Origin: Imbricaverruca yamaguchii
Taxonomy: Eukaryota; Arthropoda; Thecostraca; Neoverrucidae
Length of the DNA: 64,000 nt
Direction of reading: 5' to 3'
NCBI GenBank assembly: GCA_034440575.1
Contig: JAOTOL010001641.1
Coordinates: 2,940,001-3,004,000 of the forward strand
Shown here in pieces: positions 1 through 64,000 of the stretch (positions are counted from its first letter, which is position 1; the number at the start of each line of letters is the position of its first letter). Under the pieces are notes generated by a model. That model saw nothing but the letters and a program-made list of their open reading frames with translations, ran no database searches and was not told the origin of the DNA. Both the position numbers and the translations under genes were made by a program.

Positions 1-12
1 TCACACGGCAGG

Positions 13-205
13 GTGGCCGTCAGCGGCCGTCAGCGGCCGTCAGCGGCCAGCAGCGGCCAGCAGCAGCCGGCAGCGGCCGTCAGCGGCCGGCAGCGGCCGT
101 CAGCGGCCGGCAGCGGCCAGCAGCAGCCGGCAGCGGCCGTCAGCGGCCGGCAGCGGCCGTCAGCGGCCGGCAGCGGCCGGCAGCGGCCGTCAGTGGCCGG
201 CAGCT
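13..205. repeat. GC-rich minisatellite, 10-bp units in 60-bp blocks
   Basis: Ten-base units such as CGTCAGCGGC, CGGCAGCGGC and CAGCAGCAGC alternate. Two consecutive 60-bp blocks (about 55-114 and 115-174) look identical, so six 10-mers form a higher-order unit. The open frames across it (Ser-Gly-Arg-Gln-Arg-Pro type repeats) come from the period being compatible with open reading on both strands. They are not evidence of a gene. Confidence 0.9.
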
Positions 206-249
206 GCCCCTCCACCGCAACACGCGCACACCATGGCTGCCGCACACAC

Positions 250-790
250 CGGTCAAGTGGGTCAGGCGGGTCACATGGATCAGGTGGGTCACGCAGGTCA
301 GGTGAGCCACGTGGATCAGGCAGGTCAAGTAGGTTAAGTGGGACGGGAGGGGCAATTGAATAGCACGAGCCAGGTCAGTCACGTGGGTTACATTGATCAG
401 GTGAGTCATGTGGATCAAGGTCGTATAGGTGAAGATGGTCAGGTGGGTCACATGGGTCAAGTGGCTTATGTGGGTCACATGGTACACATGGTTCAGACAG
501 GTCGGGTCGGTCAGGTCCGGTATCGCATGGATGAAATGGATGATAGGATCACATAGGACATGTGTGTCAGATGGGTCAGTTTAATCGGATGGGTCGCATG
601 GAATATACGGGCCAGACGAGTCAAGTGGGTCACATATGGCACATTGGTTAGCCGGATCATGTGGATGAGTGAGACAGATCAGACGGATCGCAAGGGTCGG
701 ATGAGTCCGGCCCTTGTGACGGCCGACGGATCAGAGTGCTAGATGGGCGAATGGGTCAGGCAAGCCAGGCGGGTCTCGTGGTTAGGCCAG
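250..790. repeat. Degenerate 9-bp minisatellite (GGTCAxGTG)
   Basis: Repeated variants of GGTCAGGTG, GGTCACATG and GGTCAAGTG run with a period of about 9 bases and decay towards the right end. The minus-strand frame reads as Thr-His-Leu/Val triplets because the period is a multiple of three. AGGTCA words resemble nuclear-receptor half-sites, but here they follow from the repeat unit. Confidence 0.8.
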
Positions 791-1480
791 CAGAGGGGTT
801 GATGTACCCTGTCTAGCGCGGCTTGACAGGCAGCTCGCCGGACTGTTTGGGAGGGGAGGCGAACGGTAGCGTGATTAAAAATACTTATATAGGTCCGTTA
901 CTGATTACCATGCCTAATTCGAATGCATCCGTTCCCGGTTAAAACATGCTAGATTGATCGGATTTGGGTTGGTTCGTTTACATTTGTCGCAAGGTGAAAG
1001 GCGAACCAGACGGGCGATGTCTCCCGTAAGATCCTCTCCTAGATACTTTGCTAGTCAGGCACACGCACTCCTGGCCAGTGATGCTCACCGGGTTGGTCAG
1101 CCGTCGGTCATCCCATCGCGAGGCTTAAGTGCGTAACCTCAGCCTTACGACTGTTCTTCGACATCGAGTTGTCCTTTTCGGCGGGGCTCTCTGTTTGCGG
1201 ATGTCATGTGTTTTGGTGACAGATCCGCCTGGCACAGCTGGTCGTGCCAGCAGGTGATCTCAGAGCCGACGATCCGAAACTCGACGGCCGGTGATTTGAC
1301 CACAGGGTCAGAGCTTCGAGAGAGCTTCACAAGGCCCTGAGTCCTCTATAACCTCCACGGCTTGGCGAACCGAGGGGAACTGGGGACCGCCGTCCTCTGA
1401 CCTCAGACAAGAAAGCGCAGTTGGATTATATGTAGAAGGTGAAGGATGCTTCGAACGACACTATGCAGCGCGAGGTTCAG
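790..1480. other. Unassigned intergenic sequence
   Basis: CpG-containing unique-looking sequence. Short minus-strand frames run on from the LINE remnant to the right, and part of this interval may be its decayed 3' end. No exon, RNA gene or clear repeat boundary is visible. Confidence 0.4.
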
Positions 1481-2900
1481 GTTTCTTGGTGTCTGATTAT
1501 TGTACCGTTGATATCAAATGATGTGTGACTTGGTCGTGCTGAACCGCAGTTCCTGTCTGAGAAGCGCTTATCAGTGAAACCGGGAGCCAGCGCACACCAT
1601 GTCCGATGTCCGTGGCCAACGCAAAATCGTCCGTCAAGGCCAGGTCATTGCATTCGGGTTTGTCCCTCCACTTGGTCGACGCAGATGGCGCTGCCCCAAT
1701 GCCCTCAGCAGCTCATCTGTCACCATGTTGAATAGCATCGGGTACATGTAGTAGCACCGCCTGACACCGCGTTCTATCAGGATTGATGTTCTGCTTTGAC
1801 CACCACTGATGGTTTTGGTGACCCCCCCCCCCCGCATTACCAGTCACACACTATACTGGCGAACATTTTTCCGACACTAAGCCGCCTTAACGCGCTGGGA
1901 ATGAAGTTATCGAACACCTCGAATGTCTTGGTGGCGTCCAAGAAGGCTATGTTCAGAAGGGGCGGGGATAGCCGAGTGGCTACAGCGTTGAACTCTGGAT
2001 ACAGTTATCCCGGGTTCAACGCTCGCACCGCTCTCGCACTTCAAAATTCCCGGCCCACCGGTAAAACAGTGTGGGTGGCGCCGATTAGCGGTGAGTGGTT
2101 GCATAAAGTGCGTCGTGAACCAGCAAATTCAACCAAAAAGAAGAGATATTCAGAGCATCCGTCAACACTGGCCAATGCCTTCTGCCTCATGCCGACAAGG
2201 ACGTTAACCCGAAGCACACAGTCCAGCAGCTTGCGATGCAAGCGCCGGCCACCAACCGATAGTAATGGGTCGAAACTCATTCAAGTCCCAGATCTCCGGT
2301 GTTTTGGAATGATCGCCGTCCCATTGATCTGGAGAGCCTTCGGATCTCTGTCCAGCCCGAGGAAGATGTTCACTGTTCACTGTTCAGCGTCGGCCGGATG
2401 ACCGCCGACCCCACGTGGTGGTGATGGCCTTCACCGAGATTTCATTTGCGCCGGTCATTGGATAGAATCCAAGACCCTTCAGAGCACCCCGGGACTCATT
2501 CGCAGCGAATTGGATCAATGCGCTCTTGTCCCACGTGAAGGGTTACCTTGTGGTTATCGACCGGCAAGTATGAACCAAACCGGCACTGGTAGGTGATGCC
2601 CACGTCGTGTGTTCGAAAGGCTGTTTGCCTGCGGTGGAATTTGGCTGCCGAAGTTTCTTCATGAGATTCTACCAGTTAGTCCGGAGTAGTCTTTGGTAGA
2701 CACGGCATCGTGCTCTGCAACTTTGCGATTGATTCCTAACTGGCTCGGACGGCGGTGGCCTGCCACCGTGGGGGAGGTCGTTGATGATCATTGATGGCTC
2801 TGCCGCCCCGTGGTGGACGGTTGAGGCGACGAGCTTACTGACCCCCAGCACATAGACATGAAATACGATGGCTACACTTCATGTCCAACGTCCCACCAAT
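1480..2900 (-). pseudogene. Degenerate LINE reverse transcriptase, R2/NeSL-like
   Basis: The minus strand carries fragments of a non-LTR reverse transcriptase in several frames. Around 2280-2150 the frame has a Pro-Leu-Leu/Leu-His-Arg-Lys-Leu-Leu block and then an Arg-Gln-Lys-Ala...Val-Asp-Gly-Cys-Ser-Glu block, matching the R2-type 'RQ..F...DG..EN.FLL' region. Around 1837-1634 is an Ile-Glu-Arg-Gly-Val-Arg...Pro-Met-Leu-Phe-Asn-Met-Val motif (RT motif GV.QG.PLSP.LFN.V). Just beyond, in another frame (about 1655-1600), is Leu-Ala-Leu-Thr-Asp-Asp-Phe-Ala-Leu, the catalytic x-D-D motif. Frameshifts, stops and a SINE insertion at about 1959-2142 show it is dead. The family placement rests on motif spacing read by eye; another site-specific or R2-like clade is possible. 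Confidence 0.6.
1959..2142 (+). mobile_element. tRNA-derived SINE, family A, copy 1
   Basis: It starts with a GGGGAT-GCCGAGTGG block, which resembles the A box of a Leu/Ser-type tRNA, followed by CCCGGGTTCAACGC, which resembles a B box. Downstream come a conserved body (GGCCCACCGG...AAACAGTGTG...GGCGCC...GTGAATG...ATAAAGTG...GTGAACC) and an A/C-rich tail. The same body occurs at 36264 and 47850. This copy is the most diverged of the three and lies inside the LINE remnant. I see no clean target-site duplication here. Confidence 0.85.
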
Positions 2901-3296
2901 GGTCAACACATTGTGGTTGAATTGTACTGCCACGGCTAGCCTTTCAATCTCGTCGCGATCTCTCGGACCAGCGTGGATCTGTGTTAATGAGGTATCACGA
3001 TCCCATCCCACTCGGTGGCCGGCGCCGCTGGACACCGCCTTAGATCATTAGAAACGGCCTCACAGACGATGACAATGCTCCTAAGGAGCCAGAAGTCGTG
3101 GCGGCAAGTCCAGAGGCTCAGACGTGGTCTGAGGAATTTCCGCTGAATAATCCTCAGCCGAAGTCAGAGGAACGTCCTCGAACGCTTACTGAGAGCAATA
3201 TCTATTCATTTAATTTGGATTTTTAACAGCCTTCATCACAATATTGTATCAAAATGAAAGCACCATTAGTTCGAATACATTGCTTTATAGCTGTAC
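2900..3296. other. Unassigned spacer before the 67-bp array
   Basis: Short minus-strand frames may be upstream parts of the LINE remnant. The last ~100 bases (about 3190-3296) turn AT-rich just before the tandem array begins. No gene is visible. Confidence 0.4.
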
Positions 3297-4788
3297 TTAG
3301 GTGGCGCCAGTCCAGCTGGTACCGACCAAAGGCTGGCCACCCAGCCGTCGGTCACAGCGGTACTTAGGTGGCGCCAGTCCAGCTGGTACCGACCAAAGGC
3401 TGGCCACCCAGCCGTCGGTCACCGCGGTACTTAGGTGGCGCCAGTCCAGCTGGTACCGACCAAAGGCTGGCCACCCAGCCGTCGGTCACAGCGGTACTTA
3501 GGTGGCGCCAGTCCAGCTGGTACCGACCAAAGGCTGGCCACCCAGCTGTCGGCCACAGCGGTACTTAAGCGGTGCCAGTCCAGCTGGTACCGACTAAAGG
3601 CTGGCCACCCAGCTGTCGGCCACAGCGGTACTTAAGCGGTGCCAGTCCAGCTGGTACCGACCAAAGGCTGGCCACCCAGCCGTCGGTCACAGCGGTACTT
3701 AGGTGGCGCCAGTCCAGCTGGTACCGACCAAAGGCTGGCCACCCAGCTGTCGGCCACAGCGGTACTTAAGCGGTGCCAGTCCAGCTGGTACCGACTAAAG
3801 GCTGGCCACCCAGCTGTCGGCCACAGCGGTACTTAGGTGGCGCCAGTCCAGCTGGTACCGACCAAAGGCTGGCCACCCAGCTGTCGGCCACAGCGGTACT
3901 TAAGCGGTGCCAGTCCAGCTGGTACCGACTAAAGGCTGGCCACCCAGCCGTCGGTCACAGCGGTACTTAGGTGGCGCCAGTCCAGCTGGTACCGACTAAA
4001 GGCTGGCCACCCAGCTGTCGGCCACAGCGGTACTTAAGCGGTGCCAGTCCAGCTGGTACCGACCAAAGGCTGGCCACCCAGCCGTCGGTCACAGCGGTAC
4101 TTAGGTGGCGCCAGTCCAGCTGGTACCGACCAAAGGCTGGCCACCCAGCTGTCGGCCACAGCGGTACTTAAGCGGTGCCAGTCCAGCTGGTACCGACCAA
4201 AGGCTGGCCACCCAGCCGTCGGTCACAGCGGTACTTAAGCGGTGCCAGTCCAGCTGGTACCGACCAAAACCCAGCCGTCGGTCACCGCGGTACTTAGGTG
4301 ACGCCAGTCCAGCTGGTACCGATCAAAGGCCGACCACCCAGCCGTCAGTCACAGCGGTACTTAAGTGGTGCCAGTCCAGCTGGTACCGACCAAAGGCTGG
4401 CCACCCAGCTGTCGGCCACAGCGGTACTTAAGCGGTGCCAGTCCAGCTGGTACCGACCAAAGGCTGGCCACCCAGCCGTCGGCCACAGCGGTACTTAAGC
4501 GGTGCCAGTCCAGCTGGTACCGACCAAAACCCAGCCGTCGGTCACAGCGGTACTTAGGTGACGCCAGTCCAGCTGGTACCGATCAAAGGCCGACCACCCA
4601 GCCGTCGGTCACCGCGGTACTTAGGTGGCGCCAGTCCAGCTGGTACCGACCAAAGGCCGGCCACCCAGCCGTCGGTCACCGCGGTACTTAGGTGGCGCCA
4701 GTCCAGCTGGTACCGACCAAAGGCCGGCCACCCAGCCGTCGGTCACCGCGGTACTTAGGTGGCGCCAGTCCAGCTGGTACCGATTAAG
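3297..4788. repeat. 67-bp tandem array, about 22.5 copies, with higher-order repeat
   Basis: The unit runs from GTGGCGCCAGTCCAGCTGG through GGTACCGACCAAAGGCTGG to CACAGCGGTACTTAG. Two main sequence types differ at the start (AGGTGGCGCC or AAGCGGTGCC) and near the end (CCGTCGGTCAC or CTGTCGGCCAC). Two units, near 4235 and 4495, lack 8 bases and are 59 bp long. The stretch 4168-4427 is repeated at 4428-4687 with a 260-bp offset (67+59+67+67), a higher-order unit. The many 65-66-codon frames span exactly three units because 67 is not a multiple of three, so each ends at the next in-frame TAG. They are not genes. Confidence 0.97.
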
Positions 4789-4789
4789 A

Positions 4790-6630
4790 GGCAGCCGCCC
4801 GTGTTATGACCACGTCGCCATGCCACGTTATCTACGCGCCTCAAGACCGGGTGCTGCATGGTCAGCGTCGTTACGATATGGACCTCGTGCTAAACGTTTG
4901 CATTCGGTATACACTGAGAGGGCGGGTTGTGACGCAAACAAGTATCGTGACAAAGCAGGGCGCCTATGCTGCTTCGGCAATTCGCCATGGTGTAATTAAG
5001 TTTGAGATACGCACAACATATTTGGCAGATGAGTTAGATTTCGGCAAGATTGCAACGAATTTTGACTGAATCGGATTGTTTTTGACGCACATACACGTAC
5101 ATTGGAGGTGTTGATGCAAGTACATTGGAGGTGCTGATGTATATAAATTGGAGGTTCGATTTTCACATTCGTCTCCACCGCCGGATATGGGGCACGCATC
5201 CATAACGTGGATGCACGGTGCAGAATCGGTTGGGAGTTCGGGGGCATCCACTAAGATAAATAATTTCGCAGAGATGCAGAATCGTTGAAATTCGTTTTAC
5301 TTATTTGGAAATCTCTACACTGCAACACAAACTGGACGCAATAAGGTGCATATCTACACGGGTTGCTTGTCGAGGTATAGTGTTCAATCCTGTGCCATTA
5401 GCAAAACCGCAGCCCAGCTTCAGGGCCGCATAGCCACAAGACTCAACGTGAAAAGCTTCGAAAAGTCCTCTTTCCTTTGCCTGACCATCACGTAATTTAT
5501 TGTCACATATTACAGTACGACACGTTATACTAGCTTAACATCAGCAGCAGGTGCAGTAAGACATGACTATGTCAGATTCGTTTCAATTCTGGGTATTGAT
5601 ATGTAATGGCCTCGTATGACAAGATCAGAAGGTAATGGAAGAGCTACAGTTGACTTTAACAGAGCCAAGTTCTGGACTTTTGAGCTCCCTTCATCAATGA
5701 GAAATTCAACTTAACTGAAGGATGGACAATCATGTGAGGTATCAGGAACCTCACAGTTAACATTTTTATTGTTAGAAGAGGCCCTGAAACGTATGCACCT
5801 TCTTTTTGAACTTCAATAAACACTTCAAACCATGCAGTCCGTAAAATCAGCTTTCAGCTGTGTGACTTCAGCATAGAAACCTATTGAATTCATGTAGCAC
5901 CACGAGCATGGCAGCTACAAGAAGCTCGGTGTGTTTCGTCGGTTTGGTGACTCTATCAGCTATCTAACGACCAACGAGTAGGCACTTTCCACCATCAGCC
6001 TTGTCAAATGCACGGCTGCGTAGCTAGATTAGATTGTGCCACCACAATCATACTGACATCATTACTTACGCATCAAAGACTCTGCACAAACTCACACTAA
6101 TTGCATCATTCGGAGATCTTGTTAGGCCAGAGTATCCGGGCTGTTCAACTAGCTTCCCAGGGCATATGGTATAAGTTAGGTTCAGAAACAATCTTTTCTG
6201 GTGTACATCTCAACAGCGAAATGGGGCCTAATCAACAAACAAAAAACAGCTATGCAGCTGGGCTGTGAGCGTCCTTAGCGACTGATCTTTTCGCTGAAGT
6301 TACGCTTACTTCGCATCACCTACATACATGCAAGGCTGGTAGGCACAGAGCGCTTCCGTCTCCCCTAAAGTATGGGTCGGAGATAGCCATCTCTTGTGGA
6401 ACTGCCTTGGCCGTGTCCCTGAGTTCGAGAGAAATAAGTCACGTTAGGTTGCAAACACATCACACAGTGCCATGTCGAACATTTAACAAAACGCTCATTA
6501 AAAACTCCCCTCGGGGTTCCTAGAGATTGACATCCATGGTCCCAAATAAGCACAACGTAGCCTCAAAAAATCGCATCAAGATCGGGCAAAAATGAAGCTG
6601 AAGCTGGGGTTGCTTTGATCGAACAGGGCC
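4790..6630. other. Gene-free sequence
   Basis: No exon or RNA gene is recognised. A short local duplication built on ACATTGGAGGTG lies at about 5098-5155. The rest is unique-looking, moderately AT-rich DNA with no frame over 95 codons. Confidence 0.5.
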
Positions 6631-6633
6631 CGG

Positions 6634-7782
6634 CACCCTCATGTCTCAGATTTTGAGCAAAATTGGTGTATAGAGTTATCTTATACCCTAAATCCATCCG
6701 TGTAAATTTTACTTCGATCAGATGAACGGTTCAGGAGCTATAGCATTGGACATTTCTGGAAGGTCACCGTGCAAGATTATGTTCGGTGGCCGATGACTAA
6801 GTGAATTATCAGTCAATATATATTATATTCAGACATTTTTGAGCTCTCAAAGATTCACGGAATATAATTTTAACGATAAGTGCAATATGTGATGAATAAT
6901 AAAAGTTACCCCATGACCTCAGGTCACGTGACCTCCAGTGACCTCGATGCCCTTAATTTTTTTTTCATTTACAGAATGGAAGGAACATGTTTTGGCTTGA
7001 TAAATAGCAAATAAAAATAGCCGTTTTCCTATAAATCCTAATTTGGAGTACGCAAACTTTACCATATTTGAACGCTTTCGAAGATTGAGCTATTAACTAG
7101 GCCGTCTCCCCATCCAAAATCCAATGCGGTTTGATAGCAACGTGTTCTCTGGCATTGTGTCGAGGTATGTCTTTTAATGTACTTATTGACCATCAATATC
7201 CAGTTACATGTATAAGACAAAAGGCGCCTTCTGACGTCAGAAGTGGCCATTGGCCTCAACTGAACTGGAGTCGACACCGGTAGCCCGTGTTTTGTTACAT
7301 CCAGCAATTGGATATATCCCATATTGGATGGAGGGACGGCCGAGTTATCAGCTCAATCATCGAAACACTTCAAATATCGTAGAGTTTGCGCTCTCCAACT
7401 GAGGATTTATAGCTAAAGGCCCATTTTATGTGTTAAGCTAAAACATGTTACTTCGATTTTGTTAATAAATACAAATTTCACGAGCATTGATGTCACCGGA
7501 GGTCACGTGAAAGGTCACGTGAGGCCATGGGGTGGCCAATTTGTTATTCATCACATATTACAAATATTGCCAGAATTGCATTCCTTGAACCTTTGTAAGT
7601 TCAAAAAGTCTGGATATTAATATTTTGACCGATTATTAACTTAGTTATCGGACACCGAACATAAACTTACAAAACCGTTGCTCCTGAACTGTTGAGCTGA
7701 TCGAAATAAAATTTGCACGGGCAGATTCAAGGCATGAAATTTTTAACACCAATTTTGCTCCAAATCAGAGACATGAGAGTGG
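6634..7782. repeat. Large imperfect inverted repeat (arms ~470-490 bp)
   Basis: The arm 6634-7122 is the reverse complement of 7318-7782 at roughly 75-80% identity by eye. Shared landmarks include GAGCAAAATTGGTGT, ATGTTCGGTG, ATATGTGATGAATAA, GGTCACGTGACCT, AACATGTTTT, CCTATAAATCCT-type and GATTGAGCT blocks in mirrored order. The loop is about 195 bp (7123-7317). No transposase frame is present. The arms resemble the dispersed family at 12540 and 62385 in having 'ACGGTCCAG..TATAGC...GGACATTTTTGAGA' type segments. It may be a fold-back element or two copies of one family inserted head to head. Confidence 0.8.
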
Positions 7783-7885
7783 ACACCTTTGCCTGGTCGA
7801 TTTGTCCTAGAATCCCCAAGCTCTCCAAAATAATTAGAGATTGCGAAAAGTACATTTCCGAGCTAGGAAAGTCGCTTCGGAGCCC

Positions 7886-8042
7886 TGGATTGGATTGCGG
7901 GCTTTACGACGCACTCAGCAGCGAGGCCATATGGCGTCGCCTGTCTCTCACCCTGGCAGGAAGGGCGGGCATCGCGGTGAATCGAACCCCATACCTCTGG
8001 CTTGCCAGGCACTCAGCCTAACCACTGAGCTACCGACACCCC
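7886..8042 (-). mobile_element. tRNA-derived SINE, family B, with target-site duplication
   Basis: On the minus strand the right end begins GGGTGTCGGTAGCTCAGTGG (A-box like) and continues to GGGGTTCGATTCAC (B-box like), a tRNA Gly/Ala-type head with no intact cloverleaf. The body extends left for about 157 bases in total. It is flanked by TCGCTTCGGAGCCC (7872-7885) and TCGCTTCGGATCCC (8043-8056), a 14-base duplication with one mismatch, which marks the exact insertion. Confidence 0.85.
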
Positions 8043-8056
8043 TCGCTTCGGATCCC

Positions 8057-9995
8057 AAAGCATAGCACCGGATGCCTTAGAAAATCGCATACGGCCCTGA
8101 AAAAAAATCGCACCGGAGCTCGAAAAACCACGGTGGGGAACAAAAATATGGCACGGGAGCCGTAAAATGAGGCCTGGGAGCAAGATCAGCCCGTAAAATA
8201 GGCTGTATGCTTATATCATCGACTTGTGGGCTCATAATTACATACAATATGAAATGATGAAATGGAAAAAATGAAGTTATTTTGCATTCTTTTGGAGGGC
8301 CATGTGCCGCCCACCTCCACCCCCACCCTACCACACCCTCACCCCCATGTTCAATCTTGCTCTTTCAAGAGTGAAGTTGCCCTCATCTCCAATATGAAAT
8401 GGAAATGGGCATGCAGCAATCATAGAACTGCGGGCTGCGATCGAAATGGGAGCACCGATGGCTCGCTCGCTCTGGTGACCTGTCACTCAGGACGGTTGTT
8501 TCCAGGCGACTGACCGTCACTGTTCATACAGGCTGATCAAGTTGATGTATGCTGTATCAAAGTACCCCGCATGTTTTCTGGTACAGGCTACGTGTTATTA
8601 AACATTTGACCACGGCATAGCGGTAAACGACAAAAGGATTTCACCGTTGCAAAGCTAAGCGAATATGGTAATGATAACGTACGCCGGAAGAGTTAGCAAG
8701 TGGGCGACAAATTTGAAATTATGAGTGAAGCAAACATTTGAATTTTACTTTCGCTCCAAAAATATGTCACTGACCGTCACCATTCCGCAACTACGCGTCA
8801 AAAGGATATACACTTCTTCTTGCCGTGAGAAGACGGTGCCAGTAGCAACATGCTTGGTAGCCATGGAAATTGGCTTCATACTTTTGGAGTAAACGCTATT
8901 GCATCAACCATGTCGTGTATCAATTAGACCTGGTCTCGCCTGCATCATGTGCACCAGCTGGAAATCGCCGCCAAAACACATCGAATCTATACAACATAAT
9001 CTGAGCTGAGAAAATGGATTCAAAGATACAACGAATAGTTGATGATGTCTGTACATGTATATCCTAGGTATCAAGCGTGTTGTAACTTCTTTTGAGTGGG
9101 CAAGTGCACCTAATATTGGCTTTGCCCATCCCCTAAATAATTTCAACTTTAACATGTGATCCTATTTGAGTGCACCCACCCCCATTCATTTTGGTCAGCC
9201 CAATGGCTTAATGTATTGTGCCCCCCCCCAATGAGTTTCAAAAATGAACAACCGTGATGTGTAAGGGAGATTCGTGTGGTACCGGACACACAGCTATAAG
9301 CTCCTATGACTTGCGTCTTGGTGGACCAAAATCAACAGGGAAATGCGCTGACGATAGGCTGAGGGTGTTTCTTTCATACGATACCTGGTGTACAATATAT
9401 TGGCCTCCGATTGGCTTCACCACCTTTTCTGAACAAATTTAAGACTGATAACACCTGACAAGCTTTGTCAAATCCCAACTTACCGACCGATAAAATGCCA
9501 ACCTGTTTTTACCACCAAAATGCATGACATTCTTCCAGAGAGGTGAGAACTATGAGGCTCTAATAGTATCGGACGTGGTCCAATACTACCCATGCTGGTC
9601 AATCCAATATCCAATACGCTCACGCTGGTCCGAAATGCTTATGCATTTAATACCAGCATGAGCGATCTGTTATTCTGAACAGTCAGCAATTGTTTCGCAT
9701 GTCAGGCTCGACGAAACAAGAATGTATGTATTTATTACATTGAAGCGCAAGGTTGGATTATGCATCACAAACGAAGCATCAATAAAGGTTCAATGACATC
9801 AAAACGTACATTGCAAACGTTAGAACTTAAATGAAACACAGAGGATGGGAGACAAATAGACAGCTGAACAGGTAGACATGCATGAAGTTAAACAGAGACA
9901 GTGGGACAGAGCACACGAAACAGAGGAACATATAGACGGAGTAACAGAGACACAGAGAGAGAGGAGATTGTGACGAGAGAGAGAGTGAGAGTGAG
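8057..9995. other. Gene-free sequence
   Basis: No exon is recognised. It holds a poly-C run at about 9221-9229. Near 9590-9655 are inverted copies of the word ACCAGCATGAGCG. From 9830 onward it grades into AG-rich sequence leading to the microsatellite. Confidence 0.5.
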
Positions 9996-9997
9996 AG

Positions 9998-10470
<473 letters not shown>

Positions 10471-10479
10471 GAGAGAGGA

Positions 10480-11050
10480 AAGATAGAGAGCGAGAGCGAG
10501 AGTGAGAGAGAAAGAGAGAACGAGAGAGTGTGAGAGATGGAGACTCAACACGTCATCATGTGCTTGTACAGAAATAATTTAATCATGTTATAAAATTACA
10601 ACACGAACAAAAACGGAGGGATAAACGTACTCATCATACTGCATGCAGCGGAAGTATACGTGAAAACGAGTGTGAAATAGCACTTTTGCTGTGGGAACAA
10701 GGAAAAGGAAACCTCCGTAAGCATGACTTGCAGTATCAACGTTAAAGGGCACGGAGGTGTGGATTACTTGATGTGCCACCATAAACAAAGACGAACAGTG
10801 AACAGTTATGTGAACAGGCGGTGAAGCGATCAGAGCACCAGCCAGCAGCGGTCGGCGCATGGGTCCTGTAGATGAGCCATGTAAAATTGCATTAACCTTT
10901 CCTAAGTAATCACGCCGGTCAAGAATGACAAACATTGAGGGTTTGTCTGCTCGCCAGTAACAAAAATAGCATTTCTGCTGATAGAACAACTATCCATTTA
11001 CGATGGGTAGTCACTCTCACCAAGAGTACTGTGACTGACAAAGTAACTTC
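10480..11050. other. Gene-free sequence after the microsatellite
   Basis: The minus strand has a 133-codon frame (10588-10989) with no recognised domain and no obvious splice context. I do not call it a gene. Confidence 0.4.
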
Positions 11051-11052
11051 TG

Positions 11053-11145
11053 TGCAGTGGCGTAGCCACTTGGGCGGCGGGGCGGTCGCCCCCTCCATGG
11101 GTTCCCACGGGCCCCGGCGCTGCCGGAGGGGGCGCGCCAAGGGTT
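11053..11145 (+). mobile_element. Fragment of a DNA transposon/MITE terminus
   Basis: The sequence starts CAGTGGCGTAGCCA and continues into a G/C-rich GGGCGGCGGGGCGGTCGCCCCC stretch. That opening is common at the ends of hAT-like and other cut-and-paste elements in animals. I could not find the matching opposite end in the window, so this is probably a truncated relic. Confidence 0.4.
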
Positions 11146-11224
11146 CGTGCGTAATCATCTACGGGATCACCATGGGAAAGATAGCAAGGCCAGCAGTACT
11201 TCTCATGGCTGTTGTCGGTTTCCT

Positions 11225-11585
11225 TAGAACGTCTGCGAGGCCTCACACACTCACGGAGGCTTTCAATGTCTACTGCCCTTACGAACGTCTGCTGGACGTT
11301 ACCAACGCATACGGGTTTCAACCAACGTTCACGAGTCCTTGAGAACGGATGCGGGAACTTACTGACGCCTACAAGCCCTTACGGACGTCTGCGGGTCCTT
11401 GCAAACGTCTAAGACTTCTGATGAACGTCTAAGAACCCTTGTGGACATCTAATGGTTCCTACGAACGTCTCTTGATCCTTACGAACGTCCACGGGACCGT
11501 ACGAACGTGTGCGAGCCATTACAAACGTATGTGGCCTGTGTAAACGTGTGCGGAACCTTACGAAAGCGTGCGAACCCCTGCGATG
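11225..11585. repeat. Degenerate 20-21-bp tandem repeat
   Basis: Units like CTTACGAACGTCTGCGGGTC repeat about 17 times with heavy divergence. The core ACGAACGTCT is the best-kept part. Frames crossing it are artefacts. Confidence 0.8.
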
Positions 11586-11589
11586 CGGA

Positions 11590-12385
11590 TCAAACTGCAG
11601 ATGTTATTTACTTACCGGTTACCGAATACTGAATCGACGTCTTTTCCAATGGAGTTTTGACGTCCCGCATCTAGATGTATAATTAAGCTGACTGTATACC
11701 TGGCTTATGTACTTCCCATTGGTTTGTGATTTCTTACAATTTGAGAAGGAAGGGGATGTGACGATCCGAGACGTATGCGGATTAAGAAGAGAGAAAACAA
11801 CTTGATTGGTGTATTGAAAAGCGAGCCGTTTTCGAAAAGAAGTGTCCGAAACCCGGGACCTCGAAAATTATGTGGGTAGTCCTGGCCCTCTTCGCAAACT
11901 TCGCCCCCTACATGAAGAGTGTATGGCTGCATCGCTGGCAGTGTGTATGCTCTGGAAATTGAATCATAGTGTGCATTTACATCTGTGTGTCTATGTTTGT
12001 ATTTGTAGAACTGAGAATAGTGTATATAGCACTCACCACTATTGTGCATTGTCACTATTGTTTCATAAATGCAGATATATCAGATCTACGTGTGTGTTAT
12101 ATGAAAACGAAAAGCTGCTTATTGCTTACGCGCACACCATATGGAAAACGGAGCGCCTACGAATGCGTTATTTTCTGATACTGCGCTTTATTGTCGTGGC
12201 TGAAGATGCTAGATGCCCTAATGAAACGCTACGTGGATGCAACATAGGCACAATTTTGCATGCAGTTTCTGCGCAAGACTTCCTACGACTTCAGAGCCTC
12301 TCAAAGAAGCATATCATCGCTAAGTACACTGCAACCTTCGATGGAGGGTGCATTGAAGCTGATCTGCTCCCAACGTGTGCTAACA
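11590..12385. other. Gene-free sequence with a 222-codon open frame of unknown meaning
   Basis: A plus-strand frame (11842-12510) is open but ends in the CACG/CACA microsatellite and shows no recognisable domain. Its composition changes along its length. I regard it as chance rather than a gene. Confidence 0.4.
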
Positions 12386-12387
12386 CG

Positions 12388-12466
12388 CACGCACCCACGC
12401 ACGCACGCACGCACACACGCTCGCACGCACGCACGCACGCACATACACACACACACGCGCGCTACA
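12388..12466. repeat. (CACG)n/(CACA)n microsatellite
   Basis: Alternating CACG and CACA tetranucleotides, imperfect, followed by a short TACATGTA-rich stretch. Confidence 0.9.
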
Positions 12467-12539
12467 TGTACACGTATGTACACATGCTTACACAACATGT
12501 ACATATGTAATCACGCTCCAGCTATTGCGAATTTGTATT

Positions 12540-13090
12540 CGGCTTACCATTGGCCCATTCCACGATAAATGGACAAGGGAAAGGGCCAAAATACAATATT
12601 TTATGCTATGATGGAAATAATTATGCGTGGTTATCTGATGCGCCGAATCTAGCTGTGCCATTTTTAAAAAAGCATGGTCCGGTCAACGGTCCAGAAGTTA
12701 TAGCCTCGGGAATGTTTTAGATGTCACGTAACAGGGACGTCTTTGAGGTCTTTAACTCAATGAAGAACAGTCTGAATTGTGCAAAAGCATATATCGGTGA
12801 ACTCACAATGACCCACTGCATCTTTTGGCCGTCACGAAATTTTCGTTCACGGGATATTTGAGATCGTAGCATCCTAATGTCACGTGACATATCATACCTT
12901 TCGGAACAGCCAGAATGCGATTTGAAAGTGCAGAAATAACTTTTAATAACTCATCTTTCGGAACAAAAAACAAAACAAACAAACAGTGTTTTTCTCCTAA
13001 ACCTCTACATATCCGTTCAAAATTAGGCATGCATGGTTGATTTTGCGCCAGCTTGTCGTGTCCTCCATAACTGTGTATTTAGAACGATAT
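12540..13090 (+). repeat. Dispersed repeat family R1, copy 1
   Basis: This interval aligns by eye with 62385-62880 in the same orientation. Shared blocks include GGCCCATTCCACGA, GGATGCGCCGAATC, CAGCTGTGC, ACGGTCCAG, CAGAATTGTGCAAAAG-type, GGTGAACT, GCATCTTTTGG, TTTCGGAACAG, TTTGAAAGTGCA and TTTGCGCC. Part of it recurs a third time at 63040-63330. No coding capacity is seen; it is a non-autonomous repeat of unknown class. Confidence 0.85.
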
Positions 13091-13885
13091 CTTACTGAAA
13101 TACAAGGCTTTCCATAACCTTTGATCTCGAATACTATGGTACGACACTAGGCTGGGGAGGGAGCTGTCTATCACCTACCTGATGCTGGCCAGTTGGTTAA
13201 CGCTCTGAACTGGCCAGCTCGCTCGGAAAGTCAGAGACAGAGCCATGCGTGGAGGCGGAGTCTCGGCAACCGTCCGCCAATGAGACGGCCGCAAATCGTG
13301 AACTCCACCCAGAACAGTCAACGTGGAATTCATCAAGTGGAATTATACCGAATCGAGAGCGCATAATTACATTCAGAAACAAGTGGGAAGGAGCCACTAA
13401 AGCTAATGGAAGAACTGCCCGATGAATTCTTGGTGCCGATTCATGATTTTATTTAGAGGAGGAACAATATCAGAAACTATTCCGCCAATTCGCATGACAA
13501 CAAACCAACATTTTATCTGGTAGGCGCAGGTGCGCGCCTCTACAGCCCCTTCAGGATCCTTTCTTCTATATATCGGCTTCGTTACCAACATGGGTTAATG
13601 CATACTGTTCAATGTATGTCATTACACAGCTGATATGACCGGACGTAAAGTAGAGAACGAGCAGAAAGAGAGAGAGAGAGAGAGAAGAGAGCCCGATGGT
13701 GAGAGAAAGGGGAAAGAGAAAGAGGGAGAGAGACAGAGACAGGGGGAGAGAGATAGTTTCCTTTTCCATGGAGAAAAGGAAGGATGTCCTTTTCTCATGT
13801 ACATCATTCTTTCATGTACATCTCATTCTCATGACATGTACAATGTATGTCAACGTTGCGTTTTAACATTGGTCGTGACAAATCA
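13090..13885. other. Gene-free sequence with a purine-rich patch
   Basis: An AG-rich imperfect (GA)n/(GGGA) patch lies at 13662-13755. No exon is recognised. Confidence 0.5.
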
Positions 13886-13889
13886 CGCA

Positions 13890-14500
13890 AGAAATTCGGC
13901 ACTCCAGGAAGCATCGGGACGACCAGGCCGGCCCTAGACCGAAGTGAAGAGCCCCTGGACCGACAAAAGGGACCAGAACTGGTACAGATAGCCCCAGATC
14001 GATAGAAGTGGTGCCCGAGTCCACGGAGAGTGATAAGGGCCAGACGTTGGGGCCCCGGGAAGAGCCAACAAGAAATATTATAAGCCGATGTAAGGGCCTG
14101 GGTCGCTGGAAGGGCCCCAAGCTGGAGGAGAGGACTACGATTAGCAAACGAGATGGCCCCTGAGCCGAAGGAGAGGGTACCTGAGCGAACGATGAAGAAC
14201 CCAAGTCGCCAGAGAGAAACCTGGGCCGTCGGAGAGGGCCACGAGCAAAAATGAAGGACCTCCGGGCCGACTGCGATATTTATACAGAAGAAAGGTCTCC
14301 TGGCTTGATGGAGGGTCCATACATTTGATAGAGGGGCCACCGACCTGACGGAAAAGGTCCCGGGCCACCAAAGAGGGCTCTGAGCAGACGGAGGGAACCC
14401 ACACCGTGAGAAAGGGCCACGAGCCGAGGATCCCTGGGCCAACGGAGGGATCCAAGCCACACAACAGACCCCCCCCCCCAACCTGATGAAGGAGGCACAA
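13890..14500. repeat. Degenerate ~20-bp GC-rich tandem repeat
   Basis: Variants of GGGCC-TGAGCCGACGGAGAGG recur about every 20 bases. The 276-codon minus-strand frame (13804-14634) is a low-complexity Gly/Pro/Leu/Ser reading of this array, with no recognised domain. The repeat explains its openness, so I do not call it a gene. Confidence 0.65.
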
Positions 14501-14664
14501 GCTATTGAAAAAGGTTTCCCCGTCTGACAGTCTATGATATACAGTCTCGCAACACGCAGAAACATTGCGGAACAGCATAACTGATAAACAACTGGCAGGT
14601 GTGTCTCATTTCCTGTTAAATGAGACTTTCTCATTTTGTCTCATGTTCAAGTTATTGCTAATGT

Positions 14665-14699
14665 GTGTGTGTGTGATTGTGGTTTTAGGGCGCATCGAT
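14665..14699 (-). mobile_element. Truncated copy of the micro hairpin element, with 15-bp duplication
   Basis: The 35-base insertion ends with GGTTTTAGGGCGCATCGAT, the tail and first hairpin arm of the short element described at 61386. It is flanked by perfect copies of AGTTATTGCTAATGT (14650-14664 and 14700-14714). The part missing would be the 5' end if the A-rich side is the 3' tail, as expected for incomplete reverse transcription. Confidence 0.75.
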
Positions 14700-14742
14700 A
14701 GTTATTGCTAATGTAGGTACTGTTCAGATGCACTTATGTTGT

Positions 14743-14786
14743 TTTATTTGCCTTTGAGGGGGAGTATCCCCTCAAAGGCAAATAAA
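14743..14786. repeat. Perfect hairpin, 19-bp arms
   Basis: TTTATTTGCCTTTGAGGGG (14743-14761) is the exact reverse complement of 14768-14786, with a 6-base loop. It is not followed by a T run and is probably a small inverted duplication. Confidence 0.9.
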
Positions 14787-14789
14787 GGA

Positions 14790-16955
14790 GGAAGTATCCC
14801 ATCAATGTTGGCTTTTCCCCTAAATAATGTTAACTTCTAGCATGGGACCCTATGGAGTGCATCCCCTCCTCCAATCCATTCGGGCCTGCCCATTACCTCT
14901 ATGTATTATTCCTCCCGCCCAATAATTTTCATAAATAAACGTCTCTGTTCGCATATACTGTACAGACGTAGATAAGCATGGTCGAAAGATTGAACACGCA
15001 TCATCATGAAACGGAGATCACTGTTAAAAATCGTGTGATGTTAATTAACATACCTTCATATTTGAATACACTTCTGTCAAAACTGTTTCACTTGACCAGG
15101 TCGGTTGGTATGACTATGCGACTGGTTTATCTCGTGTATCGTAGGGGTGGCGGCTCTGCCGTCAGTGGGGTTTCGGGGTTGGTGGCGGGTGTGGGTGCGA
15201 GGTGTTGTGGGGGTGTAAGTGTGCGGGATGTGAGTGGGGTGGGTGTGTGTGGGGTGGGTGTGTGTGGGGTGAGTGGGGTGTGTGTGAGTGAAATGTATCT
15301 TCTGACATTGCTAACCCCGACTGGAAATGATTGCACTACTTGAACTGCTGAACTTATTGAGGGCTTGACCTAACTCACTCCTTTGTTGATTGTGGCTATG
15401 TCAGTGGTGTATTGCGTTGTTTTTCGCCGCCAACTCCACCACACATTCCCAAACCCCAGCCGACGCGATGTTGGTTTGAGTTGCCGTCCCTAACACGAAT
15501 TTACATATGTGCGAGGTCAAAGTTTTGGGAACACCATATAGGTAAGAGAGAATCTTTAGTCAGATTATAATTAATGCGTTGCATTAGATAATTGATGATG
15601 ATTAATTTTTCATTCATTTCAAGGACATGTCCCATCTTGGGACTTTTTGGACGCTAGTACTAATACAATTGTGTGCAATGTACCGCACGAAATAGGTGCC
15701 TGTGTTGAGCCCCAAGCGGCTTCCGTTGATCCTTAAGGCTACCTACTCACATTCATTCTCCTCATTTACTTCACGTTTGCTCGCCCCATTCATGCTCTCC
15801 TTATCAATTAATGAATTGCTTGGTCCCCAAATATAGCTCCCGACCTCCCCCTCAGCGGTACACAAGCACATACACTGACAGACCATTGCTCTAATTTTGA
15901 TGGTACGTTGGCCGAACAAATAAGCCTTTCACTGCCAATCATGGCTGGCCTAGCCATTATTGGCAGCGTCCTCGCCTGGACAAAGTCTGAACTGCAACGA
16001 GGGGCTCATCGTACTGGCTCCGGGGGCTGATACAAGTGCTCTGATGTCTTTGACCGACATACCTAGCCTTATGTTCGATCGATGCCGCGCCGGGCCTTAT
16101 TCGTCGTACACTTGCGACCAGGTCTGACGTATCCCACGGGCGGACACGGATCCCTACCACGTTGGGCCCGTACCCGGTCGTCGTTAGACCCTAGCCGGCC
16201 CTACCATTTTTAGCCTCGGGGCTTATGGCATGCCAAACCGTCCATGTGTCCCTCGAACTGTCTGCACCAACCGTGCCCACGTGCAGAGTTCGGGGTGGAC
16301 AAATTACCGGGCAATGTTTTGCCTATACCCTATAGTCCGGCGCCAGACTTCCGGCGAACGCAATGTGGTGGCCTCTTTATCGGCCCCTCCCACATGCATA
16401 CCTTGTTCGCCCCCTCACCTGCACCCCTGGATCGCAGAGGCCAGCGTGATTTTGCAGTCAAAGATCCAGAACAGGTGAACCAACGCCCCTGAAGTGTCCG
16501 TTCATCGCACCCTCTCGAAATCAGGCATTATCCAAACGCACGTCGTATATATGGCAACAATAATATTCTAGACAATTTAACTGGCTTCAACAGTCACTAC
16601 CACCACCCGGAAACGTTCAGTCCATAGGAGGACGGCTCGCAGGTCGTCTGCCTTGCCTATAAATTTACTTCATCGTACAAATTGATATCATGCACATATC
16701 CAAGCATAATTGTGTGAATTATGCCACCTTGTCGAGAAGTACTCACGGTACTATCTCCGTCTACGGGTCGGCTGTTGATGACCCGGTCAGAGCGAACAGC
16801 GCGGCGCGCACCCCTCATCACCCGCGGCACGGCCGCCAGTTCAATTCTGGACGTAAAAATCCTCCCCTCCTCGCACCTGGTCGCTGAGGTATTTGCTAAG
16901 CGGGCACCGTTTCAAGAGGGTCGTAGTTCTCACGTCATCCATTGCTGCACTCTAT
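14790..16955. other. Gene-free sequence with a GT/GGGT-rich patch
   Basis: A G-rich strand of GTGTGGGGTGGG units lies at about 15165-15290. The remainder, including CpG-rich DNA at 15950-16500, has only short frames without recognisable motifs. Confidence 0.45.
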
Positions 16956-16958
16956 CTT

Positions 16959-19900
16959 ATTTTATCCGGCTCTGCTCTACCGCTCCTCCTGTCCGTCACT
17001 GCCGAAATGCTACCACCGGTCTTTGCTGATGCCACCAGAGAATTTCTATGCTTAATCTAATATATTTACCTTTACATACACCGCATCTCATTACGCACAC
17101 ACACACTGCTCATACTCTTCTCGCCATCTCTGACACCTTCGTCCACTTCCTCCCCATCCTGAACTTATCCTATTTGCCCCCCCCCCCATAAGAGAGGTCA
17201 CCCCCAGCAATGAATTTGGTGAGAAGGCAGAAGCTGCGGAAGAAAATTGCTTTTGCTATTGCTTGATAATATTGCTTGATGCCAGATTTTGGCGGGTTTG
17301 GGTGAAAAAAAATAATGCGAGACGACCGAAGAAACTGGTTTGCGTTGAACCTTGACCGGTAAAGTGGTAAAGTGAGACCTATGTAGTTCCTTCCAGCGTG
17401 ATTAGTACAGGCAGAAGCATTCGTGGTAATTGATTCAAACGATCATAAATCCGTCGCTGAATGCCGATGCCAATACATATACTCATCTTGCGAACTCGTT
17501 GAATACGAATAGGAATACGACGTTAACTTGACGTACGTCCTTAAGGCTGCCATGACTTCCCCCAATAGTCTTCAAGGTAACCAAAGATACCCAGAGTCAC
17601 ATTTGTTCAAGATATATCAATATATGAGCAAGGGAATGCAACCTAAGACGCATGCAGCCCTGCGATAATGCAAATTTGTTGCCCAGCAGAGCACAATCTT
17701 GCACCCAAGCAAAAACAGAAGATGGTCAGGGTTCAAGAATGTTATTGTAATGTGATTCAAGAATTGGCTGGAAGGAGAAATTTTTGACGTCTGCCGATTT
17801 ACCATTCCGACATTTTGTGACGACAGATAGGCTGTGAAGACCGTTGATTGGCTAGATCGGCTTTTAATATTTTTGGTGATTATCTTGCATGCATATTTTC
17901 ACTTTATAAATAACTATAATTTTAAGTATAATTTTGCGGCGATGATACTCAGGTAGCTGAGTATCATCTTCGAGTATCATCTTCTTCGCATCCCCCCAGC
18001 CACTTCGTGTGACACGAAACAAATTGAGTGGGACAAATCATCACTTTTCACAAATTTACGTGGACATGTTCCCCAGCCCTCAATGGTTACACCCATGCCC
18101 ACGACAAATATACGTGTGCTGGTAGCTCCGTCATAAAAACGCAGTGTCTCGCCTCAGCCTACAACGACCATCGGATGACAACATCTTGGATGCATAGTCT
18201 TTAAAAACAGCTACCTGAACATGAGGATTAAATTATTTTCGATAATGTAAATCACTATTTCTGGTGTGGCTCGTGCATTGGCCGATGGGTCTTCAGAATC
18301 ACGTTTACTGAAGGTCGCTAAGGGCGTTCGCGAAACTTTCTGAGAAGAGTATTACTGCGCACGCTGCAACTGCTGATGGTAACTACTATATTTGTTGGAT
18401 CTGTAGATGACGTGCGCAGTTGGTTTAAACGCAAAATTGCCAAAACTCGTGTGGTACGTATCACATGTGACCTCTGCGACATTTAATTCAACAAGAACGA
18501 TTTTTGTTTCAGACATATAATGCAGTTTTCTACACCATCACAAAACCATATTAAGTGCTTTTTACTTCTAAATTCAGTACAGGCATATCTACTCAATCGT
18601 AGACACAGTGAACGAGCATCCAGGTCATGACCAAGTCCCCTTATCCTATAGCGATCCAGTGTTTAAGAAAAGTGCACAATACGGTTTTGCGAAATCGAAG
18701 TACATATACTGAGAAGAATAAAGTTGAAAATTATACACAGGTAACGAAAATAAATTACTAGATCAATGAAACTATTCTAATTCCTATCACGCCCCAACTT
18801 CAAAATGATTTTGCTACGCCTGATATTTTATCCAAGGGATGATTATGGAACTGCGAGTGGTCCGGCCACCTGTTAGCTAGTGTACATGCTCTAATTCAGT
18901 TGTCAGCACCGAGTCTGCTGCACCGCTGATCCATTTTGACGAAAACGCGAACATGATCTTCTTCTATTGAGGATGACACGAAATACTGGTTCGAGAAGCT
19001 GCTCAAGGATTGTGAAGTTTGCTTAGTGACAATTACGGAGTATTTTTATATAAGAAAGAATGCAAACCGGGTTCAATGTCTATTTTTTGGCGGTGAACAC
19101 AAAATGTGGCATATAAGGTATTACTCACCCATCTTAGAAAGTGGAGAGCCATGACACCCGGTCTTCCATTCTTTCGCATATCCTTTCCATAATGCAAATT
19201 ATGCCTTTTTAAGGAACCCAGCATCCTCCCTCAGTATCGGGTAGCGTATTGCCCTGCGAGTATGTTTAATCATCACACCGTCACATCGAGCAGGTGCTAG
19301 AGTTTAGGTAGGGTTTTCACCTACTGCAGGAGGTTCAAAATTGTTTTACCTACTGAAGGTCGCTGCCTAAGAGTTGAGGCCTTGACATACTGCAAGGAGG
19401 TTTACATTTTTTCGGCACCAAAAGTTGTATATTTTTACCACCCGAACGGGCCGCCAAACTTCCAGCCAGCTCCCGGCCACCTTACCCGTTCCTTTCAAAT
19501 AATTGCCCCGAAAGCACACGCGAGTGGCGCTGGCGCCCAAGATCAAACGGGCGGTTCCGACAACAACAGGCAGCGAACGCGAGTAACGGCCTGGCACCTT
19601 CAGCTGGCAGAGAGGGGTCCAAACACCAGCTGGACCACCTCCGGCAGAAGGGTAATCGGCCCGTGAGGTCGGCGACCACGCGCAGGAGAACCTTCTAGAA
19701 CGCCATGAAGGCGCCGGGCGGCAAAGGCCAAACCCAATCAAAAGCGCGAGCTCACCGCGAAGCCCTGGTAGTAGGTACAGCAAAAAAAAAAACGAGGCAG
19801 GGCTATAGTAAATTGAAGAAGGCAGAACAGGACAGACGCACAGTGTCCTACAATTACTTCACCATTAACTGTGTGGATGAAGAAAGAAGTTGCTTGGGAA

Positions 19901-20626
19901 TAATGAAAGATTGGAAGAAAATAAAGGATCGCCACATAAGGATTAAAAAAGCGGAATGCCTTTCACTTCAGTCACATGCATTTTTCATTATTTAGCAGTC
20001 GTGTGTATAATGACTGCCCACACATGTGGCAAAATTGTAAAAACCTAAGACAAGGATGAAATAGCACAATTCCATTAACTGTGAATTTCCAGGCCACATG
20101 GTCAATTATTTTACACTGCAGACGCAAGAGGAGAGACGCAGAGGGGACTGGAAGACGCGCGGCGGTGGACGCCGGACCGACGCCTCAGGGGCGTCCAGCG
20201 GTGGCCAGATGGCTGGAGTTTTCGGACGGAGGAGATGAAGTGTTCAGCTGAAGCCACTCGACACTCACCATCGGGCATGTGAGTGTTACACTTCTGACAT
20301 GTCTTCCTCTTTCCCAAACCTTTCCGAACCAATCTAAATTTTCTTCCGCAGCTTCTGCCTTCTCACCAAATTCATTGCTGGGGGTGACCTCTCCTTTTGG
20401 GGGGGGGGGGCAAATAGGATAAGTTCAGGATGGGGAGGAAGTGGACGAAGGTGTCAGAGATGGCGAGAAGAGTATGAGCAGTGTGTGTGCGTAATGAGAT
20501 GCGGTGTATGTAAAGGTAAATATATTAGATTAAGCATAGAAATTCTCTGGTGGCATCAGCAAACACCGGTGGTAGCATTTCGGCAGTGACGGACAGGAGG
20601 AGCGGTAGAGCAGGGCCGGATAAAAT
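16959..20626. mobile_element. Element or duplication bounded by near-identical ~290-bp inverted repeats
   Basis: 16959-17256 and 20337-20626 are reverse complements at well over 95% identity, including a poly-C/poly-G run (about 17178-17188 and 20399-20410). They differ only by isolated changes and a 2-base change in a CA run. The 3.08 kb between them has no transposase-like frame. It contains a dispersed repeat (19841-20130) that also occurs at 58166. The arms could be long terminal inverted repeats of a non-autonomous transposon or a recent inverted duplication. I see no convincing target-site duplication outside the arms. Confidence 0.8.
19841..20130 (-). repeat. Dispersed repeat family R2, copy 1
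   Basis: The reverse complement aligns over ~290 bases with 58166-58456 at roughly 85-90% identity. Shared blocks include CAGTGTAAAATAATTGAC, TTTCATCCTTGTCTTAGG, GGCAGTCAT, CATTCCGC and CACACAG-TAATGGTGAAG. The match ends sharply at both sides, so this is a repeat unit. It is non-coding as far as I can see. Confidence 0.9.
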
Positions 20627-20629
20627 TTG

Positions 20630-22199
20630 CATTGTTTCCATCATCAACGGGTTGTTGTACCTTATTAGAGATGAGGTCAAACATTACAATTTACAACAGT
20701 GGTGTTCCTTGGACCGTTCACGGGATGGGGCGTTGATTCGAGTCTCCCCTCTTCTGCTTGCCACAATACGGCACGAAGCGAGCGTCAGTTTACGAGGGCA
20801 TAACACCGAAAAGTGATTCGAGCGGGGGCGGGTGTTTATTTAAAGATAGATACATGGCTTATATGGGAAAGTTGCTTATAATTGTCTGAAGTTTGCGCCT
20901 CTGAGTGGTCGGGGCTAGCTTTTTTTTGCATCCCCTAGCTCTTACTTAATGGATCGATCACGTTTGAGATGTACGAAGCCGAGGCCTCCGGAGCCGGTAT
21001 ATTTTTCCCTGAGCCGGAGCCGAAGCTGGAAGTGTTCGCTTCAAAAGTATTTGCTCTATGTAACATAACCTTTCAACATGCAGCATATACAGAAGCCAGG
21101 TATAACGAAATTTGTAACATTTAGGCTATAATACGAAGAACTCACGCGCGGAAAACATCCTGAGTTGCACCTTGGCGGGGTATGGATACGTTCCCACCAT
21201 TTTTTTTTGCTTGAATACTAGGCCCATAATATTGTGTGAAGGAGGCAAACCAATTATTTTCGGCCGGACAATGTTCAGCAGATGAGCGCCACTAGACATT
21301 CCTTGCTGCTAGGTCTTTCGAGTAAATTAGAACAAATAATTTGCACCATTTATTCGAAGTTTTGGTAAGGTAAACTCTCGATGTGCACATTTTTCAAACG
21401 AACTGCTCCTCGTTGGACACCTTGCACTGTTTTATCGCCTTCATCTGATAAGGGCGAGGTAAATGTCACTACCAAGCTGTTTTCTCATGAACCAAACGAA
21501 GCTCAGGTCATGTGAAGTCACCGAATTGAGGCGCTATTTCCTGGAGAATATTTGTACGTCTAACTGAAATCGTAGTTTTGTGTGCTTTTCTGAGGTTAAT
21601 GTTATCACATCGACATTCCATATTTTGAAATGTGATCATTTTACGTGGTATCATCGTCGCCCATGTCTGGTCGATTTGATTGGCTGATCCTGAATACCAC
21701 TTTCGACAAAATACCCCACTGAATTCACTGACAATTTTCCCCTGGGAGAGTTCAAGTCATTCGTAAGCTTTTACAAGTGATGATGCATCACGCTTCGTGT
21801 GACATGCAGGGTTTAACCCATTGGTGTCGGCACGCATTTTGGGTGGTAGTGGTGGGGGAAGTAGAGGCCAGGGTTTTATGTTGATTATTTCCATGCAAGG
21901 CCATGCCACGTGTCACAGTTTTATCTGCCTCTTTCTCTCCTTCAATTGGATTTTAAAGAAAAAAATCATCCCCACCTAGCCTGCGATGATCAGAACATGG
22001 GTGTCACTTTGTGAAGTTGATTCAGGGGTGTCGTTTGGTGTGTGTGTAGTGCAGGTTGTGATGCGGGTATTGTATTGTCTTGGTGTATCGGTTTGTTGCG
22101 CGTCTGCTCACACCTTTGACCCCAAATCTCTCTTTTAAACAAAATATTTGTGAGATAACACCAGGCTGTCCATAATAGCGACTACACCTGGAGGGCAAG

Positions 22200-22231
<32 letters not shown>

Positions 22232-22800
22232 ATGCAACGTGATTAGTTGATATGAGGATGATGTGTGAAACCAATGATTTGGAATCTAGTTCTGTTGAGT
22301 GCGAGCCGTACGGGTGCATCTAAAAAAATGTGTATAAGCAGGTCTTGCCTGACATGATGGTATGCTCGAGGCAGAAGTCGATGACGAGCTGAATGCAGTT
22401 AATCATGCTGAAGAACCCCATTGTGGTAAAAAGGAGCCCGTCCAAACTTTGAATATGTCATGGATAGATATACTGCATGTTGTTCAATGGTAGACAATTC
22501 AAATTATCGTTGGTTTTGGTATGTCTGATTGGATCTGGCTGTATTATTGGATAACTATTATTGGATTTATCATATATTATGGTATAATTGCATTATGTAT
22601 TTTGGATATTATTGCTATGGATATTAGCATGACGGATATTAATAGATTTGGCTGTATTAGTTTCAATATTGAAATTCGGACATCATTTCAGAACAATTCC
22701 ATCCGTTTCGTTGCTATACCTTCTTCAGGGGCAAAAGGTTTTGTATGACGTCGGGAACATGCCCAGTGTGGATGCCATATAAAACACTGAACTCATGGAC
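20630..22800. other. Gene-free sequence with an (ATAA)n microsatellite
   Basis: A run of AAAT/ATAA tetranucleotides lies at about 22198-22230. Nothing else is recognised; there are only short frames. Confidence 0.5.
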
Positions 22801-22804
22801 CACA

Positions 22805-22995
22805 ATCGTGGTATAATCAGCTGCGTCGCATATTACGGATATCACATATGGTAAAGTGGTCTAGCCTCAATATAACGTATTGTAACCAGCTGCGTCACTA
22901 TTACAGACGTCACATGTAAAGTGATCTGGCATCAATATAACGTAGTATAATCAGCCGCGTCACAGATTACAGACGTCACATGTTGTAAAGAGGCC
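22805..22995. repeat. ~62-bp tandem repeat, three copies
   Basis: The pattern TATAATCAGC(T/C)GCGTCAC...TTACAGACGTCACATG...TAAAGTG(A/G)TCTGGC...TCAATATAACG occurs three times with moderate divergence. Confidence 0.85.
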
Positions 22996-23044
22996 TGACC
23001 TAAGCATAAAGGCTTTGCATGGTTTACGAAAGGTGGTCACTATA

Positions 23045-23979
23045 GGTCTGTTCCGGGGACCTCATCCGGAATAGGTTGAGGGTCCATTTCCCTACCGCCC
23101 GTCCCGGCGCCTCATATGCCCTCCACATGGGAAGGTGGTTTCACTCTGCCATACGTGCTTTGAATATTTATGCAAATTATTTGGAGGGGCATGCGAAGGC
23201 AATAGATAAGTAAAAATGGATTGGAGGTTACACTCCACAGAGCCGAATGCTAGCAGTTAAAATTATTGGGGGAGGGAAAACCAACATTAATTGACACTTG
23301 CCCACTCAAAAATGTGTAAAGCAACACCACTGCTGAAACGGGTAGCCTGTCAAGTACACCGTACTACTCGAATGCCCTCCCTAAACGATATTTCGTCCCA
23401 AGGTGACCCCTCTGAGTAAAAGACGCTCATTCAGTCTGCTCCAGTGCAGGCCCCTTCCCTCGCTTTATGAATATTGTACTGAACGGGGACGTCGAGGGAC
23501 CACCGCAACAGCACCTTTCTGAAGAAGTCATTTCCCTCCAGACGAGTACCTGCCTACCCAGCATTTGAAAATGTATGGATCTCCACCCCTGCAATATATT
23601 ATTTTTGAGCTCCAGATGCAGCACAAGCCATCGTTATCCACTGTGCTTCAGCTTCCCGGTCGGAGTTTGACTCAGAAAACATAGCTTGCAGCGCGTTTTA
23701 TTCAACCTCCAATGGCTGCTGCACAGTGGGATTCATCGGGCTTTCACAACAGCAAGTAAGTATGTGAATAAATAAAAAAATATCGGCACTGCTACGCGCA
23801 AGATCGGAGCAATCGGCAGAGAATGCCACCTCTACGCATATGCGCCAAACCTTACTACAGCCATATCACCAACAGCTGATTAAAGGACAAAACTCTACCG
23901 GTCGTTCCGGCGCCTCGACCTGGAAGAACTATTCTGGCCGAAGCTCAACCTATTTCGGATGAGGTCGCCGGAACAGACC
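23045..23979. mobile_element. Non-autonomous TIR element 1 (ends GGTCTGTTCC)
   Basis: About 41 bases at 23045-23085 (GGTCTGTTCCGG, then GACCTCATCCG, ATAGGTTGAG) are inverted at 23939-23979. The element is about 935 bp. A candidate duplication CTAT lies outside both ends, which I consider weak. It has no transposase frame. Its outer ten bases match those of the element at 42149. Confidence 0.75.
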
Positions 23980-23984
23980 CTATG

Positions 23985-25615
23985 CAAAAAAGCAAGTACT
24001 TAATAAAACGTCATGATGGAATGCAAATGTCGGGGATTTGTCCCTATTTGGTGTTACGGAGATCACGCGTTGCAGAGCAATCTGATGTTTAATTTAGTTA
24101 TTTATGCTGGTACGTATGACAGAATATGATGGACATTGGAATCATTTTAAAGCACTTTAGTTGCATAGTACAATTGTGGGGGGCTGCTACCAAGGTACTT
24201 GATGGGGTCACAAAGCTCACAGATGATAACCGGACTTACCTGAACCGGAGGAGCTGTATGTATGGGCCATAAACGTGAATGTTATCTGAGCCATTCGGCG
24301 TGGGATTGGTGGAACGGGGATTTGTTGCTCGCTACCTTTCAGGACACGTTTACTGGCGGTGGATGCGGTGGCAACGAAACTTGCCGCTCAGCATAGATTG
24401 TGTACTTGTGCGTTTTGCATGGTGCATAGGGTATGCCGTTTTTGCATAGTGGATTGCCATTTTTCCCGTTGTACACGACCATGTGTGTAACCACGGATTA
24501 GAAATTGGGGGGACACACCCGGGACGCGGTAAATTTGAACAGGATAGAGGGACCTAGCCCCGCCTTATCTCCCCTCCTCCCCTGAAAACAAATCCTTGGA
24601 TTTCAGCCACTTCTTTTTCAAGGACATTTTCAGACACTTCGTTAAGTGTCTGAAAATGACACTTAACGAATTCAATGTTAAGTATATTCCAATTTTTTAT
24701 ATTTACCATGGTTACAAATGATATTATGGGGACTAAATATTCGACGAAAATTAGTAAGTTTCACTACTTATCGCTACCTATGAACGTCTAGTACCATGTC
24801 GTACGTCCTGGACCCGATTTCACGACTATCATAGGGCAATGCTGGAAGTATGTTACACATTGCTCTCTTGTCACAGGAAAAACAAAATATCGGACGATGG
24901 TTTTATGGGAGCAAATATGAACATGCAATTGCCTTTCCCATGCTTTCCTGTTTTAACGAGTCACATTTCGATGCAACAACAATCAGGAAGAATAAATGGT
25001 CTGGAACTGAAAGTATGCACCCCCACGTGGAAGATGGCATCCATCAGGCGACTAAGATGCGTCCCTCTGAAAAGGATCCAGTGTACCTGCTCGAAGTTCT
25101 CAGCCTGAGACGCGTCTATGAAATAAAAAGGCACCCCTTGGAAGGAAAGATACCCCTTGGCGAAGGGCCGAGTGCAACCCGCCCCTCGAATTTTGCAGCT
25201 AGAGGCGCCCCTTCAGGTGCTTTCACAGTGGCGCCGCTCCAAAGAAATGGCGCCCCTCCAGACAGGTGCCCACATGACAATTCCTGGGTTCTACACCTGA
25301 TTACAACCTTGTTCTCTCGCGGTTATGAACTCAGGCTAGTTATAAAATTGTGCACATTCACGTGTAGCTTCTCTTGCAGATTTGACAACTTCCGTTGAAC
25401 CATGAAGAGGAAAGCAGACAAACTGAAAAAAGTTCTATATTTTATATGCCCGGAACAGCAATGTGTCAGCGTAAATCAAAAGCCAATGATGACAGCACCG
25501 TCCGAGCACGTTATGCCGGATTTATTGGGGAGCCCTTAGTCATATAGGATCCGAATGCTTGCTATCACAAAGGCTGGAAACAAACATAGATCTGACCCTC
25601 CTATTCCTATTACAC
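23985..25615. other. Gene-free sequence; 182-codon frame not called
   Basis: A plus-strand frame (24850-25398) has no recognised motif, and its second half covers a GGCGCCCCT-rich degenerate stretch. I do not call it a gene. Confidence 0.4.
24625..24658. repeat. Perfect hairpin, 15-bp arms
   Basis: CATTTTCAGACACTT is inverted exactly around a 4-base loop (CGTT). A further copy of the word ACACTTAACGAA follows at once. Confidence 0.9.
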
Positions 25616-25619
25616 TCAA

Positions 25620-26960
25620 TCATTGTAAACACGCCGGACGTTCGACATCTTTGAAATTATTTCGATATCTCAACATTCTGATACCGTACGGCAAGCCACG
25701 TCGTATGACACCCCCATAATGCAAATTGAAGCCATAGCCACGAAACGCGGGGACCCGGAAAATCAAACTAATCTTTGACTTTGAGGCTTGATATAACATG
25801 TCCCGAATTGAAGTGCTCCAGAGTTGTCCACGGACTATCTCTTGATACCAAGCATGGGTAGCTTTGGGAGAAAACGAAGACACGTGGGGCGACAGAAGAA
25901 ATGAGTTCGACCTTAGACGTTGAAAATTAATGTGATTTCTGAACAGTTTGATAGAGTACGACATGGTACGTTGAATGACTACTTGATGAAAATTGAAGAC
26001 ATAACAACGAGGCACGAGGACTTCGAACCGTTTAAGCTAGCCTTCGGTCTTGTGGTTTGACATTGACATGTCCCGGTTTGAAATGTTACTTGAGGTGCAC
26101 CACGGTCTATTGCTTGGTACCAGATGTGGGTAAACTATGGCGTCGAAAAAAATGCGAGGCGCCCGAAGAATTTGGTTTGACCTTTGATCTTAGAAATTAG
26201 TTATATTTGGTAGCAGTATAATGCGGCACAAGCCACGTCGAGTAGCAGACACCCTCGTGGTGCAAATTGAACCCATAGCGACGAATCGCGAGGACTTCGA
26301 AAACAAATCAAACTAGCCTTTGACCATTAGGCTTGACCTTGACATATCCAGACTTTAAAATGTTGCTCAAGGGTTTGCCATGGGCTGTCGCTTGATAGTG
26401 GATCTTTAATAGGCTTGGGTGAAAACCACAAAAACAGATTAGGCGACGGAATAAATCTGCTTGAATTTTTATCCATCAAGATTATTTCTAAATTTCAACT
26501 TTCTAATACTGCACAACAAGACAACACGAATGACAACACAAATGGCATCCATTTTCTGCAAATTGAAACCATAGCGATGAAATGCGAGGACATTGAAGAA
26601 CTCAGTCAAACCTTTGACCTTTACCTGTCCCGGTTTGAAACGTTACTCGAGTGTTCTCCACTGATTATTGTTCGATATCAGATCTGGATAGGTTTGAGAG
26701 AAAACGAAAAAAAAAGGTGATCAAAGGACCAGCTTGGCCTTTGCACTTGAAAAAATCGATTACCGAGCTTTCTGATACCGCTTAGCAAGCGACGTCGAAT
26801 TACGCTCATTTGATGGCAATGGAGGCGAATGCAACCGAATCTCGCGTTCGGTCGATATCCCTTCAATATCGCCATCTAATAACTCAAACTAAACTTTGAC
26901 CTAGAAGTTTGACCTTGATATGTACCGATTTGAAATGTTTCACGATCGTATATAAAAAAT
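25620..26960. repeat. Degenerate satellite, ~270-300-bp units, 4-5 copies
   Basis: The landmark CATAGCGACGAATCGCGAGGA recurs in variant form near 25732, 26000, 26274 and 26571. Other landmarks recur at the same spacing: TTGACCTTGACATGTCCCGG, TTGATACCAGA, GGCAAGCCACGTCG and TGCAAATTGAA. A short related piece lies at about 17305-17335. Confidence 0.8.
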
Positions 26961-26964
26961 AATT

Positions 26965-28190
26965 GCCCATACGATGCGCAGTTTCTTTTCCAATGGGGCG
27001 CAAACCGTCCCACAACTCTTCCAGGGACATACGAACTCGAATAACACGATAATGCCCCGACAATTCTGATCACCCTTCCGCAGCATGAATAATCAGAGTA
27101 ACGGCAGCTAGGGAACACTGAGCGAACAAGCGAAAAGCTTCGTGAACAAAATTTGTACCCCGCTCTTAGCATCCAGTAAGAAAGAACCTTGGATTCGTAC
27201 GTGGCGCATTCCCACGGTTGCCAAGCGCCACCGGTCCTGAACACCAGTGGGGGCCTTTTATTTCACAAGGAAGCAAGAAGCATCAATCCATTCGGTACCC
27301 AAACAGGCAAAGCAGCATCCACTGAACGCTTCCTAGCCCTGACTCATGCATCATAAGGCGCTGAGCAGACATGAGTGGGTCAGCATTGGCCTTGTGCTTC
27401 AACAGTCGCTACTCACAGCAGGGCGACTGTGCAACAGTCCAGCATTCTTCCACCGTACGAATACTCCCAGTTCACAAAGCTATCCGACGGTCATTCGGAA
27501 CTTGACTTTGCTAATCGATAGACGATTGACTCATGCAGCTCATCTGGTCTACCAATTACTTACACATATACACATCACAGGCTAATCCCACCCACTACTG
27601 TTGTACAAGACGCGAAAACGTTCCTCCATGCGCACATGGTGCATGGGTTTAGTGTGTCCCTTCAATACCATAGAAGATTCCAGCTTTTTCTTGTCCAGCC
27701 AATTGTCATGCTTCTTTAGCGCCTCGCCGATACCGCCGGATTGTGCCTGGGGGCCAAATATGACAATTAGGTGATGGAACTCAAAAGAAGACAAATGTGT
27801 GCCACTAAATGTAGGAATCCCGCACCAGCTGCGCACCAACCTCTGCAAAACAAGCTGGCCATACAATCCTCTGATGCCTCGTGCCACACTGTTACAGCCA
27901 TTGCAATCAGCAGTGCAAGTTTGCACTGTCTGAAAGTCTTTCGTTTGGTAATACAGCACTTGAGGAGCATCGCCATTTAGACATAGGGTGGGCTAACATC
28001 GAGATCATACCGATTCGCGGAAAAAGGGAGCCAACGATGAAGGTATGGGCGTGCTCAAATGCGTAGTCCTTAACTACCGATACGCTACATATCAAATGTT
28101 CTGATATTTTCATTTTTATCACACGATTGATTTTAAATGATACTTCATTAGTTAATGACGACGAAACGAGATTAAAAGATTTTGCAATTG
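26965..28190. other. Gene-free sequence flanking the LTR element
   Basis: Short overlapping frames occur on both strands, with none recognisable. This interval includes the left flank of the LTR at 28191. Confidence 0.45.
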
Positions 28191-28470
28191 TGTAGAAAAG
28201 GTCCTCCTTGTAGGCACGTGATGTAGTCTAGTAGAACCACGCGTCGCGACAACTCCGAAAGTTCTGCTACGCTGCACTGGATGTATTATGCAGTTGAAAG
28301 CAATTAAACAGTAATAAACGACAATTCCTACACTTCAAAAGGATGTTGAAATAATGGTTCGACGACAACACCGACAGTAAATGTTATAAGTTCTAAACTT
28401 AGGGACCGAAAGACAGATATTCAATTGTTAGACGCGTCCGACCGAAACAGGCACGGCTTGAGAGTCAACA
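28191..28470 (-). repeat. Left (3') LTR of the gypsy-type element
   Basis: About 280 bases match 35969-36250 in the same orientation at roughly 85-90%, beginning TGTAGA-AAGGTC-TCC in both. Shared words include GTCGCGACAACTCCGAAAGTT, CTGCACTGGATGTATT and AATAAACGACAATTCC. The true right boundary is uncertain: no polypurine tract is obvious next to 28470, so the LTR may be longer, with its partner truncated. Confidence 0.8.
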
Positions 28471-29017
28471 TAGCTAGAGGTACAATGATCGAATTCAATT
28501 TACAGATTAATTCTGAGCTCCACTAATACAAATCACGGCCTTTTACAATTGCACACGAATAAACAAGCATTCATGATACGGCAACAAATTAATAATGGGT
28601 TCCTTTGATAAATCCTTTGATTCCTACGTGGGTTAGTCTAGGGGTCTTTAAGCGGTACCCACGGCCCTGATCCATGTTAGTACACATTATTCTAATTACA
28701 ATTTCACTATAAGTTCCAAATCACTTTTCGCGCGAGCACTATTACTACCAATGTTCGGTCCGGTTCGGGACGTTGGAACGTGGGTAGCCGCCCCTCGCGT
28801 CCAACGCTCGGTAGTGTCGCACTCGCTTCGCTCACTCGCGGTTGGGTTACTGGTCGGGGTCACTACCCGGCCAACTGCGACGTCGCAGGTGAGACGTCAG
28901 CTCATCCGCAGTGGCTTCCGGTTCGCCACCCGCTATCTCGGCTGAGTCATCGCTCTGGCCGCCAGTCGCACATGCAGTGGAGGTGCTTGTGTTGTCAGCG
29001 GCGGCGCTCATTAGCGC

Positions 29018-29449
29018 CTATCCAGTCGTCGGGTCCTCAGCGGCGCCAAGCGTGGCGGCAACCCGAGGGTTCGATTCACAGAGGCCGTCTGCCCCGTGGT
29101 TGGTGACGCGGCCGTAAGCGTCACACCAGTCGCCATAGTGACTGTATGCATGGGGCTTCTGACTGCACGGTCCCGGCCGTCCCTTCGGCCCGTACCTTTC
29201 CATCGGTAGAGTCGCACCTGGGGCCACCAGTCGAAACAGAAGATCCTCTGGGAGGTAGGCAACCTCCTCCCAGGTCGCCTCTGATGGAGGGAATCCGTCC
29301 CATTTCACCAGGTACTCCATGTCAGCGCTGCCTCGTCTGACAGCGAGCACGCGGGAGGTATTGAAGTCCATGTCGTCAGCGGCGGTGTCGGCGTGAGGTG
29401 GCGTCCTCCGGTCGGTGTCCTGTGGCAACTGGCGTGACCAACTCGTCAC
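29018..29449 (-). CDS. Chromodomain ORF downstream of env in the gypsy-type element
   Basis: The minus-strand frame contains a chromodomain of about 45 residues: an Arg-Val-Leu...Arg-Arg-Gly start, then Tyr-Leu-Val-Lys-Trp-Asp-Gly-Phe-Pro-Pro, then Ala-Thr-Trp-Glu-Glu and an acidic/Leu end. This matches the 'YLVKW.G......TWE' signature that binds methylated histone tails in HP1 and chromovirus integrases. The frame opens with GTG overlapping the stop of the envelope-like ORF (GTGA at 29449-29446). The first ATG just before the domain would give a shorter protein. In chromoviruses this domain normally ends the integrase, so its place after env is unusual. It has no stop within the domain. How it is expressed (overlap, splicing or frameshift) is not visible. 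Confidence 0.8.
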   Translation of the reverse strand: MTSWSRQLPQDTDRRTPPHADTAADDMDFNTSRVLAVRRGSADMEYLVKWDGFPPSEATWEEVAYLPEDLLFRLVAPGATLPMERYGPKGRPGPCSQKPHAYSHYGDWCDAYGRVTNHGADGLCESNPRVAATLGAAEDPTTG

Positions 29450-30561
29450 GCCAGATTGGGAGGTCCTGTTGACGCTGGCTCATGGCCAGCGCGGATGACG
29501 ATGTCTTCACCGAGCGGGATGGGTTGGAGGGTTGAAGGTTGTCTTGTAGGACAGGTGGGAACAGAACTCTGTTTTCGTTTGACAAGACAATACATGATAA
29601 CACTTGTTGCGGCTACCAGCATCAGCACTACGGGAATAACCAAGACCGAATGTCCGAACACTGCATGGTAGCGGAGTCCACGTGTTATCTGCAGTTGATA
29701 ACTGAGGGGAGAGACCGGAATGTCGAGGTCGGGTAACATCAACAGGGCTGCCGTCTCGGGGCCGCTGTCAAGGCTAGGTAACCGGGTTCGAATGGCCTGC
29801 TTCATCAGCTCGACCAACTGGACCAGCTGTGAACGCAAGGAGTTCACTTGATTGACATCCATAAGGGACGTCTTTGAGCTGGCCGTGGGGATTCGAAATA
29901 CTTTGAAAGGATCGAGCAGCCATTGTTCAAGCGCACCAAATGTGCGGGGGTGGTCGTGGTGAATTCTGAAGTGTCACTGGCACAAACTATTTGAATGTTC
30001 ACTGTTGATTCTGAAGTGATCAGCCAAAGATTTCGTTCTACTTCCAAAGCTGTCGGTGCACTTTTGAAAGACACGAGTGACTTGCACTGCGTTTTGATTT
30101 CGTCGGTTTGGTGTAAGTACAATGGGTTCACACAGGACGCGGATGTCGCTGTGAATTTTTCTGCGCTGTGAAAATGGCAAAATGGTAGCTGTTGTCGCAA
30201 ACACATGTGGATATATTCAGGTAATTTCGGCAAGGCAGGTGGTTCGCATTGAAAATTTTAAACACGTTGAAGCGGCCCGGAATGGTTACAATTGGGATTG
30301 GCAGCGTCATGTAGGGACTGGAGTGCACGACAGTCTGTGAGGTATGAATGATCCGGTACTCCTCCAGTGTGTCGGCCCGGTAAGGTAGAGCTTTTCCGCG
30401 GGGTAAGGCGTTTGTGGCACTCGAAAGAATGCTAAGTAGTTGAGCTGGTTTTACCAAGAATCGAGGCAGGACGACATGAGCCAAAAGACTATGTTGCATC
30501 TGCAATTCCGAAAGTTGAGTGCCAGTCTGTTGCACGAAGGCTCGAGCGTTTTCAATTACCT

Positions 30562-30590
30562 TTGTTGGTTAGTTATTTGGGCTTAGGGGC
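30562..30590 (-). mobile_element. Partial copy of the micro hairpin element
   Basis: GGTTAGTTATTTGGGCTTAGGGGCGC matches the tail and first arm of the element at 61386; the second arm is missing. The word CTTTGT lies on each side (about 30555 and 30588), too short to be sure of a duplication. Confidence 0.6.
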
Positions 30591-30764
30591 GCTTTGTGAT
30601 TTGGTTTTGCAATGAAATGTAAGTTTCAAAGTTTTGCAGTGCAGTATGTTCCAAATTTGTGACTTGGTATGTCAGATTGCTCATCAAACGGGTGATCCGA
30701 TTGATCGCCTCGGGGTTTGTTTGTATTTCCGCGTTGGTATGGTTCATGAGGGATACATATTCTC

Positions 30765-30817
30765 GGTTGGTTATTTGGTTTTAGGAGCGCATGGACTGCG
30801 TTGGCCATGTAGCGCCC
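30765..30817 (-). mobile_element. Micro hairpin element, copy with 14-bp duplication
   Basis: A 53-base insertion into the envelope-like gene reads GGTTATTTGGTTTTAGGAGC...TGTAGCGCCC on the plus strand. GGATACATATTCTC (30751-30764) and GGATACATTTTCTC (30818-30831) flank it, a 14-base duplication with one mismatch. It interrupts the envelope frame and so postdates the retroelement. Confidence 0.85.
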
Positions 30818-31017
30818 GGATACATTTTCTCCAAGGTCGCGAACTATTTTGTCCTTTTCATTTTCCAAGGCATCAAGTCGGCTGAGGACGGCTTCAAGAT
30901 CTGCGTCGGTAGCGGTACCGAACAAAAAAGATGAGGCATTTCCAACGAAGGGCAGGACGGATCGCTTCGGTCTACGATTGTTCAGAATAATTGAATTGGC
31001 TGTCAGGATGGTAGCAT

Positions 31018-31182
31018 TTGGTGGTGGCTGTTGGTTTTACGACACGTCGACCGTTCCGACGTGTAGCGTCGTCAATCTCTCACGCCGATTGGTCGCGGGC
31101 GAAGAGTAGCGACAGGTGAGACTCGAACCCACAACCTTTCGATTGTGAGACGAGCAACTTACCCCTAGACTACTCGTCCCCA
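31018..31182 (-). mobile_element. tRNA-derived SINE, family C (tRNA-Val-like head), 11-bp duplication
   Basis: On the minus strand the head is GACGAGTAGTCTAGGGGTAA, then a CTCACAA loop that would place CAC as anticodon, then GTGGGTTCGAGTCTCAC (intact T-arm). The anticodon stem has two mismatches, so it is a tRNA-like SINE head and not a working tRNA gene. The 165-base insertion is flanked by perfect GATGGTAGCAT copies (31007-31017 and 31183-31193). It interrupts the envelope-like gene. Confidence 0.9.
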
Positions 31183-31439
31183 GATGGTAGCATCTACATT
31201 TATCCTGTGTTTTCAAGTTGTCGGTCAGCTGGGATTTCACGTCGTCGGAATACGGAAAATGCGGGTGGTCAGTGAGATACAGACTTATACGTTTTTCGAA
31301 CACGCGTAGCGTGTGGTTCATGTCACTCAGCGTTGTAGGCGTGACGTCGACACGGTCGACATCAGCTTCGTAATCAGTGGAAGTAGCAGTCATCGTTAAT
31401 TTTAAGTTTTCACGGAGGACGATCATCATCAGATGATTC

Positions 31440-31990
31440 CACCAAAGGTCGCTTTTTTCAGTACTGGCCTCAGCCTCACCGGCCTCACTGGGCTTTCAGT
31501 CGAATCCTGCAAGCGTTTTACTAATTCTGAAAGCGGAATTTCATCTTCCGACTCACTAATTGGCTGTTTCGAACGTTTTCCTTATTGCGACTGATAATTT
31601 TCAGGGTCTGAATCCTTGGGCGTGGGAAGTGGTCGTTTTAGGCGTTCTACTAATTCTGGTGGGGATAGATTGTCTTCGGAATCGCTCGAAGAGGGGAGTG
31701 GTCTTTTGTTTTATTCAACTAATTCCGAAAGTGGGGCATCGCCGTCAGACTCACTAGACGACGGCAATGACCTTTTGTTTCTCTGAAATGATTCGGACAG
31801 AGGAATGTCTGTCTCGATATCACTTGATACCGGTGATGGCTCCGCTGCATCCGCTGGTCAGGTAAGAGGTACTCTTTCCGGCAGGTCAGACTCGACCGGA
31901 GGTGGTTGCACTGAACCCGGCATGGGCTCTGTGAACTCAGCGGTTTCATCATCCTTTGTTCTCGGCGGGCTACATACGTCCATAGGCTAA
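31440..31990 (-). pseudogene. Acidic Ser/Pro-rich tail with ~25-residue repeats, between integrase and env
   Basis: The minus strand encodes four to five imperfect repeats, each ending in a Pro-Leu-Ser-Glu-Leu-Val-Glu type block followed by Lys-Arg-Pro-Leu-Pro-Ser-Ser-Ser and Asp-Ser-Glu. Before the repeats is a Pro/Glu-rich stretch. Stops occur between units in this copy. By position it would be the C-terminal extension of Pol or a small separate ORF. I know of no function for it. Confidence 0.6.
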
Positions 31991-32331
31991 TCCTCACAGG
32001 GACTGTAATCAGGGCCGGCCTCGGCCCGTTTGGTTGACCTAGAAGGCTGTACTCGTTCGGGGGTTGGCTTTACTTTACGCCCGACACAAGGCACGCAAGT
32101 TTTAAGATAAGCCGCAATTTCCCTCCACATTCCGTTCCAATAACATCTAAATTTAAGCTTTTCGTAAGTTTTCGCGAGTTCCATATGCCCTGCAAAGAAA
32201 CGTTCGCGCATGTCCTTCAGTACTTCCTGGCTCAGACATTTAGGCACGCATAGTTGTAAGCCTGGAAATGGTCCACAGCGAGGTCCGTTGCTAACTTTGT
32301 AGATGAGTTTGTCCAACTCCATATAATGCAA
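31987..32331 (-). pseudogene. Integrase N-terminal zinc domain, catalytic core missing
   Basis: The frame holds the His-His-Cys-Cys zinc-binding region of retroviral/gypsy integrase (a GHMELAKTYEKLKFRCYW-type block, then CVPC). Instead of the D,D-35-E catalytic core, the frame runs at once into a short Pro/Arg-rich tail and a stop. About 200 residues expected for the core are absent, so this copy cannot integrate by itself. Confidence 0.8.
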
Positions 32332-32399
32332 AACGATGTCTCGATAATCTGCGTGGTTTTTTGTTATTCATGAATTTTCGAATATTTGCTATGTCCTCA

Positions 32400-33868
32400 T
32401 TAGCCATCTGAAGTTCCTCTATGTTTTTCCAATTTTACTAATATGCCCTGGAATTTTACTTCTCTGCTAAGCCCTTCCTCTGGTTTTCTGAACTCGGTTT
32501 GGCGGAGATCGCCCATGGGAACACGGTCTGAATCGACAACATTTACGGCTTGATCGGATTCCCGCATTCTGCTGAGATGGTCTGCAAGGACATTTTTGGT
32601 TCCTTTGGTATATACTACCTCATAGTTGTGCTCTGAAAGCATGATAGCCCATCGTTGCAATATGGGATTTTTCATTTCTAACAGGTTCAAGGTCAGCGGA
32701 CGGTGATCAGTCAAAATGGTGAATTTCGATCTTAACAAATATTGGCGTAATTTCGAAATTGCCCAGACTACAGCATAATCCTCGAGTTGTATCACTACCC
32801 ATTTACGATGTGTTTTGTTAAATTGTTTCAACAAGTATTGTACCACTCTTTCGGCATCTCCGTGTTCCTGAACTAAGACCGCACCAATGGCTTCTTGGGA
32901 GGCGTCCGTGTACAACTTGTAGTCTTTCGTGATGTCAGGATATGCCAGTACTGGTGCTGAAGCTAACTTGTGTTCAGCGTTTCGAAAGTATGTTCACACT
33001 CGTCGGCCCAATCAAATTTCGCATGTTTCTTCGTGAGATTTATAAGTAGCGCAGAGATTTGACTGAAGTTAGGAATGAAGCGTCGGTAGTATAAACACAT
33101 ACCGATAAATGAGCGGACTCCCGTTAATCGGACTTCTTCGAGATGAGCCAAATGTTCGTCAAACGTTGTCGAGTATACTATTATATCATCGATGTAGGCA
33201 GTTGCAAACTGATTTTGAATTCCAGACAGCTCTTTATTGATTAATTCCATGAACCTGGATGGGGGGTTACAAATTCCAAACGGCATTTTGCGAAAATTCC
33301 ACAGGCCTAGAAAACACGTGAATGCTGTTTTTGGGATGCTCTCCTCTGACATCGGAATTTGCCAATAACCAGCTTTCAAATCCAAAGGCGAAAATACCTT
33401 CGCACCTATCAGAGGCAAGGATGTCCTCAATGAGGGGGAGTGGGTAGCTGTTTTTCTTGGTCACCTTGTTCAATTTTCTGAAGTCTATTGCGAAACGGTT
33501 GCTTCCATCTTCCTTGCGAACAATCACTATAGGGCCGCCCATGGGCTGTCTGATTCTTCAATGATTCCAGCTTCTAGTATTACTTTAATTTGTTCTCTAA
33601 CATATTTTCGCTGGGAGAATGGCGTTTTGTAAGGGGCTTGCCGGATCGGTGGGTTATTTCCAGTGTCAATGTCCATTTTGATGACATCAGTCGTTCCCAG
33701 GTCTGCGTCAGTCGCGGCAAATAAGTCGGTGTTAGAATGTAACAGCTGGTGCAGTCTGTTTTTCTCAGTGCCAGTCAGATGAGTCAGTTTGGCTTGCTCG
33801 AGTGGGTCAGAGGGTGCGGTTGGGGGTGTCAGGTCAGTGACCTGGGACAGGTCAACAGGGTTTTTCAA
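32400..33868 (-). pseudogene. Gypsy-type reverse transcriptase and RNase H
   Basis: From right to left: the RT palm start with a Lys-Glu-Asp-Gly-Ser-Asn-Arg-Phe block (about 33515), a Pro-Leu-Asp-Leu-Lys-Ala-Gly-Tyr-Trp-Gln region (about 33385), the catalytic Tyr-Ile-Asp-Asp (33186-33197) and an RNase H domain (32915-32400) with Tyr-Thr-Asp-Ala-Ser, Thr-Asp-His-Arg-Pro-Leu and Ala-Asp-His-Leu-Ser-Arg blocks. These are standard for Ty3/gypsy Pol. Frame changes near 33430-33500, a short loss after about 33140 and a break between RT and RNase H near 32940 show decay. Confidence 0.9.
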
Positions 33869-33869
33869 C

Positions 33870-34265
33870 TCCGAGTCGGCTATAGTATAGTCGGCTATGT
33901 TGATCGGGTTTTACTACTACTTCTACTATTTATAAGCCAGGTGCCTCAGAGATCAACGGCATATTATCCAATGAGCGTACATGACAATTCTGATCGACTA
34001 ATTGGGCTCGGTTAATGTAAGCTAGACATTCCACAACAGTGTTGTCAGGGATATGGATTCTTCATTTGACTCGAACGAGTGAGCTCGCCTGCTCACTGGT
34101 CAGCCTTTGTGGTCTCAGTGGGATCATGTTCCCTTCGATGCAGAGCCTTTTTTTCTCAAAATCTAATTTTGCTCCAAACTTTATAAAAAATAATTTCCTA
34201 ACATGCATTCCTGTTTCAGGTCCTCCACAATTTGAAATTCGAACGGCTTTCGCAATTTGCTCATC
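33870..34265 (-). other. Protease-to-RT linker region of the gypsy-type element
   Basis: Readable Pol-like sequence continues on the minus strand between the protease block and the RT, with in-frame stops near 33890 and 34070. No separate domain is recognised. Confidence 0.55.
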
Positions 34266-34487
34266 TCAACCATGAAGGTTCCTGACCCCAATGTTTTTCA
34301 GGGAATGTTCACTGGCGGATATTAGAGGGACAGTCTCGTCGGTCCTCTTAAAAAAAAGATTCACAATGTTTTTCTCCGCGACTTTGCCTAAGAACATTTT
34401 CGAAATCAATGATATACCGGTCCCAGTGTCCACGAGCGTATAAGCTTTTTCCTTGCCTTTTCGTACCCAAGCCATGGGTGTATTCAC
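34266..34487 (-). pseudogene. Retroelement aspartic protease region
   Basis: The frame has a Leu-Val-Asp-Thr-Gly-Thr-Gly-Ile-Ser block, the active-site D-T/S-G motif of retropepsins, followed by a Leu-Ile-Ser continuation. It lies between gag and RT as expected. Confidence 0.8.
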
Positions 34488-34635
34488 CTTGATGCGAACT
34501 TGTTGGACACGGGCCAGTTTTTGTCCACGTTTTTCTGGATCCCTCTTTTTCCTGATATTTTTCTCGTCTTTCTCTTTGTTTCCTCTTTCTGAATTTTCTC
34601 AGCCCTATCGCGGTGGTCAATCACGATAAAGCTAG

Positions 34636-35592
34636 TTAGTTTTCCCACTGGCCAATAGGTTGAGAGCGGCACTGTCGTCCGAGGTGACCAGTCTTTTCGC
34701 ACCTTACACAAATAGGTCTGCCGTCTGAGGTCCAAAGGTAAGCTGGGTTTGGTGGTGCTCTCCACATTCTAGGTCCCATGGGGGTCGTGGGTGAGGTGGT
34801 CCATAGTGGGGTCCAGAGGGGTAGGTTCGCGGCGGTCGGGGGAAACGTTGATGTGATGAGTTAAATACTCGGGGCTCAGGTTAAGGATGGTTCTCATTTG
34901 ATTGTTTCACTGTTTCTGGCTTTTTCGCTGGTTTTTCCACCGATTGATCGATCGCCAACACAAGTTTCTCTATTTTTATATTCTGTCGTCTCCTTTTTTT
35001 CACATGACTCGCATCAATTTCCATTGGTTCGTATTTCTGCACCCCTCTACATAACTCAATGACCCTGTTTACCTTCTGCTCCCTCACTGCAAATTTGATG
35101 GCTTCTTCGAGAGTTCGGAACTGCCGCCTGCATCATTTATTTTCTAACAAGCTACTATGGACGCCTCTATTAAAAACGTCTAGCAATATGCCCTGGGTGG
35201 TTGCGAGCAGTCTCTCCCCAACATTTTGCACAAGTTCACCATGATGTTGCTTGTTCTTTCTCAGACTCTCTTGGGATAATTTTTGGTCCGAGAGGTCAGA
35301 GTATCTCTCTCGCATCGCCTGTTTAATTTGTGACCACGTCACATTTGGTTGTTGACTGAGTACGCGTTGCATGAATTCGGCTGGAGGTCCAGTAAGCGTT
35401 CTGATGCAAATAATTTGCATATTTTCTTCGTCAGTGCTAAAAGTTATGCAGTCCAATTGGCGAATACAATCGCACAGTTTATCATGACTGTCCCCAGAAA
35501 AAGGTTTGACATATTGTGTTTTCCTGCGCTCTCATTTCCAACCGAATTTTGTTGAAGCTGACCGCCAGTCTATCAAAGGTAATTTCAGTCAT
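34636..35592 (-). pseudogene. Gag with CCHC zinc knuckle, frameshifted
   Basis: The likely start is the ATG at 35592-35590. The capsid-like middle (35456-35133) has the typical Arg-Tyr-Ser-Asp...Gly-Glu...Gly-Glu-Arg-Leu pattern of gypsy Gag. A Lys/Arg-rich segment follows (35087-34881). Near the C-terminus (34710-34669) is a CVRC-x4-H-x4-C zinc knuckle that binds RNA. The ORF ends with TAA at 34638-34636. At least two frameshifts break it, one near 35490. Confidence 0.8.
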
Positions 35593-35949
35593 GTTTCATT
35601 ACGTTACGTTTTCTTTCTATTTTTCCAAAAATATTTAGTCACAAAATTGTGAGATTTTTTGCTCACCTTGTGTAGAAATAAATGTTTCCAGTATGGTTCA
35701 AAGTTCACACGAGAAGTCACACGTATAATATTCGGTGCATAGCAGGTATACGGCACGATTATGCAGTTTTCTAAACAGTTCTATTCGTGGTCGAAAATCG
35801 GAGGCGGTATTTTTTGGAAGGATTTTGGGATATTGCTCGGCCTTACTTAATGGGTGCGGAAGACGATATTCCCTTCCCCGTCCGTGCTCAACGGCGTGTT
35901 GAAGGCCTGCGTTGGTGTTGATGTTGTCCGCTCGCCGATGTAGAAAAGT

Positions 35950-35967
35950 CCGCGGTCACGGGCACCA
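35950..35967 (-). promoter_or_regulatory. Primer binding site of the gypsy-type element
   Basis: On the minus strand the internal region begins TGGTGCCCGTGACC one base inside the LTR end. It would pair with a tRNA ending ...GTCACGGGCACCA. That 3' end resembles arginine tRNAs, which is an inference. Confidence 0.65.
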
Positions 35968-35968
35968 A

Positions 35969-36250
35969 TGTAGACAAGGTCGTCCTTGTAGGAACGTGAT
36001 GTAGCCAAGTAGAACCGCGCGTCGCGACAACTCCGAAAGTTATGTTATGCTGCACTGGATGTATTGTGCAGTTGAAAGCAATTAAACAGCAATAAACGAC
36101 AATTCCTACACTTCAAAAGGACGATGAAATAATGGTTCGATGACACCGACGACAGTAAATGTTACAAGTTCTAAATTTAGGGGCCGAAAGACAGATATTC
36201 AATCGTTAGCCGCGTCCGACCGAAACAGACCCGCGCGGCTTGAGTGTCCA
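35969..36250 (-). repeat. Right (5') LTR of the gypsy-type element
   Basis: This is the partner of 28191-28470. Its inner end (TGTAG on the plus strand, CTACA on the minus strand) abuts the primer binding site. Its outer end loses similarity at about 36250, where unrelated DNA and a family A SINE begin. There is no duplication matching the left flank, so the outer part may have been lost or rearranged. Confidence 0.8.
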
Positions 36251-36263
36251 GGGCCCTTTTCCG

Positions 36264-36442
36264 GGGCGGGGATGGCCGAGTGGTTAAGGTGTCGGGCTAT
36301 GGGTACCAAAGGTCCCGGGTTCGACTCTAGCGCCACTCAGGACATTTCCCAATCCCGCGGCCCACCGGCGAAACAGTGTGGGCGGCGCCATTAGACGTGA
36401 ATGTGCATAAAGTGTGTCGTGAACCAACCAATAACCAAACAA
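36264..36442 (+). mobile_element. tRNA-derived SINE, family A, copy 2
   Basis: The head GGGGATGGCCGAGTGGTTAAGG and the B-box-like CCCGGGTTCGACTC are followed by the same body as at 47850 and a CCAATAACCAAACAAAG tail. It sits directly against the truncated LTR end. No clear duplication is visible. Confidence 0.9.
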
Positions 36443-37665
36443 AGAAAGGGCGCTTTGCCAGCGGGGGTCTGGAACACCTGCACACAGCTCTGGACACCGC
36501 TCAAGACGATTCGTCACTCTCTGATTGGCTACTTAGTAGTGACGTATTTTGAGCTCCGATTCCAAGTGGTAGTCAAATGACGTTTCACTTCCGAGTTAAC
36601 CCGACGATGCCACCTGGTGACGAACAGTCAGGTGACATTTCCCGCAGACGACCCGGCAACGCGCCCGGCCATTGGACTTTAAACTCGCGTTCGGCCGCTG
36701 CCGCGGCGCGGGTCGTCGGCAAGCCACCGGCCGGCTCAAGTTCATGAGTTGCATGTCGGCTGGCTTGCGGGGTCACAGCATTTATAGTTATAGACCAGCA
36801 TTATGGTGCTATGCAAGTATATATATTTTACGTTGAAAACAGTACATTTTTAGAAACTTTGTTATAAATGTTAGGTATAGATCAATTGACATCTTTCCTT
36901 GGTAATAACTGCCTACTCAAGGCTTGCGGTCGTACTTGTTCTTTAGAGGATGGCAGGCGACGGCTTTGACTGTTAGTTAGTAATTTGTTTTTAAAGTGTG
37001 CATCGACTGCAATGGTCATATAGCGCCCATAACAAGTTTATCCATGAAAAGTCAGTAGTAAAATCGTAATCATAATCGCAGAACAGCGTCATGTCCACGT
37101 GATTATTTCCCGCATACTGTCCTAGTCAAAACATTCCTTCGCAATCAGCCTATTAGAGGCATGGTGTGGTGAGATTGAGAGGTGTTGGTGATTAACGGTC
37201 AGGGCGGTCTTCTATCCCACACGTCTTGGCTTACAGGTGGGTGCCTCGTCACGGGTCAAACAGCGCGGTGACGAGACCTGGGGTCCCTTCGGTCGGTGGC
37301 GAGATAGGCATTCGCTTGCGGCTTGTAGATGGTATGATTGGTTGGCCTATTAATGGGACGGGGTGGAGGCGGACCCACTATTTCTCCACAGAGGCCAGGT
37401 GGCGCGCGGTACCGACGGTGAGTGCATTTGCTTACCGAGCCTTGCGGCCATGGAGGATTTTCCCATAACGCCTTTCCCACCGATCAAGCTGGATCAATCA
37501 CTTTCAATACCCTTGAAAAGGCATCTTACCACATACATTTGGCATTTCCAGAAATAAGTGACTTCAATTGTGGATAATCTGCAATTTTGGTTGTAAGGTG
37601 GACATATTTCATATCATGACCCCATTGTTTAGTGACCCTACAGAACATTGTCAGTTATTATAATA
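36443..37665. other. Gene-free sequence between SINE and LINE
   Basis: CpG-rich to about 37460, then abruptly CpG-poor. A degenerate micro hairpin element lies at 36975-37028. No exon is recognised. Confidence 0.5.
36975..37028 (-). mobile_element. Micro hairpin element, older copy
   Basis: GTTAGTAATTTGTTTTTAAAG...GCATCGACTGCAATGG...TATAGCGCCC matches the family. The first arm has decayed (GTGTGC for GGGCGC), and no flanking duplication is left. Confidence 0.75.
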
Positions 37666-37669
37666 CTAT

Positions 37670-39254
37670 GTGGTCAGCAAAGAATGCCCCACCCCCTATA
37701 CTTGGCAGCAGCATGCTAACCCATGCTATTTTTCATCATTATTAAAACACTTAACACACAGGAAAATAAAGCCAAATAAGGCAACAGGACATGATGAAAT
37801 TTATGCTAGGGTGTTGCGGGAAACTGAAAAGGAACTGGCATTTCCACTTAGTACAATATTTTGTAGATCAGTTTCACATAATGAAATTCCAACCGATTGG
37901 AAAAGGGCAAATGTAGTTCCCATTTTCAAGAAAGGAGAAAGAGGGAAAGTTGAAAACTATAGGCCAATAAGTCTCACATCCCTAGTCTGCAAGGTACTCG
38001 AATCAATTATCAAGGATAGAATAGTTAGTTATCTGGAAGGTAGCAGATTGATTCAAGATACTGAACATGGGTTTAGAAAAGGACGATCGTGTCTCACAAA
38101 CCTCTTGGACTTTTTTAACTTCGCCACAGAACAATTTGATCAGGGAAATCAGGTTGATGTAGCATATCTTGACTTTAGTAAGGCCTTTGACAAGGTACCC
38201 CATAAACGGTTAATTATACAGCTTCAGTCCCATGGTATTGCAGGTAGCATCTTAAAATGGATAGAGTTGTGGCTTTCAGATAGACAGCAAAGAGTGATGC
38301 TAAATGGTACAAAGTCATCATGGCAAAATGTTCTTAGTGGAGTCCCCCAGGGGTCAGTACTAGGGCCATTACTGTTCATTATATTTGTAAATAACATTGA
38401 AAGTGGCCTAAGCAGTAAAGTTTTGAAATTTGCGGATGATTTGAAGGTCTTTAGGGCAATAACAGGATGAGCATGTCTCGCTGCAGAAAGACTTAGACGA
38501 ACTTGTGAAGTGGTCCGAAGAATGGCAAATGAAATTTAACTTTGATAAGTGCAAAATCATGCATGTAGGTAAGCAGCATATGAAGGCTCCATACTTGATG
38601 GGTGGCCAAGTGCTATCAGTGACTCAACAGGAGAAGGATTTAGGTGTTACTCTAAACACAAAACTGGGGGCATCAGAACAGACCAAGGAAGCCAGGACGA
38701 AGGCACTGAGAATGCTCGGGGCAATAAATAGGAATGTATCCTACAGAAGTGAGGAAGTGATCAGGAAGCTTTACTGTGCATATGTCAGGCCACATTTGGA
38801 ATACTGCATCCAAGCTTGGTCTCCTGGCTATGAAAAAGATTGTTGGCTTTCAGAGAGAGTACAAAAGAGGGCTACAAAAATGGTTAATGGCATAAGCAAC
38901 CTGGCATATGAGGAAAGATTTAAGAAATTGAATATGTTTTCACTTAGATATAGAAGGCTGAGAGGAGACCTCATCGAGGTCTTTAAATTTGTCAATGGTC
39001 TGGAGAGGGGATACCTTGGGGAAATGTTTGAATTTAACAGAAATGATGCAATTAGAGGTCATAAATTCAAAATTAAAGTTAACCACAGCAGAACAAGGTT
39101 AAGGCAAACTTTCTTCACCAACAGGGTAGTGGAACACTGGAACCAGCTGCCAGAAAACATCGTCAGTAGCAGCACGTTGAACATCTTTAAAAACAGCATA
39201 GACAATCATTATAAGAATAGAGGGCTTGCTTTTCAGTATTACAGGGAGGGCTGA
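37670..39254 (+). pseudogene. CR1/L2-like LINE reverse transcriptase, 5'-truncated, one frameshift
   Basis: The first frame (to about 38468) covers RT motifs: Ile-Pro-Thr-Asp-Trp-Lys-Arg-Ala-Asn-Val-Val-Pro-Ile-Phe-Lys-Lys-Gly, Asn-Tyr-Arg-Pro-Ile-Ser-Leu-Thr-Ser, His-Gly-Phe-Arg, Leu-Asp-Phe-Ser-Lys-Ala-Phe-Asp, Gly-Val-Pro-Gln-Gly-Ser-Val-Leu-Gly-Pro-Leu-Leu-Phe and the catalytic Phe-Ala-Asp-Asp. A one-base shift near 38465-38472 moves the reading to the second frame (to 39254), which holds the thumb and the C-terminal domain (Arg-Pro-His-Leu-Glu-Tyr, Ala-Trp-Ser-Pro, Val-Gln-Lys-Arg-Ala). The endonuclease is missing. The Jockey/CR1/L2 group assignment is from these motifs. The sequence is CpG-poor. 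Confidence 0.9.
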
Positions 39255-39360
39255 TTGACAGATTTGGTGGGCAACTGGTTCAGTGTACAGAGTGCAACCA
39301 AGAAGGGCCCTTGTGGCTCATAGTTGCACTAATCTTTTATGTCTTTATGTCTTTTACTTA
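39255..39360 (+). repeat. 3' end of the LINE with TTTATGTC repeats
   Basis: The short 3' UTR ends with CTTTTATGTCTTTATGTCTTTT. Short terminal tandem repeats in place of a poly-A tail are typical of CR1/L2-type LINEs. Confidence 0.75.
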
Positions 39361-42145
39361 GGGTGTTGTATGCATAGGGCATTGTAAGAACCCTCTAGGG
39401 GTTTTCCTGACAGTGAATGGCACAGGCCCCTGGGAGTGATGGTCATGACTCTCTTCCACCACCCTCACTTTCCTACACCTATGGTGTGCATCATAGTCAT
39501 GGCACATATATGGGCCATGTTCAGAGATCAGTAAATGTCACATTAGGCAAACAGCACAGAACAGCAAATAAGTGCATCCATACACCCACACACACATGCA
39601 AAGGGTTTTTAAAGAATCCATCCTTACCCATCAACCCCTCCCTCCCTCCCCCAAAAGATACATAGTCCAAGAAAAGACACACTCCACAAGTAAGTTGCCT
39701 CAACTTTCAATAATTGAAATTGTATTTTGTTAGCTAAGAACCTAACCTAAAAAACTGTTTATTCTTAGCTAGTTATTTGGGTGCATCAACCAAATTGTTT
39801 TCTCTGATTGGGACAGTTTTTCTCTCACTACCTATGACTTTGGACCAAATTGCAAGCACAAAGAATGGTATGGTTCATCACCTCACCATACCCAGAATCG
39901 GACATCAAGATATAGCTTACACAACAAATTCAACCTCTCACCACTGTAAGGAAGGGATTTCTCAAGAGCAGCATGTTTTGCTCCTCAATTGAGATACGTC
40001 TCTGCATTCTATCAAGATGAGCTTCCTGGACCCTGTGTGGTAGTCGATGCTTCCTGCCAGCAGAACCATCTTGTCATGAGCATGTTAGCACCACAGACAT
40101 CAATACAATTAGGTGTGGCATAGTGGAAAATGCATCTAGCAGCATCAGTGTACATAAAAATATTTCATAAACATATATTTGTAGTTTTATGATAAAGCAC
40201 ATAGAAAAGCAATGTGTCCATAATAGCCAAACATCAGCATTGTGAAGGAAAGAGGGTCCATTTGATACCAGTCATGTAGTATGATAGAGGGTAGATGGTA
40301 CATTACCAAAGCTAAAGTCACCTGGCAATGGTATGAGCACAACAGTTTTTGGGGGTTGATAAGGAGCGGCATTAACTGATGTATCAGACTCTAAAATTGC
40401 TTAGTCACATGATAATGACTAACACAATGGGTGTGATAATGAGCAAGATGAACATGAAATAGCATATACACAACAGTTTCAGATCATGGAAACCAAATAA
40501 TCACATGCTATAGCTTCCTAGTGTAAACTTCCAGGCCATGGCAGAGATGAGTTGATGCATCATGTCACAGGTATAATTTTGGCTATATGTTCTCCATCCA
40601 AGGCTAGAAGACATTTTTGGAGCTGCACATCAAGCAGAGGAAAGATACCCATTAATCAAAACAGTCAACCTATCACCTTCAGCACATTTGCCTCTGAATA
40701 GGTACAAAGTTATATTTTTATAATGACTAAGGCTGGTTGTGTCATTTCTTCATAAAAAGAAGCCATATCTGTTTTTCAAACCAGACCATCATATGGCTCC
40801 ATGTGAAGCTTTTCTTTACAGGAAATGTTTGATGCAAAGTGCCACTGTTCTATTGCATGTGCATGGTAAACAAAGTAATGCTAACATTTTCAACCCCTCC
40901 ACATCAGGCCACCAGTATGAGGCCACCAAAATTAACAGCTCTAATCCATAACTTTGGAATCAATGCCATAGATACAACACAAGACCAGCATTTAATGTTC
41001 CACTTACCCTGTCCAAATATTTCCATTAGGCACTTTCTTTCTTAACAATGTGATAGCCAACCTCATGGTGACAACTGTGTTTTGCAACAATTTCAGCAAT
41101 ATAGTTATAATATCCAATGCTCAACTGAAACACATGTGACACACATTAGTCACATTTTGAACATATGCTACAGATAGGAACATGGCTATATCTTAACATA
41201 GTGAGCTGGCAGTGCATAGTATAGGTACAACAGGGTACTACCTACATCAGATGGGAAGACAAAGTCAGACTGTTGACTCAAAGCTGAAGCCAAAATAAGG
41301 TCATTAGATTGAAGCTGAAGCTAAAGCCCAAGACAGCAGTAAATAAATGTTAAGTGGCCGAACAAACATTAAGGCAATAAAGCTATAAAGCCAACACCAA
41401 TGTCAAAATGCATGGCTTTGCAGAGCCAGCCACTGATCTTTAGCCAACCAGATGAGAGGCCAAAGTGAACTCTGCTTTATGATGTAAATTGAGTGAATTC
41501 AATACTTCTTAAATTGATTAACATTGGCAACAATCAGGATCACACAAAGAAAAATGTCTTGCTTAGTCTAAAAAAATTGACCTTGGGTCAGAAGAGACCA
41601 CTGGCATTGCATAGCCAACCATCAGTCATAGGACTCTACTAAAAATATTGAGGTAATGGGCAGTGGGTGTTGATCAAGGGAGGTGGCTTAAGCATGGGTA
41701 AACTTGAAGTATTACCCCTCACACTTTCTCTATATCAACAATGCATCCGAGTCACCATCAACTAAGTACCCAACTTTGATCATGAGTTAGTTATTTGAGT
41801 TTAAGGGCGCTTCGACCAAAACGTGATCATTTAGCGCCCATCTGATCATGAGTAAACATCAGTAAATGAGCAGTTGATATTTTACGGATGCTAGGTAGGA
41901 AGGGCATTACACATAACTAGAGAAGAATATAAACACAAGGATACAAAAATATACAAGGATGCAAGAATGCACCCCCTAAATATTTACCGCACAATTTACT
42001 GACTTCTAATACTATTTCCCGATACTTATTTAAAGCCAGGACTATGAACTTGAAGCTGAAGCAACATGCTAGGAAAACAAAGCTAGCATCTAGTATGTTT
42101 TCTAGTTTCAGCCCTAGGACGGAAGCAGGAATGTGCGTGATTTCT
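39361..42145. other. CpG-depleted gene-free sequence
   Basis: For about 2.4 kb CG dinucleotides are rare (often none per 60-base line) while TG and CA are common. No exon is recognised. A partial micro element (TAGTTATTTGGGTGCATCAACC) lies at 39769-39790. Confidence 0.6.
41788..41842 (-). mobile_element. Micro hairpin element, copy with perfect 11-bp duplication
   Basis: A 55-base insertion (TAGTTATTTGAGTTTAAGGG...TTTAGCGCCCATC on the plus strand) is flanked by perfect TGATCATGAGT copies (41777-41787 and 41843-41853). It keeps CpG sites inside CpG-poor DNA, which fits a recent insertion. Confidence 0.9.
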
Positions 42146-42148
42146 AGG

Positions 42149-42567
42149 GGTCTGTTCCCGACCCTGCTCCAAAAAAAAGAGTAGAGCAACTTGGAGCAAC
42201 ATGGAGCAGTTCGGAGCAGGCTCGGGAAAACGAGCGCTGGAACGTCTGGAGTAACTTGGAGTAAAAATCAGCTGTTTGTACTTGTATTATGGTTATATAC
42301 TGTACTTGTACTATGCATATATGACGCAAATGTTCAAAACTTGCTGACGCAGATTACGCTGATTCCCCAAAGCGCTCCGAAAATGTATCGTCAGCGCCAC
42401 ATTTGTGCTACTCCAAGCTGCTTCAAGCTGCCCCTGCTTTCAGCCGGAGTAAGTTGGAGTGTTGGAGAAGATTGCAGCTACTCCGTTCTGCTCCGACAAC
42501 GCACGGGAACACGGAGCAGCTACTCCAAGTTGCTCGGAGCAGCTTGGAGCAGGGTCAGGAACAAACC
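42149..42567. mobile_element. Non-autonomous TIR element 2 (ends GGTCTGTTCC), GGAGCA-rich
   Basis: GGTCTGTTCCCGACCCTGCTCC at the left is inverted at the right end as GGAGCAGGGTCAGGAACAAACC. The 419-bp element is filled with degenerate TTGGAGCAAC words on both strands, so it can fold heavily. It has CpG content unlike its flanks. No transposase. Confidence 0.8.
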
Positions 42568-43333
42568 GTAGTAGAATTTACCAGGAGTCCGGTATATACC
42601 GTGACGTCGCCTAAACATTCCAAATACGTTTTTAAACCTGGCTAAGATTCATCTGTGGGGCAGCGAAGACCAATTTGTAGTGTTGTTGTGGTAAGGCGTA
42701 CGGTGCTTTTAATTGCCGGCATGGGAAATTGGAGTATGAGGCTGAGGAGTATTGTTTAGATTCTTATGTTGTTGACATGCTGTTTGCTTAGGTGCGGAAT
42801 TTCTTCAGTTCAAAAAACATAATAACCCTCAACTTGCTATCATTCCTAATCCCGTAACCTTGAATTGAAATTGAAACCGAAGCTAGATTTGCCAAATATG
42901 AACCTAGGTTTATTGCAAAATTTGAGTTTGAATGTGTTTTATGAATCCTGGAATTTATAATTCCAATGCAATGTTTAATAATGTGACTAAGATGATGGGA
43001 CCACCCATTTTCTGTGCAAATGCTTATTTTTTAGTTTGTGGGGAAAATAAAAAAATGTGAGCATAGCATAGTATTTAGGTAGCATAGGAAAGACATGCTT
43101 TTTAAAAAATGCAGCATATCCTGACCTAGCCTGTGCTAACCTCCATTTGGATAAAAAGCTTAGCTAGCTACTTCTTGGAACATTATCTTGAATATGCCAT
43201 GCACACCTGTTGAAAATAACATACATACCATGATTTCATAAAGTGTTGAGGCTTAACAAGAGTCACAGGGGCCCATCTTCTGGATCAAGCCTATCTAGAA
43301 AAGATAGCAGAAAAGTACATGCTCACACCCCAG

Positions 43334-43380
43334 TCAATACATTATCCCAAGTTCCCTTGGAACTTGGGATAATGTATTGA
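43334..43380. repeat. Perfect palindromic hairpin, 22-bp arms
   Basis: 22 bases (43334-43355, beginning TCAATACATTATCCC) are exactly inverted at 43359-43380 around a 3-base loop. Nothing nearby suggests a terminator or an RNA gene. Confidence 0.93.
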
Positions 43381-44714
43381 ATATATCCAAGCCTCTCTAG
43401 CACCATTCACCGGATACTGCCTATCACACTCCTCAATAATTCAAAACTGCTCCAATCTTGCCCCATTGTGTTACCAGAGCGAATCTCATCAGCATCACAT
43501 ACAGAAAGTATGTGTGTGGTATCACATATGTTATGACAGATATATCCAAGGTTCAATATCCATTGCCCAGCACATGGAAAGCATCAGATGACACCAAAAA
43601 GTTAGGATATTTGACATGACCTTTACCTCACTATCTGCTCTCTAGCCTTGTGTGAAGTAAGAAGAGGGCAAGGTATTTTGTAAGAGTGAGTGGGAAATAT
43701 CTACTGATGCAGGTTATTAGAATTGAATCAAAAAGTATGTCTGTGTCAGTATTCCTGTCACAGTGGATTCAGAGCTTCAAGGACAGTATCAAAAGGTTTA
43801 AAAAAAAAGAAATATCCTCATTTCCAGTTATCATACTTTTGTCAATTCAATTTGCTTGTGAATTACCATGTGCAATTAATGCCATTTTCTTACTGGTGTG
43901 CTGGGCACTACTTGACCCATGTAATTGATGTGCCATAAAGCCCAATAACCAACTCTTACTGGGGTGCATATGCATTGGAACATTCCAGGCACATTGTACA
44001 CTTGGGATAAAAATTGCACCAACTGCAGTGCAAAAGATGCTATTAAGGAGAGGATTTGTGGCCAAACATGCCTAAAAAGACTAATAAAGCATTAAGCCAC
44101 CTCTTTTGTGACAAGTAATGTGCTTTTTACTGGGATAGGAAATATTTTCATCATTTGGTAGGAATACCTAGTAGTAATGTTGGAGAACAGAATTATGTAT
44201 ATGTGATCTTCTCTTATTCCAAAATGGTGTGGAAAAGGGGCTGAAACATTTCTACATGCATTCATACTGGCATTACAAGCTTCAGTACACTGGATATTCA
44301 ATTTAAGGTCAATTTCAATTGAAGTACCATCAGTTCAGGGAGGGGATTAGTCACCTCGTGACCTCACTCTGGGATGCACCCATGGTCAGTGCTTTCAACA
44401 GGCCTTCAAAGGCAGGTTGAAAGTGGTCTTGATCAAGGCCAAGGAAAACTCATACAAATAGTTGCTGAAGTAGTGAACAACATTTTTCATTAGTACCCAT
44501 TATTATTTTATGCTAAGATGAGTAGTAACAACTTAATTTTGCACTGCAAATTGCCCAACATATGTCACCATCGTTCCAAAGTCAGTGGACTTCAGCCCCT
44601 TTCCTTCTGTTCAAATTCTTCAGAAATTTCCTGCAAGTTTTTGAACACCCTGACATTTTGTGTAGTTGATTGCATTTATGCATGTGTGCATACATGCATA
44701 CTTACATACATACA

Positions 44715-44717
<3 letters not shown>

Positions 44718-44773
<56 letters not shown>
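44718..44773. repeat. (TA)n microsatellite
   Basis: A pure AT dinucleotide run of about 56 bases, preceded by CATA tetranucleotides. Confidence 0.97.
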
Positions 44774-44776
<3 letters not shown>

Positions 44777-47700
44777 GTCTGTGACAATTCAGGTGGCAAG
44801 TATGAATCTGCAATGTTTTCTTTTAAGGTTGGTTATGGGCTGTCCAATTCATTATCAGCAACACTTGTTCTGCCACTTGAGTTTAGAAATGCTATGAGAC
44901 ATGGAACTCACTTATGTTGAGCAGATAGCTAATTCCCTCCACCCCATACATGCCCTTACCAGCAGGGTGCTGGTTTAGTAAAAAGGTTGAGGTTACAAGG
45001 GTATAATGTGCTAGGTTACCTTGGTATGATATCATTACACACCTGCATTTGTACATATTGTTGTTGTATTCTGGCTGCCTGTGTTTGACCTCGGCAGATG
45101 GCAAGTGTCAGTGTTGTCCTCAATTATTTCTGAATTGTGTATTATGTGCCCACAGATTATTAAAGGCATATGCCTTGTATCATTTACTGTAATCATGTGG
45201 GAATTTTGCCAGAGCCATCATACCTTCACATTTTCAGGACAAGTCACAAGTATGTTGTGATCAAGAAGGGCCTGACTTGATTTAGATTGCCAGATATAGC
45301 CACACTTAGCATGTATTCGTCCACAGACGTTTCCAAGGCAGCATTCACCTTGTGAGTTTACCTGACTGTTCAAACAGAGGGATTGAGCATTCCGAGCAAA
45401 CTCAGTGATGCAACTCAGTGATGCAAATGCTAAAACTCACTTGATCTTGCTTGCTTGGATTTTTAGCATATTTTGAACTCATCCTCTTTTCAGGTGACAT
45501 TGGTATGAGATGAACTGATGTTAAATGGTGCATTAGGTAGATTTAACTGGCAGCTGCACTTAATAAGGATTAAATATTGTAATTCTTCACTATTGGGAAA
45601 GAACACAAACACGACCTCAAATCGACTAAAAAGTTACATATAAGTGCTCCATACTGTATATTGAATGTTCGAACCCCATCCTCTCCACTCTTAGTTTGTG
45701 TAATGCATGTTGGTATGGCTGGAGACATCATTCCCTGCCTGGGTGTGTTTCTGTGTGCCTTGCCCGCAATTATTAATAGTGCTATTATATTAATAGTTCG
45801 CCATCACGCTTGTGTGTGGGTGATTTCTTAGATTATTCAGTGATATACGAGCAACGGAGAAAACGTGTCCGGGAAACTCTTGCACACTGATATAGTGGTA
45901 TGTTTCTAAATTTGTATGTGTGGTTCCTTTGTCAGGCTTTCCATTTAGTCTGATAATGGGCAAGTTTCGCGTAATGGGTTTTTGATCGAGGAATAGAACG
46001 GAAATAATACTTCGCAGTCAACATTGAAATGTTTTTTCTTCACAGAAACATTTACAGCATAATTTAATCATTTCACTTACGGTTTGCCATCGATATAAAA
46101 ACCTCGTAGCGATGACGTCGCATATGTCGTGGTCTCGAAGCGGCCGAGCCTGAAACACATCGGTAACCACAGGGGATACGTTTGATTGTTCCATGGGAAG
46201 TTTTTTTTTCTAACCTACTCGCTTCATGGGTACTAAGGCGAGGGCTTGTGATACTGAAATGTTATCAATTTTAACGAAAATATGGAGCTTTGAAGGGTAG
46301 GTCATATATTATGGTGGTAATATAGCAACTAACATTTTTGTTTGAAATCCGGTGCAATGCGGTGCATGCAAACGGCAAAAGCTTGCACTATGTTTATGGG
46401 TTAAATGAGTAAAACAATGGAAAAGATAATATGTGGCATAGCTGAATAAACACCATGGCTTCCCCTCAGCAAAATAGAAACAGTTTACACCTAGTTCCAT
46501 AATTTGAATTCCATAATAGGGTGAACTACAAACCACATGCCAATGTAAGCACTTGATAAATGATCAATTAATAGCACATCAACTTTTAATTTGTGAATGT
46601 TGCACATTGTACATCAAATTATTGGTAAAATATATGGCCGAGTAGATAAAGATGCTGTTGAAATACACATGTTTATTGTGATAGTTTGGCAGATGTCATA
46701 GCATACCTTAAAACAATATTGTGATAGAATACAGTTGGTAAGCGTCCTGCCCCAATTACTGCAATATATTAATGATGTCCATGGAAATATTGCAAAAAGG
46801 GACTGCTATCAAATGGCAAATTGCATGGATGGTTTTGCTATACACTGGATTTTAGACAAGGTACACATGTTTTAAGGTTGATTGTCACATATAATGCCAG
46901 GAGTGTTGTGGAATTTAAATTAGCTTACTTTCAGGGGTATGTACATTGTGCATGTGTAGCAGTTCATGCAATCAAGTATCAGTGAGTGTAGGCAGACATG
47001 ATCAGTTACCTGCATGTGTATTCACGAGACAGATTTTACATACATTTTTCCTGCATGAAGCAAAGTGGTTAGGTTTCTGTCAGGTTTGGCTAGGTTTTTA
47101 TCATGATTTCATGTTGACCATATTCGTGAACATTGTGCTGGAAAAAGAAGTTCCAAAAACTCAAAAATTACACATCAGTTCAAATCTTTGTACAAATTAT
47201 ACTTACATTTTGTGGGAGTTTTCACAGAAAGGAAAATAAAATCACCACTTTCAATCTAAGCCTTGACGTGAAGAGGACAATGTTCACATTTCTCAGGAAA
47301 GTACTCTGGCTCCGCCCCCCTTCAGCCTTAGGCATGCCCACGCCTATCAAAATACTCGTACCAATGTCTACCAAGCGTGCGTATACATAGAAATATTCGT
47401 CACAGCGCTAGCAGAGATCAGCGGACCGTCTCGGTGTGCAAAATCGATCGACAACGTCCTCATCTTGTCGGCCGTCGGGAGGCCGATAGTCGTTGCTTCT
47501 GGCTTACTTGCATTTGCATTTGTATACACCGGCATAAACAAGAATAATAGCGTCGTTTTCTACGATCAATTTGCCCCTGATGATCGGATATGATCCAAGC
47601 TAAAACTGTCGCGAATATTTTGAACTGGCAGATTCCCAAATGGAAGATATAATGGGCAGTCAAGCATCGCCGAGCTATGCAGATGTGACGTCACCAATAT

Positions 47701-47849
47701 TTTGACCAATCATGAGTCGTGGCATTCTGAGGTGCTTCTTTGAATTATTTACGTAATTTAAAGTTTTATTAGAAGTAAATGAGTGCTACCATCGTCTTTA
47801 AAATTAAAAATCACTAGTGTAACTTAAGAAAATATACGGCCTGTCCCGA

Positions 47850-48027
47850 GGTGCGGGGATGGCCGAGTAGTTAAAGTGTTGGCTCCGGGCACCAAATGTC
47901 CCGGGTTTGACACTAGCGCCGGTCGGGATATTCTCCAATCCCGCGGCCCACCGGCAAAACAGTGTGAGCGGCGCCATTAGCCGTGAATGTGTATAAAGTG
48001 TGTCGTGAACCACCCAATAAACAAACA
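47850..48027 (+). mobile_element. tRNA-derived SINE, family A, copy 3, with perfect duplication
   Basis: The head GGGGATGGCCGAGTAGTTAA, the B-box-like CCCGGGTTTGACAC, the shared body and a CCAATAAACAAACA tail form a 178-base insertion. Perfect GCCTGTCCCGA copies flank it (47839-47849 and 48028-48038). This copy defines the family's ends. Confidence 0.95.
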
Positions 48028-48194
48028 GCCTGTCCCGACATGGACTTATCCATTGTATACCCCTTAAGTGATAACCTGGCCTTCTGGACGTGTGGTTGCA
48101 TTTATTTATTTATCTTGATCATGGCATCAAGTGCAAATGTATCCTGTCAGCCGATTAAGTGACTTAACATTGGCATACAAACATAACATAGGAC

Positions 48195-48485
48195 AGTATC
48201 GATTAATACGAGCCCGGAGGGCCTCTCACATAGCACGCACAGGAGGATGAGGGAGGATTCGGTCCATGCCCCTAAGATTTCGGAAACTACTGAAGCTATA
48301 TGCACAGAATTTGACGGGTGGATTGCGGATGTAGTGAGCTAGAAATTGTACGACCTTTAACACGCACCCTGGAGGGTCTCTGAAAATTGCACGCACTTGA
48401 GGGGACGGTATCCGCCCCCCCCCCCCTAATAAATCGGCTCCTATTAAAGCTGGTGCAACAAAATTATCAGGGGGGATAGGTATGG
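48195..48485. repeat. Dispersed repeat family R3, copy 1
   Basis: Blocks such as GGAGGGCCTCTCA, CCCCTAAGAT-TC-GAAAC and ACCTTTAACACGCACCCTGGAGGG occur in variant form at 49280-49345 and 61489-61870. A poly-C run of about 14 lies at 48413-48426. It is non-coding. Confidence 0.6.
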
Positions 48486-48489
48486 TAGT

Positions 48490-50350
48490 TAACTCTATTA
48501 TGTGCACGTTTCATGACCTTAGGCCATTATCTTCAAGGTCAAATGAGGTCACATGCCAATATTCTCTTGTTTTGCACGGCTTGGCTTGTTATTGTTATGG
48601 ATCGCTGTGATTGTGTTTAAATGCTCAAAATAAGCATGAATGATGTTTTGGACATTACTAATGATTTGATACAGATTCTAGACCTGGCATTTCACCACAT
48701 ATCACCTATATAGCAGAACTTCACCTGTTCAAGTTACCGGAACCTGCCCGCCCGCCCGACGGCTCCGTCGGGCGGCTCGGCGCAATCGGCTTCGCGAAGA
48801 AAGGAGTGAAGTGCATGAGTAAAGTATATAAATGCTGATGTACACAATGCTAAACAGTAGTTTTCAAAATGTGTAGGGAGTAACATTCAAAGTGACATCA
48901 AGCGCATGACAGCCATTTGCATTTATGACAACATTCCAGTTGACCAAGTTTGGTTCCAGTAACTTGTCATGAACTTGACCTTACTTGATCTCAGTGACTT
49001 ACATAACCTTGGAACTATTTAGCATGACAATATCTATCAAACAATTTGCTAGTGTTGCTAAGAACACTTTCCTTTTGCCAATATATGGGAAGCGCATCAA
49101 TGTCAATTTTTATGGTCTGGCGCTATGAAATGTTTTGAATTTAATGGCCACTATCTTGAAAATTATGATTTTTGTTTTTCTTACTGTAAACGATGCGCCG
49201 GACATTTCTAAGGACGTACTAAAAGTGACGTATATCGATCGGTAAATCACGTAAATCTAGAATTATATAGGAAAAATCCCGGCAGTGGGTGGATTTCGCC
49301 CTTTTCCCCCACCCCTCCAGTGCGCGTGTTAAGGTCATGAAGATCTTCAAGGTCAAATGAGGTCGTGATTGGCTACCTGATCGCACCGCCGCTCCACCGC
49401 ACCGGTGAAACATTTGTGACGTTGAACGCTTGTTGATCGCCCCCAGGTCGGATGAGATAATGAACAAGAAGCGGGAGAAGCAGTGTTAAAATGCAGTGTT
49501 AAAATGCAATGCAGTGTAAAAAAGCAGTGTTAAAATGTTTAAGTGTGAGATGTCGAAATGAGTACAGCAAGATGTCGAAGTGCGCCATGGAAACGATGTC
49601 TCTTAACACAACTTATCAGTTATTCAAGCACAATTTTTAGTCACCAGTGTAGGTCAATTTTAGTCAACATTGACCTACTCACACGTGCACCTTTTTCTTT
49701 GTACTCAGATGACTAGAGGTTAAGGTTAACTACTATTTTAGCGATGATGACACACAATATATATCCTTATCAACTGGTGTTATCTAACGGGTCACATCAT
49801 AGGTGACCTGGATTTGTGCTAGGACATGTCCGTGCATCACAATTTGCAATGGCAGGTATCAGCATGAGACTTATCAACAAGATGCTGTTAGAAATTAAAT
49901 ATGAAGATCTCATACCTCAACGATGACCTCCTACCTCATACCTCAACGACTCATAACCTCATACTCCGTTGGGAGGGATGTCAATTCAGTGTTCAGAGAG
50001 TGGTACATCCCACCCTATTTCACGAATAATTTATCACTGGGTGAGTGGGCAGATTCCCCCTCGACAGATTCTCCCCCCCTCCGGTGCGCATGTGAAGGAT
50101 CCACACATTATACCTACATTAATCCTGTAGCACTGCCTCTCCCGAATGATTTTCATGAAACAACACCTATGCCTGTATCTCGTGACTCCCTTAACCTAGA
50201 AAGGGAAAAGCTCAAAATCGTTGGTTGGGCTGTAGATGATCAGTGCATCGGTTTTTCAATCAAAATCTTAGTGTGTGTGATGAACAATGTGTCGTCTACT
50301 TTGGTGATATGTCATGGAGTTGCCCTGGTGCTTTGTATAGGCTGTATGCA
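48490..50350. other. Gene-free sequence with small repeats
   Basis: It includes a CG-rich hairpin (CCGCCCGACGG inverted, 48752-48775), two copies of TCTTCAAGGTCAAATGAGGTC (about 48530 and 49345), a family R3 fragment at 49280-49345 and a short tandem of AAAATGCAGTGTT at 49478-49540. A 143-codon plus frame (49923-50354) has no recognised motif. Confidence 0.5.
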
Positions 50351-50890
50351 ATAGGGTGGCACTTATTTTTCAACTTTCGAATTTCGAACTGCTCATTTGC
50401 ATGGTATTTTGTATGGATGAGGAAACTCTAAATATGGAATTTCAGCCAGATCGGGTAATATTTAGACCTCGCGCCATGACCTTGAAGTTGTGCCTATTGA
50501 TGCCCATTAGCAGGTTAAACACCAAAGCTTGTCTTGTGCAACTGCGCTGAAAATGCTCACTCAGGTCATCTTTAGTCCCTTTAGCTCTCAGTGCAAACTA
50601 CAAAATTGCAGCAATCAGAGGAATACATGCGGAAATGGCAGAAAATACATATTTGCCTGTCATGATGACTACAACGACGTCCAGTATGAATAAAAACAGC
50701 TAATTGTGCCCTGTCTGACAGCAGTACTGGCTTCCTGTGCCCAGCTCAGTGGACTGTCCGACCCCCCACCCCCCACAGACACGTGCTGGACGTAGGGTCA
50801 GCCCGGGAACCATCCACCGTGTCCCGTCTGACAGCAGCAGTGGCTTCCTGTACCCACCTCAGTGGACTGCCTGACCTGGTCACTCCCCCC

Positions 50891-51137
<247 letters not shown>

Positions 51138-51142
51138 GTCGC

Positions 51143-53340
51143 CTACTTCATCGGATGCTCGCAGCGGTGCCGCTCCACGACCTGAAAGAGGAACTGGCGC
51201 TGCTCCTCATTCGTCGTGAGGGCCAGGTTGAATTGTTGCATTAGCGCCACTCCCCGCTTTGCCCGGTCGTTCGTCACGCTCAGACTGGCAGCTCTCTGAC
51301 GACGTGAGCGGTAAGACGGGCTTTGGCTCCGGCTCCAAGTCTCGGGATCGTCGCCCATGAACTCAGCATCTGCTATGCCGAGGTCCGCTACCAACTTCCT
51401 GCTGTTGGTGCTGCAGAAGTCGGCCAAAGTCTTTCCCTCCCAGGCAGCCAGGGACGCCTCCATGGTGAGCCTGTTGGGGGGGGGGGGGGCTTCTCCATAC
51501 CCTGCTTGTCCCACATTGCTTCCAGCATCCGCCGCTTCACTTCGGGACGCACCTCTTCGTCAAACAACCCCAGCGCCACAAGGTGCTCATTTAGGTACCA
51601 CAGATGACGGCCGAAGACGGTGGCTGCAGCCTTGGAGATGGCTGGATCTTGGTCCTTGTACTTCAGGAGCGCCTTCATGAAGCTGAAGTCGTTCTGGGGA
51701 GCTGACGTCGCCACTGGAAGCTCGTACCAGGCGGGGACGTAGAGCTGCCGCGTGAAAAGCACAAAGCGCGTGATCCTCTGCTTCTCACGGTTCGTGTTGT
51801 CGAACTCCTCGCGAAACAGATAGATATTCACCGAGTAGAGCACTCGCGCCATCCAGCGTGCTCGATGCACCGCTCCAGGTCTGTAGAAACGAATTCCTCG
51901 TGAAGGAACCCCGCCAAGGCAGATGATGCTGAGCTCCAGGAGCTCCCAGTAATCGTCACGGGGCTGTCTATAGCTCAGCTGCATCTTGAATCGGATGATC
52001 AGCTCATCCCGGGCGTCGGGCAGCTCTCTGGGGGCATCATCGGCCGTGAAGGGCTTGAAGTTTGCCAGCTCGATGAACTTCCACTGCTGCTGGAACCGCT
52101 GGAAGATGACGATGTCCGGCCCCTTGGACGGCCCCATCGTCTCCACGAACGCCTTGTCCGCCACCAACTCCAACATGTGATGGCGGCAAGCCAAGTTGAG
52201 AAGCGGTCGCCCGAGGGCATCCTCGATCAGCACGCAGGCGCCCGTGTGCTAGCCGAAGTTGGCTGCCGTCGTGTCAAACGACAGACTGATGACTCTTTCG
52301 CCCAGGTCCCAGTCTCGCAGGGCGTCAACGACGGCGTCCGCCTGTGCACGGCCAGTTCCCATACCCAACCTTGGGACAGCAAGGAGCTTGTCCACTCCTT
52401 CATCGGAGACGATGATAGCGATCGGGTCCACTTTGTCACCGCCTTGGTTCTTCACAATCTTGCCGTCCCATTGGACCACTAGCGGGACAGTAGGCGAGAA
52501 CTTCACTCAAATCACCCCCGCCATATCCTTCCGGACCTTGAGACGAGACCGCCGAATTGACTCACGGTTCAGCACCAGCTCTCCAGGATTGTGGCTCAAG
52601 CTGGCCGCCCTAATAACTAACTAACCAAGCTGGCCGCCGCCGCGCTCACGACGTGAACGGCAGCCCGATTGCTGACCTTGGTCCTGTCGAGAGCTGATGC
52701 GAGTTGAGAGCCCACAATCTCTTGAGTTGCTCGCTCGTCTCTTGCGGGGGGGCGGTACGCTGGAAGTGGAGGGCCCTGCCGCCCCCTGACAGGGGAAGAG
52801 AAGCTGCTGCTTGAAGAATGAGTGTCGTCAGACTCTTTGAGCTCCACTGTTGCAATGGCCTCGGCAGCGTACCGCGCAGCCTTTTCCTTTCGAGGGGCCT
52901 CGGACTTGGACGAGGTGACCTTCCGTGCCGCCAGGTCGGTAAGCTTCCGGTTCACGTCAGCCATACTTCCTAGACGGTCTTTCTCTCGCTGAGCCAGGAG
53001 GAACTGGCGATCCTCTTCGATGACGATCCTGGCGAGGGCATCGGATGCTGCACAATCGAAGAGGCCAATTCCGAGGCCCTCCCGGAAGGCTTGCTGAGCG
53101 GCCTGGTCAGCAGGCCTGTTCCTGGAGCGATTTTTCCTCAGCGCACACCACTCGGCATGGAGGACGAGCACCTTGCGCATGACGTTCTTAGGATGCTGAG
53201 TGGGGATCGTAGCCCGCTCCCAGAACGGGAGGACCTCCTTCGTCACGGCGGCCGCAACAACCAGTGTCCTTCACGGCCTGGTGGACGTGGAAGAAAACGC
53301 GAAGGACATCTCCCTTTGATGGCAGCTTACTGCTTGTAAT
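51143..53340 (-). pseudogene. Transposase-like protein, RNase-H-fold type, unnamed superfamily
   Basis: Reading leftwards: an N-terminal part with Val-Leu-Arg-Val-Phe (about 53310), a Trp-Cys-Ala-Leu-Arg-Lys region and a Ser/acidic linker (to 52617). Then come a Gln-Trp-Asp-Gly-Lys motif (52470), a Ser-Phe-Asp-Thr-Thr motif (about 52270), Gly-Ala-Cys-Val-Leu-Ile-Glu, a Cys-Arg-His-His motif (about 52190), a Gln-Pro-Arg-Asp-Asp-Tyr-Trp-Glu-Leu-Leu-Glu motif (about 51940) and a C-terminal Val-Thr-Asn-Asp-Arg-Ala...Gly-Val block with Gln-Phe-Leu-Phe-Gln-Val-Val (to 51143). I know this as a widespread 'uncharacterised' invertebrate family. The Asp then Cys-x-His order recalls hAT enzymes. Breaks: a TAG at 52248, a TGA near 52505, a frameshift near 52617 and one at the G12 run (51477-51488), which could be a sequencing error. 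Confidence 0.7.
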
Positions 53341-53796
53341 CTTTGGTATGCTAGAGCCAATCAGCCATATCTCACTCGAAGATCTCGTCATTATTGACTC
53401 GTACCTGCAAAAGAAATGTCCGTCAATGTTTTGAAACTTAAGGGGTATGAATGTGTAAACACTACAGGGGGTAGTATATGTATGTACATATGTACATATG
53501 TACTACCACTTGTTCATTTCAGTTAGTGTATGTATATGTTTTTCAGCTAGTGTATGTATAAAACTTCAAGGTCCTGGTGCGAGGTCTAAATATTATCCGA
53601 TCTGGCTGAAATTTCATGTTTAGCGTTTCCTCATCCATACAAACTACCAGGCAAATGAGCAGTTCGAAATTCGAACGTTGAAAATTCACACCCATACTAA
53701 GTGCCACCCTAGTATAGAAGTATATAGAAAAGGAATTAATTTATCCAGATTGCATGCATTGCATCCAGATTATGACATTCTGTATGGGCTCTTCAG

Positions 53797-55884
53797 ATTA
53801 TGACTGACAAAGGTACTGGACAATCGAACAAACCAATTCATCCTGGTGATGGAATCCGGACCGTGAGGACAACAAGCGTGTTCCGTGCAGTTAACTTTGA
53901 GCTCTATGCAAAGCCGGTAAGCAAACTAGTCGAAATGTTCCTGAAGGTATGGTTCATTTTTGAAAATTCCTGCTGGTAAAGGTGCATATTATAAAAGATA
54001 CTTGTCAGGTGTATTTGGGGAAAGTCCTGTAGTGCATCTGTGTATCATGACTGGAAATCCCACACCTGCGTGATTGAGGGTTTAAGCCAATGGTTCGACC
54101 GGCAGGATAAAGCTAGTTTTGTCAGCCATTCGCGAGAGATGGCTGATACTACTATATGTTTGAGATGTATAGTAGTATTAGCCATCTAATATATTTGTCG
54201 CCTGATAGATGGTGTGGCAATAGCATGAACAAGATATGTCAAGAAATAATATACGGATGTCGTGGGTCCCTGCAGTTGATTATTAAATGGATTGCGTTGA
54301 TGAGGAATTTCCATTTTGAGTGATATTCAAAAGAAATGTGGATAAAACGAAGATGATGCCTATTCAATGACGCTCTGTTCAAACTTCAAATGCGCGTGCG
54401 GTGTGTGTGCGTGCGCGTGTGCGTGTGTATGTGTATGTATGTATGCATGTATGTATGTGTATATGAGTTTGCTGCCCCGGTAGGTCAGTTGGTTAGAGAG
54501 CTGGTCTGCACTGGTCTCCCCTTTCCTGGCAACGTAGGGTTCGAGTCGCTTCGCGCGCTCGCATTTAGCCCCCAGCTAGGAGTGTCAGTTGGCAGCTGGC
54601 CCGATAATGCCGGGGACGAGCTACCGGGCGGCCGTGTCGGTGCATTGACGGCACGTTAAACTTTCGGTCTAAATTCTGCCGTTGAACTGGTATTCATGGA
54701 TAGGGTGGTGGGGTCAGGGTTCACGCAACAAGCTCTGCTTAGCTATAGAACCCTGGTTCCTAAAGTCACCCCAGGGACAACTCGGATTAATTTTTGTAAT
54801 GTGTATGTATATGAATGTGTGTAAATGCATGTGTGTTATGTAGGTTATTATTATATTATCTGCATGAATATGCTATTACTCCTGTGTGATTATAGGCAGG
54901 GAGCAGTCACAATCAAATTGTGCGCCTCCTGATTTTGATGACATTTTGGTGTCCTGCTTGATGTATGCAGTTTTAAATGGCTAAAATCAGTTAAGTTACT
55001 GGCATGCCCAGCATTAATTTTGACTTTTGCCAATCTCCTTGTTTGTTATGTGAACTTACCTTACATATGATTGTCATGGCAAATGGTTTGCGTACGATTG
55101 TTGGTACTCAGAGTAGTCGTGAATCAATGTTGAAAATCTGGGACATTCTTTGATTTATGTGGACCCAGATTATTATGCCCTTCAGAAAAACTTGGTGTTT
55201 TGTTATGTAATGCACCATTGCTGCTTCAAAATCACTTGCATCGAGGCATCTATATGCTCAGCAAAACTAGGGAACCGCAGTGGCACACCCAGCCAGACCA
55301 CTTTGGCAGGAACGGAAATCATGTTGGGAAATCACATCTGGAGGCTCAATTTATGTTCGTGACAGAGGTACCGTGCATATGGAAACGATATTACCAAGTT
55401 TTACTTTTGTCTTCTGAGCAGCGCAAAAGAGGTACTCCTTGTAGCGTAAAAATTGTGCATATCGATTATAAAGTGACAAAAATTATACAATCCGGGCCGA
55501 ATCCTGAAGCGCAAAATCCAACTTTATCGTGTAGCTTTGATTTGTGGTTTGATGCAGGTTGTGGTTTGAAGAGTGCTTGCAGTTCATGGATGCCGTTTCA
55601 GACGTAGACTGCCTGCCTGGGACTGACATGAATGCAACCATGTTTGTCATCTGAATGAAGATATTTGCCACAACTTGCATTTCACAGCTTTTTAATTTGG
55701 TGACGCTACTTCTCCCACTTTTCAGAACAAGATGGTGATGACCCTGGGCGCCGTTGCAATAGCTGGCTGTCTCGGTTACCTCGCTTACATGAGATCACAA
55801 GTCGACCTGCAGAACAACTACATAGCAGAGGGTGACAGCGGTGAACACTTCATCAGGCCGAAGAAGTCGAAGTGGGACATGTGA
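53797..55884 (+). CDS. SMIM8: Small integral membrane protein 8 homologue (two coding exons)
   Basis: Coding exon 1 is 53800-53916 (ATG after a TTCAG acceptor at 53796; ends at a GTAAGC donor, phase 0). Coding exon 2 is 55726-55884 (acceptor CTTTTCAG; TGA at 55882-55884). The protein is 91 residues, close to the ~97 of vertebrate SMIM8. The family signature is present: Val-Arg-Thr-Thr-x-Val-Phe-Arg-Ala-Val-Asn-x-Glu-Leu, Lys-Pro-Asn-Lys exactly across the splice junction, one hydrophobic helix (about residues 42-60), and a C-terminus Arg-x-Lys-x-Ser-Lys-Trp-Asp. It is a one-pass membrane protein of unknown function. The intron (1.8 kb) holds a tRNA-like SINE and a hairpin. Any upstream non-coding exon is not identified. 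ATG14 begins 43 nt after the stop. Confidence 0.88.
54137..54187 (+). ncRNA. Intronic hairpin, 20-bp arms (possible small RNA precursor)
   Basis: AGATGGCTGATACTACTATA pairs with TATAGTAGTATTAGCCATCT around an 11-base loop, with one G-U pair. It lies in the SMIM8 intron on the sense strand. It is short for an animal pre-miRNA, and nothing shows that it is expressed; it may be only an inverted duplication. Confidence 0.25.
54390..54470. repeat. TG/TGTA microsatellite
   Basis: Imperfect TGCG, TGTG and TGTA repeats directly before the tRNA-like SINE. Similar TGTATGTATA words follow it at about 54800-54830. Confidence 0.85.
54472..54815 (+). mobile_element. tRNA-derived SINE, family D
   Basis: The head GCCCCGGTAGGTCAGTTGGTTAGAG (A box) is followed by AGGGTTCGAGTCGC (B box), with extra bases between, so it is not a working tRNA. 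The body of about 250 bases includes AACTTTCGGTCTAAATTC and ACCCCAGGGACAACTCGG. It sits in the SMIM8 intron between TG-rich microsatellites. A target duplication cannot be judged there. Confidence 0.7.
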
Positions 55885-55927
55885 TCTGGCCGTCTTGCCC
55901 GCGTCTCACAATAGTCAGTCCATCCCA

Positions 55928-57292
55928 ATGGCGGCTCAGCTGGGCGGCAGTCGACTGTCGGGCTCCACCTCCATGGACGAGCTGCGCAGCTTCATTCGCA
56001 TCGAGCGGTGTCCGCAGTGCGAGCGAACGGCCAGGAACTTCTACTGCCGCCTGTGCGTGCGCACGGGTGACTTCGGCCACTCGCGCGACGCCCGACCCAC
56101 CCGATTCGCCGACCGCAAGCTTCAGCTGTTCCGTCTCAAGCACGAGGTCATCAACTACGCCATCGCCGTGGAGGACGTGACGGCCGCACAGCGCCAGGAT
56201 CTTCTGCGCTGCGAGCGACGGACGGCCACCCGCAGGCGCATCCAGCTCATCCAGGCGGCGATCGGGGAGCGGCAGGCGCGTGTGCAGCAGCTGCAGGCGC
56301 AGCTTGACGCCGCTCGTCGCGCCTCGCACAAGCTGCAGGACCGACGGCCGCGCACCCGGCTGCGGCTGGACGAGCTGCGCGCGCGCTACGAGTCGTCACG
56401 CGTGAGCACCGGCCGGCTGGCGGAGCGTGTGGAGATCCTGAAGCACGCACTCAAGGGCAACGTGCGCGGCAACGTGCGTCAGCTGGTGTCAGTGGTGTTC
56501 CCCGTGACGGAGGTGGCACCGCAGCCGGGCCTAGACCGTCCCGCCTCGGCGCTCTCCGAGACCGAGGTGGCGCTGGCCGAGGCGCAGAGTCTGGCGTACG
56601 TGCGCGGCCGGTGGGTGTACTTGGAGCACGCCGGCGAACTGCAGTACCGCGTGGTGGCACCGACGCTGCCCGGCTCGGGCGACTACTCGGCGTACCACGT
56701 GTGGGCGGCGGCGCAGCACGACCAGGGCGTGATCGCGCCGGGCGCCGTCCAGCCCAGCCAGGTGCACAACCTGGCGGCAGCGCTCACCTACACCGCGCAG
56801 CTGGTCAGTGTGCTCGCCTTCTACATGGACGCTCGGCCGTGCAACCGGCTCTGCTACAGCGAGTTCTGCCGCTACCAGATGACTGAGCGCGAGTTCAGCC
56901 ACCGCGTGGCCAAGCTCAACGCCAACCTGGTGTGCCTCTGCCTGCAGGCGGGCGTGGACGTGGCCGGGCTCGAGCCGCGCCGCACCGCCTACAACCTGTG
57001 CCAGCTGCTGGACGGCAACCTGGATGCGCGCGAGCCGGTGCAGCCGCCCGACGCGCTCCTGCGCTCCATGGAGGACTCGATGCGGGCCGACCTCGAGTTC
57101 GTCGACACGCTGGAGGAGAGTGAGACGGCGACGCAGCAGACGCCGCCGGACGACGCTGACTGGGAGCAGGTGCCGAGCGAGGTGCCCACCGGCGGCGAGG
57201 TGGACGCGATCGGGTCAGCCAGCGTGGCGGCTGGACTCGTGTCAACGGCGGCCGCCAGCGTCGCCTCGTTCCTGCGCGGCTTCAATCGGTAG
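55928..57292 (+). CDS. ATG14: Beclin-1-associated autophagy regulator ATG14/Barkor homologue, single exon
   Basis: 454 residues. It targets the class III PI3-kinase complex (Vps34-Vps15-Beclin 1) to sites of autophagosome formation. Seen in order: a CxxC-x8-CxxC pair (residues 28-43) as in vertebrate Barkor; an Arg/Leu/Gln-rich coiled-coil region (about 60-185) that should bind Beclin 1; a Val-Phe-Pro-Val-x-Glu-Val block (about 198); a conserved Gly-Asp-Tyr-Ser-Ala-Tyr and Ser-Glu-Phe-Cys region; and a C-terminal Ala/Ser amphipathic segment ending in a Phe-Leu-Arg-Gly-Phe tail, as in the membrane-sensing BATS domain. I chose the ATG at 55928; the frame is open upstream only into the end of SMIM8. 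It is strikingly GC-rich and without introns. No AATAAA is found close downstream. Confidence 0.93.
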   Translation: MAAQLGGSRLSGSTSMDELRSFIRIERCPQCERTARNFYCRLCVRTGDFGHSRDARPTRFADRKLQLFRLKHEVINYAIAVEDVTAAQRQDLLRCERRTATRRRIQLIQAAIGERQARVQQLQAQLDAARRASHKLQDRRPRTRLRLDELRARYESSRVSTGRLAERVEILKHALKGNVRGNVRQLVSVVFPVTEVAPQPGLDRPASALSETEVALAEAQSLAYVRGRWVYLEHAGELQYRVVAPTLPGSGDYSAYHVWAAAQHDQGVIAPGAVQPSQVHNLAAALTYTAQLVSVLAFYMDARPCNRLCYSEFCRYQMTEREFSHRVAKLNANLVCLCLQAGVDVAGLEPRRTAYNLCQLLDGNLDAREPVQPPDALLRSMEDSMRADLEFVDTLEESETATQQTPPDDADWEQVPSEVPTGGEVDAIGSASVAAGLVSTAAASVASFLRGFNR

Positions 57293-58160
57293 GGTGGAGC
57301 CGGACCACCTCCCGCTCGTATGATCGCCCCTCCTGACCAGGAAGAGAGGCGGCACGGCAGGCACGTGGCCCGTGTCTGTTAAGGATATGTAGAACACGTG
57401 GGAGGACACGCGGACCTATTCCGCGGAATATTAATATATTCATTAGTGTAGGAATGATTTTCCCGAAGGTGGTCCCAGTTTGAGACGATTATAGCTTCAC
57501 AGGGTTTTGACATGAGCTTGTTTTGTATGTGATGAGATAGGTTTGCATCACAAATGAATGTATGATATCGTATCAAGCTTAATACACAGCTGCATTTTCC
57601 ATGTCTGTCTGGTGACTAAATTAGAGCGTCACGCTAATGATGAAATTGCTTTTCCACTACCAAGGGCCGAACAATATATGCTCGTGATGGTCCTTTCCGA
57701 AGAAGGCCGGAATTTCAAACACATTGATTTTCGGTCCTTTAGAGCCAGCTTCATCATTTTCCATTACCAAAATAGTTATATTCGCCGTTCCCTAAAGTCC
57801 CTAAAATTGACGGTTTCGGGAGGCTTTTCGCCATTTTCGCCGCAGCTTATGTATTTCTTTTTCATCTGAAACGTAAACTTGCATTTACGAGGATGACACT
57901 GGACTAACGTCAGAAACAATGCAAGTCCAACAGGCGGAGGATTCAGACGATTCCCACTGCGCTCCAGGAAATGATGCGTCAGCGAATTTTGTCCCCACAC
58001 CCAATCTGACTTGTCCACCACTGGGGATGTTTGGATCGATCAAGCACTCGACGCCCTAGGTTATGTCCATGTTCGTTGGGTGAAAGAAGATGAATAGAAA
58101 CTCTAGTATGTCCCAGTCCATGGTGGTGCGCGAGGTTGTAATGCAAGTGCGATGTGATCG
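57293..58160. other. ATG14 3' flank, gene-free
   Basis: This probably includes the ATG14 3' UTR. No AATAAA hexamer is seen on the plus strand before 58160. Composition drops sharply in GC just after the stop codon. Confidence 0.5.
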
Positions 58161-58165
58161 TTGGT

Positions 58166-58456
58166 CTGCCTCTTGCAGTGTAAAATAATTGACGATGTGA
58201 CCTGGAATTTCACAGTTAATGGTTTCATCCTTTCATCCTTGTCTTAGGTTTTTACGAGTTTGCCACATGATGTATGGGCAGTCATCATGCACACGACTGC
58301 TAAATACTGTAAAATGCATCTGACTGAAGTGAGTCATTCCGCTTTTTTAATCCTTAAGTGGCGATCCTTAATTTTCTTTCAATCTTGCACTATTCCGAAG
58401 CAACTTCTGTCTTCATCCACACAGCTAATGGTGAAGTAATTTTTAGGACACTGACC
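58166..58456 (+). repeat. Dispersed repeat family R2, copy 2
   Basis: Aligns with the reverse complement of 19841-20130 over its whole length (landmarks given there). It lies between ATG14 and CHMP7. Confidence 0.9.
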
Positions 58457-58459
58457 TCT

Positions 58460-59440
58460 TGATGGTGACAGGGGTCCCTCATGGTGGCGAGTTAGAACGA
58501 CGCCTGTGTGAGGAAAACCTATCAAGCGGAATGTCGGCAAAGGATGTATCTGGAACAGTTAACCAGCAGAGTTCAAATGTAGGAACGTCAAGAGACCGTT
58601 GGTGGTGTACGTCTTAGACAACCATGTAACGTGATAAAGGATTAAAATCCGGTCGCACGAGCGCATGTCTACGTGCATTAAATTAAGATCCCAGCGCAAC
58701 TGACTTCTTCGCTGTTTTCATACTGCCACGTGGATGGCCAAAACACATTTATCACATTTATCAGGTTTATTTCCCAATAAGGCAACGCTCTACGATCTCG
58801 AGTAGTACTTGCTGCTTGCGCATTATTGGCAGACGTCCCTAATGCAGCAGCCAATGGGCGTACAGAAAACGCATATAGCTATACTACAACAGCGACGCAA
58901 CCACGACCTCGCATTGTCCACATTCAAATATCAGTTGACAAAAAAAACTGTATGGGGCAAAACATCATACACTATGGAGTGCATTCATTAACTTGACTAC
59001 CATTTGGAGGGAAACACGATCAGCAGTGTAGTAGATTGCTGTTACCTGCCATAAAGGGCCGGGCGACAATCACCTAAGTCATGCACGGTACAAGAAGTTA
59101 TAGTCTTTATCACTTATCGCACATCCCACACAGACGGATGTCAGTACGCGAAAGATCTTCGGAGCGACTCGTTCTGGCAATCTGTGTGCGTCGCATCATG
59201 GTCCGGGGCAGACGAGGCTCGCGGTCGGCCACAGTGTCACAGTGTCACCTCAGTCAGACGAGCGGCCCGACCCTGCTTCAGTCTCTGCCCTCGAGATTGG
59301 TCGGGAGATTCGCTCGGTGGACTTGGCAGATCTGCCGGCGAATAGTCGTGATCAGCGAACATGTGCCTACTTACCTGTCCCGGCCAACATTTGCACACCA
59401 CACCGTCATCCTCTCAAATATAGGGGAGCTGTGGCATATG
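58460..59440. other. Intergenic sequence between ATG14 and CHMP7
   Basis: No exon is called. On the minus strand near 59330-59270 a frame ending in an Ile-Ser-Arg-Ala-Glu-Thr-Glu-Ala run recalls the C-terminus of vertebrate CHMP7, but the splice phase does not fit, so I leave it uncalled. A GT-AAGT donor-like site lies at about 59370 on the minus strand. Confidence 0.4.
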
Positions 59441-59446
59441 TGGGAG

Positions 59447-59452
59447 TTTATT
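59447..59452 (-). terminator. Polyadenylation signal for the CHMP7-like gene
   Basis: AATAAA on the minus strand, about 270 bases past the candidate stop codon at 59721-59719. Position and strand fit a normal 3' UTR. Confidence 0.5.
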
Positions 59453-59718
59453 TGTGATGGCGTGTAAAACCGCATGACTTTCTTCTTATTTATCGGGCAG
59501 CACACGACCCAGACGTTTGACAACACGCAAAACCAGCACATGAGCTTGGAAAATCTCACCGCACGTCCTTGGAACACGGCCAAGGTCGCGGCGTATCTGC
59601 CAGGCGATTGGACGTTTATCAAACTCCACTTTAAAGCGATTCTGTGCACGACCACTGGAGTCCGTGGGCATTGCCACGCTGTCACACTCCCGCGGGCCCC
59701 AACAGACGACCCGACCCC

Positions 59719-61162
59719 TCATGACAGGACGGCAGCGGCCTCACCGGTCGCCAGCATCTGAGGTTCCACAGGCGTCGCGGCGTGTCCCGACAGCAGCTCG
59801 TCGAGCTCGGCCTCGATCTCGGCAGCCTCGCTGGCATCAACAGGCGACATGGGCCGCGCCAGTGCCGCCTGCATGTCTTCCTGATCCTCCAGAGCCTGTA
59901 CATGGGTCGCATTGACAAAGCTCACAGAGGGAAGTGAAACATTCACACCCAGCATGCTACACCCCAAATAGCAGTAACTGAAATTTTCAGTATAGCGTCA
60001 ATAACTGCCATGATGTATGATCTGGAAATTGCTGGTGGAATGATAGGTGATAGGATGCGTAATTATAAATTCTGAACTTTGGACCTGGTGACGCAGAAAA
60101 TTGACAAGAATGAACATAATTAATTAAATTTTTGCATCATCAAAGTAAATATCATCACTTAATTATCATAATTCATGTGGTGATTTATGATCCATGATTA
60201 TCTTGGATAATTTCGGTAGGCACATACCGCCGGAAGGACACAAGCATTCATTTAGTGGTAATATGCCTAAGAAGTAGTCATGAACACGACCGGGTGAAGT
60301 GCAAAAAATATACTTTCAAAAATGATGATTGGAAATAAATATGGTGCCTGTTTGCAGCAAATTCCTCAATTGAGGTAAATATGCTCAGGTGATGGACGTC
60401 ACATTTTCTTCAGACGTTTTTAGATCACAAGACTCCAAATTCACATTCGGTGATTATTTTAACCCTAGAAACTCAAAGAAAAACAAAAGACTTGGGTAGC
60501 CATTCATATGAGCCAAGTTGTGAGTGTCTGATCTGACCTGGCCAGTTAACCATGCACGTTACGGAGTCAAATGAGGTGTGGAAGGCCTCACTCGACATAA
60601 CCAAGACTATACTCTGGGTCTTAGATCGCGGCTTCAACAAAAATAGATTCGATACATGGCACGGCTGAGGCTGCAGATAATGGAACTGCGGGAAAAGTTT
60701 AACTTGCCACGCCCTGTAGGGCTATTGGCTGGTAAGCTTTTTAATCGTGTTTCATAGACTTCGTCTCGCGACGAGCAATTCGCTGGTTCTGTCTCGCGAC
60801 TTTATCTCACTTTGGGGGAGATATGGTGATACCCCACTCGGACGGGTAGGCTGGCCAAGTTGACTTGACATATCTACCACTTGCCAAAGTTGAGAAAATT
60901 ACCAGACTTACAATACGAGACATGAATCGCTGCGTTCAAGGCTTGAACACAATACAATAAGTTCCACAAAAAGGACAACAGTACATTTTGTCCACGCAAT
61001 CCTTTTTTGAGTCCCCTCTCCACATGTGGGTGGTTCGCCCGGCGTGGCGCAAATGTCACGTACCTCGACACAGTTGGCCACCACCTCGTCCACCCTGTCG
61101 ACGGTGACGTCACCGAACGCTCCTTTAACGGCGGCCGTGCCCCGCGAGAGGGCGTCCAGCAC
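59719..61162 (-). CDS. CHMP7: CHMP7-like ESCRT-III protein, last two exons
   Basis: The exon at 61162-61064 (99 bp, phase 0; acceptor TCGGTAG, donor GTACGT) encodes Val-Leu-Asp-Ala-Leu...Lys-Gly-Ala-Phe-Gly-Asp-Val-Thr-Val-Asp-Arg-Val-Asp-Glu. This matches the Val-Phe-Asn-Ala...Asp-Val-Thr-Val-Glu-Lys-Ala-Glu region of vertebrate CHMP7. The exon at 59895-59719 (acceptor TGTACAG) continues Asp-Gln-Glu-Asp-Met-Gln-x-Ala-Leu-Ala and an acidic Glu-Ile-Glu-Ala-Glu-Leu-Asp-Glu-Leu-Leu helix, then stops. CHMP7 nucleates ESCRT-III at the nuclear envelope and endosomes. The C-terminus is shorter than in vertebrates. A good donor (GTGAGG at 59744) inside the last exon could splice to a further exon instead. 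Upstream exons are not in the window or not recognised. Confidence 0.7.
59900..61060 (-). other. Intron of the CHMP7-like gene
   Basis: About 1.17 kb between the two exons, AT-rich, with no repeat I recognise. Confidence 0.6.
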
Positions 61163-61385
61163 CTACCGAGATAGGCAGACATCAGACGCCGACACAACGA
61201 GCAAACAACTCGCAGCTGCACACGATGATTTACAGACAATACGCGTGACCTTCAAATAGGAAGAAGATACATCGCTTTAGTATTATCTTTGATTATCCCA
61301 GCGATAACCGTTCTTGGTTATGCCGTTATTTGAGAAATTCCCGTTGATTCCACATAAATGCACTGCCATTTGGCACGAACACAGT

Positions 61386-61444
61386 TGATCGATTTATTAT
61401 TTGGGCTTAAGGGCGCGCCAACTGCAAGGTCATTTAGCGCCCAT
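61386..61444 (-). mobile_element. Micro hairpin element, reference copy, perfect 13-bp duplication
   Basis: A 59-base insertion (plus strand TTATTTGGGCTTAAGGGCGC...CAACTGCAAGGTCATTTAGCGCCCAT) is flanked by perfect GCACGAACACAGT copies (61373-61385 and 61445-61457). GGGCGC and GCGCCC pair as an outer stem. In some copies an inner GAC/GTC stem also pairs. Read on the minus strand it is a hairpin followed by an A/C-rich CCAAATAA tail, like a minimal SINE. Confidence 0.9.
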
Positions 61445-61459
61445 GCACGAACACAGTAT

Positions 61460-62380
61460 CCCACATGAAACACCAGCTTAACGGACGCGGCGGAGGGCCC
61501 CTCTCATAATGTGAACCGGAGGGGATTCCGCTCTTCCCCCATAAGATCTCAGAAACGCTTCCACACAACCTGGAGGGGAGATTACGGTTGTATCGAATTG
61601 TGGATATACGTTTGATAATAGGTCAATGCATTAAATGTCAGATGAGGTTGAAATAGGCCGGCACGCTCCGCCGCCCCGACGAAACTTGTGTCGCCTTGAA
61701 CCCCAGTCGCCCGGTTGGTCAACTTTACACCCCACAGTTTCTATACTTACCAACGTATTTCGGAAAAGATTATTCCTTAAGATAAGGACGATACATTTAT
61801 AATGTATCGTCAAAAAAAAAACAGGATGGATGGCCGGATTCCGCCCTCACCCTCTTCAGGGCGCGTTAAAAGGAATAGGTATAGTGAGAGCCAATGGAAT
61901 GGTACACACAGGCCAGGTATGGGTAGAGTGATAAACGAGGGCAAGTACTGGGACAGCACATTGACAACCTGGATATGGGTAGGGCAGTCTAGATATACGT
62001 GCAGTAGTAGGCAGGTAGTGCACCGAGATAGACACTACGGGCAAAAGATGTGCAAAATTGGAGACGAGATGCAAGTATCGACAACCAAAATAGTGTGGCG
62101 ATAACCAAGAAGCACACTCAGTGATAGAAGACATATGGACGTAGTGGCCGTCGCTGTAAAGGTACAGTGGTAACCGAGATCGGGCACTGGCAGCCAAAAC
62201 ACTGGTATGATGGCAGACGACACACATGCATAGTGATAACTAAGTGATGGGCAATTACTGAAGCTAAACACAAGTTTGCTATTTGGGTTTTATGCCGCAT
62301 CGACGTCATTCTGCCATCCAAGGGCGAAAGGACGTATCCCAGGTTTTGAACATATTCAGGATAGCTGTTCTTGTGTTTGT
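61460..62380. other. Gene-free sequence with family R3 copy and micro-element relic
   Basis: 61489-61870 carries family R3 blocks (GGAGGGCCCCTCTCATAA, ATTCCGC, AGATCTCAGAAAC, GGGCGCGTTAAAAGG). A perfect hairpin GACGATACATT lies at 61787-61811. A degenerate micro hairpin element lies at about 62277-62312. Confidence 0.55.
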
Positions 62381-62384
62381 CATT

Positions 62385-62880
62385 TTCTCAGATTCTGGGT
62401 GGCCCATTCCACGACAAATCGACAAGAGTGTAACGCCCATAATTATATCTTTGAATGGTAATAATTGTGGGGTTATCGGATGCGCCGAATCCAGCTGTGC
62501 TTTTTTGTAAAGATCAGGTTACGGTCCAGTCATAGCCTGGGACATTTTTGAGATTCCACCTAACAGGGGTGCCTTTTGAGGTTCTTAACACTATGAAGAA
62601 CAATCCGAATTGTGCAAAAGTATTTATTGGTGAACTAACAATAATCCACCGCATCTTTTGGTTATTTCGGGATTTTAGGTTACGGGCTAGTTCAAAATTG
62701 TGACCTCGGGTCATGTTGCCTACTTTAACTTTCGGAACAGTCGCAATGCAATTTGAAAGTGCAAAAATGAAGTTAGATGTGGTATCCTCCAAAGGACAAA
62801 AGTATGCTCTTAAAATTATACATATCCGTCATAAATTTGGCGTGCATGGTTGTTTTTGCGCCGGTTTATAGTGGCCAGTC
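62385..62880 (+). repeat. Dispersed repeat family R1, copy 2
   Basis: Aligns with 12540-13090 in the same orientation, with the same ordered landmarks, at roughly 75-80% identity. Confidence 0.85.
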
Positions 62881-63039
62881 TTAATATTTGCTTAGAAAAG
62901 TATATTACTGAAATACATTTTGACGTTTGAGGCACGTGATTGGATGAGAATGCTAGTCATCTGATCTTGAGTGTTGGGTTGCACAAGTGTTCTAACTCAG
63001 TGTGCGGTCAAGGATTAAACAGAAATGGCAGAAATTCCT

Positions 63040-63330
63040 CAGAATTGTGGCAGGTGGCCCATCCGACGACAAATTGACAAGCCAAGTGGCCAGAAATCAC
63101 CATACACTTCAGAGTTCGATGAAAATACTTATTTAGAAGGTTTAGTTTGTCTCCATAATACAGCTGTGATTTTGAGAGATTTGAGCAACGGTTAGGGATA
63201 TATATCCTCAACATTTTTGAGAGGTCGTCTAGGTCTTTGGAGGCCTGGAACTCGATGAAGAGCAACACGACTTGCACGAAGCTATATAACACTGAACCTG
63301 TCAGAATCCACCAACTCTTGTGTCGATTTT
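63040..63330 (+). repeat. Dispersed repeat family R1, copy 3 (partial)
   Basis: GGTGGCCCATCCGACGACAAATTGACAAG, CAGCTGTGATTTT, ACATTTTTGAGAGGTCGTCT, AACTCGATGAAGAGCAA and CAGAATCCACCAACTCTTG follow the family order. With copy 2 it forms a loose direct repeat about 650 bases apart. Confidence 0.75.
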
Positions 63331-63334
63331 TTTT

Positions 63335-64000
63335 GTCTACAACTTTTGTTCCCGCGTTTTTTTTTAAGCGTGAGCTTGTGACCTAAAATAAATCGACCTA
63401 GTTTGGCTTTCGAGAGTCAGTGCTATTTTGGAAATTCAAAAAAGACGAAGGGTGATTTGTTAAATCCTGATCGCCACATGTAAGGAGAAAAGGAATATAA
63501 ATGTTTTCACCTTATGCAATATATTTCTGCATCAATGTCAGCATATCAGAAATATACAATCATATTTCACCGACAACAGTGAAGGTTCTATAACACCGCC
63601 AATCACTGCAATATCAACTTTCTGGTGTTTCACATCACATTCTGGAGACGAAAAGATGAACCTCCTTGATTGAGTATGTGCATTTATCTTGAACTGTTTG
63701 AGAACAAACTTGGCATATCCGCACCCATCAACACATGTTCAGCATGATATGAATCGAGTTCGGTAATGAGCCCTCTACATGGGTGTAATAAAATAAATTA
63801 ACAGAATTGCACAATGCAACGCAATACAATAATTGTTGCAGTACAGTATTATAATATAATGCAAAGTAAAGATCTACATATATGTAAATCATCCCATACG
63901 TCGTCAGTATCCCAGTTCGGACTGATGATCTGCCACTGCAATAATATCAATCAACGTAATCTGTATCAGCACGCACACTAACACGTCTCACTTTACCAGC
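63335..64000. other. Gene-free sequence to the window end
   Basis: AT-rich DNA without a recognised exon or repeat. Upstream CHMP7 exons, expected further right, are not visible here. Confidence 0.45.

Follow-up and report, generated by a model that had tools for sequence, protein, structure and literature searches.

Hairpin-only insertions in the genome of the barnacle Imbricaverruca yamaguchii are the 3′ terminus of a LINE coding for RNase H

According to PMC4176376, stringent-type LINEs such as UnaL2 and ZfL2 carry a 3′-terminal stem-loop followed by short tandem repeats, their proteins bind their own 3′ stem-loop, and a SINE with a related tail is found in the same genome. The barnacle LINE described here resembles them in all three sequence features, the conserved 3′ stem-loop, the repeat tail and the accompanying SINE; UnaL2 and ZfL2 belong to the L2 clade, whereas the barnacle LINE carries RNase H. 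The short insertions reported below also share the traits of 5′-truncated LINE copies, namely the LINE 3′ end, the tail, target-site duplications of variable length and a missing 5′ part. Truncation points of such copies are normally spread, whereas the young copies here mostly end 0–2 nt from the hairpin foot. With SINEs they have in common that they are small and non-coding and have a LINE-type tail and their own duplications, but they measure 50–60 nt, lack a tRNA, 5S or 7SL head and contain nothing of their own besides the LINE 3′ end. We know of no hairpin-only product class described for stringent-type LINEs. Nothing on a hairpin-only LINE class was found among the titles and abstract openings listed from the open-licence PMC literature.

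The window is a stretch of 64,000 nucleotides (positions 2,940,001 to 3,004,000 of contig JAOTOL010001641.1). An initial annotation had proposed short insertions with target-site duplications at 61386, 41788, 30765 and 14665, and all four were confirmed together with their repeats. It had also listed older or partial copies, of which those at 36975 and 30562 were found by a profile search while those at 39769 and 62277 were not profile matches. At E ≤ 0.1 this search returned six copies from the window (61386, 41788, 36975, 30765, 43902 and 30562); those at 14665, 39769 and 62277 were missed at this threshold and are known from the sequence alone. When up to 3 mismatches are allowed, a 20-mer is present 4 times in the window, versus 0.01 expected. 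The features are as follows.

61386–61444, − strand: hairpin-only copy of the LINE 3′ end, young sub-family; 59 bp; profile E 3.5e-17; duplication GCACGAACACAGT on both sides
61373–61385: target-site duplication of the 61386 copy, first copy, GCACGAACACAGT; 13 bp, perfect
61445–61457: target-site duplication of the 61386 copy, second copy, GCACGAACACAGT
41788–41842, − strand: hairpin-only copy, TAAC-tail type; 55 bp; profile E 8e-16
41777–41787 and 41843–41853: duplication TGATCATGAGT of the 41788 copy; 11 bp, perfect
30765–30817, − strand: hairpin-only copy, TAAC-tail type; 53 bp; profile E 8.3e-15
30751–30764 and 30818–30831: duplication GGATACATATTCTC / GGATACATTTTCTC of the 30765 copy; 14 bp, one mismatch
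14665–14699, − strand: copy starting inside the hairpin, with a different, CA-rich tail; 35 bp; no profile match at E ≤ 0.1
14650–14664 and 14700–14714: duplication AGTTATTGCTAATGT of the 14665 copy; 15 bp, perfect
43902–43953, + strand: fifth hairpin-only copy, absent from the initial annotation; profile E 6.9e-5
43888–43901 and 43954–43967: duplication TCTTACTGGTGTGC / TCTTACTGGGGTGC of the 43902 copy; 14 bp, one mismatch
36973–37030, − strand: older copy with GTT before ATGGGCGC; profile match; no duplication at the foot
30566–30593, − strand: partial copy, 3′ arm and tail only (annotated at 30562); profile E 3.3e-4, model positions 29–56
31025–31181, − strand: tRNA-headed SINE, about 158 nt, abundant, with a tail resembling the LINE hairpin; 32 profile rows in 264 kb

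The young unit reads, in RNA sense, ATGGGCGCTAAATGACCTTG[T/C]AGTCGGCGCGCCCTTAAGCCCAAATAA(TCAA)n. RNA sense corresponds to the − strand at 61386, 41788 and 30765 and to the + strand at 43902, which makes CCAAATAA(C)TAAC the 3′ tail. The unit is indeed a hairpin plus a tail, as had been proposed: five sequences fold into a 6–7-bp outer stem, an internal loop and a 4–6-bp inner stem (−13.5 to −18.7 kcal/mol, z −1.75 to −4.57), and the TCAA/TAAC tail follows the hairpin. Across 24 diverse copies, 92.9% of cells are paired versus 32–54% when the alignment is slid, and two-sided changes occur in 4 of 10 pairs; against shuffled columns the paired share is just slightly higher (91.1%, reached by 2 of 500). 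For the copy at 36973–37030 a duplication was found neither at the hairpin foot nor within 3 kb upstream. The GTT before ATGGGCGC is also present on longer copies, and this copy may thus be the end of a longer, older LINE copy. No duplication was found for the partial copy at 30566–30593.

The tiny hairpin insertions of 50–60 bases are real mobile pieces. A set of 71 young copies with different edges was drawn from the window, from 60 short flanks and from 20 stretches of 10 kb surrounding genome matches. An abutting direct repeat of at least 7 nt is present in 58 of them, and 54 score at least 9, versus 1 of 351 pairs when downstream flanks were swapped. This agrees with the earlier proposal that a piece of about 55 bp is itself mobile and has its own duplications. 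The repeats measure 7–22 nt with a mode of 13. They place the start of the insertion at −2 in 26 copies, −1 in 10, 0 or +1 in 7, −3 in 4 and farther away in 11 (n = 58). Four of the 13 copies without an edge repeat of at least 7 nt are long copies (L025, L027, L061 and L096), and nine are unexplained. When old and young profile matches are taken together, 38 of 68 (from 69) score at least 8, versus 0.8% of swapped pairs. Immediately before the left nick, 44 of 53 copies have a pyrimidine; judged from this nick only, there is little further target preference. At one locus (L058) a hairpin copy is joined by a tail-to-tail inverted partial second copy.

These insertions do not represent an independent element. 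The hairpin and its TCAA/TAAC tail together form the 3′ end of a LINE that encodes RNase H, and in longer copies the same hairpin continues into a 3′ UTR and an ORF. The first genome search yielded 40 scored matches (the window copy, 20 and a further 19 fetched copies), two of which, L025 and L027, have 33 nt more in common upstream, with duplications that begin 46 and 154 nt ahead of the match to the hairpin; the other 37 fetched copies, partly judged by reading, show no LINE sequence upstream. When the genome was searched with the stretch from L027, 294 candidates were obtained; 40 of them were scored, and all 40 extend to 142 nt before the stem. Among 12 long loci compared with L030 as the reference, similarity ends at seven different points in seven, and in four it persists up to the locus boundary. 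L036 and L037 each have a 520-codon open frame that ends about 80 nt before the stem, and the frame of L036 matches RNase_H with E 3.1e-9. The same layout is seen in older sub-families: L015 has its hairpin at 235 and LINE coding sequence at 311–817, with a 14-bp repeat lying 530 nt upstream, and L009 has LINE coding sequence from 9255 down to 7403 and a hairpin at 7116. Both the young sub-family and sub-family B have a long LINE form of their own. Among the 120 matches listed for the LINE protein, the crustacean relatives are from Amphibalanus (54 and 55%) and Pollicipes (53%). A placement in the I superfamily is no more than suggested by RNase H, the reverse transcriptase domain lying outside the fetched loci.

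The initial annotation had treated the unit as a separate mini-element moved by a LINE. The first part of this claim is not borne out; movement by LINE machinery looks right. It had also named, as evidence against itself, the end of a longer element always cut at the same point and having the same neighbours: the longer element and the common cut point are found, but not the common neighbours. Neighbours that differ, together with a target-site duplication of its own each time, indicate that each copy is a separate insertion.

Other elements of the window were recorded as well. A different LINE fragment (37664–39251, + strand, with RVT_1 at 37664–38467) was considered as the source and rejected, as no such hairpin was seen on reading 39200–39900. 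An LTR-type RNase H fragment lies at 32403–32993 (− strand), with an adjoining RT-like frame at 32966–33460. A second tRNA-like SINE family (GGCCGAGTGGTTAA...), the tail of which ends in the CCAATAACC type, is found at 1959–2082, 36263–36441 and 47850–48027. Inverted repeats at 16959–17248 and 20337–20626 (72–146 nt, 96–99% complementary) are about 3.1–3.4 kb apart, and a tandem array at 3155–4912 has a 67-bp unit, with some units of 59 bp. An ATG14 frame (55826–57289) is 74% identical to that of Amphibalanus amphitrite, the next match being at 44%. The GC content of the window is 38–62% in 2-kb steps; that of Pollicipes pollicipes is 52.3% (PMC8917513).

The 5′ ends of the copies form a spike 0–2 nt before the hairpin stem. 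Exact counts were made over the whole assembly (767,457,503 bases, 1,430 contigs), the reversed pattern giving 0 each time; such counts favour young copies. The 5′ half of the hairpin, GGGCGCTAAATGACCTTG, has 569 exact copies, of which only 62 (a number that mutated long copies would raise slightly) also have the next seven LINE bases, leaving about 507 (89%) without them. The 18-mer at −33 of the LINE has 65 exact matches, not necessarily in the same copies as the 62. From the first listed of the 569 matches, smaller contigs being listed first, 40 places were fetched: LINE similarity extends upstream for 0–4 nt in 36, for 8 nt in 1 and for at least 84 nt in 3 (31, 1 and 3 after removal of 5 near-duplicates, n = 35). 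Of 32 short copies, 29 agree with the LINE at −1 and 26 at −2, but 8 do so at −3 and 10 at −4; the matches at −3 and −4 are at chance level, and the edge is sharp at −2. Survival deeper into the LINE rests on the counts at −7 and −33, the 40 scored long matches to −142 and the 12 long loci.

Searches with sequences from further 3′ gave a similar picture. The 18-mer of the 3′ arm occurs 954 times in the genome. Twenty of these places that lack the 5′ 18-mer were judged by reading: 16 are hairpin variants ending at the foot or within about a base; three start inside the hairpin (L102, L112 and L119) and one is long (L108), and L101 and L117 look like near-duplicates. The 21-mer of the tail occurs 1,581 times. 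Among 20 of these places without the young 3′ arm, also judged by reading, 12 end at the foot or close to it (L130 and L132 being near-duplicates), four are long (L122, L123, L128 and L134), three start inside the hairpin (L129, L133 and L138), one is ambiguous (L131), and none starts 3′ of the hairpin. The spike is weaker in sub-family B, where 113 of 382 copies are long and up to about 70% are short; six of the 113 are on a single contig, C722 of G000, where eight exact sub-family B hairpins lie on one strand within 57 kb (about 113844–170547), six of them long, as a local cluster or duplication. In 264 kb, 42 profile matches are left after removal of 20 query-selected and 7 SINE matches, 34 of them at E ≤ 1e-3. 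This crudely corresponds to some 100,000 hairpin tails of all ages genome-wide, short and long mixed, from stretches chosen around young copies.

The tRNA-headed SINE permits a comparison. In an Rfam scan of the window at gathering scores, the single match is the tRNA at 31114–31174, inside this SINE and outside the units; a head from a Pol III gene (tRNA, 5S or 7SL) was thus not detected on the units, as the annotation had held. The SINE model has 32 profile rows, including 7 model seeds; 21 span from position ≤ 6 to ≥ 142, and one begins at 115, close to the hairpin. A tail of this kind thus does not keep a template from being copied well beyond it, although as a control the comparison is indirect, the SINE having a differing hairpin and perhaps another partner LINE.

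Identity with the LINE 3′ end, the target-site duplications and the spike of 5′ ends are shown by the sequences. As their explanation we give an even chance to a short stub of LINE RNA that starts at the foot of the hairpin and is copied by target-primed reverse transcription. The source LINE would consist of the RNase H ORF, about 80 nt of 3′ UTR, the two-step 3′ hairpin and the short tandem-repeat tail. The tail would be shielded either by the LINE protein sitting on the hairpin, as happens in stringent-type LINEs, or by the folded structure alone, while the rest of the RNA would be lost through 5′–3′ decay or cleavage, the bound hairpin outlasting the remainder. A bound or structured hairpin can stop a 5′–3′ exonuclease. 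The stub would still be able to prime and would be copied up to its 5′ end, so that the terminal 50–60 nt of the LINE are inserted, and the minority of long copies would stem from intact LINE RNAs. We infer from the position of the ends that a stub beginning at the foot is the usual template: a template ending there predicts the observed ends, whereas ordinary truncation would lead to a spread and a roadblock to ends on the 3′ side of the hairpin. As none of the 20 tail matches starts there, the hairpin is no roadblock from its 3′ side, and this reading was rejected. So was a DNA hairpin element (MITE), given the varying duplication length and the TCAA/TAAC repeat tail beyond the hairpin. Against the stub it must be said that DNA alone does not separate a template ending at the foot from an enzyme always stopping there, that sub-family B is less extreme, and that 13 of the 71 young copies lack an edge repeat.

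An enzyme that stops is the main rival. Reverse transcriptase, held by the hairpin on full-length LINE RNA, would usually release just after copying it, and the few passers would become processive. 5′ truncation is usual for LINEs (PMC13295347), and a sharp edge at a single position recurs in more than one sub-family, as such drop-off would have it. Yet the stop falls after the hairpin has been copied, and ends do not accumulate before it; the number of passing copies does not fall between −7 (62) and −33 (65), and the scored long matches all reach −142; and SINE templates are copied beyond a related hairpin. We regard drop-off as possible but unlikely. The great excess of short over long copies in the young sub-family could also point to an independent mini-SINE, a tiny RNA transcribed from its own source copies that uses the LINE only in trans. 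We consider this improbable and do not prefer it, as the same end is present on long LINE copies: the loop variants TTGT, TTGC and TCGT of short copies recur, by reading, on long ones, each of the two sub-families is matched by its own long form, and the units have no RNA-family match at gathering score. Least credible to us is trimming of the cDNA, in which the first strand would enter the LINE, fold at the hairpin and be cut back to the foot before second-strand synthesis. A structure-specific cut might leave an edge 0–2 nt from the stem, but a folded cDNA end could self-prime and generate inverted duplications, of which the reading of L041–L100 revealed one tail-to-tail case (L058), and the SINE copies are not trimmed likewise.

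A wider view may tentatively be taken, though we lean against it: what this LINE machinery mainly produces would be a remnant of its own RNA and not the LINE. A hairpin-capped stub held by the LINE protein would be favoured as template. Such stubs would add a third class to the retrotransposed RNAs, next to LINEs and SINEs, and may be the smallest retroposons whose 5′ end is defined. It is an old question whether the frequent 5′ truncation of LINEs is a fault of the enzyme or of the template. A truncation point sharp to about 2 nt that is shared by hundreds of exact copies, and by more than one sub-family within a single genome, makes this question directly testable. The units are a natural minimal substrate of 50–60 nt for target-primed reverse transcription, and in genome annotation such hairpin-only units would easily be overlooked or filed as SINEs.
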